In this document: piece after piece, positions 1-64,000 of the stretch | How the letters are laid out: each line of letters starts with the position of its first letter | Numbering within the stretch: position 1 is the stretch's first letter | Assembly: GCF_035083965.1 (NCBI RefSeq) | Contig: NC_089722.1 | Span: 43,648,697 to 43,712,696, forward strand | Direction of reading: 5' to 3' | Source: Branchiostoma lanceolatum | Taxonomy: Eukaryota; Chordata; Leptocardii; Amphioxiformes; Branchiostomatidae | DNA length: 64,000 bases | Notes under the pieces: generated by a model | What the model was told of the DNA's origin: nothing | What the model saw: the letters and a program-made list of their open reading frames with translations, nothing else | Databases searched by the model: none | Translations under genes and position numbers: made by a program

Positions 1-160
1 GAACATTAATGATGGCGCTGCACCTAGAGTGTTTATCGTTATGAAGAATTGCGAAGTAAGCTTGTGTTATATGAAGCTACCGTCATGGCTGATATGTACA
101 GTTGATTCAAAATATGCTCATTTCTGACAAGAATTAACGTTTGATACAAGAACAGGTTCC
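1..160 (+). repeat. 3' tail of an upstream ZNF cassette (partial)
   Basis: This stretch matches the AT-rich block that follows every plus-strand ZNF coding exon here (for example 24960-25140 and 40320-40510): the words gaagaattgcgaa, tgttatatgaag, ttgattcaaaatatgct, tttctgacaag and acaggttcc recur in the same order. In other copies the block contains GAAATAAAACGTTTAAT, a likely polyadenylation signal; here that word is decayed. It implies another plus-strand ZNF gene just left of the window, tail to tail with the minus-strand gene at 1155. Confidence 0.7.
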
Positions 161-1154
161 GTTACATTTTTTTTCTTGTGACGTAGATGTGATTTATTGT
201 GTTACTATCCGGTTGTTCTGTCCCGTACACGTCAGGCGAAAGTCGTGTTGACATTCCTTGTACGGACTTCAACCCCGTTTGTCCGATAAACCCCCTTCTA
301 TGGCCAACCTGTCCTAAATATAGTGGTGAACATACATCAGTCATTTTTTTCTCATTTATTCATTTAACCAGTAGACACACTCAAGTAACCACTGTTTTGA
401 TATATGCAAGGAGGTTAAATATACCTGTATATTTAACCTCCTTGATATATGTAACATCACAGCATTTGTACTACTAATAAGTACTCTAACAACAAGTTTG
501 GTATGAACACGTTTTTATTCTTCTCATCACCCTCATTCATCGTCATGAAACAAAACCTTTATACTAGACTAATCAAATCTAATACTACAGAATCCAAACG
601 TAACTCATAATTTAACAAGAACTCTTTAAAATACTTCAACCGAACAGCTAAAACCTGCTAACAACAACGAGCATTCCCATAGAAAACTACAATAACTAAT
701 ACATGATATGACATCTTACTGTAATAATAACAAATGTTTTTCTTGTCACTATTTCTGCCCCATGATGCACTGCTGGAGATTATCACCACCAGGTTTGGGC
801 ATGAGGGAAGACAAGTTAGTTCCCGCCAAGTAGCAAACGTGCTTCACAAAAAGGTGACATTGAATCCAGTGTACGTTTCTACAACACTTTCGCCAGAGAT
901 CACTACATCGTCTCTATGTTAAAATGTACTTTCGTTTCTGATCTGGACTTATACAGGACATGAAACACATCAGAAAGTAAGTGGAATCCGGCAAATAGTC
1001 TCACATAGGCTGACTATGCCAGTTTGTCTCGTATACCCTATGTCCTTTTGTTAATTTCCTGTCCATTTGTTAATTTCTCGAAAGAAGCAGACAACATAAA
1101 CATGAATTGTGATAAACTTGTAGTATCACATCAAACTGTTTGGACATGTACACA
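161..1154. other. Intergenic DNA between converging ZNF genes
   Basis: No gene is recognised. The stretch aligns loosely with 40510-41378, so it belongs to the same duplicated block. Shared words include ttttattcttctc, attatcaccaccagg, gggcatgagggaagaca and gtccttttgtt. It probably holds the 3' UTR of the minus-strand ZNF gene. A perfect hairpin at 408-443 is the only strong local structure. Confidence 0.5.
408..443. repeat. Perfect hairpin, 16-bp stem and 4-nt loop
   Basis: The left arm AAGGAGGTTAAATATA (408-423) and the right arm TATATTTAACCTCCTT (428-443) are exact reverse complements around the loop CCTG. The paralogous stretch near 40530-40570 lacks the hairpin, so it arose or was inserted after the block duplicated. 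Function unknown. Confidence 0.8.
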
Positions 1155-2351
1155 TCAGTTTGGCTTATTATCGGCGTGTTTCTTCATGTGTTTCCTCAAA
1201 TTAGACCTGTCACCTGTAGAATAACTACAGACGTTACACTTGTGAGGTTTCTCGCCAGTGTGGGTACGAATGTGTCGCTTTAATGCGGACATTTGTGCTG
1301 CAGCATAATCACAAACCTCACATTTGTGAGGTTTCTCACCAGTGTGGGTAGCCATGTGGTCCTTCAATGTGGACCTCTGCGCTGCAGAATAACCACAAAC
1401 CTCACATTTGTAAGGTTTCCCCCCAGTGTGGGTAGCCATGTGGCGCTTTAATTTAGACATTTGTGCTGTAGAATAGTCACATAATTCACACTTGTAAGGT
1501 TTCTCACCAGTGTGGGTAGCCATGTGATACTTCAAAGTGGACTTTTGTATTGCAGAATAATCACAAACTCCACACTTGTAAGGTTTCTCACCAGTGTGAA
1601 TAGCCATGTGCTGCTTTAAGTGAGACATGTGTGCTGCAGAATAGCCACAAATGCCACATTGGTAAGGTTTCTCCCAAGTGTGTGTAGCCATATGACGCTT
1701 CGAATTACACTTCAAGGCTGTGGAGTAAGCACACGTCTCACAGCTGTACGGTTTCTCACCAGTGTGTGTAGCCCTGTGCAACTTTAAGTAGGACACATGT
1801 ACTGCAGAATAGTCACAGACTTCACACTTGTACCGTTTCTCACCAGTGTGTGTACCCATGTGACTCTTCAAATTGCTCTTCCGGGCTGTGGAGTAAGCAC
1901 ACATCTCACAGCGGTAGGGCTTCTCACCAGTGTGTGACCTCATATGGACCTTTAAATATGATTGGATGACTGCAGAGTAGTCGCACTGTGCGCATTTGTA
2001 CGGCCGGTAGTTACTGTGTTTCGCCATGATGTGAAGTTTGAGGTGAACCTTTCGTGCAGCAGAATAGTCGCAGACAGCGCACTGAAAAGGTCTCTCACCA
2101 CCGTGAGTTGCCCTGACATCCTTTACAAGGTCTTCTTTTGTTTGTTTACTTTCACCCGCGGCGTGCGACGTCCTAACGTGCCGTTTCAGGGCGGACATTT
2201 TGGATGTGGAGAACTCGCATTCCCGACATCTATGTGGTCGCTCACCGCTGTGAGTCTTGCGACGCTGTTTCCTTGTCCCTCCCTGGTCTGTTTCTGGACA
2301 AGCCTGTTTCTCTTCTGTCTGTTCATGCAGATCTTCTGCTGCTTCTTCCAT
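1155..2351 (-). CDS. C2H2 zinc-finger protein, 12 fingers, MEEAAEDL family (copy 1)
   Basis: This encodes a 398-aa probable nuclear DNA-binding protein. About 45 N-terminal residues are charged and Gln/Glu-rich (MEEAAEDLHEQTEEKQ). Twelve tandem C2H2 fingers then run to the C-terminus with mostly TGEKP linkers. No KRAB, SCAN, BTB or ZAD domain is visible. Fingers have the form YKCEVCDYSAAQMSxLKRHMATH, with the aromatic at position +2 after the second Cys rather than the usual +4, as in ZFY- and REST-type fingers. Finger 6 has Ser in place of the core Leu (CNSKRH). On the minus strand the ATG follows TTTTATTAG directly, so it opens a coding exon after an intron and an untranslated first exon must lie upstream. 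It is head to head with cassette 1. The copy at 41379 is nearly identical over the first eight fingers and differs most in the last four. The target is unknown. Confidence 0.88.
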   Translation of the reverse strand: MEEAAEDLHEQTEEKQACPETDQGGTRKQRRKTHSGERPHRCRECEFSTSKMSALKRHVRTSHAAGESKQTKEDLVKDVRATHGGERPFQCAVCDYSAARKVHLKLHIMAKHSNYRPYKCAQCDYSAVIQSYLKVHMRSHTGEKPYRCEMCAYSTARKSNLKSHMGTHTGEKRYKCEVCDYSAVHVSYLKLHRATHTGEKPYSCETCAYSTALKCNSKRHMATHTWEKPYQCGICGYSAAHMSHLKQHMAIHTGEKPYKCGVCDYSAIQKSTLKYHMATHTGEKPYKCELCDYSTAQMSKLKRHMATHTGGKPYKCEVCGYSAAQRSTLKDHMATHTGEKPHKCEVCDYAAAQMSALKRHIRTHTGEKPHKCNVCSYSTGDRSNLRKHMKKHADNKPN

Positions 2352-2525
2352 CTAATAAAAGGGGAAAAGTTAGAAGTAAACAAAAAACTTGGTGTTGTAA
2401 CTTGTTTGACACAATGAAATGATGTCAAGAACGCGCTAGATGATAACTACTTCGGCCATCACGGAAACCACTTGCCCCACTACCAAGTTTCCACCCGATC
2501 TCTAAATATCTTAAGTGCAGGTCTA

Positions 2526-4145
2526 CTCTCACCTCTCAAATAAACGTACCGGTACGTTTATTTTTTTTCGCCAATAGTTCCACCCTGTACTTTCTTATTC
2601 TAGACGGTACGTTTATTATTTTTTGAAAAATTGAGGCTTTGCAAACCAGAAATCCCTCTAAAATCGTAAGTTAAGGTTTTTCTGCCCATATTTCCCCGGT
2701 ATTTTTGCTCGTAATTCGCTATTTTTCGGCCTACCGGCGTTGATTTTCTCGCCGCTTTGACGGCCTTGTGAAAATTATCCTGGCGGCACTCGTAACATAT
2801 CGGTCGATATCGCTATGACGCTACAAAGTAAACCGGAAAATAAGACGCGACATTGACATTTTAAAATACAATTTTCATATAAATAACTTTGATAGTCTCT
2901 GTTTACATCGTAAACCAAAGCACGCTGATCAAAAACGTGTGGAGTAGGGTGCTCGCCTACACAGGGAATAATAATTTCCTGTCCACTATATCCGTAGTAT
3001 CGGCAGCGCGGCGGAAGAATTATTTGTTCGCAGAAGACATGTAACACGTTAAAACAACAATCATAACTTAACTTCCCTTGTGATATGTGTTTTGAGGCCA
3101 CAAAATCTCTAAAACGGCAGAAATATGTCCGATATGATTCGGTAAACAACAGCGCGAAATCGCGAAACATGGCCGCCACTCTCAGGCATGGCGACAGTAA
3201 AACTAGCAGCATATTGCGTAGTGCGGATACCGATCTTTAAAATGATACCGTAAACGCATGGAAATATTATATTTTTGGGGCAACGATAGACACACAGCGC
3301 CATATTTATTTTCAGAGGGTTCATTTTTCTAAATAATCGTAAGATTTTCCCAATTTTGGCGGTTCATCGCGGGTTTATAGTGTCAACACGTAATGGGTAA
3401 CTTCTTAGTATGTGCGGTCTGTGACGTTGAGCTACTTTTACAGTCAATCTCTATTCAATATTGTGGGATTTACCGCGGGAACTCGAAATCCGAGCGTCTC
3501 ACTTTGTTTTCGACGCTATGGAGCAAAAGTTTATAGACATATTTCTTCTGTGGAAGGACTGTGTTCATATTTGTGTTTTTTTGTGGTTGATGTCTTTAGA
3601 AAATATGATCAGGTACATTTAACTTTTAAAAGTACTCTGATGATTTTTGTTATATGTCACTGATTGTCAGTCATAATAAAATGATATAACACTTTTCTTT
3701 GATCACTTGCTTCAAGTTCCAAGTAGAAAAAGCATGTATCATGTACATTTTCACTTGTTGAATTTGAAAGCACCGTGGCCCCCGGTTAGGGGTCATAGCG
3801 GGGAACCTATGCCCAATTTTTCAATATTACTATTATATTTTACGAAGAGGCGAGGAAAATCATCATGATTTGAACAAGCTATGGACAGTTATTCTGTTCA
3901 ATATCTATATACTTAATAGGTATGGCATAATTGACTAAATATAAGTTACCTACCTGCTTATTATCTTATTTCCCTCTGACAGTGACAGTTGTACATGTGT
4001 GGACACAGTTTACCTAGCCTCGACTGTCGATTTTTGAAATTTTCCGGGGGGTACTTTTATTCCAGAGGGTACTTATATTACATTTTGAAAATTTGTCCGG
4101 GGGGTACTTCTATTCCAGGGGGTACTTCTATTTGAGAGGTGAGAG
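2526..4145. mobile_element. Non-autonomous DNA transposon with a TA target duplication
   Basis: A 1,620-bp segment is bounded by inverted repeats CTCTCACCTCTCAAATA (17 bp exact, imperfect beyond) and flanked on both sides by TA. The left subterminal part holds the palindrome aaacgtaccggtacgttt. The right part holds several ggggtacttntatt repeats. The paralogous block (42660-43790) has unrelated sequence here, as expected for an insertion. No transposase reading frame is seen. The TA duplication suggests a Tc1/mariner-like or ISL2EU-like element, but the family is not settled. Confidence 0.65.
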
Positions 4146-4924
4146 TAAGTAACGGGGCCTAGCTGGTGCAAAATTTCCTTGGGGGGATGTTTGCGCTAGA
4201 GCCGAGGAGCTCAGGCCCACGGAAGCCCCGGAAACAGTTTGGCACCCAGGCTAACCGAATTTCCCAGGGACCGCTCTCCGCTCTTCTACATCTGGTATTG
4301 ATTACAGGGATGCCATGACGTCACCTAGTGCCGTGTCGCTTGTGTCTAAATGTCGGAACTAAACACCACGTCGACAAGATATAAAATGTGCCCTGAGCAG
4401 ACCGACAGTCAAAGCATGGATTTGAACGAGAGCAAAGGTTCTATTACCCGGCTGTGCACGCTTACGTACTGGCATCGTCATAGCTGACACTGACACTGTG
4501 ACAGATTTTAGTTCTATCGCCCCCCTCGCCCCATATCCCGGCACCAGCACGACAGGGAGTTCATGTAAGAACAAACTTCAGTCTAACCTGAGACACAGCT
4601 TGGCCGCCAGGACGCTCTCGGAACGACGCCTCCTCTGTCAGGTTGGACGACATTTCTCTCCGAACTTTCCAACTCTCGTAAACAAACGTCACAGAAACGT
4701 CACAGTGTGACCTCACTCCTAAAAGGTCAAAGGTTACAGTGCCTGGCCCCAGTGCTACCAATAACGACAGTGTAAGTATGCAACCTCCTTGATGTATGTT
4801 AATACATAAATATCCCGTGCATATAAGAACAGTCCTATTTTGAGTTTAGAAAAGGGAACAAAGAAAGAAAAGTACACAAATATAAAGATGGATTTGTGCG
4901 ATGCTTCTATAATGTAGGCAGAAC
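4146..4924. promoter_or_regulatory. Head-to-head intergenic region between minus ZNF and plus cassette 1
   Basis: It is nearly collinear with 43798-44248 continued at 54148-54380. Conserved features are the words ccatgacgtcacctagtgcc (4313-4332) and taaacaccacgtcgacaaga, and two closely spaced CRE half-sites ACGTCA (about 4687 and 4699) followed by gtgtgacctcac. On the minus strand a donor-like CAGTAC/GTAAGC lies near 4455. It could end the untranslated first exon of the minus gene, but the copy at about 44040 reads GTAAAC, so this is only a candidate. The region probably drives transcription both ways. The word ccaggcta near 4245 matches the end of the MITE at 59828-60008. Confidence 0.5.
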
Positions 4925-5052
4925 TTCCCACACACTAACTGGGTAATCAGGCACAAAATATGACCTTTCACCCCACCTAAGTTCAGCTCTCACCCGCCGT
5001 TGTTTCGCCCAGAAGACGCTTGCAGTTTTCGTGAAGGTAAACAGAGAAGCAG
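4925..5052 (+). promoter_or_regulatory. Promoter and untranslated exon 1 of ZNF cassette 1
   Basis: This is one of eight copies of a conserved block. It contains actgggtaatcaggcac, then TGACCTTTCACCC at 4961-4973 (reverse complement GGGTGAAAGGTCA, a DR1-type nuclear-receptor motif), then agaagacgcttgcag, and ends in AGAAGCAG followed by the donor GTAAGAACTTG at 5053. The second DR1-like motif is degraded here (ttcagctctcaccc). The exon would splice to the acceptor before the ATG at 11125. The transcription start is not determinable by eye. Confidence 0.6.
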
Positions 5053-5201
5053 GTAAGAACTTGATTTACCATAAATATCTGCCTTATCTTGAAGCAGAGG
5101 AGCTATAGGTTATTTCTATGGTGTATGGGTGACATCAGGACTGAAAGGTAGGCTTTTCGGGGTGAGAATTTTGGCGACTGGGGAGGGGGGCGAAACTACA
5201 C

Positions 5202-5369
5202 ATCTACATCTACATCTACATAGGTGTCACATCACTCACACACACTCACTCATGACCCATGACCTCAGTGGTCGTAGGGGCGTCATGACAGCCAGCCGCA
5301 ATGATCCGTGCCCATCCTGTTCTGTCCTCGGCCTCTCTGATCAGCTGTGCAGTGCTCAGGCCAGTCCAT
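5202..5369 (-). mobile_element. LINE 3' fragment with (TAGATG)n tail
   Basis: The intron copy at 54660-54710 reads cgaaaccacacgtcacatcgc without interruption. Here about 168 bp are inserted between cgaaactacac and gtcacatcgc. The minus strand translates as LSTAQLIREAEDRTGWARII, resembling the C-terminus of a non-LTR retrotransposon ORF2, and ends in tandem TAGATG units. It is heavily 5'-truncated. Confidence 0.6.
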
Positions 5370-5711
5370 GTCACATCGCTCGGGACTAAAGGGCCATTTT
5401 TGTTAGAAAAGCTCTAAGAAGGATGCTGCAGTACTGTGATTCACTTTATCTTCATGGTAACAAAATTTCACGGCGTACGGAAAATGGACATTTTCACTGA
5501 ACTTTAACTTCACGGTGGCGGCAAGTGATTTACAAAACAGATGTGTGAAGGAATCATAAATGATAACAACAGGTTTTTCCCGGTGATGATAAGTTCATGG
5601 AGCAGACGTCACCGTGAAAACAGTTAATATGAAGTTACAGTGAAAGAAGAAAAATACAGAATCACTAAGTAATCCTATAAGTATAGACAGAATTACAACG
5701 GAAACAATATT
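5370..5711 (+). other. Cassette 1 intron, conserved part
   Basis: Continues the conserved intronic block (gttagaaaagctctaagaagg, then attcactttatcttca). It is collinear with 54710-55250 of cassette 6 except for the retrotransposon tail inserted there. No gene seen. Confidence 0.5.
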
Positions 5712-5793
5712 AATGGTAGAGTAGAGTAGAGTAGAATTTTCGGTCAGGTAGGACTGCTCCAGTTTAGACCGCTCTTCATTGTCGAATTCCATT

Positions 5794-8700
5794 TCACTCA
5801 ACTGCCATGGTGGGTTTGTGTGGATGTTCCAAAGCTCTGTGGTTGTACTTTACAGGGTGAACTTCCATGTACCTGTCGAATCTGGCTTTGAAGGCATTAA
5901 CTGAGGGAGCGTTGATCACTTCTTCTGGGAGTCGATTCCACCAGGGGACCACCCTGTGCTTGAAGAACAGCAACCTCCTGTTTGTTTTTGTGAATGTTCT
6001 TGTTAGCCGTAAGCTATGGCCTCTTGTCCTGGCCTCAGATTGTATCTCAGGTATGCATGGGGCGGTGTCAAACAGCCCATGTGCATATTTAAAGGTGTTA
6101 ATTAAGTCCCCCCGTAGCCTTCTGTAAAGCAGAGTTGGTAATTTCAATGTTCGCAGTCTTTCTTCGTAGGTTAAATCTCGCAGGCCTGGTACCCTCTTAG
6201 TGGCTCTCCTCTGTACATTTTCTACCATGTCCACCATTTTCCACGTACCGGGTGACCATATTGGTGCTCCGTATTCGAGGTGAGGCCTCACAAGGGATTT
6301 GTATAGAGTTACGAACATGACATTGTCGATGTGTGAGAATGTTCTCCAAAGCAAACCTGCCATTTTGTTGGCTTTAGATACGGCCAAAGTCACATGCTTC
6401 TCAAAAGACAGGTCACGGTCTGTAGTGATCCCAAGGTCTTTCTCATGGCTGCTGGACTCGAGATAAACTGGTTTACTAGTGTGGTCCATCATATGGTATG
6501 TGAAGTCAGGGTGTTTAGAGCCGATTCGGAGCACCGTGCATTTACTTGGGTGAAACTTGAGCTGCCAAGATATGGCCCATTCTTGAAGACGGTTTAGGTC
6601 ATCTTGAAGTAGTTGGCACTCCATGGGTTCACGCACTGTGCGGTATAACTTGGTGTCATCCGCAAAAAGTTTCAGCTTGCTGCTTACAACTTCCGGCATG
6701 TCATTGACAAAGAGTGTAAATAAGACTGGCCCCAGGACACTACCCTGGGGGACTCCACTGGTCACTGGCGCCCACGACGACCTAGCCCCGTTCACACACA
6801 CTCGTTGCTTCCGTTCGCTGAGAAAAGAGACAATCCACTGTAGTAGTTGCCCTTTGATGCCATAGCTTTCAATTTTAGCAATTAAGCGTTTGATTGGAAC
6901 AGAATCAAACGCTTTCTGAAAGTCTAGGTAAATGCTGTCCACGGGTTTGTCATCGTCTAACCATTCTGTCCATTCATCTAGACACTCAAGTAGTTGAGTA
7001 GTGGTGGATCTTCCGGGTAAGAAACCGTGCTGGTGCGCTGTAAACAAGTTATTGTCCCTCATGTGGTTTACAACTGCATCTCTGATCATACTTTCCATGA
7101 CTTTACCAGCGACGGACGTAAGGCTTACAGGTCTGTAGTTGGACGGCTCTTTCTTGTTGCCTTTCTTAAAGATGGGTGTTATATCGCCCGTTTTCCATTC
7201 CTGTGGTAGCCTGCCTTCCCTGAGAGATTTGGTAAAAATGGCAGAGAGTGGCACAGACAAGGGTGTTGCCAGTTCTTTCAGAACTCTGGGATGGATGCCA
7301 TCGGGACCCATAGCTTTGTTGTGGTTCAGGTTTTTGAGTCTTGTACATACTTTGTCTGCAGATAAATCAAGTTCTGTGAGATCCTCATTGTACTGTCTGC
7401 TTGTTGTATCAGGAATACTGTCAACTTTTTCCCTAGTGAAGGTACTTATGAAGAATTTGTTAAGACTTTCTGCTTTCTCCATGTCGGTTGTTGCTACAGA
7501 TGTGCCGTCAACCAGCTCAGGAATTCTCTCACTAGTTTTTGACTTTCGCTTCACGTACTTCCAGAAGAGTTTAGTGTTCTCTTTTATGTTTTTTGCCATT
7601 TGCTTCTCGTAGTCCTTTAACGATTTTCTAGCCGTCCATCTTGCCTGGTTTCTTGCCTTGGTGTATTTTAAGTAGTCTTCATGGTGTTTAGTTGCAGTGT
7701 ACCTCTTCCATGCCTTTTGCTTTTTGTTAAGTTTATTAGTTGTTTCTCTATTCTTCCAGGGTAGCTCGTTCTTCTTTTTGTACGATTTCCTGGGTATGTG
7801 TTCCTGCACAGCAGCTCTAACAGTATTGGAGAAAAATGTCCAACTTTGTTCAATGTCTTTGTCTTGGAGAATTTCTTCCCAGTCTCGATCTAACTCATGT
7901 GCCATGGCTTCGTAGTTTCCCTTGTTGTATTGGGTGTATTCAGAGTTCACATGTGTTCTTGCTGTGTAGCAGTTAAAGTTAAATGATAACATGATATGAT
8001 CGCTTTTGCCGATGGGATGACATGTCTCTATGTGTTCAATCATGTTGCTCTCGTTCGTAAAAACAAGATCAAGTATATTGCTCTCCTGGTTAGTCCTGTA
8101 GCGTGTGGGAACTGATACGTGCTGGAAAAGATACGAGTCACTGGTGGCTTCCAGGAATTTCCCGGCTTCACTTGTATCAGAGTTGGTCGATCCTACACCG
8201 TCGGACCATTTGATGTTGGGAAAATTAAAGTCACCAAGGCACAGTATGTGAGAGTGCTTGCTTGTAGAGCAACTTCTAATGAAGTTGTTCAAGTTCTCAT
8301 TATTCTCTGTAGTTGAGTTGGGACTCCTGTAGACAGCCATTATCAGCAACTTGTCATGTTTTGCTAGTTGGACCTCTGCCATAACTGTTTCATGTGTTTT
8401 TGCTGAAACTGGTATATCCGGAACCCCCGAGTCCAGAATGTCCTTTATGTGCACTGCTACACCCCGAACTCCTTGTTCTGTAGCATTTGTGTATAAGTTA
8501 TACCCCGGTGTCTGTAGGTCAATCAAAGACATTGAGAATCTAGAGTTTTTCGGGTTGGTTTCGGTGGTTATTATGATGTCTGGTTGAAGGTCATCAATTA
8601 CAGCTTGGTATTCTGCTTTTTTGTTCGTTGCACAGTCAATGTTAGTATATATGATACTGAGGTGTCTGTTTTTGTCTTTTTTTCCGAGTGGATCTTCATT

Positions 8701-8829
8701 ATACGTGTGTTTTTCGTCGTCTTGTTCTAGATGACTGTCGCTTGTACTGGGATGTCTTTTGTTTTGTTTGTTGCTCTCTTCCTTATAATATGCATCTTTG
8801 GGTATGTCCCCCTCACGACGTGTATCCAA
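5794..8829 (-). CDS. CR1-type LINE ORF2: endonuclease and reverse transcriptase
   Basis: The ORF encodes 1,011 aa. It makes the first-strand nick in target DNA and copies the element RNA by target-primed reverse transcription. The apurinic-type endonuclease spans about residues 58-285, with TETNP (E90), GDFN (199-202), LDLVFTN (253-259) and SDH (276-278). The reverse transcriptase spans about 505-770, with GPDGIHP, YRPVSLTS, LDFQKAFDSV, SGVPQGSVLGP and the catalytic FADD at 722-725. The C-terminal region (WNRLPEEVINAPSVNAFKARFD) is typical of CR1/L2-like elements. The frame overlaps ORF1 by 103 bases, so translation is probably by re-initiation or a frame-dependent mechanism. The first Met at 8829 lies inside ORF1 and the true start is uncertain. 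No internal stop is present, so the copy may be active or very young. Confidence 0.93.
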   Translation of the reverse strand: MDTRREGDIPKDAYYKEESNKQNKRHPSTSDSHLEQDDEKHTYNEDPLGKKDKNRHLSIIYTNIDCATNKKAEYQAVIDDLQPDIIITTETNPKNSRFSMSLIDLQTPGYNLYTNATEQGVRGVAVHIKDILDSGVPDIPVSAKTHETVMAEVQLAKHDKLLIMAVYRSPNSTTENNENLNNFIRSCSTSKHSHILCLGDFNFPNIKWSDGVGSTNSDTSEAGKFLEATSDSYLFQHVSVPTRYRTNQESNILDLVFTNESNMIEHIETCHPIGKSDHIMLSFNFNCYTARTHVNSEYTQYNKGNYEAMAHELDRDWEEILQDKDIEQSWTFFSNTVRAAVQEHIPRKSYKKKNELPWKNRETTNKLNKKQKAWKRYTATKHHEDYLKYTKARNQARWTARKSLKDYEKQMAKNIKENTKLFWKYVKRKSKTSERIPELVDGTSVATTDMEKAESLNKFFISTFTREKVDSIPDTTSRQYNEDLTELDLSADKVCTRLKNLNHNKAMGPDGIHPRVLKELATPLSVPLSAIFTKSLREGRLPQEWKTGDITPIFKKGNKKEPSNYRPVSLTSVAGKVMESMIRDAVVNHMRDNNLFTAHQHGFLPGRSTTTQLLECLDEWTEWLDDDKPVDSIYLDFQKAFDSVPIKRLIAKIESYGIKGQLLQWIVSFLSERKQRVCVNGARSSWAPVTSGVPQGSVLGPVLFTLFVNDMPEVVSSKLKLFADDTKLYRTVREPMECQLLQDDLNRLQEWAISWQLKFHPSKCTVLRIGSKHPDFTYHMMDHTSKPVYLESSSHEKDLGITTDRDLSFEKHVTLAVSKANKMAGLLWRTFSHIDNVMFVTLYKSLVRPHLEYGAPIWSPGTWKMVDMVENVQRRATKRVPGLRDLTYEERLRTLKLPTLLYRRLRGDLINTFKYAHGLFDTAPCIPEIQSEARTRGHSLRLTRTFTKTNRRLLFFKHRVVPWWNRLPEEVINAPSVNAFKARFDRYMEVHPVKYNHRALEHPHKPTMAVE

Positions 8830-9989
8830 TCCCCCGTCCCTTCCTGTTGTGTTAAGTTTTTTGCCTCCTGGACAAGTAACCTGATCTTCTCTCTTTCCTC
8901 TCTGCTCAAGTCTGCTGTGACTCTTATTTTTTTCATTTTATCCTCTGCCCCCTTCAGCTTGTAGAGCTTATCTAGAATGATAGCTCTGTCTGCTTTGCTT
9001 TGAAGAATGACTTTCAGTGGTCGACCTTTTCCTGGATTTATGTCTTTCTTCCCTAGTCTGTACATTTCCTTGACCTCCACCTGTACCTCGAGATGATCAT
9101 TGAGGAGACTTTCTATGAACTTCTTGTCGTGTTCTTTCCTTCCGTCTGTTTCTTCCACTTCTTCTATGTTATGTATAATGAGGTTTTGCTTTCTCTTCTC
9201 CTGTTCATCAGCTGCCTCCCTTTGCTCAACTAATGCTTCCTTCAGAATCGCTGCAAAATCTGGTGTTTTAGCTCTACGTCTCGTCACTGTTTTCCAAGGG
9301 TGTTGGTTTTGGTTTGTATCACCCTCAGTGTCGTCGTCGATGTTGTTACTCTGTGTTCCCCTCTCTGGTGTTTTCCCACTGCTCTGTGAGTTGTATTCAA
9401 GATTGTCTTCGAGCGCTATCTCTACCTGTCGTAGCCGTTTACTTTGGTCATCCTGAGCTGTTACTAGTTTGTTTTCTAATGATGCTACTTTCTCCACAAT
9501 TTCATCTAACTTCTCTAAGAGGTTGGGTGCCTCACTTGGATTACCCTTTCCAACTTTGAAACAGTCTTGGACTAACAGTTTACAGTTCCCACAGAACCAG
9601 CATACGTCATCCCTCTGTAACTTCCTTAACGCTTTGAATTCTTGTTGAGATAGTGTGGTACATGTCAAGCAGAAGTGGCTGTTACATCCGTCGCATGTGA
9701 GAACTTGACAACCGTCATCATCAATTAATTTGGTGTTACATTTTTTACAGACCCATTCTGTTTCACATGTGATTGTACTTGTTACATCCGCAGGACATGT
9801 GCTTCCTGTTAATCCCTTCTTCCTGGGTTTCCCCTTCTTGGGTGGGGTAGCCCCCCGATCCCCATTCATTGCTGAATAAGAATAAGTCTGGCTTAACTGG
9901 TGACAGGAAAAACAAACTGACCTTGACCTCTCCAAAAACTGAATACTGAATACGAGTCTGTAATTGACCTCCCTGGGAATTGTGGACAA
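8727..9989 (-). CDS. CR1-type LINE ORF1: PHD-finger, coiled-coil RNA-binding protein
   Basis: The longest frame is 420 aa. A second Met at residue 41 (MNGDRGATPPKKGKPRKKG, base 9869) gives a basic start more typical of ORF1 proteins. Residues 81-136 form a PHD-like cluster (CKKC, CDGC, HFCLTC, CWFCGNC). Residues about 160-205 look coiled-coil (LLEKLDEIVEKVASLENKL). A charged linker follows, and then a C-terminal domain (NLIIHNIEE, MYRLGKK, PLKVILQSKADR, IRVTADLSREEREKIR) that resembles the RRM/CTD part of LINE ORF1 proteins. It probably coats element RNA and acts as a chaperone for ORF2. A PHD-type ORF1 is known in CR1 families. Confidence 0.88.
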   Translation of the reverse strand: MSTIPREVNYRLVFSIQFLERSRSVCFSCHQLSQTYSYSAMNGDRGATPPKKGKPRKKGLTGSTCPADVTSTITCETEWVCKKCNTKLIDDDGCQVLTCDGCNSHFCLTCTTLSQQEFKALRKLQRDDVCWFCGNCKLLVQDCFKVGKGNPSEAPNLLEKLDEIVEKVASLENKLVTAQDDQSKRLRQVEIALEDNLEYNSQSSGKTPERGTQSNNIDDDTEGDTNQNQHPWKTVTRRRAKTPDFAAILKEALVEQREAADEQEKRKQNLIIHNIEEVEETDGRKEHDKKFIESLLNDHLEVQVEVKEMYRLGKKDINPGKGRPLKVILQSKADRAIILDKLYKLKGAEDKMKKIRVTADLSREEREKIRLLVQEAKNLTQQEGTGDWIHVVRGTYPKMHIIRKRATNKTKDIPVQATVI

Positions 9990-10019
9990 TACTTGCGGTT
10001 GTTCGTCTTGAGTCGTCCT

Positions 10020-10305
10020 GAGTTTTCTTCTGGGGTTTCCCCCCTTGCTTGCTTCAGATCAGAACTCGTTCAAGCTTCCTTCTTCTTCTGGGGTTTCCCC
10101 CCTTGCTTGCTTCGGATCAGAAATCGTTCAAGCTTCCTTCTTCTTCTGGGGTTTCCCCCCTTGCTTGCTTCGGATCAGAACTCGTTCAAGCTTCCTTCTT
10201 CTTCTGGGGTTTCCCCCCTTGCTTGCTTCAGATCAGAACTCGTTCGAGCTTCCTATTTCTTCTGGGGTTTCCCCCCTTGCTTGTTACAGAACTCGTTCAA
10301 GTTTT
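10020..10305 (-). repeat. 58-bp tandem repeat in the LINE 5' region
   Basis: Five units, each holding tggggtttccccccttgctt then gatcagaactcgttcaagctt, start at 10031, 10089, 10147, 10205 and 10263, exactly 58 bp apart; the last is partial. They sit just upstream of ORF1 on the minus strand, where LINE 5' UTRs often carry promoter-like repeats. Confidence 0.85.
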
Positions 10306-10840
10306 CCTCCGTTTCTTCTAAACTCTACTCTACTCTCTCTTTATCCGTCTGGGCTTTCCTGCCAGAGAAACTGTACTAGTCCAGCAGGGCTCGTCTGGAC
10401 TTTCCTGCCAGAGAATCTGTACTTGTAGGGCCCGAATATTCCTGTAATCCCCGCCTGTTTCCACGCTGTGTCCTGTCGGTGAGCAGTTCCCGAGGTCCTG
10501 CCGTCGTTTCGCTCACCGCCGCCACCTTCCTTGTCGGAGAAACGGGTAAATGTTCCTCAAAAACGAGCCAAAAATGCAGGGTTCTAAAAATGGTGGGGGA
10601 ATCCAAGATGGCGCCTACACGTGCGCCCCCCTCCCACTAATCTAAAAACGCACAAATTTCGTTTAAAAAGAGCAATTTTCGCTAAAAAATCAGTACGAAA
10701 GTTCCTAAGCTGTTCTCGCTATCTTGTAGGATAAAAAACACTAACTGACAACACTGAAATCTAAAAAGAATCGAAAATTTGCGATAAAATCAGGAGCTAT
10801 CTCATAAGCACGTCCGTACAGTGGAGCATCATGGGTAAGG

Positions 10841-11124
10841 TCAAAAGCAAAATGGTAAAAGCAAAATTTCATGTCATGTATGTGTAGTAACATTTGGAAA
10901 TACATGTACTCATGATAAAAATGAGGGGGCGGAGAAGGGGCCTAGCAAGGGAAGAGTACAAGTGGGACAGGTTTTACCGTCATTACGATGTGAGTTAAGG
11001 CTTGACAGTAGTGGCAACTTCCCATTTTTGGTATAAGTAGAAAAAATACACTCTTGACGTATCGTTTTTTTTTCAAATGATTTGTTTAATCTTTTCAAAT
11101 TGTTTGTCAATTATTATCTTAGAC
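10841..11124 (+). other. Cassette 1 intron end and splice acceptor
   Basis: Collinear with 55260-55510 of cassette 6: the atgagggggcgg G-rich tract, gtgggacaggttttaccgtcattacgatg, cttcccatttttggtat, then TCAATTATTATCTTAG. The acceptor AG is at 11121-11122, two bases before the ATG. Confidence 0.65.
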
Positions 11125-11308
11125 ATGGCAGAGGCAGGTAACACTGCACGAAAAGTGGGATTTACCAAATCTACCTGGAAGGAGTAAATTGTTGGTAAAT
11201 ATGGTGTATGACATTTACCCACCTTTACCATACATTTACCAAGTAAATACCGGTAAATCCCTGTTAAATGAGTGTAAACCCCTGCAAAACTGTATCTCAA
11301 GTGCAGTT

Positions 11309-13060
11309 ACTTGGAGTGCATATAACATCCCTCCCTACCCTTAGATAACAGATATTACAGGGCGGGGGAATTGGAGTGCATATAACATCCCTCCCCGCCC
11401 TTCCATAACAGATATCACAGGGCGGGGGACTTGGAGTGCATATAACATCCCTCCCCGCCCTTCCATAACAGATATCACAGGGCGGGGGACTTGGAGTGCA
11501 TATAACATCCCTCCCCGCCCTTCGATAACAGATATCACAGGGCGGGGGACTTGGAGTGCATATAACATCCCTCCCCGCCCTTCGATAACAGATATCACAG
11601 GGCGGGGGACTTGGAGTGCATATAACATCCCTTCCCGCGCCCTTCGATTACAGATATCACAGGGCGGGGGACTTGGAGTGCATATAACATCCCTTCCCGC
11701 CCTTCGATAACAGATATCCCAGGGCGGGGGACTTGGAGTGCATTAACATCCCTCCCCGCCCTTCGATAACAGATATCACAGGGCGGGGGACTTGGAGTGC
11801 ATATAACACCCCTCCCCGCCCTTCGATAACAGATATCACAGGGCGGGGGAATTGGAGTGCATATAATATCCCTCCCCGACCTTCGATAACAGATATCACA
11901 GGGCGGGGGACTTGGAGTGCATTAACATCCCTCCCCGCCCTTCGATAACAGATATCACAGGGCGGGGGACTTGGAGTGCATATAACACCCCTCCCCGCCC
12001 TTCGATAACAGATATCACAGGGCGGGACTTGGAGTGCATATAACATCCCTTCCCGCCTTCAATAACAGATATCACAGGGCGGGGGACTTGGAGTGCATAT
12101 AACATCCCTTCCCGCCTTCGATAACAGATATCACAGGGCGGGGGACTTGGAGTGCATATAACATCCCTTCCCGCCCTTCGATAACAGATATCACAGGGCG
12201 GGGGACTTGGAGTGCATATAACATCCCTCCCCGCCCTTCGATAACAGATATCACAGGGCGGGGGACTTGGAGTGCATATAACATCCCTTCCCGCCCTTCG
12301 ATAACAGATATCACAGGGCAGGGGACTTGGAGTGCATATAACATCCCTCCCCGCCCTTCGATAACAGATATCACAGGGCGGGGGACTTGGAGTGCATATA
12401 ACATCCCTTCCCGCCCTTCGATAACAGATATCACAGGGCGGGGGACTTGGAGTGCATATAACATCCCTCCCCGCCCTTCGATAACAGATATCACAGGGCG
12501 GGGGACTTGGAGTGCATATAACATCCCTCCCCGCCCTTCGATAACAGATATCACAGGGTGGGGGACTTGGAGTGCATATAACATCCCTTCCCGCCCTTCG
12601 ATAACAGATATCACAGGGCGGGGGACTTGGAGTGCATATAACATCCCTCCCCGCCCTTCGATAACAGATATCACAGGGCGGGGGACTTGGAGTGCATATA
12701 ACATCCCTCCCCGCCCTTCGATAACAGATATCACAGGGCGGGGGACTTGGAGTGCATATAACACCCCTCCCCGCCCTTCGATAACAGATATCACAGGGCG
12801 GGGGACTTGGAGTGCATATAACACCCCTCCCCGCCCTTCGATAACAGATATCACAGGGCGGGGGACTTGGAGTGCATATAACACCCCTCCCCGCCCTTCG
12901 ATAACAGATATCACAGGGCGGGGGACTTGGAGTGCATATAACATCCCTCCCCGCCCTTCGATAACAGATATCACAGGGCGGGGGACTTGGAGTGCATATA
13001 ACACCCCACCACTCTTAGATAACAGAGATAACTCAGGGCGGGGGAATCGCTTTGCATATA
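11309..13060. repeat. 60-bp minisatellite, about 29 copies
   Basis: The unit is TTGGAGTGCATATAACATCC then CTCCCCGCCCTTCGATAACA then GATATCACAGGGCGGGGGAC. Units are highly uniform in the middle and more varied near the edges (one inserted cg near 11637, short deletions near 12027 and 12056). Each unit contains a TATAA word and two opposed GC boxes. Because 60 is a multiple of three, long open frames run through it on both strands; these are composition artefacts. Confidence 0.95.
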
Positions 13061-13740
13061 AACCCAAATAAGCTAGAATAGTCACATGGTATATTGTGGT
13101 ACCAATTGTCTGTCAGTCCTTTCCTGCAGTTAGTTACATGTGCCTATGGGCAACAACTTACAATTGACTCATTATAACACAAACACACACAAGATAAGAA
13201 GCTATACAAGTGTACTCACAGTGTATACAGCCCACCCCAACCCCCACCACCTACTGAGATCATGAGTTACAACTATGAATTTGTTTGTTAATACATGTCT
13301 GTTCATGGATTTACTATGAGGCAAATGGTTTTCCTCTATCTCATTTAACGTTAAATATTCTCATTAAGTCTTAGACCCTACTTTGATGAACTTTATATCT
13401 ACAAAGAATAATCAAATATAAAGAAAGTCTCCAAATCCATGTAGTATACACAAATGTTATGATCTAAATGTAACTGTTACTTATAACAAAGTTAATAGTT
13501 TCTGATCACAATAACTCATAAATACACAATGTAAGACAAGCAAGAAAAAGGGGGACCAAGATGAAAACAGAAACTTTGAGGAAAACGTGAATCGAACCCA
13601 GGAGGAAGGTCCTGATCTTCAGTTTGACTGTCACTGTACAGATAAAGTTTCTTAAAAACCAGAAAGGTCCATTTCTGACCTGGAGGTCAACATCCTATAG
13701 GTCATTACACTACTGTCCTCTGATTGGTCTGTTGGATTAC
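13061..13740. other. Unassigned DNA inside the CACTA-like element
   Basis: AT-rich, no gene seen. Near 13580-13600 the minus strand has gggttcgattcacg, a tRNA B-box-like word, next to actgaagatcagg, but no cloverleaf can be drawn. It may be a decayed tRNA-derived repeat. Confidence 0.3.
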
Positions 13741-15470
13741 GCATGCGCACTGAGTGGGCGGCATTATTCAGAAAACCGTTGGTCCGGGCAGGTCCGGGGT
13801 CCACAGTAGAGATGAATACAGGGCGTTACGCGCCTCTCGGCGCTATAAATGGATCCACCACAGTCTACATTGGTGGATCATCGATCTGGGAGAGGCTTAT
13901 GAGTCGAGGAGGACTATGGCTTAAACTCAAACGTTCGGAAAACTATGGTGACTGACGTATCAGCGATGTGAGTTTGGTCGCCCCCCTCCCTCCTTGCACC
14001 GGACACGGCTGGCTGTGCATTTTATTTTGGACTGCTCTAAGGCTCGCTGAGTACAAACAATGAGGTGAGAAAATAGACCTTGGTACACCTAAGAATGTTT
14101 TAAATCAAAAATATGTTCAGTTACCTTGTCTTAGTTTTATTTATTGACATGTCATCGCCAGAAACACATGTCTTCAACTAACCTGCCCCCCTCCCCATGA
14201 GAAAATTTGTAATTTTCAACTTGTTCATAATCAAATAGTACGTGGCATTAAACCTGGCACGAATGTCAGTTGACTTACTTGTTCGTACTTGTCAGTTGTT
14301 AACAGGTATTCGTGTCGGGTTTAAGATACGAATTACGAAACAGCAAACACTCGAGATATAGACTGATCATGAGATCTCCCCTAGCCTCAAATTTGCCCCT
14401 GATTGGGTCATATGGGGACAATACCTATGGGATGAGATGAAAAAGAAATCACAAGACACAACAGAAGCAATAGTGTGATGTGAAAGTTAGAAATTTCGAA
14501 TGGTTATGTTTTCACTTCAGTTGAAGCTTTGGTCACCATATTATATTTCAAGTAGAACATTTATGCTACATGTACAAAATTTGAGGATGCTCAGGTTTTT
14601 TAAAAATCTGTTTCATGGTTTCCTATTCTATATACCAGTACAGCAGCAGTGGGTTCACCGTTATGAGGAGGATGATTGGGAACAAAGCAAACAACTGCCA
14701 GAAGTTCAGCCGCTGAGTACCTCAAGTGCTGCTACAGGCTCCAAAGGTAAGACTACAGTCCTGCACGCTCATCAACATCATCATATTTGTCACACTTGAG
14801 TATATTGGGAGTCATGATTCTCCATAATCCATTGTCCCTTGTTTGTTGCTAGCAGTTGTGATAGGATAAGATCGAGGCACAAATTTCATCCGTGAATATC
14901 TTAGTGTTGGAAGAAAGTTAAGCACTGTATAACGAGGCACAATAGTTACGGTATACCTTTATACCATCTTCGGGATGAGGAGGCTGGGCATGTGGTAATC
15001 CCGGTCTCGAACGTTACTCATGTGTTGTACTTCAGACTCTCCCAATGTTTATCCAGCCGTGTTTTGAACTCGTTGACTCTCTTAGAATCCACCACAGATT
15101 GTGGTAGTGCATTCCAGTCACTAACTACTCTAACACTGAAGGACTGGCTCCTGAGCCTACTCCTGGCTAGGGGAACCTCGAGCTTATGACAAAATCATTT
15201 GACTTGTTTCTTAATCATGCATGTATTTTTTGTCATTTATCTATTTATCAGTATTACTTTCAACCATATACTATAGGACGGATTTCCATGTAAATTGCTG
15301 TTCAATGATTTTTTTATTTTGTAGGAACTGGCTCATCACAAGAGGGACTCCAACCTCACCCAGGAAGTACATGTACAACATGCAGACACAGAAGAAGGCA
15401 GCGATGGACTCTGATGTAGATGAGAATGGGGAGAGGAAGGTTATAGACGAGCAGTTCTACAGCACATAAA
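13741..15470 (+). other. Possible captured gene: CpG-type promoter and two exon-like pieces
   Basis: Inside the transposon, 13738-13752 holds acgcatgcgcactga, close to an NRF-1 site, in a GC-rich patch with ATTGGT words, and a donor-like ATGAG/GTGAG lies near 14065. A candidate exon at 14641-14745 follows tatataccag and ends AAAG/GTAAGA; it reads QWVHRYEEDDWEQSKQLPEV. A second at 15325-15469 follows TTTATTTTGTAG; one frame ends MDSDVDENGERKVIDEQFYS plus a final Thr and a stop. The phases that join the two most protein-like frames do not agree, so either the splice choice is wrong or the copy is decayed. An AATAAA lies near 16991. The protein family is not recognised. Confidence 0.35.
14960..15185 (-). 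mobile_element. LINE 3' fragment (ORF2 C-terminus)
   Basis: The minus strand reads RLRSQSFSVRVVSDWNALPQ followed by SVVDSKRVNEFKTRLDKHW, the conserved C-terminal segment of CR1/Jockey-like ORF2 proteins (compare WNRLPEEVINAPSVNAFKARFD in the LINE at 5794). It lies between the two exon-like pieces. Truncated and old. Confidence 0.75.
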
Positions 15471-16370
15471 ACCAACCTGTGTTCAGAGTTTGGCCAGACC
15501 TCATATGTTTCCTTGCCTGAAACTCAATGTCTGTTTTTTTACCAAAAATAACTTTCTATATCTGATGGATTAGGCTGCTAGACTTAGGGTGACTATCACC
15601 TTCATAACCTCTGTAGAATATACAGCAACTTGTATGTCAGTCCAATTGCTCTATACAGCAGTGAATATACCCTGTCTGGCTGGGATTATGATGGTGATGA
15701 TACATTATGTCCTCCACCCTGCCCCAAATGGATTACTTGTATACATGTATCACTCCAATCTTGTTGTGAATACAGAAATGTTAAAATTTGAATGGCTGAA
15801 TTTCCCAAACCTTTCTTTTATTGAATGATGATGAAGTATTGCTTGTATAAACATGTAACTAGTAGTACATGAGTCATGACACTGATACTGTTGGCAAAGT
15901 GAAGAACAGTGCAGACCCCACTGAATGTAAAAAAGGTAAAGCAGTCATCCTTGATTGATTGAGGTGAAGCATGATGCTATCTCAAGTAGTTAAAAAGTGG
16001 AAGTGCAATTCGGATTTGCTACACTCACATGTTTTGTCGACCACTACTCTTCTCGATAAGTGTGTTGAGTTCTTTTACGTGCAAAGGTTTGAGGCTTATT
16101 TCTGAGGCTCCTTCATACAGGGGGCCGCTGACTTAACATCGCCATCCCAATTGACAAATACTATCCCTTTCAACACGTCCGATCTGGGTTTGACCCATTC
16201 AATTCTTTTACTTGTGTCATCGCGAGTTCCTTGCAATGTTACTGTTTTCTTTGCCTAGCTTTGCTAACTTTATCATTCTGGCACATTTGTATTCCATAGA
16301 TGACGTCATGTTAACATTGTAAACAACTACAACAGTGATAACATTGTAAAAAATGTGCACAAAACCTATG
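15471..16370 (+). other. Transposon interior, possible 3' UTR
   Basis: AT-rich, no coding sequence seen. 16080-16200 holds a degenerate repeat-like patch (acacgtccgatctgggtttg). Confidence 0.3.
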
Positions 16371-16746
16371 CAGTGTTCTCACCAGAATTTTTTCACAGCA
16401 TAGGGGTCAGGTACAGAAGGCCAACTTTACGCGGTGCAAGTCACGCGCGGAGTGCTGAAGACATGACCAGAGTAGGGAGTCCGGCATGTTCCCCCGGAAA
16501 ATTTGTTAATTCATAACCCAATGAGACATTATTTCATGCATTTTGAGGGATAAATTTTGTGAAGTAGAGTTTTTCCTTTGTCACAGCCTCATTCTAAAGC
16601 CAAATATGAACTTTTTATAAGATTTATGAAGGGTCACAAGGTTTGTCCCAGACAGAAACACCCCTATGCTGGTTGAAACACAGCATAGGGGTACAGATCA
16701 CAGCATAGGGGGGCCCCTATGCTGAAAAGGCCTGACGAGAACACTG
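16371..16746. mobile_element. hAT-like MITE, 376 bp, nested in the CACTA-like element
   Basis: The ends CAGTGTTCTC and GAGAACACTG are inverted repeats, flanked by CTATG on both sides (16366-16370 and 16747-16751). Inner inverted words cagcatagggg and cccctatgctg repeat several times. The CAG start fits hAT. A 5-bp duplication is shorter than the usual 8, so the family is tentative. Confidence 0.7.
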
Positions 16747-17039
16747 CTATGATACATGTACATGTATCTTTAGTTAAACCATTCTCGTATATAGTTTCCC
16801 AAAGGGTATGTTTGTCAGTGCAGAATGATAGAGACTGATATGTTAAGATTGTGTCTGATGATAAACCGAATAATGTATTGAGTGATAAATGTTGTTTGTA
16901 AGCATGTATCACTATGGTTTATGTGTGTGTTGTTGATACAAGCCAGTTAATCAGTGTATCTGTATAAACTGTCAATGTTGCTATGTTTATCCAATAAATA
17001 TTGCTGAGTTTTGCCCCAAACCATGCGTTTGTGCTTCAT

Positions 17040-17490
17040 ACTCAATCATAATCCATGGTAAATGTGGGTAAAGGAGGGTAAATATCTCTTTTAGTAAAGG
17101 CATGTATACATCCTCTGTAAATATGGGTAAATTTAGCTGTGAGAATACTTGGTAAGGTAAATCTCGGTAAATGTGCTTGATAAATGTGAGAAATGCTACG
17201 TACGGTAAATCTGGGTAAATGCACCGAATATATGTGAGAAATACTCCCTACGGTAAATCTCGGTAGATGCCCTGAATATATGAGAAATACTCGCTACGGT
17301 AAATTTCGGTAAATGCATGATTTACACGACCTCGGTAAATGTAGGTAAATAAGGCAAACATTACCAGCTATACCTTGTGGGTAAATGCGGGGTATATTCG
17401 CACATTTACCGATGGATAAATGCTGATAAATCTTTGGTAAATGTAACCTTTACACGGCTTTACATTACATTTACCATTGTGGTAAATTCC
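17040..17490. repeat. Subterminal ggtaaat repeats of the CACTA-like element
   Basis: The word GGTAAAT or a close variant occurs more than 15 times in about 450 bp, and its complement ATTTACC recurs near the left end (11155-11280). Dense short subterminal repeats are the usual transposase-binding regions of CACTA elements. Confidence 0.75.
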
Positions 17491-19164
17491 ACTTTTCGTG
17501 CAGTGTAATGGGTCCCCTACTGCTGTTCCCCAGAAGTTCTGTGACGGGTCTCCTGCTGCAGTTTTATTCAATATTGATACAAGCAATGTCAAAGAACATC
17601 CAACAGGAGCCAAAACAAGTTTTAAAAATCAGCCTGGACCAGATACTGATGAGAAACCCTACATATGCGGGGAGTGTGGGCACAAGACAGCTGACACGAG
17701 TAATCTAAAGAGACATATGAGAACCCATACTGGTGAAAAACCCTACAAGTGTGACCAGTGTGACTATTCTGCTGCACAGAAAGGCCATTTGGATCGACAT
17801 CTAGGAAAACACACCGGTGAGAAACCTTACATGTGTGACGAGTGTGGATACAGGGCAGCTAGGAAGGATAACCTTTCCAAACATATGAGAACTCATACTG
17901 GTGAAAAACCCTACAAGTGTGACCAGTGTGATTATTCCGCTGCACAGAAATCTACATTGGACAACCATCTAGCTGGACATACCGGTGAGAAACCCTTTAT
18001 GTGCGGAGAGTGTGGGTTCAGGACAGCTCACAGATGTAGCCTTTCCACTCATATGAGAACCCATACAGGTGAAAAAAAATACATGTGTGACCTGTGCGAT
18101 TATTCTACAACACAGAAAAGTCATTTGGATCGACATCTAGCAAAACACACGGGTGAGAAACCCTACATGTGTGGCGAGTGTGGGCACAGGACAGCTCTGA
18201 AGTCTGACTTGTCCAAACATATGCTAATCCATGGTGACAAGACCTTCAAGTGTGACCAGTGTAATTATTCCGCTACACAGAAATCCAGTTTGGACCGACA
18301 TCTAGCCAAACACACTGGTGATAAACCGTATATGTGTGGGAAGTGTGGGTTCAAGACGGCTCACAAGTATAACCTATCCACTCATATGAGGACCCATACA
18401 GGTGAAAAACCCTACAAATGTGACCAGTGCGATTATTCTACTGCACAGAAAAGTCATTTGGACACACATCTAGCGAAACACACCGGTGAGAAGCCCTACA
18501 TGTGTGGCGAGTGCGGGCACAGGACAACTCAAAAGTCTGCCTTATCCATACATATGAGAACCCATACAGGTGAAAAACCCTACAAGTGTGACCAGTGTGA
18601 CTATTCTGCTAGACAGAAATCCACCTTAGACAACCATCGAGCCCAACACACCGGGGAGAAACCCTTCATGTGTGGGGAGTGTGGGTACAGGACTATCCGA
18701 AAGTCTCAGTTGTCCCGACATATGAGAACCCATACAGGTGAAAGACCCTACAAGTGTGACCAGTGTGACTATTCTGCTGCACATAACTAAGTGTAATTTG
18801 GACAGCCATTTAGCGAAACACATCGGCAAGAAACTATATGTGTGGGATGTGCGGGTACAAAACAACTAACAATTCTGACTTATCCAAACATTTGAAAATC
18901 CACACTGGAGAAAAACCCTTCAAGTGTGACCAGTGTGATTATGCCGCTGCACATAAATCCACATTGGACCGACATCTAGTCAAACACTCTGGAGAGAAAC
19001 CCTACATGTGGGGTGAATGTGGGTACAGGACAGCTCACAAGCCTCACCTATCCAGCCATATGAAAACCCATACTGGTGAGAGACCCTACAAGTGTGACCA
19101 GTGCGACCATTTATACTGCACAGAAAGTCCATTTAGACCTACATCTAGCAAACCGTTCAGGTGA

Positions 19165-20440
19165 GAAACCATACATGTGTGGTGAGTGTGGGTACAGGGC
19201 AACTGAAAGGTCTCACTTTTCCAAACATTTATGTTAACACATACCAATGAGAAACCCTTGAAATGTGACTAGGGTGACTATTCTGCTGAACAGAATCCAC
19301 ATATCTTCATACATAAAAGAATGTCTACAAATATAATAACACTGTGCAGAATCTGTATACTTTTTATCCTGTATCGAGTATAATTATGTGTGGCATTCGT
19401 GGAAAGACCTGCAACAGGGAGGAGCATGGTTTGTTGGAAGTGTTAGTATAGGTTAAGTATAAAGACATGTTATAACTCGATATCAAATAAATCACTGTCA
19501 AATCTAAAATAGGCTATCCTGACGACTGACTTTGTACTGACATCCTACAATGTCATCCTACAAAGTTAAAGCCGGTCATATTAATTTTCTCACTTATTTA
19601 CGTACCTGAACATTATATATTATAGGACTAATGATTCCGCTATACCTCGAGTGATTAACATTATGAAGGCAGCCTGCAGCTGTGTTATATGAAGCGACTG
19701 CCATGGCTGACATGTAAGAACAAAGGTGACTTAAAACATGTTAGTTTCTTTTTTTTATTTATTTTTTATTAAACAACAGAAGAATATACAGGACACAGAG
19801 GTGATGCACTCTAGCTAAAGCTTATATTAAACATCACCTCTGGAAAAAAAATTACAACTTACATAGACAAGTACAGTAACAATAATAAACAGCAATTGGG
19901 TCGTCCAATACAAACAAACTAACAAACAAACAATGAATATATCAATATACCTGAACTAAGTTTTAAAACGTCTGCTTGTCAAAATATAGTGCTGAGTCAA
20001 GCCTAAAATGTTACAGTTGAAATCATATGAAACAAAGGATGAGCCTCTAATAATAAATAAATGAAGGCTTGATCAGACAAAGTATCGATATCAAGAATAT
20101 GGGCCAAAAGGTTCCGTAGGTTGCCCAGAAGGTTGAGTCTTTGTTGACTGTATATAGGGCAGTACAAAAGATAATGGACAACGCTTTCGCTTCGACATCC
20201 GCAAGACATCCGCAATGTTAGTTTCTGACAAGCTAAAATAAAATAATCTGACATAAGAATAGTCTCCATTCCCTTTTTTTCCTTCTTTGGTCTGCGTTCT
20301 GTACTTCGGGAAATACGAACATGTAACTTATAAGTGTTGTAGTTTTCTGACTTATTTTTTTCTCACATCGTTCAAAATGTTGTGCTTCAGTGTAACACAT
20401 GTTCGTAGAGTTAAAGGCTGTGATGTTTATTTTCTCATTT
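19165..20440 (+). repeat. Decayed fingers and 3' tail of ZNF cassette 1
   Basis: Collinear with 61450-62290 (cassette 7): decayed finger words, then tatcctgacgactgactttgt, the cassette-tail block and aaaataatctgacataagaatag. A LINE tail (19750-20214) interrupts it. No intact gene. Confidence 0.65.
19750..20214 (-). mobile_element. Truncated LINE 3' end with 12-bp target duplication
   Basis: Relative to the empty copy at 62073, 465 bp are inserted between two copies of ATGTTAGTTTCT (19738-19749 and 20215-20226). The insert starts with a T-run (poly-A on the minus strand). The minus strand encodes CGCRSESVVHYLLYCPIYSQ then QRLNLLGNLRNLL, the cysteine/histidine C-terminal motif of non-LTR ORF2 proteins. 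It is a dead-on-arrival LINE copy. Confidence 0.85.
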
Positions 20441-21289
20441 ATTTACTAACGTAAACACTATATATTGATACACCAATGATGTTTAGTTTCTCATTTATTT
20501 ACTCTCCTAAACATTATATATTGATACACTAATTATTGTGCTATATCAGTAGTTAAAGATGTTATATGAAGCAACTGTTATTATAAGAACACAATTGATT
20601 CAATTACTGGCAAGCCAAAATAAAAGGTTTAATAAAAGAACCGATTCCTTTCCATTTTTACCTTTGTCGCATGTGTATGTTGTTGTGCTGGCCGCACAGG
20701 GTCACATCTTTCTAGCGTTATGAATTCCATTTTCATTACACAGCACCCCCATGTAACTCCTTTACTGTTGTGCCCCGTTATTCTTGCCGTACGCACTAGA
20801 AATTCGTGCCGTAGCAATCAATCAATCATTCGCAGGCATCAGTGTCTGATGCATGGCGGCTACAGACGTGCATAGGGCTCGCCAGGCTGGTCTGCTCTCG
20901 GCATAGACCCTCCAGTCAGTTCTGGTGATAGCCGCTATCATGAATCACATGATTACTACCAACACAGATGTGCGTCCATGATAATAATCGTTTATATTTA
21001 CACTAAGAGCTAACAAGGATTCAGAAAGTATATCTATATGTGTAAGGAGTATATAATGTGCGAACACCAGTTATACACGCAAAATTTCCAAGGCAAAAAA
21101 ACACCACACTTACAAAGTGGCTTCTGTGTACTCGATGCTTCCCACCTCCGTTGGTGATTTTTCTTCCCATTTGAATTGCATTGACTCCTTGTATGACATT
21201 CACTATTGGCAAAAAAATGAAGGCGGCCATAAAAGGAAAACAGACAGAGCAGGGTTTAGCCCCTCTGTAATGTGGGCAGAAATTTCCAC
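20441..21289. other. Intergenic DNA duplicated between cassettes
   Basis: 20441-20530 repeats the tail motif (gatgtttattttctcattta) in tandem. 20630-21290 matches 30000-30480 and partly 62460-62800 (aaagtatatctatatg, gaacaccagttatacacgcaaaat, ctccgttggtgatttttcttcccat). No gene seen. Confidence 0.5.
20817..20928 (-). mobile_element. RTE-like LINE tail
   Basis: The minus strand reads RTDWRVYAESRPAWRALCTS then VAAMHQTLMPAND and ends in repeated ATTG, typical of RTE-type ORF2 ends and tails. The paralogous copy at 30165-30180 (gtgccgtagccactatcatg) lacks it. Confidence 0.65.
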
Positions 21290-21419
21290 TCACTAACTGG
21301 GTAATGAGGCACAGAAAAAAATGACCTTTAACCTCACACTAAGTTCACCTTTCACCCGCTGCTTCGCCGACAAGACGCTTGCAGGATTGTATGAGGGTAA
21401 AAATCATCCCTTGAAGCAG
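21290..21419 (+). promoter_or_regulatory. Promoter and untranslated exon 1 of ZNF cassette 2
   Basis: TGACCTTTAACCT (21322-21334, one of the more diverged DR1-like copies) and TTCACCTTTCACCC (21344-21357) lie 22 bp apart start to start. The block ends TTGAAGCAG with the donor GTAAGAACC at 21420. Confidence 0.6.
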
Positions 21420-22314
21420 GTAAGAACCTAAGTTATGCTAAATATCTGCCTTATCATGAAGAAGAGGAGCTATAGGACATTTCTACGGTAGATGGGCCGC
21501 ATTGGAACGAAATGTAGGACTTTTCGGGGCGAGAAAATTGTAGGAGGGGGAGGGGGGCGAATTTTATAATACACGTCAAGAAGTCTTTGGAGACAAAATG
21601 ATCGTTTTTGCTAAAAAAAAAAAAAAAACTCTAAGAAGTAGTGCTGCGTTGATTCGGTACAGTTCCAAAGTACCGGATCATGAAGTACCGGTACTGTACC
21701 GATATAAATTTACACCTAGTATGTCTTTATTTTGTGACTGACCTCATGCAACACCAAACGTGACCAAAGTGACACATTGGAACAGCGTAACTAATATGCA
21801 ACAGATAATTCAGGCAGGCTGGGAGTTTTGATAGCAAGGCCAATAAAGATACTGACAAGTTAAAAACATTTTATATATGATTTTGTCACTGAAGAAGTTC
21901 AGGAAAACACATGTTTTTCAAATGGTTCAGGTACTGGTCCGGACCTGTACCTAAACCCCTGTACCTGTACCTGATGTTACGTTTAGGTACGCAGCACAAC
22001 TAAGAATGCAACAGTATCACAAAAATGAGACAGAATTGCAATAGCAATAACGATAAGGCTAAACAAAAATTTTCAGACCATGCATGCGCAGGCAACTTTG
22101 GAAAAACATATTCATGATAAAAATGAAGGGGAGGGGGGCAGTAGGGAAGTAGTACTAGTTGGCCGGGTTTCTGCGTCATTACGATGGGAGTAGTAGAGGC
22201 TGGACTGTTGTTGTGGCAACCTACCAGTTCTGGGATCAGTAGAAATAATGCACTCCTGACGTATCATATTTGCGATTGATATTTTTCATCTTTTCATCAA
22301 TTATTATCTTAGAC
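21420..22314 (+). other. Cassette 2 intron
   Basis: It begins with the conserved intronic block (gaggagctataggacatttc, then the G-rich aggaggggga). At 21640-22010 lies cassette-specific sequence with several ggtac/gtacc words. The conserved pre-exon block (catgataaaaatgaaggggagg) and acceptor TTATTATCTTAG close it. No gene seen. Confidence 0.5.
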
Positions 22315-23256
22315 ATGGCAGAGGCAGGTGATTGGTCTCCTACTGCTGTTCCCCAGAACTTCTCTGATGGGTCTCCTACCGGAGTATTAGGGGGCAGAGA
22401 TGCAAGCAATGTAGAAGACAAGCCGACTGGAACCAAAGTCAGTTTGGACAATCAGCCAGAAGCACATACTGGTGACAAACCCTACATGTGTGGGGAGTGC
22501 GGGTACAGGACAGCTGACAAGCATAACCTATCCCGACACAAGAGAACCCATACTGGTGAGAAACCCTACAAATGTAACCAGTGTGATTATTCCGCAGCTA
22601 GGAAATATACTTTGGACATCCATCTAATTAAACATACCGGTGAGAAACCCTTCATGTGTGGCGAGTGCGGGTTCAGGACAGCTGCGAAGCGTAGCCTATC
22701 CAGGCATATGAGAGTCCATACTGGTGTGAAACCCTACAAGTGTGACCAGTGCGATTATTCTGCTGCTCAGAAAAGTAATTTAGACCGACATCTAGCCAAA
22801 CACTCTGGTGAGAAACCCTACATGTGTGGGGAGTGCGGGTTCAGGACAGCTGAGAAGCGTAATCTATCCAGGCATATGAAAGTCCATACTGGTGGGAAAC
22901 CCTACAAATGTGACCAGTGTGGTTATTCCGCAGCTAGGAAATATACTTTGGACAGCCATCTAGCGACACATACAGGTGAGAAACGCTTCATGTGTGGGGA
23001 GTGCGGGTACAGGACTATCAGCAATTTCAAGTTGTCCAGACATATGAGAACCCATACAGGGGAAAAACCCTACAAGTGTAACCAGTGCGACTATTCTGCT
23101 GCAGAGAAATCTACCTTAGACAACCATCTAGCTAAACACACCGGTGAGGAACCCTACATGTGTGGAAAGTGTGGCTACGGAGCAACTAAAATATCTCAGT
23201 TGTCCAGACATATGAGAACTCATACAGGTGAAAAACCCTTCAAGTGTGACCAGTGA
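22315..23256 (+). pseudogene. ZNF cassette 2: C2H2 protein, frameshifted after nine fingers
   Basis: The coding exon opens at 22315 after the acceptor TTATTATCTTAG and reads MAEAGDWSPTAVPQNFSDGS with the family leader (DGSPTGV, SNVED, SLDNQPEAHTGDKPYMC). Nine complete A/B fingers follow in 313 aa. The frame ends at 23256 because two bases are missing where others read gaccagtgtgattattcc. Finger sequence continues in the next frame ([37 protein letters not shown], to about 23410) and then decays to about 23770. It could still make a nine-finger protein, but the multiple downstream shifts suggest a pseudogene. Some fingers use K or V in unusual places (SRHKRTH, MRVH). Confidence 0.8.
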
Positions 23257-23911
<655 letters not shown>

Positions 23912-24530
23912 TTGAACTTTATTCACCTTTGAAGCGGTGGCACATCGGCAGCGCCGAGTGCTAAAAGTACATACTTACCGTAGATTGAGATATCATAGTT
24001 AACCACTATACAAAATCTTGTCGAGAGTATCAAAGAGTAATGAAATAAAGTAACAGTATTAGCTGGTGCATGGAAACCAAAGAAGTTCATAGAAGTAATA
24101 TTATAGCAGTAAAAATAAGATATAGATAAAATGATAGCAGATAAATGGTAAACCTTAACTAACATTTCTATACCTAGCTGAAGCAGGAAACAATGGAATT
24201 TATGTACTAAAAACAAACGAAATTGATATAAATAACAATACACAACTCGAGGGGAGTATGATAAACAGTGCCAGCTGGGTGGCAAGTGGATTACTTATTT
24301 AACCATAGTTGTATGGGGGGGAGGGCGGCAGGTGAAAATAGTATAAGTAATAACAGTGGAGTCTTGGCAGTAATCTGGGTGTAAACAGCTATAGTGCGAA
24401 GAGCTATAACGGGCTAGGTTTACATGTAGCTGTGGTTTGAGGATATGATGTTACAAAGTAACTGATAACAATCAACAGAGAGTAGTGAGATTTAACAATG
24501 ATAAACCATAGTTATCGTTTAATAAGCAGC
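23912..24530. mobile_element. Unclassified insertion in the cassette 2 3' region
   Basis: Cassette 6 (56895-56915) runs from gtgcgcatctgcag straight into gcgatgcattgtgg. In cassette 2 the matching words are about 620 bp apart. The left edge on the minus strand ends aataaagttcaaag, like a retroelement tail. No coding motif is recognised. Confidence 0.4.
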
Positions 24531-25640
24531 CACGGTGCATTCTGGTCTGAGGTCAAAGTTTAAGTTCTCTTATTTGTAACCAATCAATTGTAAAGATGTG
24601 TTTGCAACATTTCCGCTTGGAAGTTATTACCCTTGCTGTGTTGGAACTGTGAGAAGGCTTATTCATACCGAAGAAAATCTACATCTACGCAGTCTGTATC
24701 AAGTACTTTGTGTCTGTAGTTTTCCTTTAAAAAAGATACAACAGAAAGGAGCATACTTAATTAGAAATACTGTAAGTGTTAAGAATGTTGAGGTTTTAAA
24801 ACTCAATAAGAAACTTATTTCTGTCAAATCTAATATAGGCTATCCTGACAGCTCACATCCTAACCTATCTTGTGCTTCAGTGTAACAAGTGTGCATGATG
24901 TTATAGGCTGTATGTGATGTTTATTTTCCCACTTATGCTCTAACCTATACACTATATATTGGAACACTAATAATCATGCTATCATGTAGAGTGTTTAACA
25001 TTATGTAGAATCGCGAAGTTTGTAATATGAAGCGACTTTCATGGCCGATATTTAAGAACAAAGTTGATTCAAAGTATGGTAATTTTCGACAAGCGAAATA
25101 AAAACGTTTAATAGATGAACAGGTTCCATTCCATTTTCCCTTGTGTGGTTGATGTAAGTTATTGTGATGCTGTACAGGTTACAGGCACCATCGTTATTAT
25201 TATCACTTTCATCAAAGCATAGAACTCTTTTCCTGACGTAATTCTTTACGCACCCTACGAAATTCCTTCCGAAAATAAAAGCGTTTAATAGATATTATTA
25301 TCATTTTCATCAAAGCACCCCCAAGAAACTCATTTCCTGGAGTAATTCCTTCCGTAACCGGTGATTTTTGCCACACCCAAAAGAAATTCCTGCGCATATT
25401 TTAGCCGTATCCACTTTCAGTTCTTGCAGCACTCGGTTATTCCTACCGTATCCACCAGACGATGTACTTTTGTGCCGTACCCAATGGTGCTGCACAGTCA
25501 CAGTCGTGTCTGAATACCTAGCCTTTACCAAGGCAAACACCGAGTGGGGTTGTACAAATCACACCCAGTTTTGAAAACGTTTATATATTTGTTCAACCTT
25601 TAGTGCGAAGCGGTCTAGAGAGAAGCAGAAATCAGTTTTG
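24531..25640 (+). repeat. 3' tail of ZNF cassette 2 and flank
   Basis: Holds gcttattcataccgaagaaaatct, taggctatcctgacagctcacat, the tail block and a clear GCGAAATAAAAACGTTTAATAG near 25093, the likely polyadenylation signal. 25200-25560 repeats ttattatc.ctttcatcaaagca twice with short inserts. No gene seen. Confidence 0.55.
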
Positions 25641-25739
25641 AGGTGAAGATTCATCAGAGTAAAAAAAACCTCGATGATCGGAGAGTAGACAGTGAATTTG
25701 GTGGTTTAGAAATTACCATACATATATTTGCCAAACTGT

Positions 25740-27190
25740 TCTTCATACACTACTTACCCTCACCCCCACCGTACTCCTGTTTCCATTCTGAACCTATAAA
25801 CACAACCCCCCCCCCCCCGGTATCTGCGGCGTGGGGTCGTTGGCAGGACGAAGGCCGGTGCATCCTGGGGTGCCGGGCACAGTTGTAGCATGTTAAAGAA
25901 GGCCGCCACCGGGCAAAGTGGAGAGCCTGGAATAGCCAGTATTGGTACAATGAGGTCTCGTTCGTTGGCTTGGATAGTCTTGGACCAATTATTACGGATG
26001 AGAAGACCCTCCTCCGCGTACAAGATGTCACAGCGCCGCAGATGCTTGTTCTGCTCGAGACTCTTGGGTGAGGTCGGAACGAGGTTGGACCTTCTCAGGT
26101 ATGCAAAGAATCCGATCAAAAGGGCAGTCCAGGTGGTGGCATCTTTTAGGAATGGCCAGGTTTAGAAACTGTCGGACTCGAAAGAGAAACTCTGGGGTGA
26201 TGGGGTGGGCTTCTTTGGGACGGTGACGCAGCAGCTTTTTCAGCCCCCGCAATGTCTGCTGGAGTTCAAAGTGTTGTAGGCTGAACTCGAAATGTCCGTG
26301 AAACTGATGAAGTAGTTTCACCGCTGAGAGGTAGTGTGCGATGGTGTCTTCGGCACGCAGCTGGAGCTGGTCTTGATGAACTGTCAATCTGGCTGTGCTA
26401 AACTACTCTAATCTATTCTACTCTACTGGAAAGAGTCAAGAGTTTCGGGTGTGCGTAGTATTCCAGGCTGATGACGATCTCGCTGCAGGACGCTGCCGCG
26501 GACTCCGAGCCGGACCGGAAGGTTAAGTCGCATCGACGTGGAGTGGGGGGGGGGGCCTTGAGTACGCTGCTGTAGATGCACACCGCGTTCTTGTAGACCG
26601 TGTAGGTACGGGTGGAAAGGGAGGAGGGCGTGCGATGAGGAACTACCGCTCGTGGAAGCTCGTGGATAAGTTGTTCGGTTCGCGAGAAGTAACATGGCTG
26701 CTCAAATCACGGGCCGAAGTCTCGCGAGACCCCGCTTCAAGGGCGGGAAGTGAGTGAGGGAGGGGGGCTGTCGGTCCGATCGTTGTAGACTCTCTGTAAA
26801 TACGCTATTGTGGGACGGCAACCCGCAGGTTTCTTGGCAGGTTCTTGTGCCTCGGCAGTTGGGAAACGTCGCACGGTAGGTTGAGAGGCTTGATTAAGGC
26901 TCAGAATGTGGATGTCGGGGAAACTTACACGGGGCAGGCGGGTGTGCAGTCCCTGGGGCTGGTGAAGAAACCTCGCTGCAGAACGCCGCCACAGATTACG
27001 AACAGTGTAGAGACAGCCGGAATCAGTCTTCGGGTGAAACTCTTGCTTAGAACTGCGAATCCAGGTGGACAACGTTTCTGGGAGTCCTTGCACGCTACTG
27101 TGGTTGCACACCGCGGCCCTGCGTTAACATTGCGAGGGAGGCGAGCCGGCCGCACAAGGCGGCGGATTTCGCGTTGAGAGCGTGGCACGA
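25740..27190 (-). mobile_element. Tyrosine-recombinase element fossil (DIRS- or Crypton-like)
   Basis: Minus-strand pieces resemble eukaryotic tyrosine recombinases of the XerD/integrase fold: a helical core-binding part (SAVKLLHQFHGHFEFS, LRGLKKLLRHRPKEAHPI) and the start of the catalytic domain (GFFAYLRRSNLVP, LLIRNNWSKTIQ). GC-rich upstream sequence to about 27190 probably belongs to the same element. No reverse transcriptase or capsid part is seen, so DIRS and Crypton cannot be told apart. It looks broken, with a few breaks across the recognisable part, and incomplete. Likely a fossil of moderate age. Confidence 0.6.
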
Positions 27191-27414
27191 GCGGAGGTCA
27201 GAGGTTGCTTCCTCCAGCGTAATTCCCTACGATTGGTCCAGACCAATCCTACTATCACAACCCCCCCCCTCGCACCCGATACAACCTCCATCTTGTCCCC
27301 AGGCTCTACAAGGTCATACAAGTAAATCTAACCTTTTTGGCGAAGGCAACCAAGAAAAAGAATGCAGAAAGGGCAGTAGTCGTGTAAACGCATTCTACAA
27401 TGTAGGCAGAACTT

Positions 27415-27545
27415 CCCACACAATAACTGGGTAACGAGGGACAAATGATGACCTTTCACCCCACGCTAAGTTCACCTTTCACCCGTGACTTTTCATAGAA
27501 GACGCTTGCAGGATTTGTGAAGGTAGAAATCAACCCTGGAAGCAG
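27415..27545 (+). promoter_or_regulatory. Promoter and untranslated exon 1 of ZNF cassette 3
   Basis: TGACCTTTCACCC (27449-27461) and TTCACCTTTCACCC (27471-27484) give two DR1-like motifs 22 bp apart. gaagacgcttgcaggatttgtg follows; the block ends GGAAGCAG with the donor GTAAGAAAG at 27546. Confidence 0.65.
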
Positions 27546-28304
27546 GTAAGAAAGCGAGTTATGATAAATGACTACCCTTTCGTGCCGCAGAGGAGCTATA
27601 TGTCGTTTCTGTGATGTACGGGGCACATTAGGACGGAATGTAAGGCTTTTCTGTGTGGGAAAATTAGGGAGGGGAGGGGGGCGACACCACACGTCACGAG
27701 GCAAAAATATAGTCGTTTTTGTCAGAAAAAAACTCCACAAAGGTTGTTACAGAACCACCAAAATAAGACAGAAGTACAATAGAAAACATGAGATCGGAAG
27801 AATTTACAAATATGGTTTGTAAAGCAGATTCGAAAGTGAAGAGGGGGGGGGTACAAGTGGGTCATGTTTGGAGGTAATTAAATGGGAGCGGTGGATGCAA
27901 AGTCGTTGTGGCAGCTTCCTGGTTTTGGAATCAGCAGAAAAATGATCTTTAATCTTTAATATCAACATGGCAGAAATACAAGTAATTTATACAATGCCAC
28001 GGTATATTATGTTACCCCAGTTACCCCTGAATTGCGTTGATCTTACAAATCCCATCTATACACACAACGCAACAAAGAAGACAAAAACCGGAAATCAACA
28101 CAAAATGCACTCTAGAACTTAGTGGCAGTAGTTAAGACTAGAGTAGACATTTGTTATACTGTTATTGTCTGTCCGCCCACTCCGTGTTACATGTACATGT
28201 ACTTGCAATTAGCCTACGGGCAGGAATTTGCAATAAAACTTTTCATATATTATTTTTTATTGATGTGTTTCACATTTTAAATGTATTTGTCTATTAGGTT
28301 AGAC
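27546..28304 (+). other. Cassette 3 intron
   Basis: Conserved first part (cagaggagctatatgtcgtt, G-rich gggaggggaggggggcg), a poly-G tract at 27842, then cassette-specific DNA with gttacatgtacatgtacttg (also at 36785 and 58805). It ends TTGTCTATTAGGTTAG before the ATG. Confidence 0.5.
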
Positions 28305-29450
28305 ATGGCAGAGGCAGGTAATGGGTCTCTCACTGCTGTTCCCAAGAGCTTTTGTGATGGGTCTCCTACTGGAGTTTCATTGCACAGGAATGCAAACAAT
28401 ATTGAAGACCAGCCAGAAGCACAGACTGATGAGAAACCCTACATGTGCGGTGAGTCTGGGTACAGGTCAGCTAAAACATGTGGCCTAACCGGACATAGGA
28501 GAATCCATATGGGTAAAAAATCTTACAAGTGTAACCAGTGTGCCTATTCTGCTGCAGATAAATCCGCCTTGGACAGCCATCTAGCAATACACATGGGTGA
28601 AAAACCCTACATGTGCGAGAAATGCGGGTACAAGACAGCCAACAAGATTGACCTACTTAGACATATGAGAACCCATACTGGTGAAAAACCCTTCAAGTGT
28701 GACCATTGTGACTATTCTGCTGCACAAAAATCAGCCTTGAAGAGACATCTAGCAAGACACTCTGGACAAAAACCCTACATGTGCGGAGAGTGCGGGTACA
28801 GGTCAGCTGACAGGAGTAACCTATCCAGACATATGAGAACCCATACAGGTGAAAAACCATACAAGTGTGACCAGTGTGACTATTCCGCTGCACAGAAATC
28901 CCATTTGAACGAACATCTCGCAAAACACACCGGTGAGAAACCCTACATGTGTGACGATTGCGGGTACAGGACAGATGACAAGGGTAGCCTTTCCAAACAT
29001 ATCAGAACCCATACAGGTGAAAAACCCTTCAAGTGCGACCAGTGTGATTATTCTGCAGCACGTAAATCCACCTTGGACAGCCATCTAGCCAAACACACTG
29101 GTGAGAAACCCTACATCTGTGGGGAGTGCGGGTACAGGGCAGCTCAAAAGCGAAACCTATCCGAACATATGAGAACCCATACTGGTGAAAAACCCTACAA
29201 GTGTGACCAGTGTGACTACTCTGCTAGACAGAAATCCACCTTAGACAGCCATCTAGCAAAACACTCAGGGGAGAAACCCTACATGTGTGGGGAGTGCGGG
29301 TACAGGTCAGCTGACAGGAGTAACCTATCCAGACATATGAGGACCCACACTGGTGAAAAACCCTACAAGTGTGACCAGTGTGACTATTCCGCTGCACAGA
29401 AATACCATTTGAACCGACATCTAGCCAAACACACTGGTGAAAAATCCTGA
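28305..29450 (+). CDS. C2H2 zinc-finger protein, 12 fingers (cassette 3)
   Basis: The protein has 381 aa, a probable sequence-specific nuclear DNA binder. The start at 28305 is chosen because it sits two bases after an intron acceptor (CTATTAGGTTAG) and opens the family leader MAEAGNGSLTAVP, FCDGSPTGV, HRNANNIEDQPEAQTDEKPY. Twelve fingers alternate A ([21 protein letters not shown]) and B ([21 protein letters not shown]). Finger 1 has lost its second Cys (CGES), so 11 should fold. Fingers 5 and 11 are identical over the visible helix (DRSNLSR), evidence of internal duplication or conversion. The frame stops in the TGEKS linker; little finger sequence remains beyond it. The frame is intact and plausibly functional. 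Confidence 0.87.
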   Translation: MAEAGNGSLTAVPKSFCDGSPTGVSLHRNANNIEDQPEAQTDEKPYMCGESGYRSAKTCGLTGHRRIHMGKKSYKCNQCAYSAADKSALDSHLAIHMGEKPYMCEKCGYKTANKIDLLRHMRTHTGEKPFKCDHCDYSAAQKSALKRHLARHSGQKPYMCGECGYRSADRSNLSRHMRTHTGEKPYKCDQCDYSAAQKSHLNEHLAKHTGEKPYMCDDCGYRTDDKGSLSKHIRTHTGEKPFKCDQCDYSAARKSTLDSHLAKHTGEKPYICGECGYRAAQKRNLSEHMRTHTGEKPYKCDQCDYSARQKSTLDSHLAKHSGEKPYMCGECGYRSADRSNLSRHMRTHTGEKPYKCDQCDYSAAQKYHLNRHLAKHTGEKS

Positions 29451-30480
29451 AATGAATTTCCGTCAAATCTAACATAGGCTATCCTGACAGCTAGATTTGT
29501 ACTGACATCCTACAAAATATTGTGCTTCAGTGTAAGTCCGAGGCTTTAACGAGTGTGGATAAAGTTAGAGGCTGTGATGTTTACTTGCTCCCTTATTTGC
29601 CAACCTGTAACATTTTACACTATATTATATTTTAACACTAATGATTATACTATACCTGAAGTGTTTAACATTATGAAGAATTGTGAAGCTCGTGTTATAC
29701 GAAGCAATTGCCATAGTTGACTGATATGTAAGGACGCAGTTCATTCAAAAAAGAGTTCCACGACCTCATATCTCCATGAACAATTGAATGAATGAGTTAA
29801 TGACTGGTTTATTTGATGAACATGGTCAATGAAAAGTATGTCGCAGCCGCAAATGGCTGAATCGGATAATTTTTGCACAGGTGCGTTCTTAGGCCTTCTT
29901 AACCATAAGGCGATTCAGACTCTTAACTAAAGTTATTTTGTAGCCGTACATCATTCGTCAGTCTACCAAACGGTAAAAGTTAAGATAATAAGCACCTGTT
30001 CTATTCAATTTTTAATTTTGTCGCATATGTATGTTGTTGTGCTGGCCGGACAGGGTCACATCTTTCTAGCGCTATGGATTCCATTTTCATCACACAGCAC
30101 CCCCATGTAACTCCTTTACTGTTGTACCCCGTTATTCTTGCCGTACGCACTAGAAATTCGTGCCGTAGCCACTATCATGAATCACATGATTACTACCAAC
30201 ACTGATGTGCTTCCATGATAATAATAGTTTATATTTACACTGAGAGCTAACACGGATTCAGAAAGTATATCTGTTTGCGTACAGAGTATATAATGTGCGA
30301 ACACCAGTTATAGACGCAAAATATTCCAGGCAAAAAAAACACTGTATTTTGTGTACAAGATGGTACGCACCTCCGTTGGTGAATTTTCTTCCCATATCAA
30401 CTGCATAAACCCGTGTATGACATTCTCTGATGACAAAAAAGCAAACAAGCTGAAAACAGAAATGGCAGTGGATAAGTGTT
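29451..30480 (+). repeat. 3' tail of cassette 3 with inserted retroelement-like tail
   Basis: aggctatcctgacagctagat and the tail block run to about 29760. At about 29765-29975 an insert containing gaatgaatgagttaatgac followed by ggtttatttgatgaacatg looks like the 3' end of a minus-strand retroposon. From 30000 the sequence matches 20640-21290. Confidence 0.45.
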
Positions 30481-30854
30481 AGGCCTTTTGTAATGTATGC
30501 AGAAATTCCCTCCCAATTAGTGGGTAATCAGGCGCAAAGTAATTACTACAAACACAGATGAGCTTCCATGATAGAAATATATTTACTACTAAGAGCTAAC
30601 AAAGGGACAGAAAGTATATCTACATGTATATGCGTACATAATGTATAATGTGCCAACGCCAGTTATACACGCAAAATAACCAAGGCAAAAAAACACCAGT
30701 TACAAAGTGTCTTTTGTCTCCGTTGGTGATTTTTTTCTTCCCATGTAAATACCCTGTATGTGACATTCTCTTTTGCCAAAAAAAGGATAACAAAAAGAGC
30801 AGCGGATGGGTGTAGCCCTTTTGAAATGTCTACAATGAAGGCAGAAATATCCAC
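30481..30854. other. Second partial copy of the pre-promoter repeat
   Basis: 30481-30545 has a truncated promoter-like piece (tgggtaatcaggcgcaaagta), then a tandem repeat of the gagctaacaa/agtatatctaca/cgccagttatacacgcaaaat block. Collinear with 62750-63150. Confidence 0.5.
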
Positions 30855-30981
30855 AGAAACTGGGTAACCAGGCGCACAATATGACCTTTCACCCCAAGTC
30901 AAGTTCACCTTTCACCCGCCGCTTAGCTTAGGTAAGAAGAGACTTGCAGGATTGTGAAGAGAAAAATCAACACTAGAATCA
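30855..30981 (+). promoter_or_regulatory. Promoter and untranslated exon 1 of ZNF cassette 4
   Basis: TGACCTTTCACCC (30882-30894) and TTCACCTTTCACCC (30904-30917) lie 22 bp apart. The block ends ACTAGAATCAG with the donor GTAAGAACTTG at 30982. Nearly identical to 63160-63288. Confidence 0.65.
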
Positions 30982-32605
30982 GGTAAGAACTTGAGTTATG
31001 CTAAATACCAGAGGAGCTATAGGTCGTTTCTATGGTGTACGGGCCACACTAGGACGAAATGTAAGGCTTTTCGGAGGTCGAGAGAAGGGGGGAGGGGGCG
31101 AAACCACACGTCACGTATTTCGGGATAGAAGTGCCGTTTTTGTTAGAAAAATCCCAAGAGGGGTGGCAACTGCAATAGAGAGAATGTGGAAATGAAACGA
31201 AAAGCAAATTTAATTTTGACCATGCGTGGTCAACTTTGGAAAAATGGTTTGTTTAAGGAGGTTATGGTTTGTTGTATAACAGATTCATGATACTGAAGGG
31301 GGGGGGGGAGGCACAGAAAGAAGAAGTCTCAGTTTCTGCTTGTGACAAATCTGGGTGAAATAGTAGTGATAAAATCAGGCTGCTTACTCTATATGAATAA
31401 AGGTATATGAATAATGTGTAACAAATTGTTTAATGCTTTAGTAACTGTCCTTCAAGGTAGCAGAACACAGTTTCTATAGTTAAGGACCACAAAGTGACCC
31501 ACATCGACGTGGATAAAATCATAGTACATTAGTAGGGTACCCTACAAAATCACAACAAACAAATATGTTGAAGTCGAGGGTACGATCTACAAAATAACTG
31601 AAAAGCAAAAAAAGTTATGGTTTTTTAACAATTTGACGGCCACTTTGATATGGGGTCATGCGGGGTCATGCGGAAGTGAAGCCGACTCACCTCGGCAGGC
31701 AGCTGCAAAGGTCACGCGCATTTATACGCCGAATGGGAAAACTTCACAGTCTCATTCCTACGATCTAAAAGCCCACTTATTATACTGCCATACAGTAAAG
31801 TTTGTGCCTCGCTGGCATTCACGATAACGTTTTTACACACGGTTCAAGGTTTAGGGCGCACTATTTTCTTACCGCTACGTCACAGACTCCGGGGGTCGCG
31901 GCGAAATACTGTGTACCCATACCTCAATGTATTGGCACCCAGGCGGTAGCCGTAGCGACTAACGAAGGTAATCTTTGCTTGATATTACATATACTTTCCC
32001 TTCTCAGTCGTGGGGCACGACACAATTTCACTTCTACTCGTGCGACGCCGGCCTTCTAACTTGCACGCCGGGCCCGATTCTTGTTCTCCCTGAACTCCCA
32101 ACGCACTTACATACGTCGCCGGGCGCTTTAGCAACGCCGCAAACCGCAAGTTAATCCACAACAGGGCTTGATGCGGCAAAAGTCAATGGAAAACAGCATC
32201 GGGCCCACCATTTTGGTTCTAAATACAACGTCATGGCTTGTACAGCCTGATTGGTCAAGCCCAGTCATGTGAGTAAACGCACCAAGTGCGTTGGGAGTTC
32301 AGGGAGAACAAGAATCGGACCCGGCATGCAAGTTTAGAAGGCCGGTGTCGCACAAGTAGAAGTGAAATTGTGTCGTGCTCCACGACTAAGAAGGGAAAGT
32401 ATATGTAATATCAAGCAAAAACTCCCTTCGTTAGTCGCCACGGCTACCCAGGCGTTTACTTATTTAGTTCTAACTGTGATAACGCTATACCACTCGATTT
32501 GTAAGATTTGTTGCAAGATTCCTAAATGTGCCAAGTCCTGTTATGTCCAATACCTGGCCACTAATGTGTGCTTCATCATTTCAATTTTTGTCCACTAGGT
32601 TAGAC
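30982..32605 (+). other. Cassette 4 intron
   Basis: Conserved first part, poly-G tract near 31297, about 470 bp absent from the copy at 63830 (31458-31927), and a foldback element at 31946-32447. It ends TTGTCCACTAGGTTAG before the ATG. No gene seen in the unique part. Confidence 0.5.
31946..32447. mobile_element. Foldback-type element with 163-bp inverted arms
   Basis: The left arm (31946-32108) and right arm (32284-32447) are reverse complements with about 10 differences, from GTAGCCGTRGCGACTAACG inward. The flanks CCAGGCG (31939-31945 and 32448-32454) form a 7-bp target duplication. The 175-bp loop has no coding sequence. Confidence 0.85.
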
Positions 32606-34696
32606 ATGGCAGAGGCAGGGAATGGGTCTCCTACTGCTGTTCCCCACAGCTTCTGTGATGGCTCTCCAACTGGAGTTTCATTGGACAGGGATAAAAGCAA
32701 TGTAAAAGACCAGCCAGCAGTGTCCTGGCATTTCTGGGGTGGGTATCCTACTGGAGTTTCACGGGATAGAGACACAAGCAATGCTGAAGACCAGCCGTCA
32801 GAAACCAAGACAAGTTTTGACAATCAGCCAGAAGAAAACACTGGTGAGAAACACTACATGTGTTCCGGGTGCGGGTACAGGGCTAAGTACAAGTCCAAGT
32901 TGTTCAGACATATGAGAACCCATACTGGTGAAAAACCGTACAGGTGTGACCAGTGTGACTACTCTGCTGCACAGAAATTCCATTTGGACAGGCATCTAGC
33001 CAACCACACTGGTGATAAACCCTACATGTGCGGAGAATGCGGGTACAGGACAACTGACAGGTCTCACCTATTCAAACATATGAGAACTCATACTGGTGAA
33101 AAACCCTACAAATGTGACCAGTGTGACTACTCTTCTGCAGCGAAGTCCTCAATGGACAGTCATCGAGCCAAACATACCGGTGAAAAACCCTATCAGTGTG
33201 GGGAGTGCGGGTACAGGACAGCTCACAAGCGTAGCCTATCCAGACATATGATGAGAACTCATACAGGTGACAAACCCCACATGTGCAGGGAGTGTGGGTA
33301 CAAGACAGCTGAGAAGCATGAGCTATCGAAACATCTAAGAACTCATACAAAACCCTACATGTGCGGGGAGTGCGGGTTCAGAACAACCCAAATGTATAAC
33401 TTATCCCAACATATGAGAACTCATACTGGAGAAAAACCCTACAAGTGTGACCAGTGTGACTATTCCGCTGCACAGAAATCCACTTTAGACCAACATCTAG
33501 CCAAACACACCGGTGAGAAACCCTACATGTGTGAGAAGTGCGGGCACAGGACAGCTCACAAGTATCACCTATCAAAACATATGAGAACCCATACTGGCGA
33601 GAAACCCTACAAGTGTGGCCAGTGTGACTATTCCGCTGCACAGAAATATCATTTGGACCAACATCTAGCCAAACACACCGGTGAGAAGCCCTACATGTGT
33701 CGGGAGTGTGAGTTTAGGACAGCTCACAAGCATCACCTATCCGAACATATGAGAACCCATACCGGTGAAAAACCCTACAAATGTGACCAGTGTGATTATT
33801 CTGCCAGAAAGAAGAGCACCTTGAACAGACATCTAGCCAAACACACCGGTGAGAAACCCTACATGTGTAGTGAGTGCGGGTACAGGACAGCCGACAGGCG
33901 TAACCTATCCGTGCATATGAGAACCCATACTGGTGAAAAACCCTACAAGTGTGACCAGTGTGACTATTCCGCTGCACAGAAACATCATTTGGACCGACAT
34001 CTAGCCAAACACACCAGTGAGAAACCCTTAATGTTTGGGGAGTGCGGGTACAAAACAACTAACAATTCTGACTTATCCGAACATATGAGAATCCACACAG
34101 GAGAAAAACCCTTCAAGTGTGACCAGTGTGATTATGCCGCTGCACATAAATCCACATTGGACCGACATCTAGTCAAACACACTGGAGAAAAACCCCACAT
34201 GTGTGGGGAGTGCGGGTACAGAACAGGTCACAAATCTGCCTTATCCAGTCATATGAGAACCCATACTGGTGAGAAACCCTACATGTGTGGGGAGTGCGGA
34301 TACAGAACAGGTCACAAATCTGCCTTATCCACACATATGAGAACCCATACTGGTGAGAAGCCCTACAAGTGTGACCAGTGTGACTATTCTGCTACATTGA
34401 AATCCACTTTGGACAGCCATCTAGCTAAACACACTGGTGAGAAACCCTACATGTGTGGCGAGTGCGGGTACAGGACAGCTGACAAGAGTCACTTATCCAG
34501 GCATATGAGAACCCATACTGGTGAGAAACCCTACAAGTGTGGGGAGTGCGGGTACAGAACAGGTCACAAATCTGCCTTATCCAGACATATGAAAACCCAT
34601 ACTGGTGAGAAACCCTTTATGTGTGACAAGTGCGGATACAGAACAGCTCACAAGTGTCACTTATCCAGCCATATGAGAACCCACATTGCTGAATAA
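32606..34696 (+). CDS. C2H2 zinc-finger protein, 22 fingers (cassette 4)
   Basis: The protein has 696 aa, the longest intact member. The start at 32606 follows the acceptor CCACTAGGTTAG. The leader is extended: after MAEAGNGSPTAVP and FCDGSPTGVSLDRDKSNVKD a second, diverged leader unit follows (GGYPTGVSRDRDTSNAEDQP), so the N-terminus carries a tandem duplication. Then come 22 fingers. Finger 15 has Phe for the first Cys (LMFGEC) and probably does not bind zinc. A/B alternation holds for most of the array and breaks at fingers 5-7, 17-18 and 20-22, where A fingers sit side by side. The repeated GHKSALS helix in fingers 17, 18 and 21 shows recent duplication. One linker is short (THTKPY). A decayed finger follows the stop (CNQCEYSAARKSDF). 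Confidence 0.9.
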   Translation: MAEAGNGSPTAVPHSFCDGSPTGVSLDRDKSNVKDQPAVSWHFWGGYPTGVSRDRDTSNAEDQPSETKTSFDNQPEENTGEKHYMCSGCGYRAKYKSKLFRHMRTHTGEKPYRCDQCDYSAAQKFHLDRHLANHTGDKPYMCGECGYRTTDRSHLFKHMRTHTGEKPYKCDQCDYSSAAKSSMDSHRAKHTGEKPYQCGECGYRTAHKRSLSRHMMRTHTGDKPHMCRECGYKTAEKHELSKHLRTHTKPYMCGECGFRTTQMYNLSQHMRTHTGEKPYKCDQCDYSAAQKSTLDQHLAKHTGEKPYMCEKCGHRTAHKYHLSKHMRTHTGEKPYKCGQCDYSAAQKYHLDQHLAKHTGEKPYMCRECEFRTAHKHHLSEHMRTHTGEKPYKCDQCDYSARKKSTLNRHLAKHTGEKPYMCSECGYRTADRRNLSVHMRTHTGEKPYKCDQCDYSAAQKHHLDRHLAKHTSEKPLMFGECGYKTTNNSDLSEHMRIHTGEKPFKCDQCDYAAAHKSTLDRHLVKHTGEKPHMCGECGYRTGHKSALSSHMRTHTGEKPYMCGECGYRTGHKSALSTHMRTHTGEKPYKCDQCDYSATLKSTLDSHLAKHTGEKPYMCGECGYRTADKSHLSRHMRTHTGEKPYKCGECGYRTGHKSALSRHMKTHTGEKPFMCDKCGYRTAHKCHLSSHMRTHIAE

Positions 34697-36060
34697 CGAA
34701 CCTACAAGTGTAACCAGTGTGAGTATTCAGCAGCTCGAAAATCAGATTTTGTCGGGCATGTAGCTAAACACACTGATGAGAAATGTGTACGAATCGCAGG
34801 TACAGGACAACAGAAGTTATTCAGCCATCGATACATATGTATGGAACATTGATTAAGAACACTACATGTGTTCTATCCCAATGTCTGTCTGAGAATATGT
34901 CATTTCACAGTTCCAAATGCGCATCTGCTTTCGTGGTGCATTGTCGTCCAAGGTCAATGTGTAAGATTCCTCATTTGTAAACAACGTCGAGACGTGGTTG
35001 CGTCATTCCCGATCCCGCTTGGAGTGGATTTAACCTATGACATTACCGACAAACCCCCTGTGGTGCTGGAACTGTGAGAAGACTTATTCATACAGAATAG
35101 AATCTGCACAAATATGATAACACTGTGCAGAATCTGTACATCTAGAGTACTTTAGTCTCTATCGAGTACTTTATGTCATGTTACTCAAAAGAAAACGTAC
35201 AGCAGAGTGGAACATGCTTTGTTTGAATTGCTTTACATGTAGGTGACGCAACAAGGTGTAAAGAAGGTTTTGACACTCGATACCAAACTTATTTCCGTTA
35301 AATCTAATATAGGCTATCCTGACAGCTGACTTTGTGCTGACATTTTACTAAAGGTTGTGCTTTATTTCAAGTCTTCATAAAGTTAAAAGCTGATTAATCA
35401 CTAACCTATACCTATATATTAGTACACGAATAATTATCTTTAATGGAGTGTTTAACATAATCTTCTGTAATATGAAGCGAATTTCATGTTTTATATGTAA
35501 GAATATTGATTTAGAATATTTTAAGAAGCATGATTACTGATAACAAGCATAATTACTGATATAATTTCAAAAAGCTGTGCATTTTTCAAGGCTGCGATGT
35601 TTTTTTTTCTTACTTACTCATTTACTAGCATATACACTATATATTGGAATAATTATGACTGATATACCTGGAATGTATCATAGTGAACTAAGGTTGTGTT
35701 TTGTGAAACGTCTGTCATGGTCGATATGATATTTACTAGCATATACACTATATATTGGGATAATTATGAATGATATATCTGGAATGTATTATAGTCAGCT
35801 AAGATTATGTTTTATGAAGCGTCTGTCATGGTCGGTGTGTAAGAACACAGCTGATTCAAAATATGCTAATAAGTTTAATAAAATATTTTACTAATGTTAA
35901 TGATAATATGCTAATAAGTTTAATAAAATATTTTACTAATGTTAATGATAATATGCTAATAAGTTTAATAGAATATGCTACTAATGTTAATAAAAATATG
36001 CTAGTAAGTGTAATAAAAGAACAGGTTTCATTTCATGTTGATCTAGTGTGGTAGGATCTT
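34697..36060 (+). repeat. Finger remnants, 3' tail and AT-rich repeats after cassette 4
   Basis: 34700-34830 has decayed finger words shared with cassettes 5 and 6 (agctaaacacactgatgagaaa, gcaggtacaggacaaca). 35270-35480 holds the tail block. 35500-35850 contains two copies of the tatttactagcatatacactatatattgg unit. 35863-36000 is a 45-bp unit (aatatgctaataagtttaat...) repeated three times. The whole stretch is collinear with 57000-58340. Confidence 0.6.
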
Positions 36061-37284
36061 CGATCTGTCATGGGCGACAGAAAGTTGTGGAAACATGTGT
36101 GTCACCTCTAACTCAAGAGGATGAACTGAACTGAACTGAAACTGGTAGATGCTACCATGCTGGCCGTACAAGTGAAAACGTTCCAACTCTCTCTAACAGA
36201 CCTGAAAGAAATGTTACAGGGTTACCTGACTTACCAAAAGGTTTAAAAGATAAAAGGCTTGGTTCATGTAGCAAAACACAAAGCCCTGCATGCGTGGTGA
36301 ATGTGATTACGAGGCAACTCAGAGGAAAAGTTAAAAGGAATGGTTTCCTCAATAACGACGCTGAATGTTAGATTATTCTTCAATCTACAGCCCATGACAT
36401 AATAAACAAAACATATCCCATCTGGCCTAAAGGAAATGTCACAGGGTTACCTGACTTACAGAAGGGTTAAAGGTTAAACGGCTTCGTTCCCTCAATAATG
36501 AATGTTAGATTATACATAAATCAACAGCCCATGACATAAACAAAACAAAACATATCCCACCTGTAATGAAAATATGGAAGACGAGTCTTATCGTCTATCC
36601 AGTTACGCAGACATTAAAAGAATGAGCTGGGTGTTGGCGGTTCGAGGTTGTAATGTCTTTTTCATTCGTCTTCCACTGTCTCGGTAAAAGAAACCGAACC
36701 ATTAAGTTGGAACTTGGTGTCAGTGGCTAAGAAGGGAGTAGTCATATGTTACATTGTTCATCATTTTCTGCGCGTCTACTCCGTGTTACATGTACGTGTA
36801 CTTGAAATCAGCCTACAAGCAAGAATTTGCAAAGAACTTTCAATTTAAAAGTGGGCAAAGGCAATCTTAAACCCGGCAATAATTAGAAAAATAGAATGTA
36901 ACTGTCGATACAGAGGGAGAGAACACTCACCGAGAACTATAACGTGAAGTATAATGATTAGTCAAAGGTTTATTTTGTGTGCACAAGATGCTAACCCACC
37001 TCCATTGGTGATTTTTCCCATCTAAATTACAGTCCCCTGTATAAAAGTTCAGACTTAACAAAGAAAGAAAGAAGCTGAAGGAAGAAATGAAGAAAGGAAG
37101 GAAGGAAGGAAGGAAGGAAGGAAGGAAGGAAGGAAGGAAGGAAGGAAGGAAGGAAGGAAGGAAGGAAGGAAGGAAGGAAGGAAGGAAGGAAGGAAGGAAG
37201 GAAGGAAGAAAAATAAACATACCAAAAGAATCCAGAAAGGTAAGCTAAGCAAATGGGTTCAACCATAATATAAACATGTAGGCG
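36061..37284. other. Intergenic DNA upstream of cassette 5
   Basis: Collinear with 58370-59190 (cagaaagttgtggaaacatgt, gggttacctgacttac, ttttcattcgtcttccac). It carries an internal imperfect repeat of the gggttacctgactta/gttaaa segment. The only distinct addition is the (GGAA)n microsatellite at 37092-37209. Confidence 0.5.
37092..37209. repeat. (GGAA)n microsatellite
   Basis: About 29 perfect GGAA tetranucleotides in a row, absent from the collinear copy near 59100-59140, where only scattered gaaag words occur. GGAA arrays can bind ETS-family factors. Here this is only a sequence feature. Confidence 0.95.
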
Positions 37285-37419
37285 GAACTTTCCACACACT
37301 AACTGGGTAACGAGGCACAAAATGTGACCTTTCACCCCACCCTCAGTTCACCTTTCACCCGCTGCTTCGTTAGAGACGCTTGCCGGATTGTGTGAAGGGA
37401 AAATCAACAATAAAAGCAG
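37285..37419 (+). promoter_or_regulatory. Promoter and untranslated exon 1 of ZNF cassette 5
   Basis: TGACCTTTCACCC (37325-37337) and TTCACCTTTCACCC (37347-37360) lie 22 bp apart. The block ends AATAAAAGCAG with the donor GTAAGAACTTG at 37420. Confidence 0.65.
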
Positions 37420-37951
37420 GTAAGAACTTGAAATATACTACATATCTATCTTACCGTGAAGCAGAGTGGCTATAGGTGGTTTCTATGGTGTACCGGTCAC
37501 ATTAGGACGTAACGTAAAACTTTTCGGGGTGAGAAAATTGGCGCTTGGGGAGGGGGGCGGGGGCGAAACCACAAGCCACGTTGTTCGGGACAAAGGGTCC
37601 GTTTGTGTTAGAAAAGCTCTAATAAGGGTGCTACAGTATCACCAAAATATGACAGAATATTACAATAGAAACCCTTTTTAGACTAAAAACAGGTTTCCGG
37701 GTCGTGCATGCAACTTTGGAAAAACTGTTGGTAAAGAAGATTCATAAACATTAGGGGGGGGGGGGGGGCAGCAGAGAGAACAACTGGGTCAGGTTTCAGC
37801 GTCATTACGATTCCAGTTGAGGTTCAACCCTTGTTGCAGCAACTTTTTTTTGGTAGAAGTTTTTTGGCAGAATAAGAATGCAATCTTGACTTATCCTTAT
37901 TCTAAGATTGATGTGTTTGACCTTTTCAATTTTTCATCCGTTAGGTTAGAC
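37420..37951 (+). other. Cassette 5 intron
   Basis: The shortest and least interrupted intron, so close to the ancestral form: the conserved first 230 bp, a poly-G tract at 37754-37768, the conserved cgtcattacgat block, a T-rich run, then CATCCGTTAGGTTAG. Confidence 0.6.
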
Positions 37952-39553
37952 ATGGCAAAGGCAGGTGATGGGTCTCCTAGTGCTGTTCACCAGAGCTTCT
38001 GTGATGCCCGGTCTCCTACTGGAGTTTTAGGGGACAAACATCAGAGCAATTTAGAAGACCATCCAACGAAAAGCAAAGCCAGTTTGGACAAAAAGCCATC
38101 AGAAAATTCGGTTGAGAAACCCTTTATGTGTGAGGAGTGCGGGTACAGGACAGCTAACAAGAGTCACATATCCAGACATATGAGAACCCATACTGGTGAA
38201 AAACCCTACAAGTGTAACCAGTGTGACTATTCTGCTGCACAGAAATATTATTTGGATCGACATCTAGCCAAACACGCTGGTGAGAAACCCTACATGTGTG
38301 GGGAGTGCGGGTACAGGACAGCTCACAAGCATCACCTATCAAAACATATGAGAACCCATACTGGTGAAAAACCCTACAAGTGTGGCCAGTGTGACTATTC
38401 CGCTGCACAGAAACATCATTTGGACCAACATCTAGCCAAACACACCGGTGAGAAGCCCTACATGTGTGGGGAGTGTGAGTTTAGGACAGCTCACAAGCAT
38501 CACCTATCCGAACATATGAGAACTCATACTGGTGAAAAACCCTACAAATGTGACCAGTGTGACTATTCTGCTGCAGAGAAATCCACATTGGACAACCATC
38601 TAGCCAAACATGCTGGTGACAAACCCTTCATGTGTGGAGAGTGCGGGTACAGGTCAGCTGACAGGGGTAGCCTATACAGACATATGAGAACCCATACTGG
38701 TGAAAAACCCTACAAGTGTGACCAGTGTGATTATTCTGCTGCACAGAAATGCAATTTGGACAGTCATCTATCAAAACATACTGGAGAGAAACCCTACATA
38801 TGTGGGGAATGTAAGTACAGAACAACTAAAAAGTCTAATTTATCTGAACATATGAGAACCCACACAGGAGAAAAGCCCTACAAGTGTGACCAGTGTGATT
38901 ATTCTGCTGCAAAGAAATCCACCTTAAACAGCCATCTAGACAAACACACCGGTGAGAAACCCTACATGTGTGATGAGTGCGGGTACAGGACAGCTCAAAA
39001 GCTCAAGTTATCCAGACATATGAGAACTCATACAGGAGAAAAACCCTACAAATGTGACCAGTGTGATTATTCTGCTGCACAGAAATCCAATTTGGACCGA
39101 CATCTAGCAAAACACTCTGGAGAAAAACCATTCATGTGTGGGGAGTGCGGGTACAGGACAGCTCAAAAGCTCAAGTTGTCCATACATATGAGAACTCATA
39201 CAGGAGAAAAACCCTACAAATGTGACCAGTGTGATTATTCCGCTGCACAGAAATCCAATTTGGACCAACATCTAGCAAAACACTCTGGAGAAAAACCATT
39301 CATGTGTGGGGAGTGCGGGTACAGAGCAACTCAAAAGTCTCACTTATCAAAACATATGAGATGCCATACTGGCGTAAAACCCTACAAGTGTGACCAGTGC
39401 GATTATTCTGCTGCACAGAAGTACACATTAAAGAGACATCTAACCAAACACTCTGGAGAGAAACCATTCACGTGTGGCAAGTGCGGGTTCAGAACAGCTC
39501 GCAAGCATAACCTATTCACACATATGAAAACTCATACTGGTGAGAAACCCTAG
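37952..39553 (+). CDS. C2H2 zinc-finger protein, 17 fingers (cassette 5)
   Basis: The protein has 533 aa. The start at 37952 follows the acceptor CCGTTAGGTTAG and gives MAKAGDGSPSAVHQSFCDAR with SPTGVLGDKHQSNLEDHPTK, a leader sub-type shared with cassette 7 (DKHQSN, KSKASLD). Seventeen C2H2 fingers run in strict A/B alternation to the stop, which lies in the last linker (THTGEKP). All zinc ligands look present. Fingers 11 and 13 share the helix QKLKLS, and 12 and 14 share QKSNLD, so a two-finger block of about 168 bp was duplicated. Two further decayed fingers can be traced after the stop (39554-39660). Intact and plausibly functional. Confidence 0.9.
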   Translation: MAKAGDGSPSAVHQSFCDARSPTGVLGDKHQSNLEDHPTKSKASLDKKPSENSVEKPFMCEECGYRTANKSHISRHMRTHTGEKPYKCNQCDYSAAQKYYLDRHLAKHAGEKPYMCGECGYRTAHKHHLSKHMRTHTGEKPYKCGQCDYSAAQKHHLDQHLAKHTGEKPYMCGECEFRTAHKHHLSEHMRTHTGEKPYKCDQCDYSAAEKSTLDNHLAKHAGDKPFMCGECGYRSADRGSLYRHMRTHTGEKPYKCDQCDYSAAQKCNLDSHLSKHTGEKPYICGECKYRTTKKSNLSEHMRTHTGEKPYKCDQCDYSAAKKSTLNSHLDKHTGEKPYMCDECGYRTAQKLKLSRHMRTHTGEKPYKCDQCDYSAAQKSNLDRHLAKHSGEKPFMCGECGYRTAQKLKLSIHMRTHTGEKPYKCDQCDYSAAQKSNLDQHLAKHSGEKPFMCGECGYRATQKSHLSKHMRCHTGVKPYKCDQCDYSAAQKYTLKRHLTKHSGEKPFTCGKCGFRTARKHNLFTHMKTHTGEKP

Positions 39554-40530
39554 TGTGAGCTGTGTGAATATGATTAGCTATTCGAAAATCAGCTGTTGTC
39601 CGGCACCTGTCTAAACACGCTGATGAGAAACTCTAAATGTGTACGGGTTGTAGGTACAGGACAACAGAAGTTAACGTTAGCCGACCATACATACATGTAC
39701 ATGTATATGGACCTAGGGGAAATGGATGTGAGAACACTACATGTGTTCAACGCCAGTGTGTGAGTAAAAAGCCGTTTCACAGTTCTGGTGGTGTGGCAAA
39801 GAATCAAGCCACAGAGTGGAGCATACTTTCTTAGAAACACTTCTAATGCAAAGAATAAGGAGGCTTTAAAACTCAGTAACAAACTTATTCTGCAGATCTG
39901 TCTTTTATAATATAGGCTATCCTGACCCCTAATTTTGCACTGACATCCTATAAAATGTTATTCTATCTTTTAGCATTGCAACAAAGTATAAATAAATAAA
40001 ACAGGCAGTACAATGTATAACATTGTAACAATTTATAACATTGTATAAATAAACAAGGCAATTATCATAAAGGCTATCCTGACGCCCGATTTTGTATTGA
40101 CATCCTTTAAAATGTTATTTTATCTTTTAACATTGCAACAAGGCAGTACAATGCTCCATCTGGGCAGCATTGCTGATATCGGTGCCATATAAGTATATAA
40201 CACGCAATTATGTACATCAGTTCAACTTTCATTTATAGAAATGTTGTGCTTCGGTGTAACGAGTGTGCCGTAAAGTTTGTTAGTAATGTTTATTTTCTAT
40301 TTTACCAACCTATGCTATATGTATTGAAACACTAATGATTATGCTATGCTTAGCGTGTTTGAAATCATATAGAATTGCAATGTAAGCTTTTGTCATATGA
40401 AGCGTCTGCCATTGCTGAAATGTGAGAACACAGTTGATTCAAAATATGCTCATTTCTGACGTGTGAAAATAAAATGTTTAATGAAAGAACATCATCGGAA
40501 CAGGCTCCATTCAGAATTTGCATCTCCTTT
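39554..40530 (+). repeat. Finger remnants and 3' tail of cassette 5
   Basis: Decayed finger words to 39660, then tatcctgacccctaattttgc. A second copy of aggctatcctgacgcccga follows at 40070, so the tail start is duplicated with an atttataacattgtataaa insert. GAAAATAAAATGTTTAATG near 40465 is a polyadenylation candidate. Confidence 0.55.
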
Positions 40531-41378
40531 CTCTAAATAATGTTATAACATATGTAACATCACAACATCTTTACTAATGACTAAATACTCTAACGACAAG
40601 TTTGGTAGGAACATGTTTTTATTCTTCTCTTCACCCTCAAGATCATGTCCATTTATGAAACATAACTTCATGCTAACCGTTTTAATTCTAATACTACGGA
40701 ACGTAAACGTGACTTACAGTTTTACTATAACTCTTTTAAATCATTCAACCCGACAACTAAAAGATGCTAATAACATCATCACTATGGATGCATTTCCAAA
40801 GCAAACTACAGTACTGCTGGATATCATCACCACCAGGTAATAAGTCATAATAACAAAAACTATTTCTTGTGGGAAATTTCTGCCACATGATTCACTGCAC
40901 CACCAGGTTTGGGCATGAGGGAAGACACGTTTGCTCCCGCCATGTAACAAAAGTCTCAAACATATAATGACGATGATTTCGGTACACAGCATTTTCATCA
41001 GAGATCATTACAGCGTCTGTATGTTAACATCAGGATAAATGCAGGACATGAACATTATCAGAAAAGAAAATTCCAATAATAACAATAATCACATGGGCTG
41101 ACTTGACCAGTGTGTCTCGTACATTCCATGTCCTTTTGTTGTGTTCATTTGTTTTCTCATCTCCTGTCCATAAACTAAAGACAGAAACAAGCAGACAACA
41201 AAAACTAGAATAGTGACAAACTTGTAACAACAGATTGTGTGAACATGTACACATTCGCATGTCTTGTTATCGGCGTGACTTTACCAGTTTGTCTCGTATG
41301 CTTTATAAACTGTAGTCGTGGCTTCCATAAAAAACACTACAGAAACTAGAATGACCAGACTGTGAGGACATGTTCACG
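40531..41378. other. Intergenic DNA between converging genes, copy of 161-1154
   Basis: Collinear with 440-1150. Probably the 3' UTR of the minus-strand gene. It contains two copies of the ctttaccagtttgtctcgta/gacttgaccagtgtgtctcgta segment (41095 and 41278). No gene seen. Confidence 0.45.
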
Positions 41379-42575
41379 TTAACATAGATTTTTATCGGCG
41401 TGTTTCTTCATGTGCCTCCTCAAATTAGACTTGTCACCCGTAGAATAACTACAAACCTCGCACTTGTAAGGTTTCTCCCCAGTGTGGGTGGCCATGTGAC
41501 GGTTAAAATCGGCCATTCGTGCTGTAGAATAACTACAAACCACACACTTGTATGCTTTCTCCCCAGTGTGGGTAGCTATGTGCTTCTTCAAAGTGGACAT
41601 TTGTGCTGCAGAATAATCACAAACCTCGCACTTGTAAGGTTTCTCCCCAGTGTGGGTAGCGATGTGGCGCTTTAAGTTAAACATTTGTGCTGCAGAATAG
41701 TCACATAATTCACACTTGTATGCTTTCTCACCAGTGTGGGTAGCCGTGTGATATTTCAAAGCGGACTTTCGTATTGCAGAATAATCACAAACTCCACACT
41801 TGTATGGTTTCTCACCAGTGTGAATAGCCATGTGCTGCTTTAAGTGAGACATGTGTGCTGCAGAATAGCCACAAATGCCACATTGGTAAGGTTTCTCCCA
41901 AGAGTGTGCAGCCATATGACGCTTCAAATTACACTTCAAAGCTGTGGAGTAAGCACACGTCTCATAGCTGTATAGATTCTCACCAGTGTGTGTAGCCCTG
42001 TGCAACTTTAAGTAGGACATATGTACTGCAGAATAGTCACAGAATTCACACTTGTACCGCTTCACACCAGTGTGGGTGGCCATGTGACTCTTCAAATTGC
42101 TCTTCCGGGCTGTGGAGTAAGCACACATCTCACAGCGGTATGGCTTCTCACCAGTGTGTGACCTCATATGGACCTTTAAATATGATTGGATGACTGCAGA
42201 GTAGTCGCACTGTGGGCATTTGTACGGTCGGTAGTTACTGTGTTTCGCCATGATGTGAAGTTTGAGGTGAGCCTTTCGTGCAGCAGAATAGTCGCAGACA
42301 GCGCACTGAAAAGGCCTCTCACCACCGTGAGTTGCCCTGACATCCTTTACAAGGTCTTCCTTTGTTTGTTTACTTTCACCCGCGGCGTGCGACGTCCTAA
42401 CGTGCCGTTTCAGGGCGGACATCTTGGATGTGGAGAACTCGCATTCCCGACATCTATGTGGTCGCTCACCGCTGTGAGTCTTGCGACGCTGTTTCCTTGT
42501 CCCTCCGTGGTCTGTTTCTGGACAAGCCTGTTTCTCTTCTGTCTGTTCATGCAGATCTTCTGCTGCTTCTTCCAT
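41379..42575 (-). CDS. C2H2 zinc-finger protein, 12 fingers, MEEAAEDL family (copy 2)
   Basis: The protein has 398 aa, the same length as the copy at 1155, with an identical start (MEEAAEDLHEQTEEKQACPE). The ATG follows TCTTGCTAG on the minus strand, an intron acceptor. Twelve fingers. Finger 6 has lost its first Cys (YSYETC, after an ENLYS linker) and finger 11 has Phe for the core Leu (MADFNRH). The first eight fingers are nearly identical to copy 1; fingers 9-12 differ in both framework and helix (QMFNLKR for QMSKLKR, RMADFNR for QMSALKR). The C-terminus is ADKNLC rather than ADNKPN. It is head to head with cassette 6, although 9.9 kb of inserted DNA now lies between them. Open frame, probably expressed. 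Confidence 0.87.
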   Translation of the reverse strand: MEEAAEDLHEQTEEKQACPETDHGGTRKQRRKTHSGERPHRCRECEFSTSKMSALKRHVRTSHAAGESKQTKEDLVKDVRATHGGERPFQCAVCDYSAARKAHLKLHIMAKHSNYRPYKCPQCDYSAVIQSYLKVHMRSHTGEKPYRCEMCAYSTARKSNLKSHMATHTGVKRYKCEFCDYSAVHMSYLKLHRATHTGENLYSYETCAYSTALKCNLKRHMAAHSWEKPYQCGICGYSAAHMSHLKQHMAIHTGEKPYKCGVCDYSAIRKSALKYHTATHTGEKAYKCELCDYSAAQMFNLKRHIATHTGEKPYKCEVCDYSAAQMSTLKKHIATHTGEKAYKCVVCSYSTARMADFNRHMATHTGEKPYKCEVCSYSTGDKSNLRRHMKKHADKNLC

Positions 42576-43797
42576 CTAGCAAGAGGAAAAAAGTTAAAAA
42601 TAAACACGAAAACTTGGTATTGTAACATGTTTGACACAATGAAAAGAAATGATGTTCAGAAGAAGCCCGCAATTGTTCAGGTGTGTCTTTTTTTAAACAA
42701 CATAACTTCGTATCTTGGTTGTTGTATGTTCTTAACTGTTCGTCACAGCAAGAGGAAACCGACCTAGTTTTTCACGCGAGAGGCAAAACATCACCTGACA
42801 TCATACACTACTTCCTTAGCATAACAGGAAGCAAACATTGCGACAGCCCTTCTTACGTCACCACTTTAGCATGCCGGGAAACAAGAATGTATGGCCTTTC
42901 CCCCGAACATGTCCACTCGTTCCCAAAGTCTCACCTACCACCCCAGAACGATCCCTCTCTATTGGTGTAGGGATGTCACGATGTCATCTCGTGTCCAAAA
43001 TTATCTTGGCTCTCTACAAGCGTCCACACCATGAATGTGTGTTGAACAGGCCGAGAGTCGGAGCACGGATCTGAACGGAAGCAAGTATGCTCCCACAGGA
43101 CCAGCTGTGCGCGGCTGCACAAGGAGGGCTACTCCAGCTGGCCAGGTTCTAACTCAGGGCTCCTTGCTCTGTGGCAAGATTTCGTTGGACCTGTGTAGGC
43201 CTTGTCTACCTGGCCTGTCTACCCTGACTGTCTACCTTTTTTTGGACCCCAAGGGTATGCATGGGGGTTTAATGGATTTTCATTGCGGAAAAACTGGGTC
43301 AATGCAATTCAAGATGTGTCTGAGCTGGATGGAAGACAACACCTATTGGTGATGGGTTGGGGGGGGGGTGAAGATGACATTAGATGACACAGTTTTCCGG
43401 CTGGAATAAGTTCCATAAGAAGTTGGTGCATATACACGTAGTTGACAGTAGAAATCCTAAAGACATTAGATGACACAGTTTTCAAACTAGAATACTTTCC
43501 ATAAGAAGTTGGTGCATAAACACGCAGTTAACATAGGGAAAATCGGTCAACTTTAACTCGATAAGTCTCCTTTCACACATAAGCCCGATTCCTTCGGTAA
43601 TAAGCAGTTGATTAGTCTACGTCTGACGAGTACAAGGACAGCTTCCGTTGCCTGATCTGGCCCGTGCCGACCGTTTTATTGAGTTTTTCCGTGACCATGT
43701 CTTGTGACTCAAAACGGCGCGTCACAAGATAGCCAGGGTAGACAGGCCAGGTAGACAGGGCCAGCTTTTCCCGCAAACCCGTGTAGGCCCTGGATAC
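42576..43797. other. Upstream region of minus ZNF copy 2
   Basis: 42576-42660 still matches copy 1; the rest is unique to this copy. It holds an inverted pair (ctgtctacctggcctgtctaccctg near 43200 and its complement near 43737) and a tandem duplication of about 80 bp starting gacattagatgacacagtttt (43374 and 43459). No gene seen. Confidence 0.45.
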
Positions 43798-44248
43798 AGT
43801 CTGGCATCCAGGCTAACCGAGTCTTCAACTAAGTCTCCCAGGGACCGCTCTCCGTACATCTGGTACTTATTACAGGGATGCCATGACGTCACCTAGTGCC
43901 GTGTCGTTTGTGTCTAAATGTCGGAACTAAACACCACGTCGACAAGACATAAAATGTGCCCTGAACAGACCGACAGTCAGAGCATGGATTTGAACGACAG
44001 CAAAGGTTCTATTATCCGGCTAGCGGCTGTGCACGTTTACGTACTGAGATCGTCATAGCTGACACTGTGACAGATTTTAGTTCTATCGCCCCCCTCCCAT
44101 CCCCCTCCCCCCCCCATATCCCGGCACCAGCACGACAGGGAGTTGTAAAAAACAGACTCCAGTCTAACCTGAGACACAGATTGGCCGCCAGGACGCTCTC
44201 GGAACGACGCCTCCTCTGTCAGGTTGGACGACATTTCTCTCCGAACTT
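43798..44248. promoter_or_regulatory. Head-to-head region, duplicate of 4240-4667
   Basis: Near-identical to the region between the first gene pair (ccatgacgtcacctagtgcc, taaacaccacgtcgacaaga, cgacgcctcctctgtcagg). It ends at CCGAACTT (44241-44248), where a 9.9-kb block begins. The rest of the region resumes at 54148. Confidence 0.6.
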
Positions 44249-45129
44249 GAGTCGGGGATGTCTCCGAGTGGCGAGTATGGCTAGTATCAGGGCCATCACA
44301 GGCGGGCCATGACAGGCGGGCCACGACAGACGGAATGTACCATTTCATGTGTGTAGGGGTGTGCGGCCCCAAACAGAACGGCGTGGAGGACAGTATGCAG
44401 AGCTAGAGGCGCCACTTGCCATTCCCAGAGTATGCGAGGATGAGTGAATGGGGGTGTACAGCTACAGCAAGTGCGAAATCGTACGAAATGGAACAAAATC
44501 GAACGAAATGGAATTAAGTGTATGGATGAACTTTATTCCTCGACAGTTGTACATGGTACAATGTATGGCAAGAATGACAAAGCAATTTATAAGCATAGTC
44601 TATTCTAAAAACTATGACTATATGGATATGGACGTAAAAGGCGTAATGACATATTGTGTGTTAAACGTTTCTGTCTGTTACAATACATTCTCTCTTTTGT
44701 AAAGCGCTACAAATGCATTGGCTTAAGTACGTAGATATATATAAGTAGCTTGAAAATGTCTGTGTTTGTGTTTATCTTTGGCAAGTTTTTTGGATACTAG
44801 ATTTACAGGTGATCATATTTTCGCCTATCTACACATTCTACTGTACTAGTATAGGCTGGACATTAGAAAATGATATTCATCTTCGACGCTATCTTGACAT
44901 GAGGGACATCGTCTCTGGTTGGCTAAACATTATAATACCGACCTTTTTCTATTTCTAGGCTAGGCAGTGTGCACGCACTGATTTTTAATTTGTTATATCA
45001 ACTAAAAAAGATTTATTACGAATTGATGAAATATGATTTATTTTCCATTGTGAAATTGAACGAAGTGGAAAGAATTTGAACGAAAATAAACGAAATGGAA
45101 TTAGATAAAACGAAATGGAGTCTGCCCAA
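44249..45129. other. Left part of the composite block
   Basis: Starts with repeated ggccatgacaggcg words. 44470-44520 and 45045-45120 both hold repeated gaacgaaatggaa words, bracketing about 550 bp whose left edge (tggatgaactttattcctcg) resembles a minus-strand retroposon tail. No gene seen. Confidence 0.35.
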
Positions 45130-46011
45130 ATCACCCGGCTAAGTCGGACCACCGCGGACGGCTTCGTGGCTCCGCTAGGCGACCGATCAGGGTGCGTGAG
45201 GTGTCAGGCGGCCCCGATGGTAGCGGGGGTGGCGGCGTGACGGACTCGGGCGGGGACCGGCTAAAGTGTGGGCGGTCGGCGGGAGAGGTCGCCTCTGGCC
45301 TCCGATGTGACCAAGTTGCGGTGGTTTTACATTGAAAAGAAGGTTGCTCAACCTACCTTGAGAAAGTGGTCATTTTTTTACTGGGCTGGGAAATGACGGC
45401 GAGAAATCGCACACTCTCTCGCCAGTCGTTTTGTTACCCCGCGGACAAGGCTGCCACTCCCCGCGAGGGCAGCCAGAGATCGACAACCGGCTTGGAAGGC
45501 GGCCGCTCCTCCACTTTTGCGGGTGAAGACGACCGTGCCGAGGGCGACCGGAACGAGCGCCGGGGCAATCCTCCGTGGAGGCGAAGCCCGGGTCCGTCTT
45601 TCTCCTCGGAGGAGCGACCCGGCCCAACGTCTGCGTGCGAGTAAGCCTTGCGGACTCGGTGGTCGGAGACCCGGCCGTCCGCCTCCTCGGCGAACAGTCG
45701 GTCATGAGAGTGCGGGACCGTTCCTGCTTGACGGGACGGCTCGGGTGTTGAAGGGAATTGGAAGCAACGGTCAGGTGTGGCCGGGAATTCTGCGTTCAGG
45801 CTCCCGAGGGTTCGCGCCCACCTTACGGCAGCGACGGACTCGGTGGTCTGCCGGTGTCTCTCGCGTGTCCTCTCCCCCTTGTGGGATTTAGAGTGCACGG
45901 CGTGAGCGGCGTGGCGTGGCGGGGCATACGGCGGGCTGTCCTCTCGATCGGGCCGGCAACGGTCTGGAGGAGCGCCACCGTCCCCGTCCTTTAAACCACA
46001 TCAGTAAATCC
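45130..46011. other. GC-rich spacer, probably rDNA intergenic or external spacer
   Basis: An abrupt rise in G+C at 45130 continues into the satellite and 28S fragment. No conserved rRNA core is recognised here. Open frames on both strands look like composition effects. Confidence 0.4.
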
Positions 46012-47525
46012 TTCGGCCTGCACGGGCCTGCCGCCTTTTAACTGCACATCGGAACGGGTCGGCCACCGTCGGCCACCGTCCCCGCACTTACACTGCATCG
46101 GTACGGCCTGCACGGGCCTGCTGCCCCTTAACTGCACATCGGAACGGGGTCGAACACCGTCGGCCACCGTCCCCGCACTTACACTGCATCGGTACGGCCT
46201 GCACGGGCCTGCTGCCCCTTAACTGCACATCGGAACGGGGTCGAACACCGTCCCCGCACTTACACCGCATCGGTACGGCCTGCACGGACCTGCCGCCCCT
46301 TAATTGCACATCGGACCGGGGTCGGCCACCGTCGGCCACCGTCCCCGCACTTACACCGCATCGGTACGGCCTGCACGGGCTTGCCGCCCCTTACCTGCAC
46401 ATCGGACCGGGGTCGGCCACCGTCGGCCACCGTCCCCGCACTCATACCGCATCGGTACGGCCTGCACGGGCCTGCCGCCCCGTAACTGCACATCGGAACG
46501 GGGTCGAACACCGTCCCCGCGCTTACACCGCATCGGTACGGCCTGCACGGGCCTGCCGCCCCTTAACTGCACATCGGAACGGGGTCGAACACCGTCCCCG
46601 CACTTATACCGCATCGGTACGGCCTGCACGGGCCTGCCGCCCCTTAACTGCACATCAGACCAGGGTCGGCCACCGTCCCCGCACTTACACCGCATCGGTA
46701 CGGCCTGCACGGGCCTGCCTCCCCTTAACTGCACATAGGAACGGGGTTGGACACCGTCCCCACACTCATACCGCATCGGTACGGCCTGCACGAGCCTGCC
46801 GCCCCTTACCTGCTCATCGGACCGGGGTCGGCCACCGTCGGCCACCGTCCCCGCACTTACACCGCATCGGTACGGCCTGCACGGACCTGCCGCCCCTTAA
46901 TTGCACATCGGACCGGGGTCGGCCACCGTCGGCCACCGTCCCCGCACTTACACCGCATCGGTACGGCCTGCACGGGCTTGCCGCCCCTTACCTGCACATC
47001 GGACCGGGGTCGGCCACCGTCCCCGCACTCATACCGCATCGGTACGACCTGCACGGGCCTGCCGCCCCGTAACTGCACATCGGAACGTGGTCGGCCACCG
47101 TCCACGCACTTACACCGCATCGGTACGGCCTGCACGGGCCTGCCTCCCCTTAATTGCACATCGGACCGGGGTCGGCCACCGTCGGCCACCGTCCCCGCAC
47201 TTACACCGCATCGGTACGGCCTGCACGGGCTTGCCGTCCCTTACCTGCACATCGGACCGGGGTCGGCCACCGTCCACGCACTTACACCGCATCGGTACGG
47301 CCTGCACGGGCCTGCCTCCCCTTAACTGCACATAGGAACGGGGTTGGACACCGTCCCCGCACTTACACCGCATCGGTACGGCCTGCACGGGCCTGGCGCC
47401 CCTTAACTGCACGTCGGACAGGGGTCGGCCACCGTCCCCGCACTTAAACCGCATCGGTACGGCCTTCACAGGCCTGCCGCCCTTTATTTGCACATCGGAA
47501 CGAGATCGGCCACCGTCCACGCACC
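46012..47525. repeat. 81-bp GC-rich satellite, about 18 copies
   Basis: The unit reads CCGCATCGGTACGGCCTGCA, CGGGCCTGCCGCCCCTTAAC, TGCACATCGGAACGGGGTCG, then aacaccgtccccgcacttata. Variants carry an extra 12 bp (a doubled gtcggccaccgt), giving 93. It directly adjoins the 28S 3' end, so it is probably the repeat array of the rDNA intergenic spacer. Unit length divisible by three keeps long spurious frames open. Confidence 0.9.
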
Positions 47526-47639
47526 GATACTACTTCGGGCGGCGGCGGGCAGGGCAGCCCAGCGCACACAGGCATCGACTCTGACATTGGAACGGCGCTC
47601 CTCCCTCAGGACAGGCCTCAGCACCAAGGACATTCATCG

Positions 47640-47903
47640 CCGGCGGACTAGACTTTTTCCCCGCGGGAGAGCGGTATCGCTTCGGGAGCTATAATAGGTT
47701 TGAATACCAGGCTACTCCGAAGGAGGCGCCAAGCATATCGTTGCTTTCTCGGCTGGATTCTGACTTAGCGGCGTTCAGTCATAATCCCTTAGATGGTAGC
47801 CTCGCACCACCGGCTCATCAACTGAGCGCCTGAACCAAATGTCTGAACCTGCGCCGTTCCTCTCGTACTGAGCAAGATTACCATTGCAACAACACTTCAT
47901 CAA

Positions 47904-47935
<32 letters not shown>

Positions 47936-48169
47936 TAATCGGGGCCCAGCCCGACGTCTCCAGGTTCGCTTTCCTTGACCACTCCGCGTTCGCGAATGAA
48001 ATGTGCCTTTCGGGCGTGGGCGGCCCGCGTGGGCGGCCCGCGCCCTAGGTTTCGGCGCTCAACGCGGCGGCCCTCCTACTCGTCGCGGCTTGGCTCGGCC
48101 GGAGCATACTGCCGCGACGGCCGGGCATGTACTCGACGCTCCGGCGCATCCATTTTCAGGGCTAGTTGA

Positions 48170-48203
<34 letters not shown>

Positions 48204-49065
48204 ATTCCGACTTCCATGGCCACCGTCCTGCTGTCTGTATCGACCAACACCTTTTCTGGGGCCTGATGAGCGTCCGCATCGGGCGCCTTACTTAACCCGG
48301 CGTTCGGTTCATCCCGCAGCACCATTTCTGCTTACCACTCGCATTCAAGGCCCGGCTCCACTCGAGCGGCGACGGCAGGGATCCCACCTCGGACCGACGG
48401 AAGGCCCTTCACCTTCATTGTCCCTCTTGGTTTTGTACTACATCCGTGCTTTAGGACGGGTCGGGTGGGCGACCGGACATCGCCGCTGATTTCCGCCGCC
48501 CTGCAGCTGCCTGGCGCACCCGTCGCCGACGACGCGCGGGCCGTTGTAACGCGCTGGCTGGGAACAGTCCGTCTCGGTGGAAACAACCCGAAAGGCGTGG
48601 GGCAGCGTGGCGGTCGATTGCTTGTCCTCGGTCCGACAGCGGGCGCAGCGAGACCCGAAGGCACCAGGCACATTCCGCGGGGACGTGGCCGCCGTCGAAC
48701 CGGTCGCAACGCTCCGCACGGAAGAAGTTTGGTGAGTCTGCACACCTCGACGCCGGCCGATCGGTCTTGCGATCTATGCTCGGCCGAAAGGGGTGCGGAC
48801 AGACGTCCTGGAAAGCGCAGGCGGAGAGCCAGGAGCGCCCATGCCGACCCGCTTGGCGTCGGACCCGGCAGCTCCCTTGGAGCTTTGTCGGGCGCCTCGA
48901 GTTCCCGTCGTTCCCTACCCGGCTAAACCAGCGAGCTACCCCGAGTAGCCTCGTCGAGGACGGAGTCAGGTCCTCCCGGTGAAAAGTTTGAGTGGGCGAG
49001 CGCAACTGGGGCCGCAAACATCCTGGCGGAGGGGCGTCGCGTCGTGAGTCTCCGTGGGGTAACAG
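47640..49065 (-). rRNA. 28S rRNA fragment, internally deleted (pseudogene)
   Basis: The minus strand carries well-conserved 28S cores in the correct order: GTGTGTAACAACTCACCTGC, AATCAACTAGCCCTGAAAAT (about 48150-48195), ACGAGTAGGAGGGCCGCCGC with AAACCTAGGGCGCGGGCC (about 48040-48085), and ACCGTCGTGAGACAGGTTAG to GGATTATGACTGAACGCC (47775-47935). At about 47935 a large internal part of 28S, including the peptidyl-transferase region, is missing: gggctgggcccc runs straight into the sarcin-distal segment. Another deletion lies near 48345. 48490-49065 is GC-rich and only tentatively assigned to the D2/5' region. Too short and deleted to work in ribosomes. Confidence 0.8.
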
Positions 49066-49692
49066 GTCAACTCACCCCAAGTCCAACAATTTACTACCAA
49101 CTCGCCCCACTTCTAAATATTACTTTACATGCTAAGAAAGCCTTGTGACTCTAATTTCAACCTCTTCTCTGCGCATTTAACGCTGATGAATGCCGGGGGC
49201 GCCGGCGGGCCATGTTGCATGTCTAGCCGGGTGAGACTAGAGCTAGCGGCCGTACACGGTGGCACGGCGGGCCGACATGCCGACCGGGTCCGCCAGCCGA
49301 GTACGTTGCTAAATACGTGCTCAGCAAAAAAGAAATGTTGAATTAGAGTCACACCGTTTTGCTAGCACATGTACAAGTAATACTAGTATTTAGAAGTAGG
49401 ATTCATGCATATAAAACCAGTATTAGTAGGCATCCTTCCATCTTTTCAGATGATGGTAGAACTCTGGATTCGGCAACTTCTCATGTGGCTCTGAAGTCCA
49501 ATCCTGGCGTGACAGTCTCGTCCACAGTTTGGACATCAGAGGAGATCTGAGGAGATCTAAGGTTGCTATCTCTCCTTCCTTCTTTGTCTTCTCTGCTCTA
49601 TAAAACTAGTATAAAACCAAGTTTAATAAGCCCTAATTTGGGGCGAGTTGGTAGTGAATAGTTAGGGCGAGTTGGACTTGGGGCGAGTTGAC
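49066..49692. mobile_element. MITE-like element with GTCAACTC inverted ends
   Basis: The left end GTCAACTCACCCCAAGTCCA and right end (reverse complement GTCAACTCGCCCCAAGTCCA) are inverted repeats. A second inverted word, ctaccaactcgcccca, lies within both arms. Total 627 bp. No coding sequence. The flanking duplication is not clear. It sits exactly between the inverted 28S and 5.8S fragments. Confidence 0.7.
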
Positions 49693-50050
49693 TAGGATTC
49701 GTCTGCGCGGTATGGTTGAGTCTCACGGCGGGGCCTTGGTGAGACGACTCTTCTCTTGCACCCCGGCACGGTGTTGTGGTCTGTGCCTCGATGCAATCGG
49801 TTTAGCGGGCGAGTGACCTATCCTTAAGCGTCGGACCGTTGAAGTTCGAGCGGGCCAGCCACCGGCGACGACTGGTTGTTACGCTCCCCGAGGTCTTCAA
49901 AAGAAGGGCGGGCGCAATCGACCCTGTCATTCCTGGCCGGCCAGAGTCTAGGGGCCGCAGCGGTCTTCCCGGTGGGTACCGGTTCGCGGAAGGGCGACTT
50001 CCCTGTCTCTGAAAGACGGTGCCTAGAGGCTTTTGATGTAAAATCAAAGA
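49693..50050 (+). other. Probable ITS1
   Basis: GC-rich sequence immediately upstream of the 5.8S start. No 18S 3' end (ggatcatta) is found, so 18S is missing or lies beyond a break. Confidence 0.5.
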
Positions 50051-50165
50051 AAAACGACAACATTTAGCGGTGGATCACTGCGAGAAGTAATGTGAATTGC
50101 AGGACTCTTCGAACGCACTCTGCGGCCCAGGGTTCGTCCCGGGGCAACGTCTGGCCGAGGGTCGG
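50051..50165 (+). rRNA. 5.8S rRNA fragment, internally deleted
   Basis: The plus strand reads AAACGACAAC, TTAGCGGTGGATCACT, GTGAATTGCAGGAC, TTCGAACGCAC, GCGGCCCAGGG and CGAGGGTCGG, the 5.8S landmarks in order. Two internal gaps remove about 30 nt after ggatcact and about 17 nt after gcaggac, including the cgatgaagaacgc segment that pairs with 28S. Hence a pseudogene. Its orientation is opposite to the 28S fragment. Confidence 0.85.
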
Positions 50166-51388
50166 TTTTACCTTCAATCGCGTCAATCCTCTCTCTCTCT
50201 CTCGAAAGTTTCAGTTCCACTGTAATATGTGATTGCTACCGTCTATGAAGCCCACATTTTATAGAGAGATATGTCCCAATAAGTACACAAGTACAGTACT
50301 GTCTAAGACGACCACCCTGGGACCGAAGAAAAGCAGTCTTCTTGGACAGGTGGTCTTCTTCACACTTCACTTCACTGTTCTTCATGACAGAGCTCGAGAC
50401 ATAACGGTTTCCAAATTAATGGTGAACTGTATACCATATTTTTCATACATACATGTTATCAATCTATAACTAGACTTTTTATAATCTACATTACCCATGT
50501 ACTATTACACGTAACAGTATTCCAAGTATCTATATTAACACCGCTGTGCTTGTTAAGCCATGCCCCCAGGTCATGCTTAGGTCAGACTGCCAGGACTGGC
50601 TGAAATTGAACTTATCTCAAAGAGCCAAGCCCCCAGGACATGGTCGGAGTGCCAGGAGAGGCTGAAATTCAAAATGCTGACTCTTTACTTTGAAAAAGCA
50701 TTTATACCTGGACCTTTTGGTCTCTGTCATACTATCATTTCAATATCTATCAGCAGTGTGCTATAAATGCAATGGGTGTGAAATATCCTTTTGAATACTA
50801 CCTATTACTAGTATCAGTATTATAAAATGCCCTGTGCTTCACATGCATCAAGGATGCAATCATAAAAACAACATCTATAGTGATTGACATCCAGGGTGGA
50901 AAGAACTTTATTTCAGGATAGGAACACAGACTTTCTTTATATTAGCTGACTAAAAAAAGGCACAATGATGAAATTAACAGTATACCTATACTTATTATAA
51001 GTCATATCAAAGATGTTTTTCCATACATAGAATAAGATAAATATACACATTGATTTGTGTCACTTTCTCCAAAAGGGTATACGACCGGCTATTATGCTCC
51101 TGACATCAATGATGCAATTAACTTAACATGTATATAAGGAAAGCAAACGGTGAAAAATCATATCAAAGATGTTTTCCATACATGGATATACATGGATATT
51201 CACATTGATTTGCATTGATTTGTAACTTTCTCCGTATACAACCGGCTACCATACTCCTTATATCAATGATGCATTAATCTCGATTTGAAAATGACATGGC
51301 ATTAACAGCACGCTGTCTGTAACTTGTTCTGTAAAATTTTGTCACCTTTACATAATGGTCACTAATATAAGTAAGTGGACTGCTGCTA
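50166..51388. repeat. ITS2 remnant and AT-rich DNA with tandem duplications
   Basis: A short ITS2-like piece runs to about 50215. 50550-50670 is an imperfect 80-bp duplication (ccccaggtcatg/gctgaaattgaa against ccccaggacatgg/gctgaaattcaa). About 50998-51120 and 51157-51275 are a diverged duplication (atatcaaagatgtttt, cacattgattt, ccggctaycatactcct, atcaatgatgcaat). No gene seen. Confidence 0.6.
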
Positions 51389-52887
51389 TTATAACAACTT
51401 GTTATTGAGGATCTCCTATACCATGCTTCTTCTGAAGTAGGCCATGTGTATCTGTAAGGAGATAGAAATACAGTACTTGATTGTCACTGTTTGTACTATA
51501 TAAGTTATCATTAAGGTAGATGGGTATTCCAACAATCATGGATGGGAGACAATGAAAAAACGATGAAATGTATTTAAATTGAACTGTTATAATGAATTCA
51601 CAGTGCCACAACTGGCCAAGATAGTGGGAATATGGTATGAATCCAGCGTACTACCATATTTTCCTCAAACCCTCAAACATAGATTGCAAACACTATTTAA
51701 ATAAGGTCTAGATACCAACTTACATAGCCCTTTTGATCATAAGCCAAGGCGAACATATTCATAGAATCATAGAGCAGAATGATACCTACCTGGTCAAAGA
51801 TTATGCTTGTGTCCCAACTGGCGTACTCAGCGAATTTACAGGCAAACACTCAACAGTCGCTAGCATTCATCTGCTGTTGGATGTTCTGCAGAAGAAACAG
51901 AGATCCCAACAGTATGAGATAGACTTACAGACTCTTGTCTAAAGCACATCCTAAAATAACAAGCAAACTGACAGTTTTACCTCAGGATACTGTGATGTCC
52001 AATCAGACAAGTCCAAGTTGCTTTCCTTCTTGTCCTTGTGCTCTGCTTGTTGGTAATCTGTTGGTGATAAAGTAAAAACAAAGCAAAGGTTTAGACAGCA
52101 GTAAGTTAATGTTCTCAGTCCAAATGTTTTCTGGATAGTGAAACTACATGTACACTTTGTATGGTGAACAATCCCATTGCATGGTAAAAGACAAAATAAA
52201 TCAACCCATCCCACCCATGGAGTCATAATACTTGATGCATTTGCTCCTCATGCCCAATAACACAACACATAAATAACAAAGTTAACACAGAATACCACAA
52301 CATAGGGCTATGGACACTTAACATCTGTTTAGGAAGTAAAAGACTCATTGTAACAAGTTATACACCCACCTGAATATTACCACTGTCCATAGTCATATTC
52401 ATGTGAACATTGATGATCTGTTGAAGATAAAGAAAAACAATCTTTAAACCATGTAAATTGAAACCTTCATTGCACATTTATATGTTAAACAAATGGATTT
52501 AACTTTTGTTTTATGTTTGTGAGGAATTAATTTCATGTTAGGAGGGTTCAACTTCATGGTTGAAAGTCATGTCTCATGTGTAATGCTATGAGTTTGCAGT
52601 TAAAATGATGAACATAGCACAACTGCTGATAAATAAAAATTTACAACATATGCCACAAACACACATATATAATACATGGGCCTCCTACCATATAGCACAA
52701 ACGCTGAGTATCATTCAAGTGTTGTTGGTATTTGAATGTCAACACAAATGGACTTCCATCCTAGTCTCTATATTTTCTTACTCACTGTGTGTAAAAATAT
52801 TTTCTACAAGGTACATGAACACATAAGCGTGCTTACTTTGTCGTTAAGCCAGTTGAGTTCAGCTAGAGTGTGCATGTTCTTGCCGTA
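51389..52887 (-). pseudogene. SENP (Ulp1/C48) SUMO-protease pseudogene, five exons
   Basis: The minus strand shows exons with proper AG/GT borders. 52837-52887: YGKNMHTLAELNWLNDK. 52370-52417: IINVHMNMTMDSGNIQ. 51981-52057: YQQAEHKDKKESNLDLSD then WTSQYPE. 51790-51885: NIQQQMNASDC then TGA then VFACKFAEYASWDTSIIFDQ. 51389-51451: IHMAYFRRSMV then TAG then EILNNKLL and the final stop. These match SENP1/2 landmarks LNWLNDEIINFYMN, QQMNGSDCGMFAC and HMPYFRKRMVWEIL in order. The exon(s) holding the catalytic His and Asp, between the second and third pieces, are not found. Two stops replace the Gly after the catalytic Cys and the Trp near the end. The retained introns show it is a genomic copy, not a retrocopy. 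A possible further piece (MALQDTYDWLEKQ) lies near 53030-53075. Confidence 0.85.
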
Positions 52888-54147
52888 CTGGGTGCACAAA
52901 AGTGCACATGCACCCTGTATTTCAAGCCCAGAAAGTACTTGGAAGTATAATAGTTGGTAAAAGCAAGAGGCCTTTATCAAGCTTTCTCAGTGAAAAAATT
53001 CTACAGGCAAAATTACCTCATTACCCAGCTTGTTTTTCCAGCCAGTCGTATGTGTCTTGCAGAGCCATAGTTATACCCTAGGACAGGAGAACAAAAGTAA
53101 ATACAACACATTTGATACCAGAAAATGATCAATACTTGGGACCTGGGACTTAGACCTTAGGTCCTTGGATGTCAGAGATGTACAAAGAACATTTTTATAG
53201 TAGAACACATTGTGAACCATTTCTAAACCTAATACAATTATATGATTTACGGTACATCAATCAAATCTGCTTTAAATAATATTCATCACCCTTTACAGTG
53301 GTACCCAATATGCTATGATCATTGGTGGTGTCAGGGGTAGGGCATCATGGAGAGCTTGTTAATTATCATTTAAAATGACGTCATATGTTACTGTAATGTA
53401 ACTACTTGCTGTACATTTGATTAGGGCTAATTTCGTGTCAGTGACTGTATAATTTTGAAATTCCTAAACTTTTGTTTTGTGACTTAAACTCACTATAAGC
53501 AGCCAGAAGAGCAAATGAAACATGCATGTTGTGATTTGGATACTAAACTATGAATTATTATGTAACTTTTATAAGAATATACGTTATAATGATTAATACT
53601 AAATTTTACAGATCATGATCAGAATCATAGGACTAGAAAAATAACTAGTAGTTAATTAATGAATATAGATTGTGGATGGCTCCTTGCCCCAAGTAGAAGT
53701 GCATTGCACACAATTAAATAATTTTACTTGGAAGAACTGCAAGATGGATCTTTTAGTTGCTGTTCATAGCTTTGTTGTTGTTTCGCCAGACGTGGTCTCT
53801 CTATATAGTATATGCGTAGTACGATCTTCTGCTCCAAAATGAGTCATAGTACAGTCATATCATGGCAAACCAGGCCATGCAACATGCCATCGTAATGCTG
53901 ACGAATCATAAAACCTCACGTAGTACACAAAACGACATGGACTTCCAGCAGAATTAAGGGTTATCCCGTCAAATTCCGTCCTCACTACTCTGTTCTCGCC
54001 ATCCGAAGCCGCCATCTTGGTCTGTGAAGTTGCAGTGACGTAATATGGCCACCACAGGCGATTTGGCCGCCACAGACGATGTCCCGGATGTAGGGCCACG
54101 ACAGACGAAATATATTGTATACTCTTGCTCGGAGTAGATCTCAGATG
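52888..54147. other. Right part of the composite block
   Basis: AT-rich, mostly featureless. The right end (54010-54147) has gccaccacaggcg and ggccacgacagacgaaatat words similar to the left end of the block, and ends cagatg before CCGAACTT. Confidence 0.35.
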
Positions 54148-54389
54148 CCGAACTTTCCAACTCTCGTAAACAAACGTCACATGAACGTCACAGTGTGACC
54201 TCACTTCTAAAGGTCAAGGGTTACAGTGCGTGGTATTCTCAGTGCACCCAATAAGGCCACTGTATGTATGTAAATACCTAAATATATCGTGAATAATAGT
54301 CCTATTTTGAGTTTCCAAAAGGGAACAAAGAAAGAAAAGTACACAAATATAAAGAAGACAGCAAAATGGATTTGTTCGATGCTTCTACA
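54148..54389. promoter_or_regulatory. Right half of the split head-to-head region
   Basis: Continues the homology with 4660-4924: tttccaactctcgtaaacaaa, two ACGTCA half-sites, gtgtgacctcact, and gggaacaaagaaagaaaagt. Before the 9.9-kb insertion this joined 44248. Confidence 0.6.
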
Positions 54390-54535
54390 ATGCAGGCAGA
54401 ACTTCCCGCACACAAACTGGGTAATCAGGCACAAACCATGACCTTTCACCCCACGCCAAGGTCAGCCGTCACCCGTTGTTTCGCTCTGAAGACGCTTACA
54501 GTATTTCTGAGGGTAAAAAGCAATACTAGAAGCAG
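54390..54535 (+). promoter_or_regulatory. Promoter and untranslated exon 1 of ZNF cassette 6
   Basis: TGACCTTTCACCC at 54439-54451. The second DR1-like motif is degraded (gtcagccgtcaccc), as in cassette 1. The block ends TAGAAGCAG with the donor GTAAGAACTTG at 54536. Confidence 0.6.
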
Positions 54536-55510
54536 GTAAGAACTTGATTTACCATAAATATCTGCCTTATCTTGAAGCAGAGGAGCTATAGGTTATTTCC
54601 ATGGTGTATGGGCGACATCAGGACCGAAACTTTGGCTTTTCGGGGTGAGAAAATTGGCGAGGGGGGAGGGGGGCGAAACCACACGTCACATCGCTCGGGA
54701 CAAAAGGGCAATTTTTGTTAGAAAAGGTCTAAGAAGCGTGCTACAGTACTCTGATTCACTTTATCTTCACGGTGACAAAATTTCACGGCGTACGGAAAAT
54801 TGACATTTTCACTGAACTTTAACTTCACGGATGGATGTGTGAAGGAATCGTAAATGATAACCCCCTCTTTATGCCGACTGACCATGTTGACGACCATGTT
54901 TGATGACCATGGCACGGAAAACGGATTATGAGTTTGGATCATGGACTATTATGTATGACATTTACTTTTGATGTAGATAGATAGATACAATTAAGGATGT
55001 TTAGAGGGGTTCGGAACACAACCTGAGTCATTATGCGCTGCGCTCTCGAAACATCATAATATATGCTATAATAGTCAGCAAATTTGACTGTGAGCATCAA
55101 CAAGAAGAAGAAGAAGAAGAAGAAGACATTTTTTCCGGTTATGATAAGTTCAAGGTACTAAGTACAGAGGTGACCGTGAAAACAGATAACATAAAGTTAC
55201 AGTGAAAGAAAGAAAAAACAAACAGTATCACTAAGTTGAGACAGAATCACAAAAGAAACCATGTTAAAAAATTCCGGGTCATGCATGCGTAGTCAACTTT
55301 GGAAAAAAATGTCTGTATGCCAGATTCATGATAAGAATGAGGGGGGGGGGGGATCAAGGGAAGAGTACAAGTGGGACAGGTTTTACCGTCATTACGATGG
55401 GAGTGGAGGCTGGACAGTAGTGCCAACTTCCCATTTTTGGTATTAGTAGAAAAAATACGGTCTTGACTTGTTTAATCGTTTCAAATTCTTTGTCAATTAT
55501 TATCTTAGAC
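54536..55510 (+). other. Cassette 6 intron
   Basis: Collinear with cassette 1 intron parts. A retroposon tail with (AAG)n ends at 55128. A poly-G tract lies at 55341, then the gtgggacaggttttaccgtc block and the acceptor TTATTATCTTAG. Confidence 0.5.
54955..55128 (+). mobile_element. Retrotransposon 3' tail ending in (AAG)n
   Basis: Cassette 1 (5555-5590) lacks this insert. The right end has atagtcagcaaatttgactg, then tgagcatcaac and seven AAG units, a tail style seen in some non-LTR elements. The left edge is uncertain; the insert may start near 54865. Confidence 0.5.
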
Positions 55511-56671
55511 ATGGCAGAGGCAGGTGATGGGTCTCCTACTGCTGTTCCCCAGAACCTCTGCGATGGGTCTCCTACTGGAGTTTTCTGGGACGGAGATGCA
55601 AGCAACGTTAAAGATCAGCCAACTGGAACCAAAACCAGTTTGGACAACCAGCCAGAAGCACATACCAATGAGAAACCCTACATGTGTGGGGAGTGTGGGT
55701 ACAGAACAGCTGACAAGCATAACCTATCCCGACACATGAGAACCCATACTGGTGAAAAACCCTACAAGTGTGACCAGTGTGACTATTCCGCTTCACAGAA
55801 ATCAACCTTGAACCAACATCTAGCCAAACACACCGGTGAGAAACCCTACATGTGTGGTGAGTGCGGGTACAGGACTGCTGTCAAGCGTAACCTATCCAGA
55901 CATATGGGAACCCATACAGGAGAAAAACCCTACAAGTGTGACCTGTGTGATTATTCTGCCGCTGAGAAATCTGTCTTGCAGAGCCATCTAGCAAAACACA
56001 CCGGTGAGAAACCCTACATGTGTGGCGAGTGCGGATACAGGACAACACACAAGGGTAACCTGTCCAAACATATGAGAACCCATACAGGTGAAAAACCCTA
56101 CAAATGTGACCAGTGTGATTATTCCGCCGCACAGAAATACAATTTGTACAGACATCTTGCAAACCACAGCGGCGAGAAACGCTTCATGTGTGAGAAGTGC
56201 GGGTACAAAACAACTAACAATTCTCACTTATCCGAGCATATGAGAACCCACACAGGAGAAAAACCCTTTAAGTGTGACCAGTGTGACTATTCTGCTGCAT
56301 TGAAATCCTCTCTATACAAACATCTAGCCAGGCACTCTGGAGAAAAACCCTACATGTGTGGGGAGTGCGGATACAGGGCAACTCTAAAGTCTCACTTATC
56401 CATACATATGAGAACCCATACGGGTGAGAAACCCTACATGTGTGGTGAGTGTGGATACAGAACACCTCGCAAGTCTCACCTATCCAGACATATGAGAACC
56501 CATACTGGTGAGAAACCCTACAAGTGTGACCAGTGTGATTATTCTGCAGCCCAGAAATCTGACTTGGACAGCCATCTAGCAAAACACTCTGGAGAAAAAC
56601 TCTACATGTGCGGAGAGTGCAGGTACAGGACTGCCGACAAGCGTAGCCTATCCAGACATGAGAACCCATAG
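55511..56671 (+). CDS. C2H2 zinc-finger protein, 11 fingers plus a truncated one (cassette 6)
   Basis: The protein has 386 aa. The start at 55511 follows TTATTATCTTAG and opens MAEAGDGSPTAVPQNLCDGS with PTGVFWDGDASNVKDQ. Eleven full fingers follow, A/B alternating except fingers 9 and 10, which are both A type. Finger 12 ends abruptly (SLSRHENP) because two bases are missing where others read cagacatatgagaac; the new frame stops at once. Two more decayed fingers follow to about 56790. The loss affects only the end, so the protein may still work with 11 fingers. Head-to-head partner of the minus gene at 41379. Confidence 0.82.
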   Translation: MAEAGDGSPTAVPQNLCDGSPTGVFWDGDASNVKDQPTGTKTSLDNQPEAHTNEKPYMCGECGYRTADKHNLSRHMRTHTGEKPYKCDQCDYSASQKSTLNQHLAKHTGEKPYMCGECGYRTAVKRNLSRHMGTHTGEKPYKCDLCDYSAAEKSVLQSHLAKHTGEKPYMCGECGYRTTHKGNLSKHMRTHTGEKPYKCDQCDYSAAQKYNLYRHLANHSGEKRFMCEKCGYKTTNNSHLSEHMRTHTGEKPFKCDQCDYSAALKSSLYKHLARHSGEKPYMCGECGYRATLKSHLSIHMRTHTGEKPYMCGECGYRTPRKSHLSRHMRTHTGEKPYKCDQCDYSAAQKSDLDSHLAKHSGEKLYMCGECRYRTADKRSLSRHENP

Positions 56672-58370
56672 AGGTGAATAGCAAACCTACATGTGTGAGC
56701 AGTAGAAGTATTCATCAGCTCGAAAATCATTATTTGTCCGGCATCTAGCTAAACACACTGATGAGAAATGCGTACGAATTGCAGGTACAGGACAACAGAA
56801 GTTATCCGACCATACATACATGTATATTGAACATAAGAAAATTGATGTAAGAACAATGCAATGTCTGAGAATAAGCCATCTCACAACTCCGAGTGCGCAT
56901 CTGCAGCCGCGATGCATTGTGGTTTGGGAGCAAAGTTTTAAGTCCCTTTTTGTAAACAATTATTTGTGAGACGTGTTTGCAACAAGCCCGCTTGGAGTGG
57001 CCGTAACATTACCCACAATCCATGCGGTGCTGGAAATGTGAGAAGACTTATTCATACAGAAGTGAATCTGTATAAATATGATAACACTGTACTGAATCTG
57101 TACATCTACAGTACTTTAGTCTCTATCGAATACTTTATGTCATGGTATTCGTAAAGAAAACGTACAACAGAGTGGAACATGCTTTGTTTGAATTGCCTTA
57201 AAAGTAAGTGTAAATGATAAGGTTTTGACACTCGATACCAAAGTTATTTCCGTCAAATCTAATATGGGCCAGCCTGACAGCTGACTTTGTGCTGACAGTT
57301 TACTAAAAGTTGTGCTTTATTTTAAGAAGTCTGCATAAAGTTAAAGGCTAATCAATCACTAACCTATAGCTATATATTAGTACACGAATGATTATGCTAT
57401 AATGGAGTGTTAAACATAATCTTCTGTAATATGACGCGACTTTATATGTAAGAATATTGATTTAGAATATTTTAAGAAGCATGATTACTGATAACAAGCA
57501 TAATTACTGATATAATTTCAAAAAGCTGTGCATTTTTCAAGGCTGTGATGTTTATTTTTCTTACTTACTTATTTACTAGCATATACACTATATATTGGAA
57601 TAATTATGACTGATATACCTGAAATGTATCATAGTGAACTAAGGTTGTGTTTTGTGAAACGTCTGTCATGGTCGATATGATATTTACTAGCATATACACT
57701 ATATATTGGAATAATTATGAATGATATATCTGGAATGTATTATAGTCAGCTAAGATTATGTTTTATGAAGCGGCTGTCATGGTCGAAATGTAAGAAGACA
57801 GCTGATTCAAAATATGCTAATAAGTTTGATAGAATATACTAGTAAGTTTAATAAAAGAACAGGATGCATTCCATTTGTATCTAGTGTGCAAGTGAAAACG
57901 TCCCAACTCTCTCTAGAAGGCCTGAAAGAAATGTCACAGGGTTACCTGACTTACAGAAGGGTTAAAGTTGAAATGCCAAGTCCCTCAACGACGCTAAATG
58001 TTAGATTTTACTTCAATGTCCAATTACTGATATGATTTCAAAAAGCTGTGCATTAAGTTCAAGGCTGTGACATATTTTTTTCTTAGTTACTTATTTACTA
58101 GTATATACACTATATATTAGAATAATTATGACTTATATACCTGGAATGTATCATAGTGAACTGAGCTTGTGTTATAAGAAGCGTCTGTCATGGTCGATAT
58201 GTAAGAACACAGCTGATTCAAAATATGCTAATAAGTTTAATAAAATATGCTACTAATGTTAATGATAATGTGCTAATAAGTTTAATAGAATATGCTACTA
58301 ATGTTGATAAAAATATGCTAGTAAGTTTAATAAAAGAACAGGTTTCATTTCATGTTGATCTAGTGTGGTA
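56672..58370 (+). repeat. Finger remnants, 3' tail and AT-rich repeats after cassette 6
   Basis: Collinear with 34700-36060 (cassette 4), with one further copy of the tail unit (58020-58200). TTTAATAAAAGAACAGG words near 57848 and 58327 mark tail ends. A short fragment (tctctctagaaggcctgaaa) matches 36187. Confidence 0.6.
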
Positions 58371-59194
58371 GGATCTTCGATCTGCCATGGGCGACAGAAA
58401 GTTGTGGAAACATGTGTGTTACCTCTAACTCAAGAGGATGAACTGAACTGAAACTGGTAGATGCTACCATGCTGGCCGTACAAGTGAAAACGTTCCAACT
58501 CTCTCTAACAGACCTGAAAGAAATGTCACAGGGTTACCTGACTCACAAAAGGGATAAAAGTTAAACGGCTTCGTTCCCTCAATAATGAATGTTAGATTAT
58601 ACATAAATCAACCACATGACATAATAAACAAAACATCTATAATGAAAATGTTGGCGGTTCAAGGTTGTGATGTATATTGTTTCTTTTTCATTCGTCTTCC
58701 ACTGTCTCGGCAAAAGAAGCCGGACCCAATAAGTTAGAACTTAGTGTCAGTAACTAGAGTAGTCATATGTTACCTTGTTCATCATTTTCTGTCTGTCCAT
58801 CCCGTGTTACATGTACTTGCAATATAGCCCACGAGCAAGAATTCGCAAAGAACTTTCAATTTAAAAGTGGGCAAAGACAACAAAGGCAATCTTAAACCCG
58901 GCAATAATTAGGGAAATAGAATGCAACTGTCGATACAGAGGGAGAGAACACTCGCTGAAAACTATAACGTGAAGTGTAATGATTAGTCAAAGGTTTATTT
59001 TGTGTGCACAAGATGCTACCAACCTTCATTGGTGATTTTTCCCATCTAAATTACAGTTCCCTGTATAAAAGTTCAAAATTAACAAACAAAGAAAGAAAGA
59101 AGCTGAAGGAAGAAAGAAAAAAGGCAGACAGAAAGAAAAGGAAAAAAATTCAAAAAGAATCCTGAAAGGTCAGCAAATGGGTGCAACAATTCTA
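58371..59194. other. Intergenic DNA upstream of cassette 7
   Basis: Collinear with 36061-37284 but shorter and lacking the GGAA array. No gene seen. Confidence 0.5.
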
Positions 59195-59340
59195 AAATGT
59201 AGGCGGAACTTTCCACTTACTAACTGGGTAACGAGGCACAAAATATGACCTTTCACCCCACCCTCAGTTCACCTTTCACCCGCTGCTTCGTTAAAGCCGC
59301 TTGACGATTGTGTAAAGGGAAAAATCAACAATAAAAGCAG
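59195..59340 (+). promoter_or_regulatory. Promoter and untranslated exon 1 of ZNF cassette 7
   Basis: TGACCTTTCACCC (59246-59258) and TTCACCTTTCACCC (59268-59281) lie 22 bp apart. The block ends AATAAAAGCAG with the donor GTAAGAACTTG at 59341. Closest to cassette 5. Confidence 0.65.
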
Positions 59341-59687
59341 GTAAGAACTTGGAATATGCTACATATCTATCTTATCGTGAAGCAGAGGGGCTATAGGTCG
59401 TTTCTATGTTGTACCGGTAACATTAGGACGTAACGTAAAACTTTTTGGGGTGAGAAAATTGGCGCTTGGGGAGGGGGGCGAAACCACAAGCCACGTCGTT
59501 CGGGACAAAAGGGCCGTTTGTGTTAGAAAAACTCTAATAAGAGTGCTACAGTATCACCAAAATATGACAGAATATTACAATAGAAACCCTTTTTAGACTA
59601 AAAACAAGTTTCCAGGTCATGCATGGAACTTTGGAAAAACTGTTTGTAAAGAAAAGCTGTTTGTAAAGAAGATTCATAATGGAATCA

Positions 59688-59752
59688 CGATCCAGTAAAC
59701 GGATGAGCGGCCTAAATGACCTTCCCACCTGGCCGAAAGGATCTACTCTACT
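59688..59752 (+). mobile_element. Very short LINE 3' tail ending in TCTAC units
   Basis: Cassette 5 reads gattcataaacattaggg without interruption at 37739. Here about 65 bp ending ccgaaaggatctactctact are inserted, flanked by tcataa on both sides. The end resembles the 3' end of the LINE at 5712 (ccgaaaattctactctact), so it is probably a truncated copy of a related family. Confidence 0.6.
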
Positions 59753-59827
59753 CATAAACATTAGGGGGGGGGGGGGGGGGGGGCAGCAGAGAGTACAACT
59801 GGGTCAGCTGTCAGCGTCAGTACGACT

Positions 59828-60008
59828 TAGCCTGGGTGCCAGACCACCGCGCTCCTGGCGCTAATCCTTCGGCCGGGGAAGCAACTCGCGCCGCCGCCAC
59901 AGATAGATGCCAAGCGCTCCCGGGTGCCAACTCTATCCCTACTACTAGGTCTTCCCCGCCCAAAAGGGGTTATCATCGCATCGCGCGAAAGGTCTGGTAT
60001 CCAGGCTA
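59828..60008. mobile_element. hAT-like MITE, 181 bp, with 8-bp target duplication
   Basis: Ends TAGCCTGGGTGCCAGACC and GGTCTGGTATCCAGGCTA are inverted repeats with two mismatches. GTACGACT flanks both sides (59820-59827 and 60009-60016). The empty site is seen in cassette 5 near 37798. GC-rich, no coding sequence. Confidence 0.85.
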
Positions 60009-60133
60009 GTACGACTGCACTTGTTGGGCAACTTTTTTTTTGTATTAGCAGAATAAAAATGCAATCTTGACTTATCCTATTTAAGATTGATGTGTTTGAC
60101 CTTTTCAATTTTTCTTCCGATTATAGGTTAGGC

Positions 60134-61231
60134 ATGGCAGAGGCAGGTGATGGGTCTCTTACTGCTTTTCCCCAGAGCTGTGATGGGTCTCCTACTGGAG
60201 TTTTAGGGGACAAACATCAGAGCAATGTAGAAGACCATCCTACGAAAAGCAAAGCCAGTTTGGACGAAAAGCCATCAGAACATTCGGTTGAGAAACCCTT
60301 TATGTGTGAGGAGCACGGGCACAGGACAGCTAACAAGAGTCACATATCCAGACATATGAGAACCCATACTGGTGAAAAACCCTACAAGTGTGACCAGTGT
60401 GACTATTCTGCTGCACAGAAATATTATTTGGATCGACATCTATCCAGACACACTGGTGAGAAACCCTACATGTGTGGGGAGTGCGAGTACAGAACAGCTC
60501 ACAAGCATCACCTATCGAGACATATGAGAACCCATACAGGTGAAAAACCCTACAAATGTGACCAGTGTGACTACTCTGCTGCACAGAAATCCACATTGGA
60601 CAGCCATCTAGCAAAACACTCAGGTGAGAAGCCCTTCATTTGCGGGGAGTGTGGGTACAGGGCAACTCAAAAGTCTAACCTATCCAGACATCTGAGAACT
60701 CATACAGGAGAAAAACCTTACAAGTGTGACCAGTGTAATTATTCTGCTGCAAATAAGTCCGCCTTTGACAGCCATCTAGCCAGACATACTGGTGAGAAAC
60801 CTTACATGTGTGGGGAGTGCGGGCACAGGACAACTGAAAAGTCTACCTTATCCAAACATATGAGAACCCATACAGGTGAAAAACCCTACAAGTGTGACCA
60901 GTGTGATTACTCTGCTGCACAGAAATCCACCTTGGACAGCCATCTAGCAAAGCACTCTGGTGAGAAACCCTACATGTGTGGGGAGTGTGGGTACAGGACT
61001 ATCCGCAAGTCTCAGTTGTCCAGACATATGAGAACTCATACGGGTGAAAAACCCTACAAGTGCGACCAGTGTGACTATTCCGCTGCAGAGAAATGTAATT
61101 TGAACAGCCATTTAGCAAACCACACCGGCAAGAAACCCTACATGTGTGGGATGTGCGGGGACAAAACAACTAACAATTCTGACTTATCCAAACATATGAG
61201 AATCCACACAAGGGAAGCCCTTCAAGTGTGA
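60134..61231 (+). CDS. C2H2 zinc-finger protein, 11 fingers, 3' frameshifted (cassette 7)
   Basis: The protein has 365 aa. The start at 60134 follows ATTATAGGTTAG and reads MAEAGDGSLTAFPQSCDGSP with TGVLGDKHQSNVEDHP, the same leader sub-type as cassette 5. Eleven fingers follow; finger 1 has His for its second Cys (CEEHGH) and is probably non-functional. The frame leaves finger 12 (THTREALQV) where bases are missing in acacaggagaaaaaccc. Finger sequence continues out of frame to about 61535, including a stretch collinear with 18840-19300 of cassette 1. A/B alternation is strict. It may be a functional shortened protein or an early pseudogene. Confidence 0.78.
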   Translation: MAEAGDGSLTAFPQSCDGSPTGVLGDKHQSNVEDHPTKSKASLDEKPSEHSVEKPFMCEEHGHRTANKSHISRHMRTHTGEKPYKCDQCDYSAAQKYYLDRHLSRHTGEKPYMCGECEYRTAHKHHLSRHMRTHTGEKPYKCDQCDYSAAQKSTLDSHLAKHSGEKPFICGECGYRATQKSNLSRHLRTHTGEKPYKCDQCNYSAANKSAFDSHLARHTGEKPYMCGECGHRTTEKSTLSKHMRTHTGEKPYKCDQCDYSAAQKSTLDSHLAKHSGEKPYMCGECGYRTIRKSQLSRHMRTHTGEKPYKCDQCDYSAAEKCNLNSHLANHTGKKPYMCGMCGDKTTNNSDLSKHMRIHTREALQV

Positions 61232-62460
61232 CCAATGTGATTATGCCGCTGCACATAAATCCACATTTGGGAGACATCTTATCAAACACACTGGAGAAAA
61301 ACCTACATTTGTGGTGAATGCGGGTACAGAACAGCTCACAAGTCTCACTTATCCAGACATATGAAAACCCATACTGGTGAAAAACCTTACAAGTGTGACC
61401 AGTGCGACCATTTATACTGCACAGATAGTCCATTTCGACCGACATCTAGCAAACCGTTCAGGTGAGAAACTATACATGTGTGGTGAGTGTGGGTACAGGG
61501 CAACTGAAAAGTCTCACTTTTCCAAACATATATGTTAACACATACCGATGAGAAACCCTTGAAATGTGACTAGGGTGACTATTCTGCTGCACAGAGTCCA
61601 CATATCTCCATACACAAGAAAATTTCTTCAAATATAATAACACTGTGCAGAATCTGTATACTTTTTTGTCCTCTATCGAGTACTATTATGTGTGGTATTC
61701 GTGGAAAGACCTGCAACAGGGAGGAGCATGGTTTGTTGGAAGTGTTAGTATAGGTTAAGTATAAAGACATGTTATAACTCGATATCAAATAAATCACTGT
61801 CAATCTAAGATAGGCTATCTTGACGACTGACTTTGTACTGACATCCTACAAAAATGCTTTTGTGTGACGATTGTGCATAAAGGAACATAACGTTAAAGGC
61901 TGTCATGTTAATTTTCTCACTTTGTTACTTACCTAAACACTATATATATTATATAACTAATGATTCCGCTATAACTGGAGTGATTGATATTATGAAGAAT
62001 GGTGAAGGCAGCCTGTGTTGTATGAAGCGACTGCAATGGCTGACATGTAAGAACAAAGTTGACTTAAAACATGTTAGTTTCTGACAAGTTGAAATAAAAT
62101 AATCTGACATAAGAATAGCCTCCATTCCATTTGTCCTTCCTTGGTCTGCGTTCTGTACTTCGGGAAATACGAACATGTTGTAACTTATAAGTGTTGTCGT
62201 TTTCTCACTTATTTTCTCACATCGTTCAAAATGTTGTGCTTCAGTGTAACACATGTTCGTAGAGTTAAAGGCTGTCATATTTATTTTCTCATTTATCTAC
62301 TAACGTAAACACTATATATTGGTACGCTAATGATCATGCTAAATCTGGAGTTAGAAATGTCATATGAATAATATGTAAGAACACAGTTGATTTGATTTAT
62401 GACAAGCTAGAATAAAACGTTTAATAAGAAAACCGATTCCATTTTTACTTTTGTGTATGT
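61232..62460 (+). repeat. Out-of-frame fingers and 3' tail of cassette 7
   Basis: About four finger-like segments to 61535, then tatcttgacgactgactttgt and the tail block. GTTGAAATAAAATAATC near 62090 is a polyadenylation candidate. Matches 18830-20440 without the LINE insertion at 19750. Confidence 0.65.
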
Positions 62461-63159
62461 TGTGCTGGCAAGGTGAGTTTCCATGATTATAATAGTTTAC
62501 ATTTACACTAAGAACTAACACGGATTCAGAAAGTATATCTATATGCGTACATGATATATAATGTGCGAACACCAGTTATACACGCAAAATATTCAAGGCA
62601 AAAAACACCACTGTGTATTTTGTGTACAAGATGGTACCCACCTCCGTTGGTGATTTTTCTTCCCATATCAATTGCATAAACCCGTGTATGACATTCTCTG
62701 ATGACAAAAAAAAAAAAAAACAAGCTGAAAACAGAAATGGTAGCGGATAAGTGTTAGGCCTTTTGTAATGTATGCAGAAATTTCCACCCAATAAGTGGGT
62801 AATCAGGTGCAAAATGATTACTACCAACACAGATGAGCTTCCATGATAGAAATATATTTACTACTAAGAGCTAACAAAAGGACAGAAGGTATATCTACAT
62901 ATATATGCGTACATAATATGACTTACTTGACTTATTTACATAATATATAATGTGCGAACACCAGTTATACATCCAAAATAATCAAGGCCAAAAAAATATC
63001 ACTGGTACAAAGTGTCTTTTGTCTCCGTTGGTGATTTTGTCTTCCCATGTCAATACCCTGTGTATGAAATTCTCTGTTGACAAAGAAAAGGATAACGAAA
63101 ATACAGTGGATAGGTGTAGCCCTTTTGTAATGTCTACAATGAAGGCAGAAATATCCACA
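62461..63159. other. Intergenic DNA, copy of 30220-30854
   Basis: Collinear with the stretch before cassette 4, including the doubled gagctaacaa block and a partial promoter-like piece near 62770-62815. No gene seen. Confidence 0.5.
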
Positions 63160-63288
63160 GAAACTGGGTAACCAGGCGCAAAATATGACCTTTCACCCCA
63201 AGTCAAGTTCACCTTTCACCCGCCGCTTAGCTTAGGTATAAGAAGAGACTTGCAGGATTGTGAAGAGAAAAATCAACACTAGAATCAG
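63160..63288 (+). promoter_or_regulatory. Promoter and untranslated exon 1 of ZNF cassette 8
   Basis: TGACCTTTCACCC (63186-63198) and TTCACCTTTCACCC (63208-63221) lie 22 bp apart. The block ends CTAGAATCAG with the donor GTAAGAACTAATG at 63289. The coding exon lies beyond the window. Confidence 0.65.
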
Positions 63289-63845
63289 GTAAGAACTAAT
63301 GAGTTATGCTAATTACCAGCCTTATCGTGAGGCAGAGGAGCTATAGGTCGTTTCTATGGTGTATGGGGCCACATTAGGACGAAATGCAAGGACATTATGT
63401 CCTTGCGAAATGTAAGACTTTTCGGAGGTCGAGAGAAGGGGGGGGGGGGCGAAACCACACGTCACGTATTTTGGGATAGAAGTGCCGTTTTTGTTAGAAA
63501 AATCCCAAGAAGGGTGATAAAGTATAACCGGAATGAGGCAACTGTAATAGAGAGAATGTGGAAATGAAACGAAAAGCAAATTTGATTGGCGTGCATGCGT
63601 GGTCAACTTTGAAAAAATGGTTTGTTCAAGGAGGTTATGGTTTGTCGTATAACAGATTCATGATACTGGAGGGGGGGGGGGGCACAGAAAGAAAAAGTCT
63701 TCGTTTCTGCTTGTGACAAACCCCCCTGGGTGAAATAGTAATCTTAGAATCAAGCTGCTTACTCTATATGAATAAAGGTATATGAATAATGTGTAACAAA
63801 TTGTTTAATGCTTTAGTAACTGTCCTTCAATGTATTGGCACCCAG
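63289..63845 (+). other. Cassette 8 intron, left part
   Basis: Collinear with 30982-31457, with poly-G tracts at 63439 and 63671. It lacks the 470 bp found at 31458-31927. Confidence 0.5.
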
Positions 63846-64000
63846 GCGGTAGCCGTAGCGACTAACGAAGGGAATATTTGCTTGATATTACATATACTTT
63901 CCCTTCTCAGTCGTGGGGCACGACACAATTTCACTTCTACTCGTGCGACGCCGGCCTTCTAACTTGCACGCCGGGCCCGATTCTTGTTCTCCCTGAACTC
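63846..64000. mobile_element. Left arm of a second foldback copy
   Basis: Starts after caatgtattggcacccaggcg and matches 31946-32093 nearly base for base. The shared flank shows that the element was duplicated with the cassette rather than inserted twice. Cut by the window edge. Confidence 0.75.

Follow-up and report, generated by a model that had tools for sequence, protein, structure and literature searches.

Introduction

The question raised by this locus is how a block of almost 10 kb, in which pieces of ribosomal DNA (rDNA), a satellite and a protease pseudogene lie side by side, came to be bordered by two copies of the same 8-bp sequence between two zinc-finger genes of Branchiostoma lanceolatum. 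An earlier note on the 64-kb stretch of DNA analysed here (hereafter the window) had left two answers standing: the block was carried by an unrecognised cargo transposon, or a repaired break captured it.

Border Repeats and the Intact Paralogous Site

A motif search of both strands placed the 8-mer CCGAACTT at three sites in the window, all read on the plus strand; flank alignment identified the single copy at 4660-4667 as an intact (i.e., empty) paralogous site, while flank comparison identified the copies at 44241-44248 and 54148-54155 as the left and right borders of the block, respectively. From these motif positions, the insert spans 9899 bp (44249-54147, no strand assigned). The border repeat is exactly 8 bp long and the block flanks join exactly as they do at the intact site: 68 bp of the left flank, ending with the 8-mer, and 34 bp of the right flank, starting with it, are identical to the paralog. 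Farther out, identity between the paralogs is 87.9% on the left (4262-4667 versus 43836-44248) and 83.2% on the right (4660-5210 versus 54148-54692). The three sites are precisely those given in the earlier note, and the presence of a block between 8-bp direct repeats is confirmed as a real observation.

The open reading frames (ORFs) that flank the block encode C2H2 zinc-finger arrays and are directed away from it (41382-42575, minus strand; 55421-56668, plus strand). The description of the block as splitting a head-to-head zinc-finger promoter region holds. This zinc-finger gene pair exists in two duplicated copies, and the block is probably a single insertion in the promoter that the two genes of one copy share.

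By our own arithmetic, a border repeat of at least 8 bp is expected at about 1 in 10,000 blunt, homology-free insertions. As a background we listed indels with well-aligned flanks from seven pairwise comparisons of paralogous stretches (14 entries, two of which represent the same indel); their border repeats, some of which may reflect slippage, ranged from 0 to 10 bp, with 7 bp at two indels (225 and 26 bp) and 10 bp at one 27-bp indel, the one listed case of at least 8 bp. rDNA and satellites are often misassembled, and a block that holds both might be suspected of being an assembly artefact; however, each of the two junctions coincides precisely with an 8-bp repeat of which the paralog has one copy, a pattern not expected of a chimera, and we regard an artefact as extremely unlikely. 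Alternatively, the block could be ancestral, and the intact site could have lost it through microhomology deletion between two CCGAACTT copies, a process that yields exactly the pattern observed. Other copies of the right-hand module leave the polarity unsettled; for three of the four copies found (at 58489, 36177, and 57897), the upstream 40, 80, and 150 bp fit neither the intact arrangement nor the right end of the block above shuffles, equally good alignments being obtained with 268 to 979 per 1000 shuffles. An ancestral block would, however, leave the motif arrays at both ends (described below) without explanation and would presuppose a divergent promoter that already contained an rDNA/pseudogene block. 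We consider this history quite unlikely and argue for insertion rather than deletion.

Structure of the Insert Ends

Motif searches, alignments and shuffles define a left end (44249-44340, plus strand) that consists of an imperfect inverted tip (44252-44278) followed by three tandem units of the 14-bp motif GGCCAYGACAGRCG (at 44291, 44305, and 44319). The right end (53750-54147, minus strand), delimited by motif search, alignment and CpG content, is CpG-rich and carries the 14-bp motif three times (at 54047, 54065, and 54094) as well as an imperfect inverted tip (54119-54145). The motif is in direct orientation at the two ends, the arrays lie 41-101 bp in from the block ends, and the end copies represent 6 of the 14 sites that the motif has in the window when up to three mismatches are allowed. 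A direct motif common to both ends, GGCCACGACAGACG[G/A]AAT[G/A]TA, had been noticed before; it is in fact present three times at each end. Direct end-to-end alignment at 100 bp gave a score of 21, which was matched by 0 of 5000 roughly dinucleotide-preserving shuffles and by 6 of 18,521 random pairs from within the block (satellite and ends excluded), three of these six coming from one nested repeat. When pairs were drawn from the window as a whole (2000 draws, near pairs skipped), 41 reached this score at 100 bp; since 232 of the 252 direct hits among 9908 window pairs had both members inside hand-listed repeats (zinc-finger arrays, satellites, and others), we prefer the shuffle and within-block controls. 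These direct arrays support the block as a unit with matching ends.

With regard to inverted ends, alignment of the left tip with the reverse-complemented right tip gives 20 identities in 28 columns, while ungapped comparison matches 13 of 40 positions, three of them within the first 13. This similarity is weak: at 30 and 40 bp it was equalled in 33 and 52 of 5000 shuffles, respectively, and 288 of 18,596 random 40-bp pairs within the block also reached it; in the window-wide draws (again 2000, near pairs skipped), an inverted score of 10 was reached by 27, 131, and 470 pairs at 40, 60, and 100 bp, respectively. The previous statement that inverted ends are not evident is nearly correct, a weak gapped similarity being present. 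Searches of collections other than animal sequence, which say little about an animal genome, gave no matches to the end motifs in viral contigs (two patterns) or genome contigs (one pattern), and none to either end region in a phage collection.

Composition of the Mosaic

The repeat search identified an AT-rich segment (44464-45123, plus strand) with arrays of a 10-bp CGAAATGGAA-type unit at its two ends in direct orientation, and no border repeat longer than 5 bp around this segment. It is followed by GC-rich DNA with a CpG observed/expected (o/e) ratio of about 1.0-1.1 (45121-46013), which is probably rDNA spacer, and by a satellite array of approximately 17.6 copies of a unit of about 81 bp (46014-47517). 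Matches to the 28S rRNA model on the minus strand (47737-48304) cover model positions 1171-1379, 2962-2984, and 3007-3161, arranged as in the model; the first two fragments are separated by a gap of about 1.6 kb in model coverage, and the second is a weak match (E 0.31). A nested element with terminal inverted repeats of 22 nt (95%), for which we found no convincing target duplication of its own, occupies 49066-49692; no strand is assigned to this element, the spacer or the satellite. A 5.8S rRNA remnant with internal deletions follows on the plus strand (50059-50164), with a score of 40.5, under the Rfam gathering score of 42. The 28S and 5.8S pieces are thus opposed in strand and both have internal losses; the rRNA search reported no match to 18S.

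The protease piece is a SENP1/2-like (Peptidase_C48) pseudogene on the minus strand (51390-53084), delimited by protein match and by exon-like pieces picked by eye. The match covers six such pieces (52889-51390), two of which contain in-frame stops (two stops in all), while no separate match was obtained for the piece at 53084-53024. As the pseudogene retains introns, it was presumably copied as DNA, and the introns together with a much better match to animal SENP1/2 (5e-25) than to yeast Ulp1 (5e-4) make it look host-derived. The CpG-rich sequence at 53750-54147, judged by eye and without a Pfam match, possibly represents the SENP promoter together with exon 1. All three components named in the earlier note, rDNA, satellite and protease fossil, were hence recovered as 28S and 5.8S pieces, the 81-bp array and the C48 pseudogene.

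CpG depletion differs sharply between these pieces, with an o/e ratio of 0.25 in the SENP piece (50350-53560, limits picked after inspecting the CpG profile) versus 1.09 in the rDNA piece; the corresponding GpC controls are 0.98 and 0.94. The value for the SENP piece is below that of all 1032 overlapping windows of the same length elsewhere in the 64 kb (minimum 0.378), while single 1-kb bins in zinc-finger bodies have similar ratios (0.24 and 0.26). The germline histories of the pieces seem to have differed, and the unequal depletion suggests that the pieces were joined late; methylation in place of the SENP copy alone, after insertion, could also have produced the contrast.

Comparison with Mobile Elements

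A large non-autonomous DDE-type transposon that makes 8-bp duplications could have moved the entire 9.9 kb; the transposase would then have recognised the subterminal direct repeats, and the inverted tips would be degenerate. The 8-bp border repeat, the motif arrays close to both ends that no shuffle matched, and the 20 identical columns of the tips are consistent with this reading. Against it, the tips are within reach of shuffled and random pairs, the CpG contrast disfavours a long shared history of the pieces, and a scan of 19 of the 80 stop-to-stop ORFs detected neither a transposase nor a recombinase domain; the weak Pfam hits obtained in the block (CUB, 0.13; TUNAR, 0.072; ZU5, 0.024) fell below curated cut-offs and were disregarded. 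We consider such a transposon rather unlikely. With regard to specific superfamilies, hAT elements carry short inverted repeats at their very tips and their 8-bp duplications follow the pattern nTnnnnAn; positions 2 and 7 are C and T in CCGAACTT but A and G in the reverse complement, AAGTTCGG, and the tips show only the gapped similarity described above, so that hAT was rejected and the target pattern also speaks against a large transposon. Helitrons are not known to make a target duplication, and they were dropped since the block has one of 8 bp. The duplication length agrees with P and Merlin elements, whose clear terminal inverted repeats are not seen here. The P-element-like zebrafish Pdre2 (PMC10983969) likewise combines an 8-bp target duplication with subterminal repeats, but in Pdre2 both the terminal (13-bp) and the subterminal (12-bp) repeats are inverted, whereas the subterminal motif of the block is direct and its tips are poor.

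If a tyrosine recombinase had integrated the block in circular form, as in Cryptons, CCGAACTT would be the crossover core, the imperfect tips its arms, and the direct motif arrays arm-type sites. According to the sections of PMC3212892 on these elements, Cryptons are characterised by short direct repeats and the lack of inverted ends, a recombinase site is typically built of two inverted repeats of 11-13 bp that enclose 6-8 bp, C48 peptidases occur in some Cryptons, and Branchiostoma floridae is among the chordates listed with Crypton fossils; a circularised insert would, moreover, set the inverted tips around the 8-mer. The same sections give Crypton repeats as 4-6 bp, however, rather than 8 bp, and the peptidase of the block is of host type, nearer to animal SENP1/2 than to Ulp1 and with introns. 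In addition, the inverted tips are weak, the target by eye lacks inverted arms around the core, and the ORFs scanned contain no recombinase domain, although a non-autonomous copy would lack one anyway. Overall, a Crypton-like origin appears very unlikely.

It also seems unlikely, though conceivable, that the block represents an unrecognised type of animal cargo element, possibly a circle-integrating tyrosine-recombinase element, in which direct minisatellite-like arrays, an 8-bp duplicated or crossover core and vestigial inverted tips suffice to move about 10 kb that includes rDNA and a whole host gene. The AT-rich segment at 44464-45123, with short-unit direct arrays at both ends, could be a small cousin of such an element. 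Were the block to move as a unit, it would represent an animal cargo element that transports rDNA and genes and whose ends are invisible to inverted-repeat searches.

Proposed Capture During Break Repair

We estimate a probability of roughly 55% that the block is a genuine insertion, probably made once, in which a mosaic of host DNA was joined during break repair. The CpG contrast, the scrambled and eroded rDNA, and the failure to find a transposase or recombinase in the ORFs scanned fit a late, one-off capture better than a long-lived cargo transposon, making the former the most likely explanation. The interpretation in the earlier note is partly supported: a unit with matching ends is retained, but a long-lived transposon fits less well. 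The border repeat, the exact flank join, the paired ends and the patchwork of pieces are observed directly, whereas insertion as opposed to deletion, repair as the mechanism and the succession of steps are deduced from them.

The mosaic would have drawn on probably at least two host loci, which the CpG contrast and the orientation of the pieces suggest were unlinked: a fragment of rDNA and spacer, scrambled before capture or since, and a SENP1/2-like gene copy with introns, perhaps with its promoter. In the route that we slightly prefer, the first event would have been the insertion of a short non-autonomous transposon that generates 8-bp duplications; some 90-100 bp of its sequence, including the direct motif arrays and the poor inverted tips, would survive next to either border. 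A later break within this element would have been patched with ectopic DNA. The comparison here is with single-copy animal Pack-TIRs, which, in the portion of PMC8277862 that treats them, arise mostly via gap filling. Like these mostly single-copy elements, which hold host DNA, sometimes exonic, between DNA-transposon ends, the block has host-derived cargo (the SENP1/2-like pseudogene and the rRNA fragments); unlike them, it draws on several sources, its ends are not assigned here to a known family, and its 9.9 kb far exceeds the median duplicated region of 224 bp given in that portion, a size that counts against capture. Alternatively, a break with 8-nt overhangs may have been filled directly by captured DNA. 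Filler DNA and numt capture at staggered breaks similarly leave foreign DNA flanked by short duplications of the target (1-11 nt long at 17 of 71 numt insertions, as stated in the relevant part of PMC2567098), although the block is a nuclear rather than a mitochondrial mosaic. Direct filling accounts for the 8-bp duplication but leaves the motif arrays common to both ends without explanation, where unrelated ends would be expected. A point against the transposon route is that the right array lies at the possible SENP promoter and may belong to it rather than to a transposon end.

If repair capture is correct, the block has drawn a divergent zinc-finger promoter nearly 10 kb apart and represents an unusually large and readable case, in which the piece-specific CpG signatures might reveal the order of events.

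Probable insertion site and flanking zinc-finger genes

Across the whole window, the 8-bp sequence CCGAACTT occurs three times on the plus strand and not at all on the minus strand, i.e., once at the intact site (4660-4667), an empty paralogous site in a second zinc-finger gene pair, and once at each border of the 9.9-kb block (44241-44248 and 54148-54155). The left border shares with the intact site an identical 68 bp that end with the 8-mer, and the right border an identical 34 bp that start with it. The copy counts agree with the earlier note, which had described a single copy at the intact site and two at the block borders. Because of these identities, the insert can be defined as 44249-54147 (9899 bp) plus one additional copy of the 8-mer. 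The window carries tandem C2H2 zinc-finger genes with a TGEKPYMCGECGYRT-type repeat, a type known from amphioxus (Branchiostoma). Zinc-finger array ORFs lie beside the block on the minus (41382-42575) and plus (55421-56668) strands, and the block therefore separates head-to-head zinc-finger genes, as previously proposed; those beside the intact site are at 1158-2351 (minus) and 17486-18787 (plus). A module of approximately 75 bp begins within the 8-mer at the insertion site (4663-4736 at the intact site) and recurs across the zinc-finger cluster downstream of unrelated DNA (36177-36262, 57897-57984, and 58489-58563); the insertion point is at its extreme edge.

Ends of the block

Each end of the block carries three copies of GGCCAYGACAGRCG, all in the same orientation, at distances of 43-84 bp (left) and 41-101 bp (right) from the tip. 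Direct alignment of the terminal 100 bp gave a best score of 21, which none of 5000 shuffles reached (shuffle best, 20), in support of the claim that both ends share a motif in direct orientation. Within the block, 6 of 18,521 random 100-bp pairs also reached 21, three of these from one nested repeat. Random positions from the whole window reached this score in 41/2000 draws and 252/9908, which counts against an end signal; in 232 of these 252, both members were inside repeat stretches listed by hand. Inverted ends had been described as not evident. While an inverted alignment of the tips with 20 of 28 columns identical and two gaps does exist, its score is within reach of chance (33/5000 shuffles at 30 bp and 52/5000 at 40 bp; 27/2000 whole-window draws at 40 bp; 288/18,596 pairs within the block). 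A run statistic of 3e-4 was picked post hoc and is given little weight. The block matches hAT and P/Merlin elements in duplication length, but differs from them with regard to their inverted ends.

Cargo of the block

The proposed composition of rDNA, satellite, and protease fossil was confirmed. Rfam identified two minus-strand parts of 28S rRNA, 48304-48081 (model 1171-1379) and 47893-47737 (model 3007-3161), with a weak match between them (model 2962-2984, E 0.31), as well as a plus-strand 5.8S rRNA with internal deletions at 50059-50164, slightly below the gathering score; neither Rfam search reported an 18S match. The satellite spans 46014-47517. A nested element with inverted ends of 22-25 nt and repeated CAACTCGCCCC motifs (49066-49692) lies between the 28S and 5.8S parts. 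A further AT-rich nested segment (44464-45123) has 10-bp CGAAATGGAA-type arrays in direct orientation at both ends, the same odd layout as the whole block; no border repeat longer than 5 bp was found for it.

Exon-like pieces with splice signals (minus strand, about 53084-51390), selected and joined by eye, matched Peptidase_C48 (6.7e-10, 39.6 bits; cut-off 20.7) and SENP1/SENP2 structures (best match 5.3e-25). One in-frame stop comes after the catalytic cysteine in the SDC motif, and another falls in the last recognised piece; inspection of the region by eye found no piece carrying the HWCLA stretch. The presence of introns suggests that this SENP1/2-like pseudogene was copied as DNA.

The most tempting bold reading is a Crypton-type insertion. 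PMC3212892 describes short direct repeats, recombinase sites composed of two inverted arms flanking 6-8 bp, some members with C48 genes, and Branchiostoma floridae among chordates with Crypton fossils. However, the peptidase of the block is host-like, with introns, and the repeats reported for Cryptons are 4-6 bp, as compared to 8 bp here; a weaker counterpoint is that Pfam found no recombinase domain in the 19 of 80 ORFs scanned (at least 60 aa, 43500-55000).

CpG contrast between pieces

With piece limits set post hoc, CpG o/e was 0.25 over 50350-53560, a stretch covering the SENP pieces plus about 1 kb past the last. The ITS-5.8S, rDNA/spacer, and left pieces gave 1.10, 1.09, and 1.04, the SENP 5' end 0.90, and the nested element 0.78; GpC controls for the six block pieces were 0.85-1.13. 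Zinc-finger bodies in the window are likewise CpG-depleted (about 0.24-0.59 in 1-kb bins across arrays), consistent with the germline gene-body methylation of amphioxus. Given its ratio of 0.25 and this similar depletion, the SENP piece, unlike the rDNA piece, resembles the body of a host gene that had long been methylated. Their joining is probably too recent for a shared CpG level to have arisen; a long-lived transposon holding both would be expected to show more even CpG. The same contrast would also result if, following insertion, only the SENP copy had become methylated. The sharp contrast between 50350-53560 and 45121-50235 may offer a means to date and source captured DNA.

Possible mechanisms

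Three routes could leave 8 bp repeated at the borders but single at the empty site: target duplication by a transposase, fill-in of staggered break ends enclosing captured DNA, or recombination within a core of 8 bp. Loss of the block from the intact site by microhomology deletion would mimic all three. The matching ends favour a unit bounded by ends of its own, and the CpG mosaic and scrambled rDNA favour a late patchwork. A short transposon that inserted, later broke, and was patched would account for both. We place break-repair capture, either as such a patched transposon or as direct capture, at a probability of 0.55. PMC8277862 proposes this break-and-patch route for the single-copy Pack-TIRs of animals and lists 370 across 100 reference genomes (in 55 species; 208 hAT and 115 TcMariner) with a median duplicated size of 224 bp. 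For direct capture, numt insertions provide a precedent, with target duplications of 1-11 nt in 17/71 cases (PMC2567098).

Surroundings of the intact site

About 1.1 kb past the intact site, a minus-strand ORF of 1047 codons (5797-8937) encodes endonuclease and reverse transcriptase (3.2e-33) domains and is probably a LINE; the sole Pfam match of the adjoining ORF (8730-10058) is sub-threshold. Farther on, before the zinc-finger array at 17.5 kb, lies an array of 29 60-bp units (11309-13045, 96% matches).
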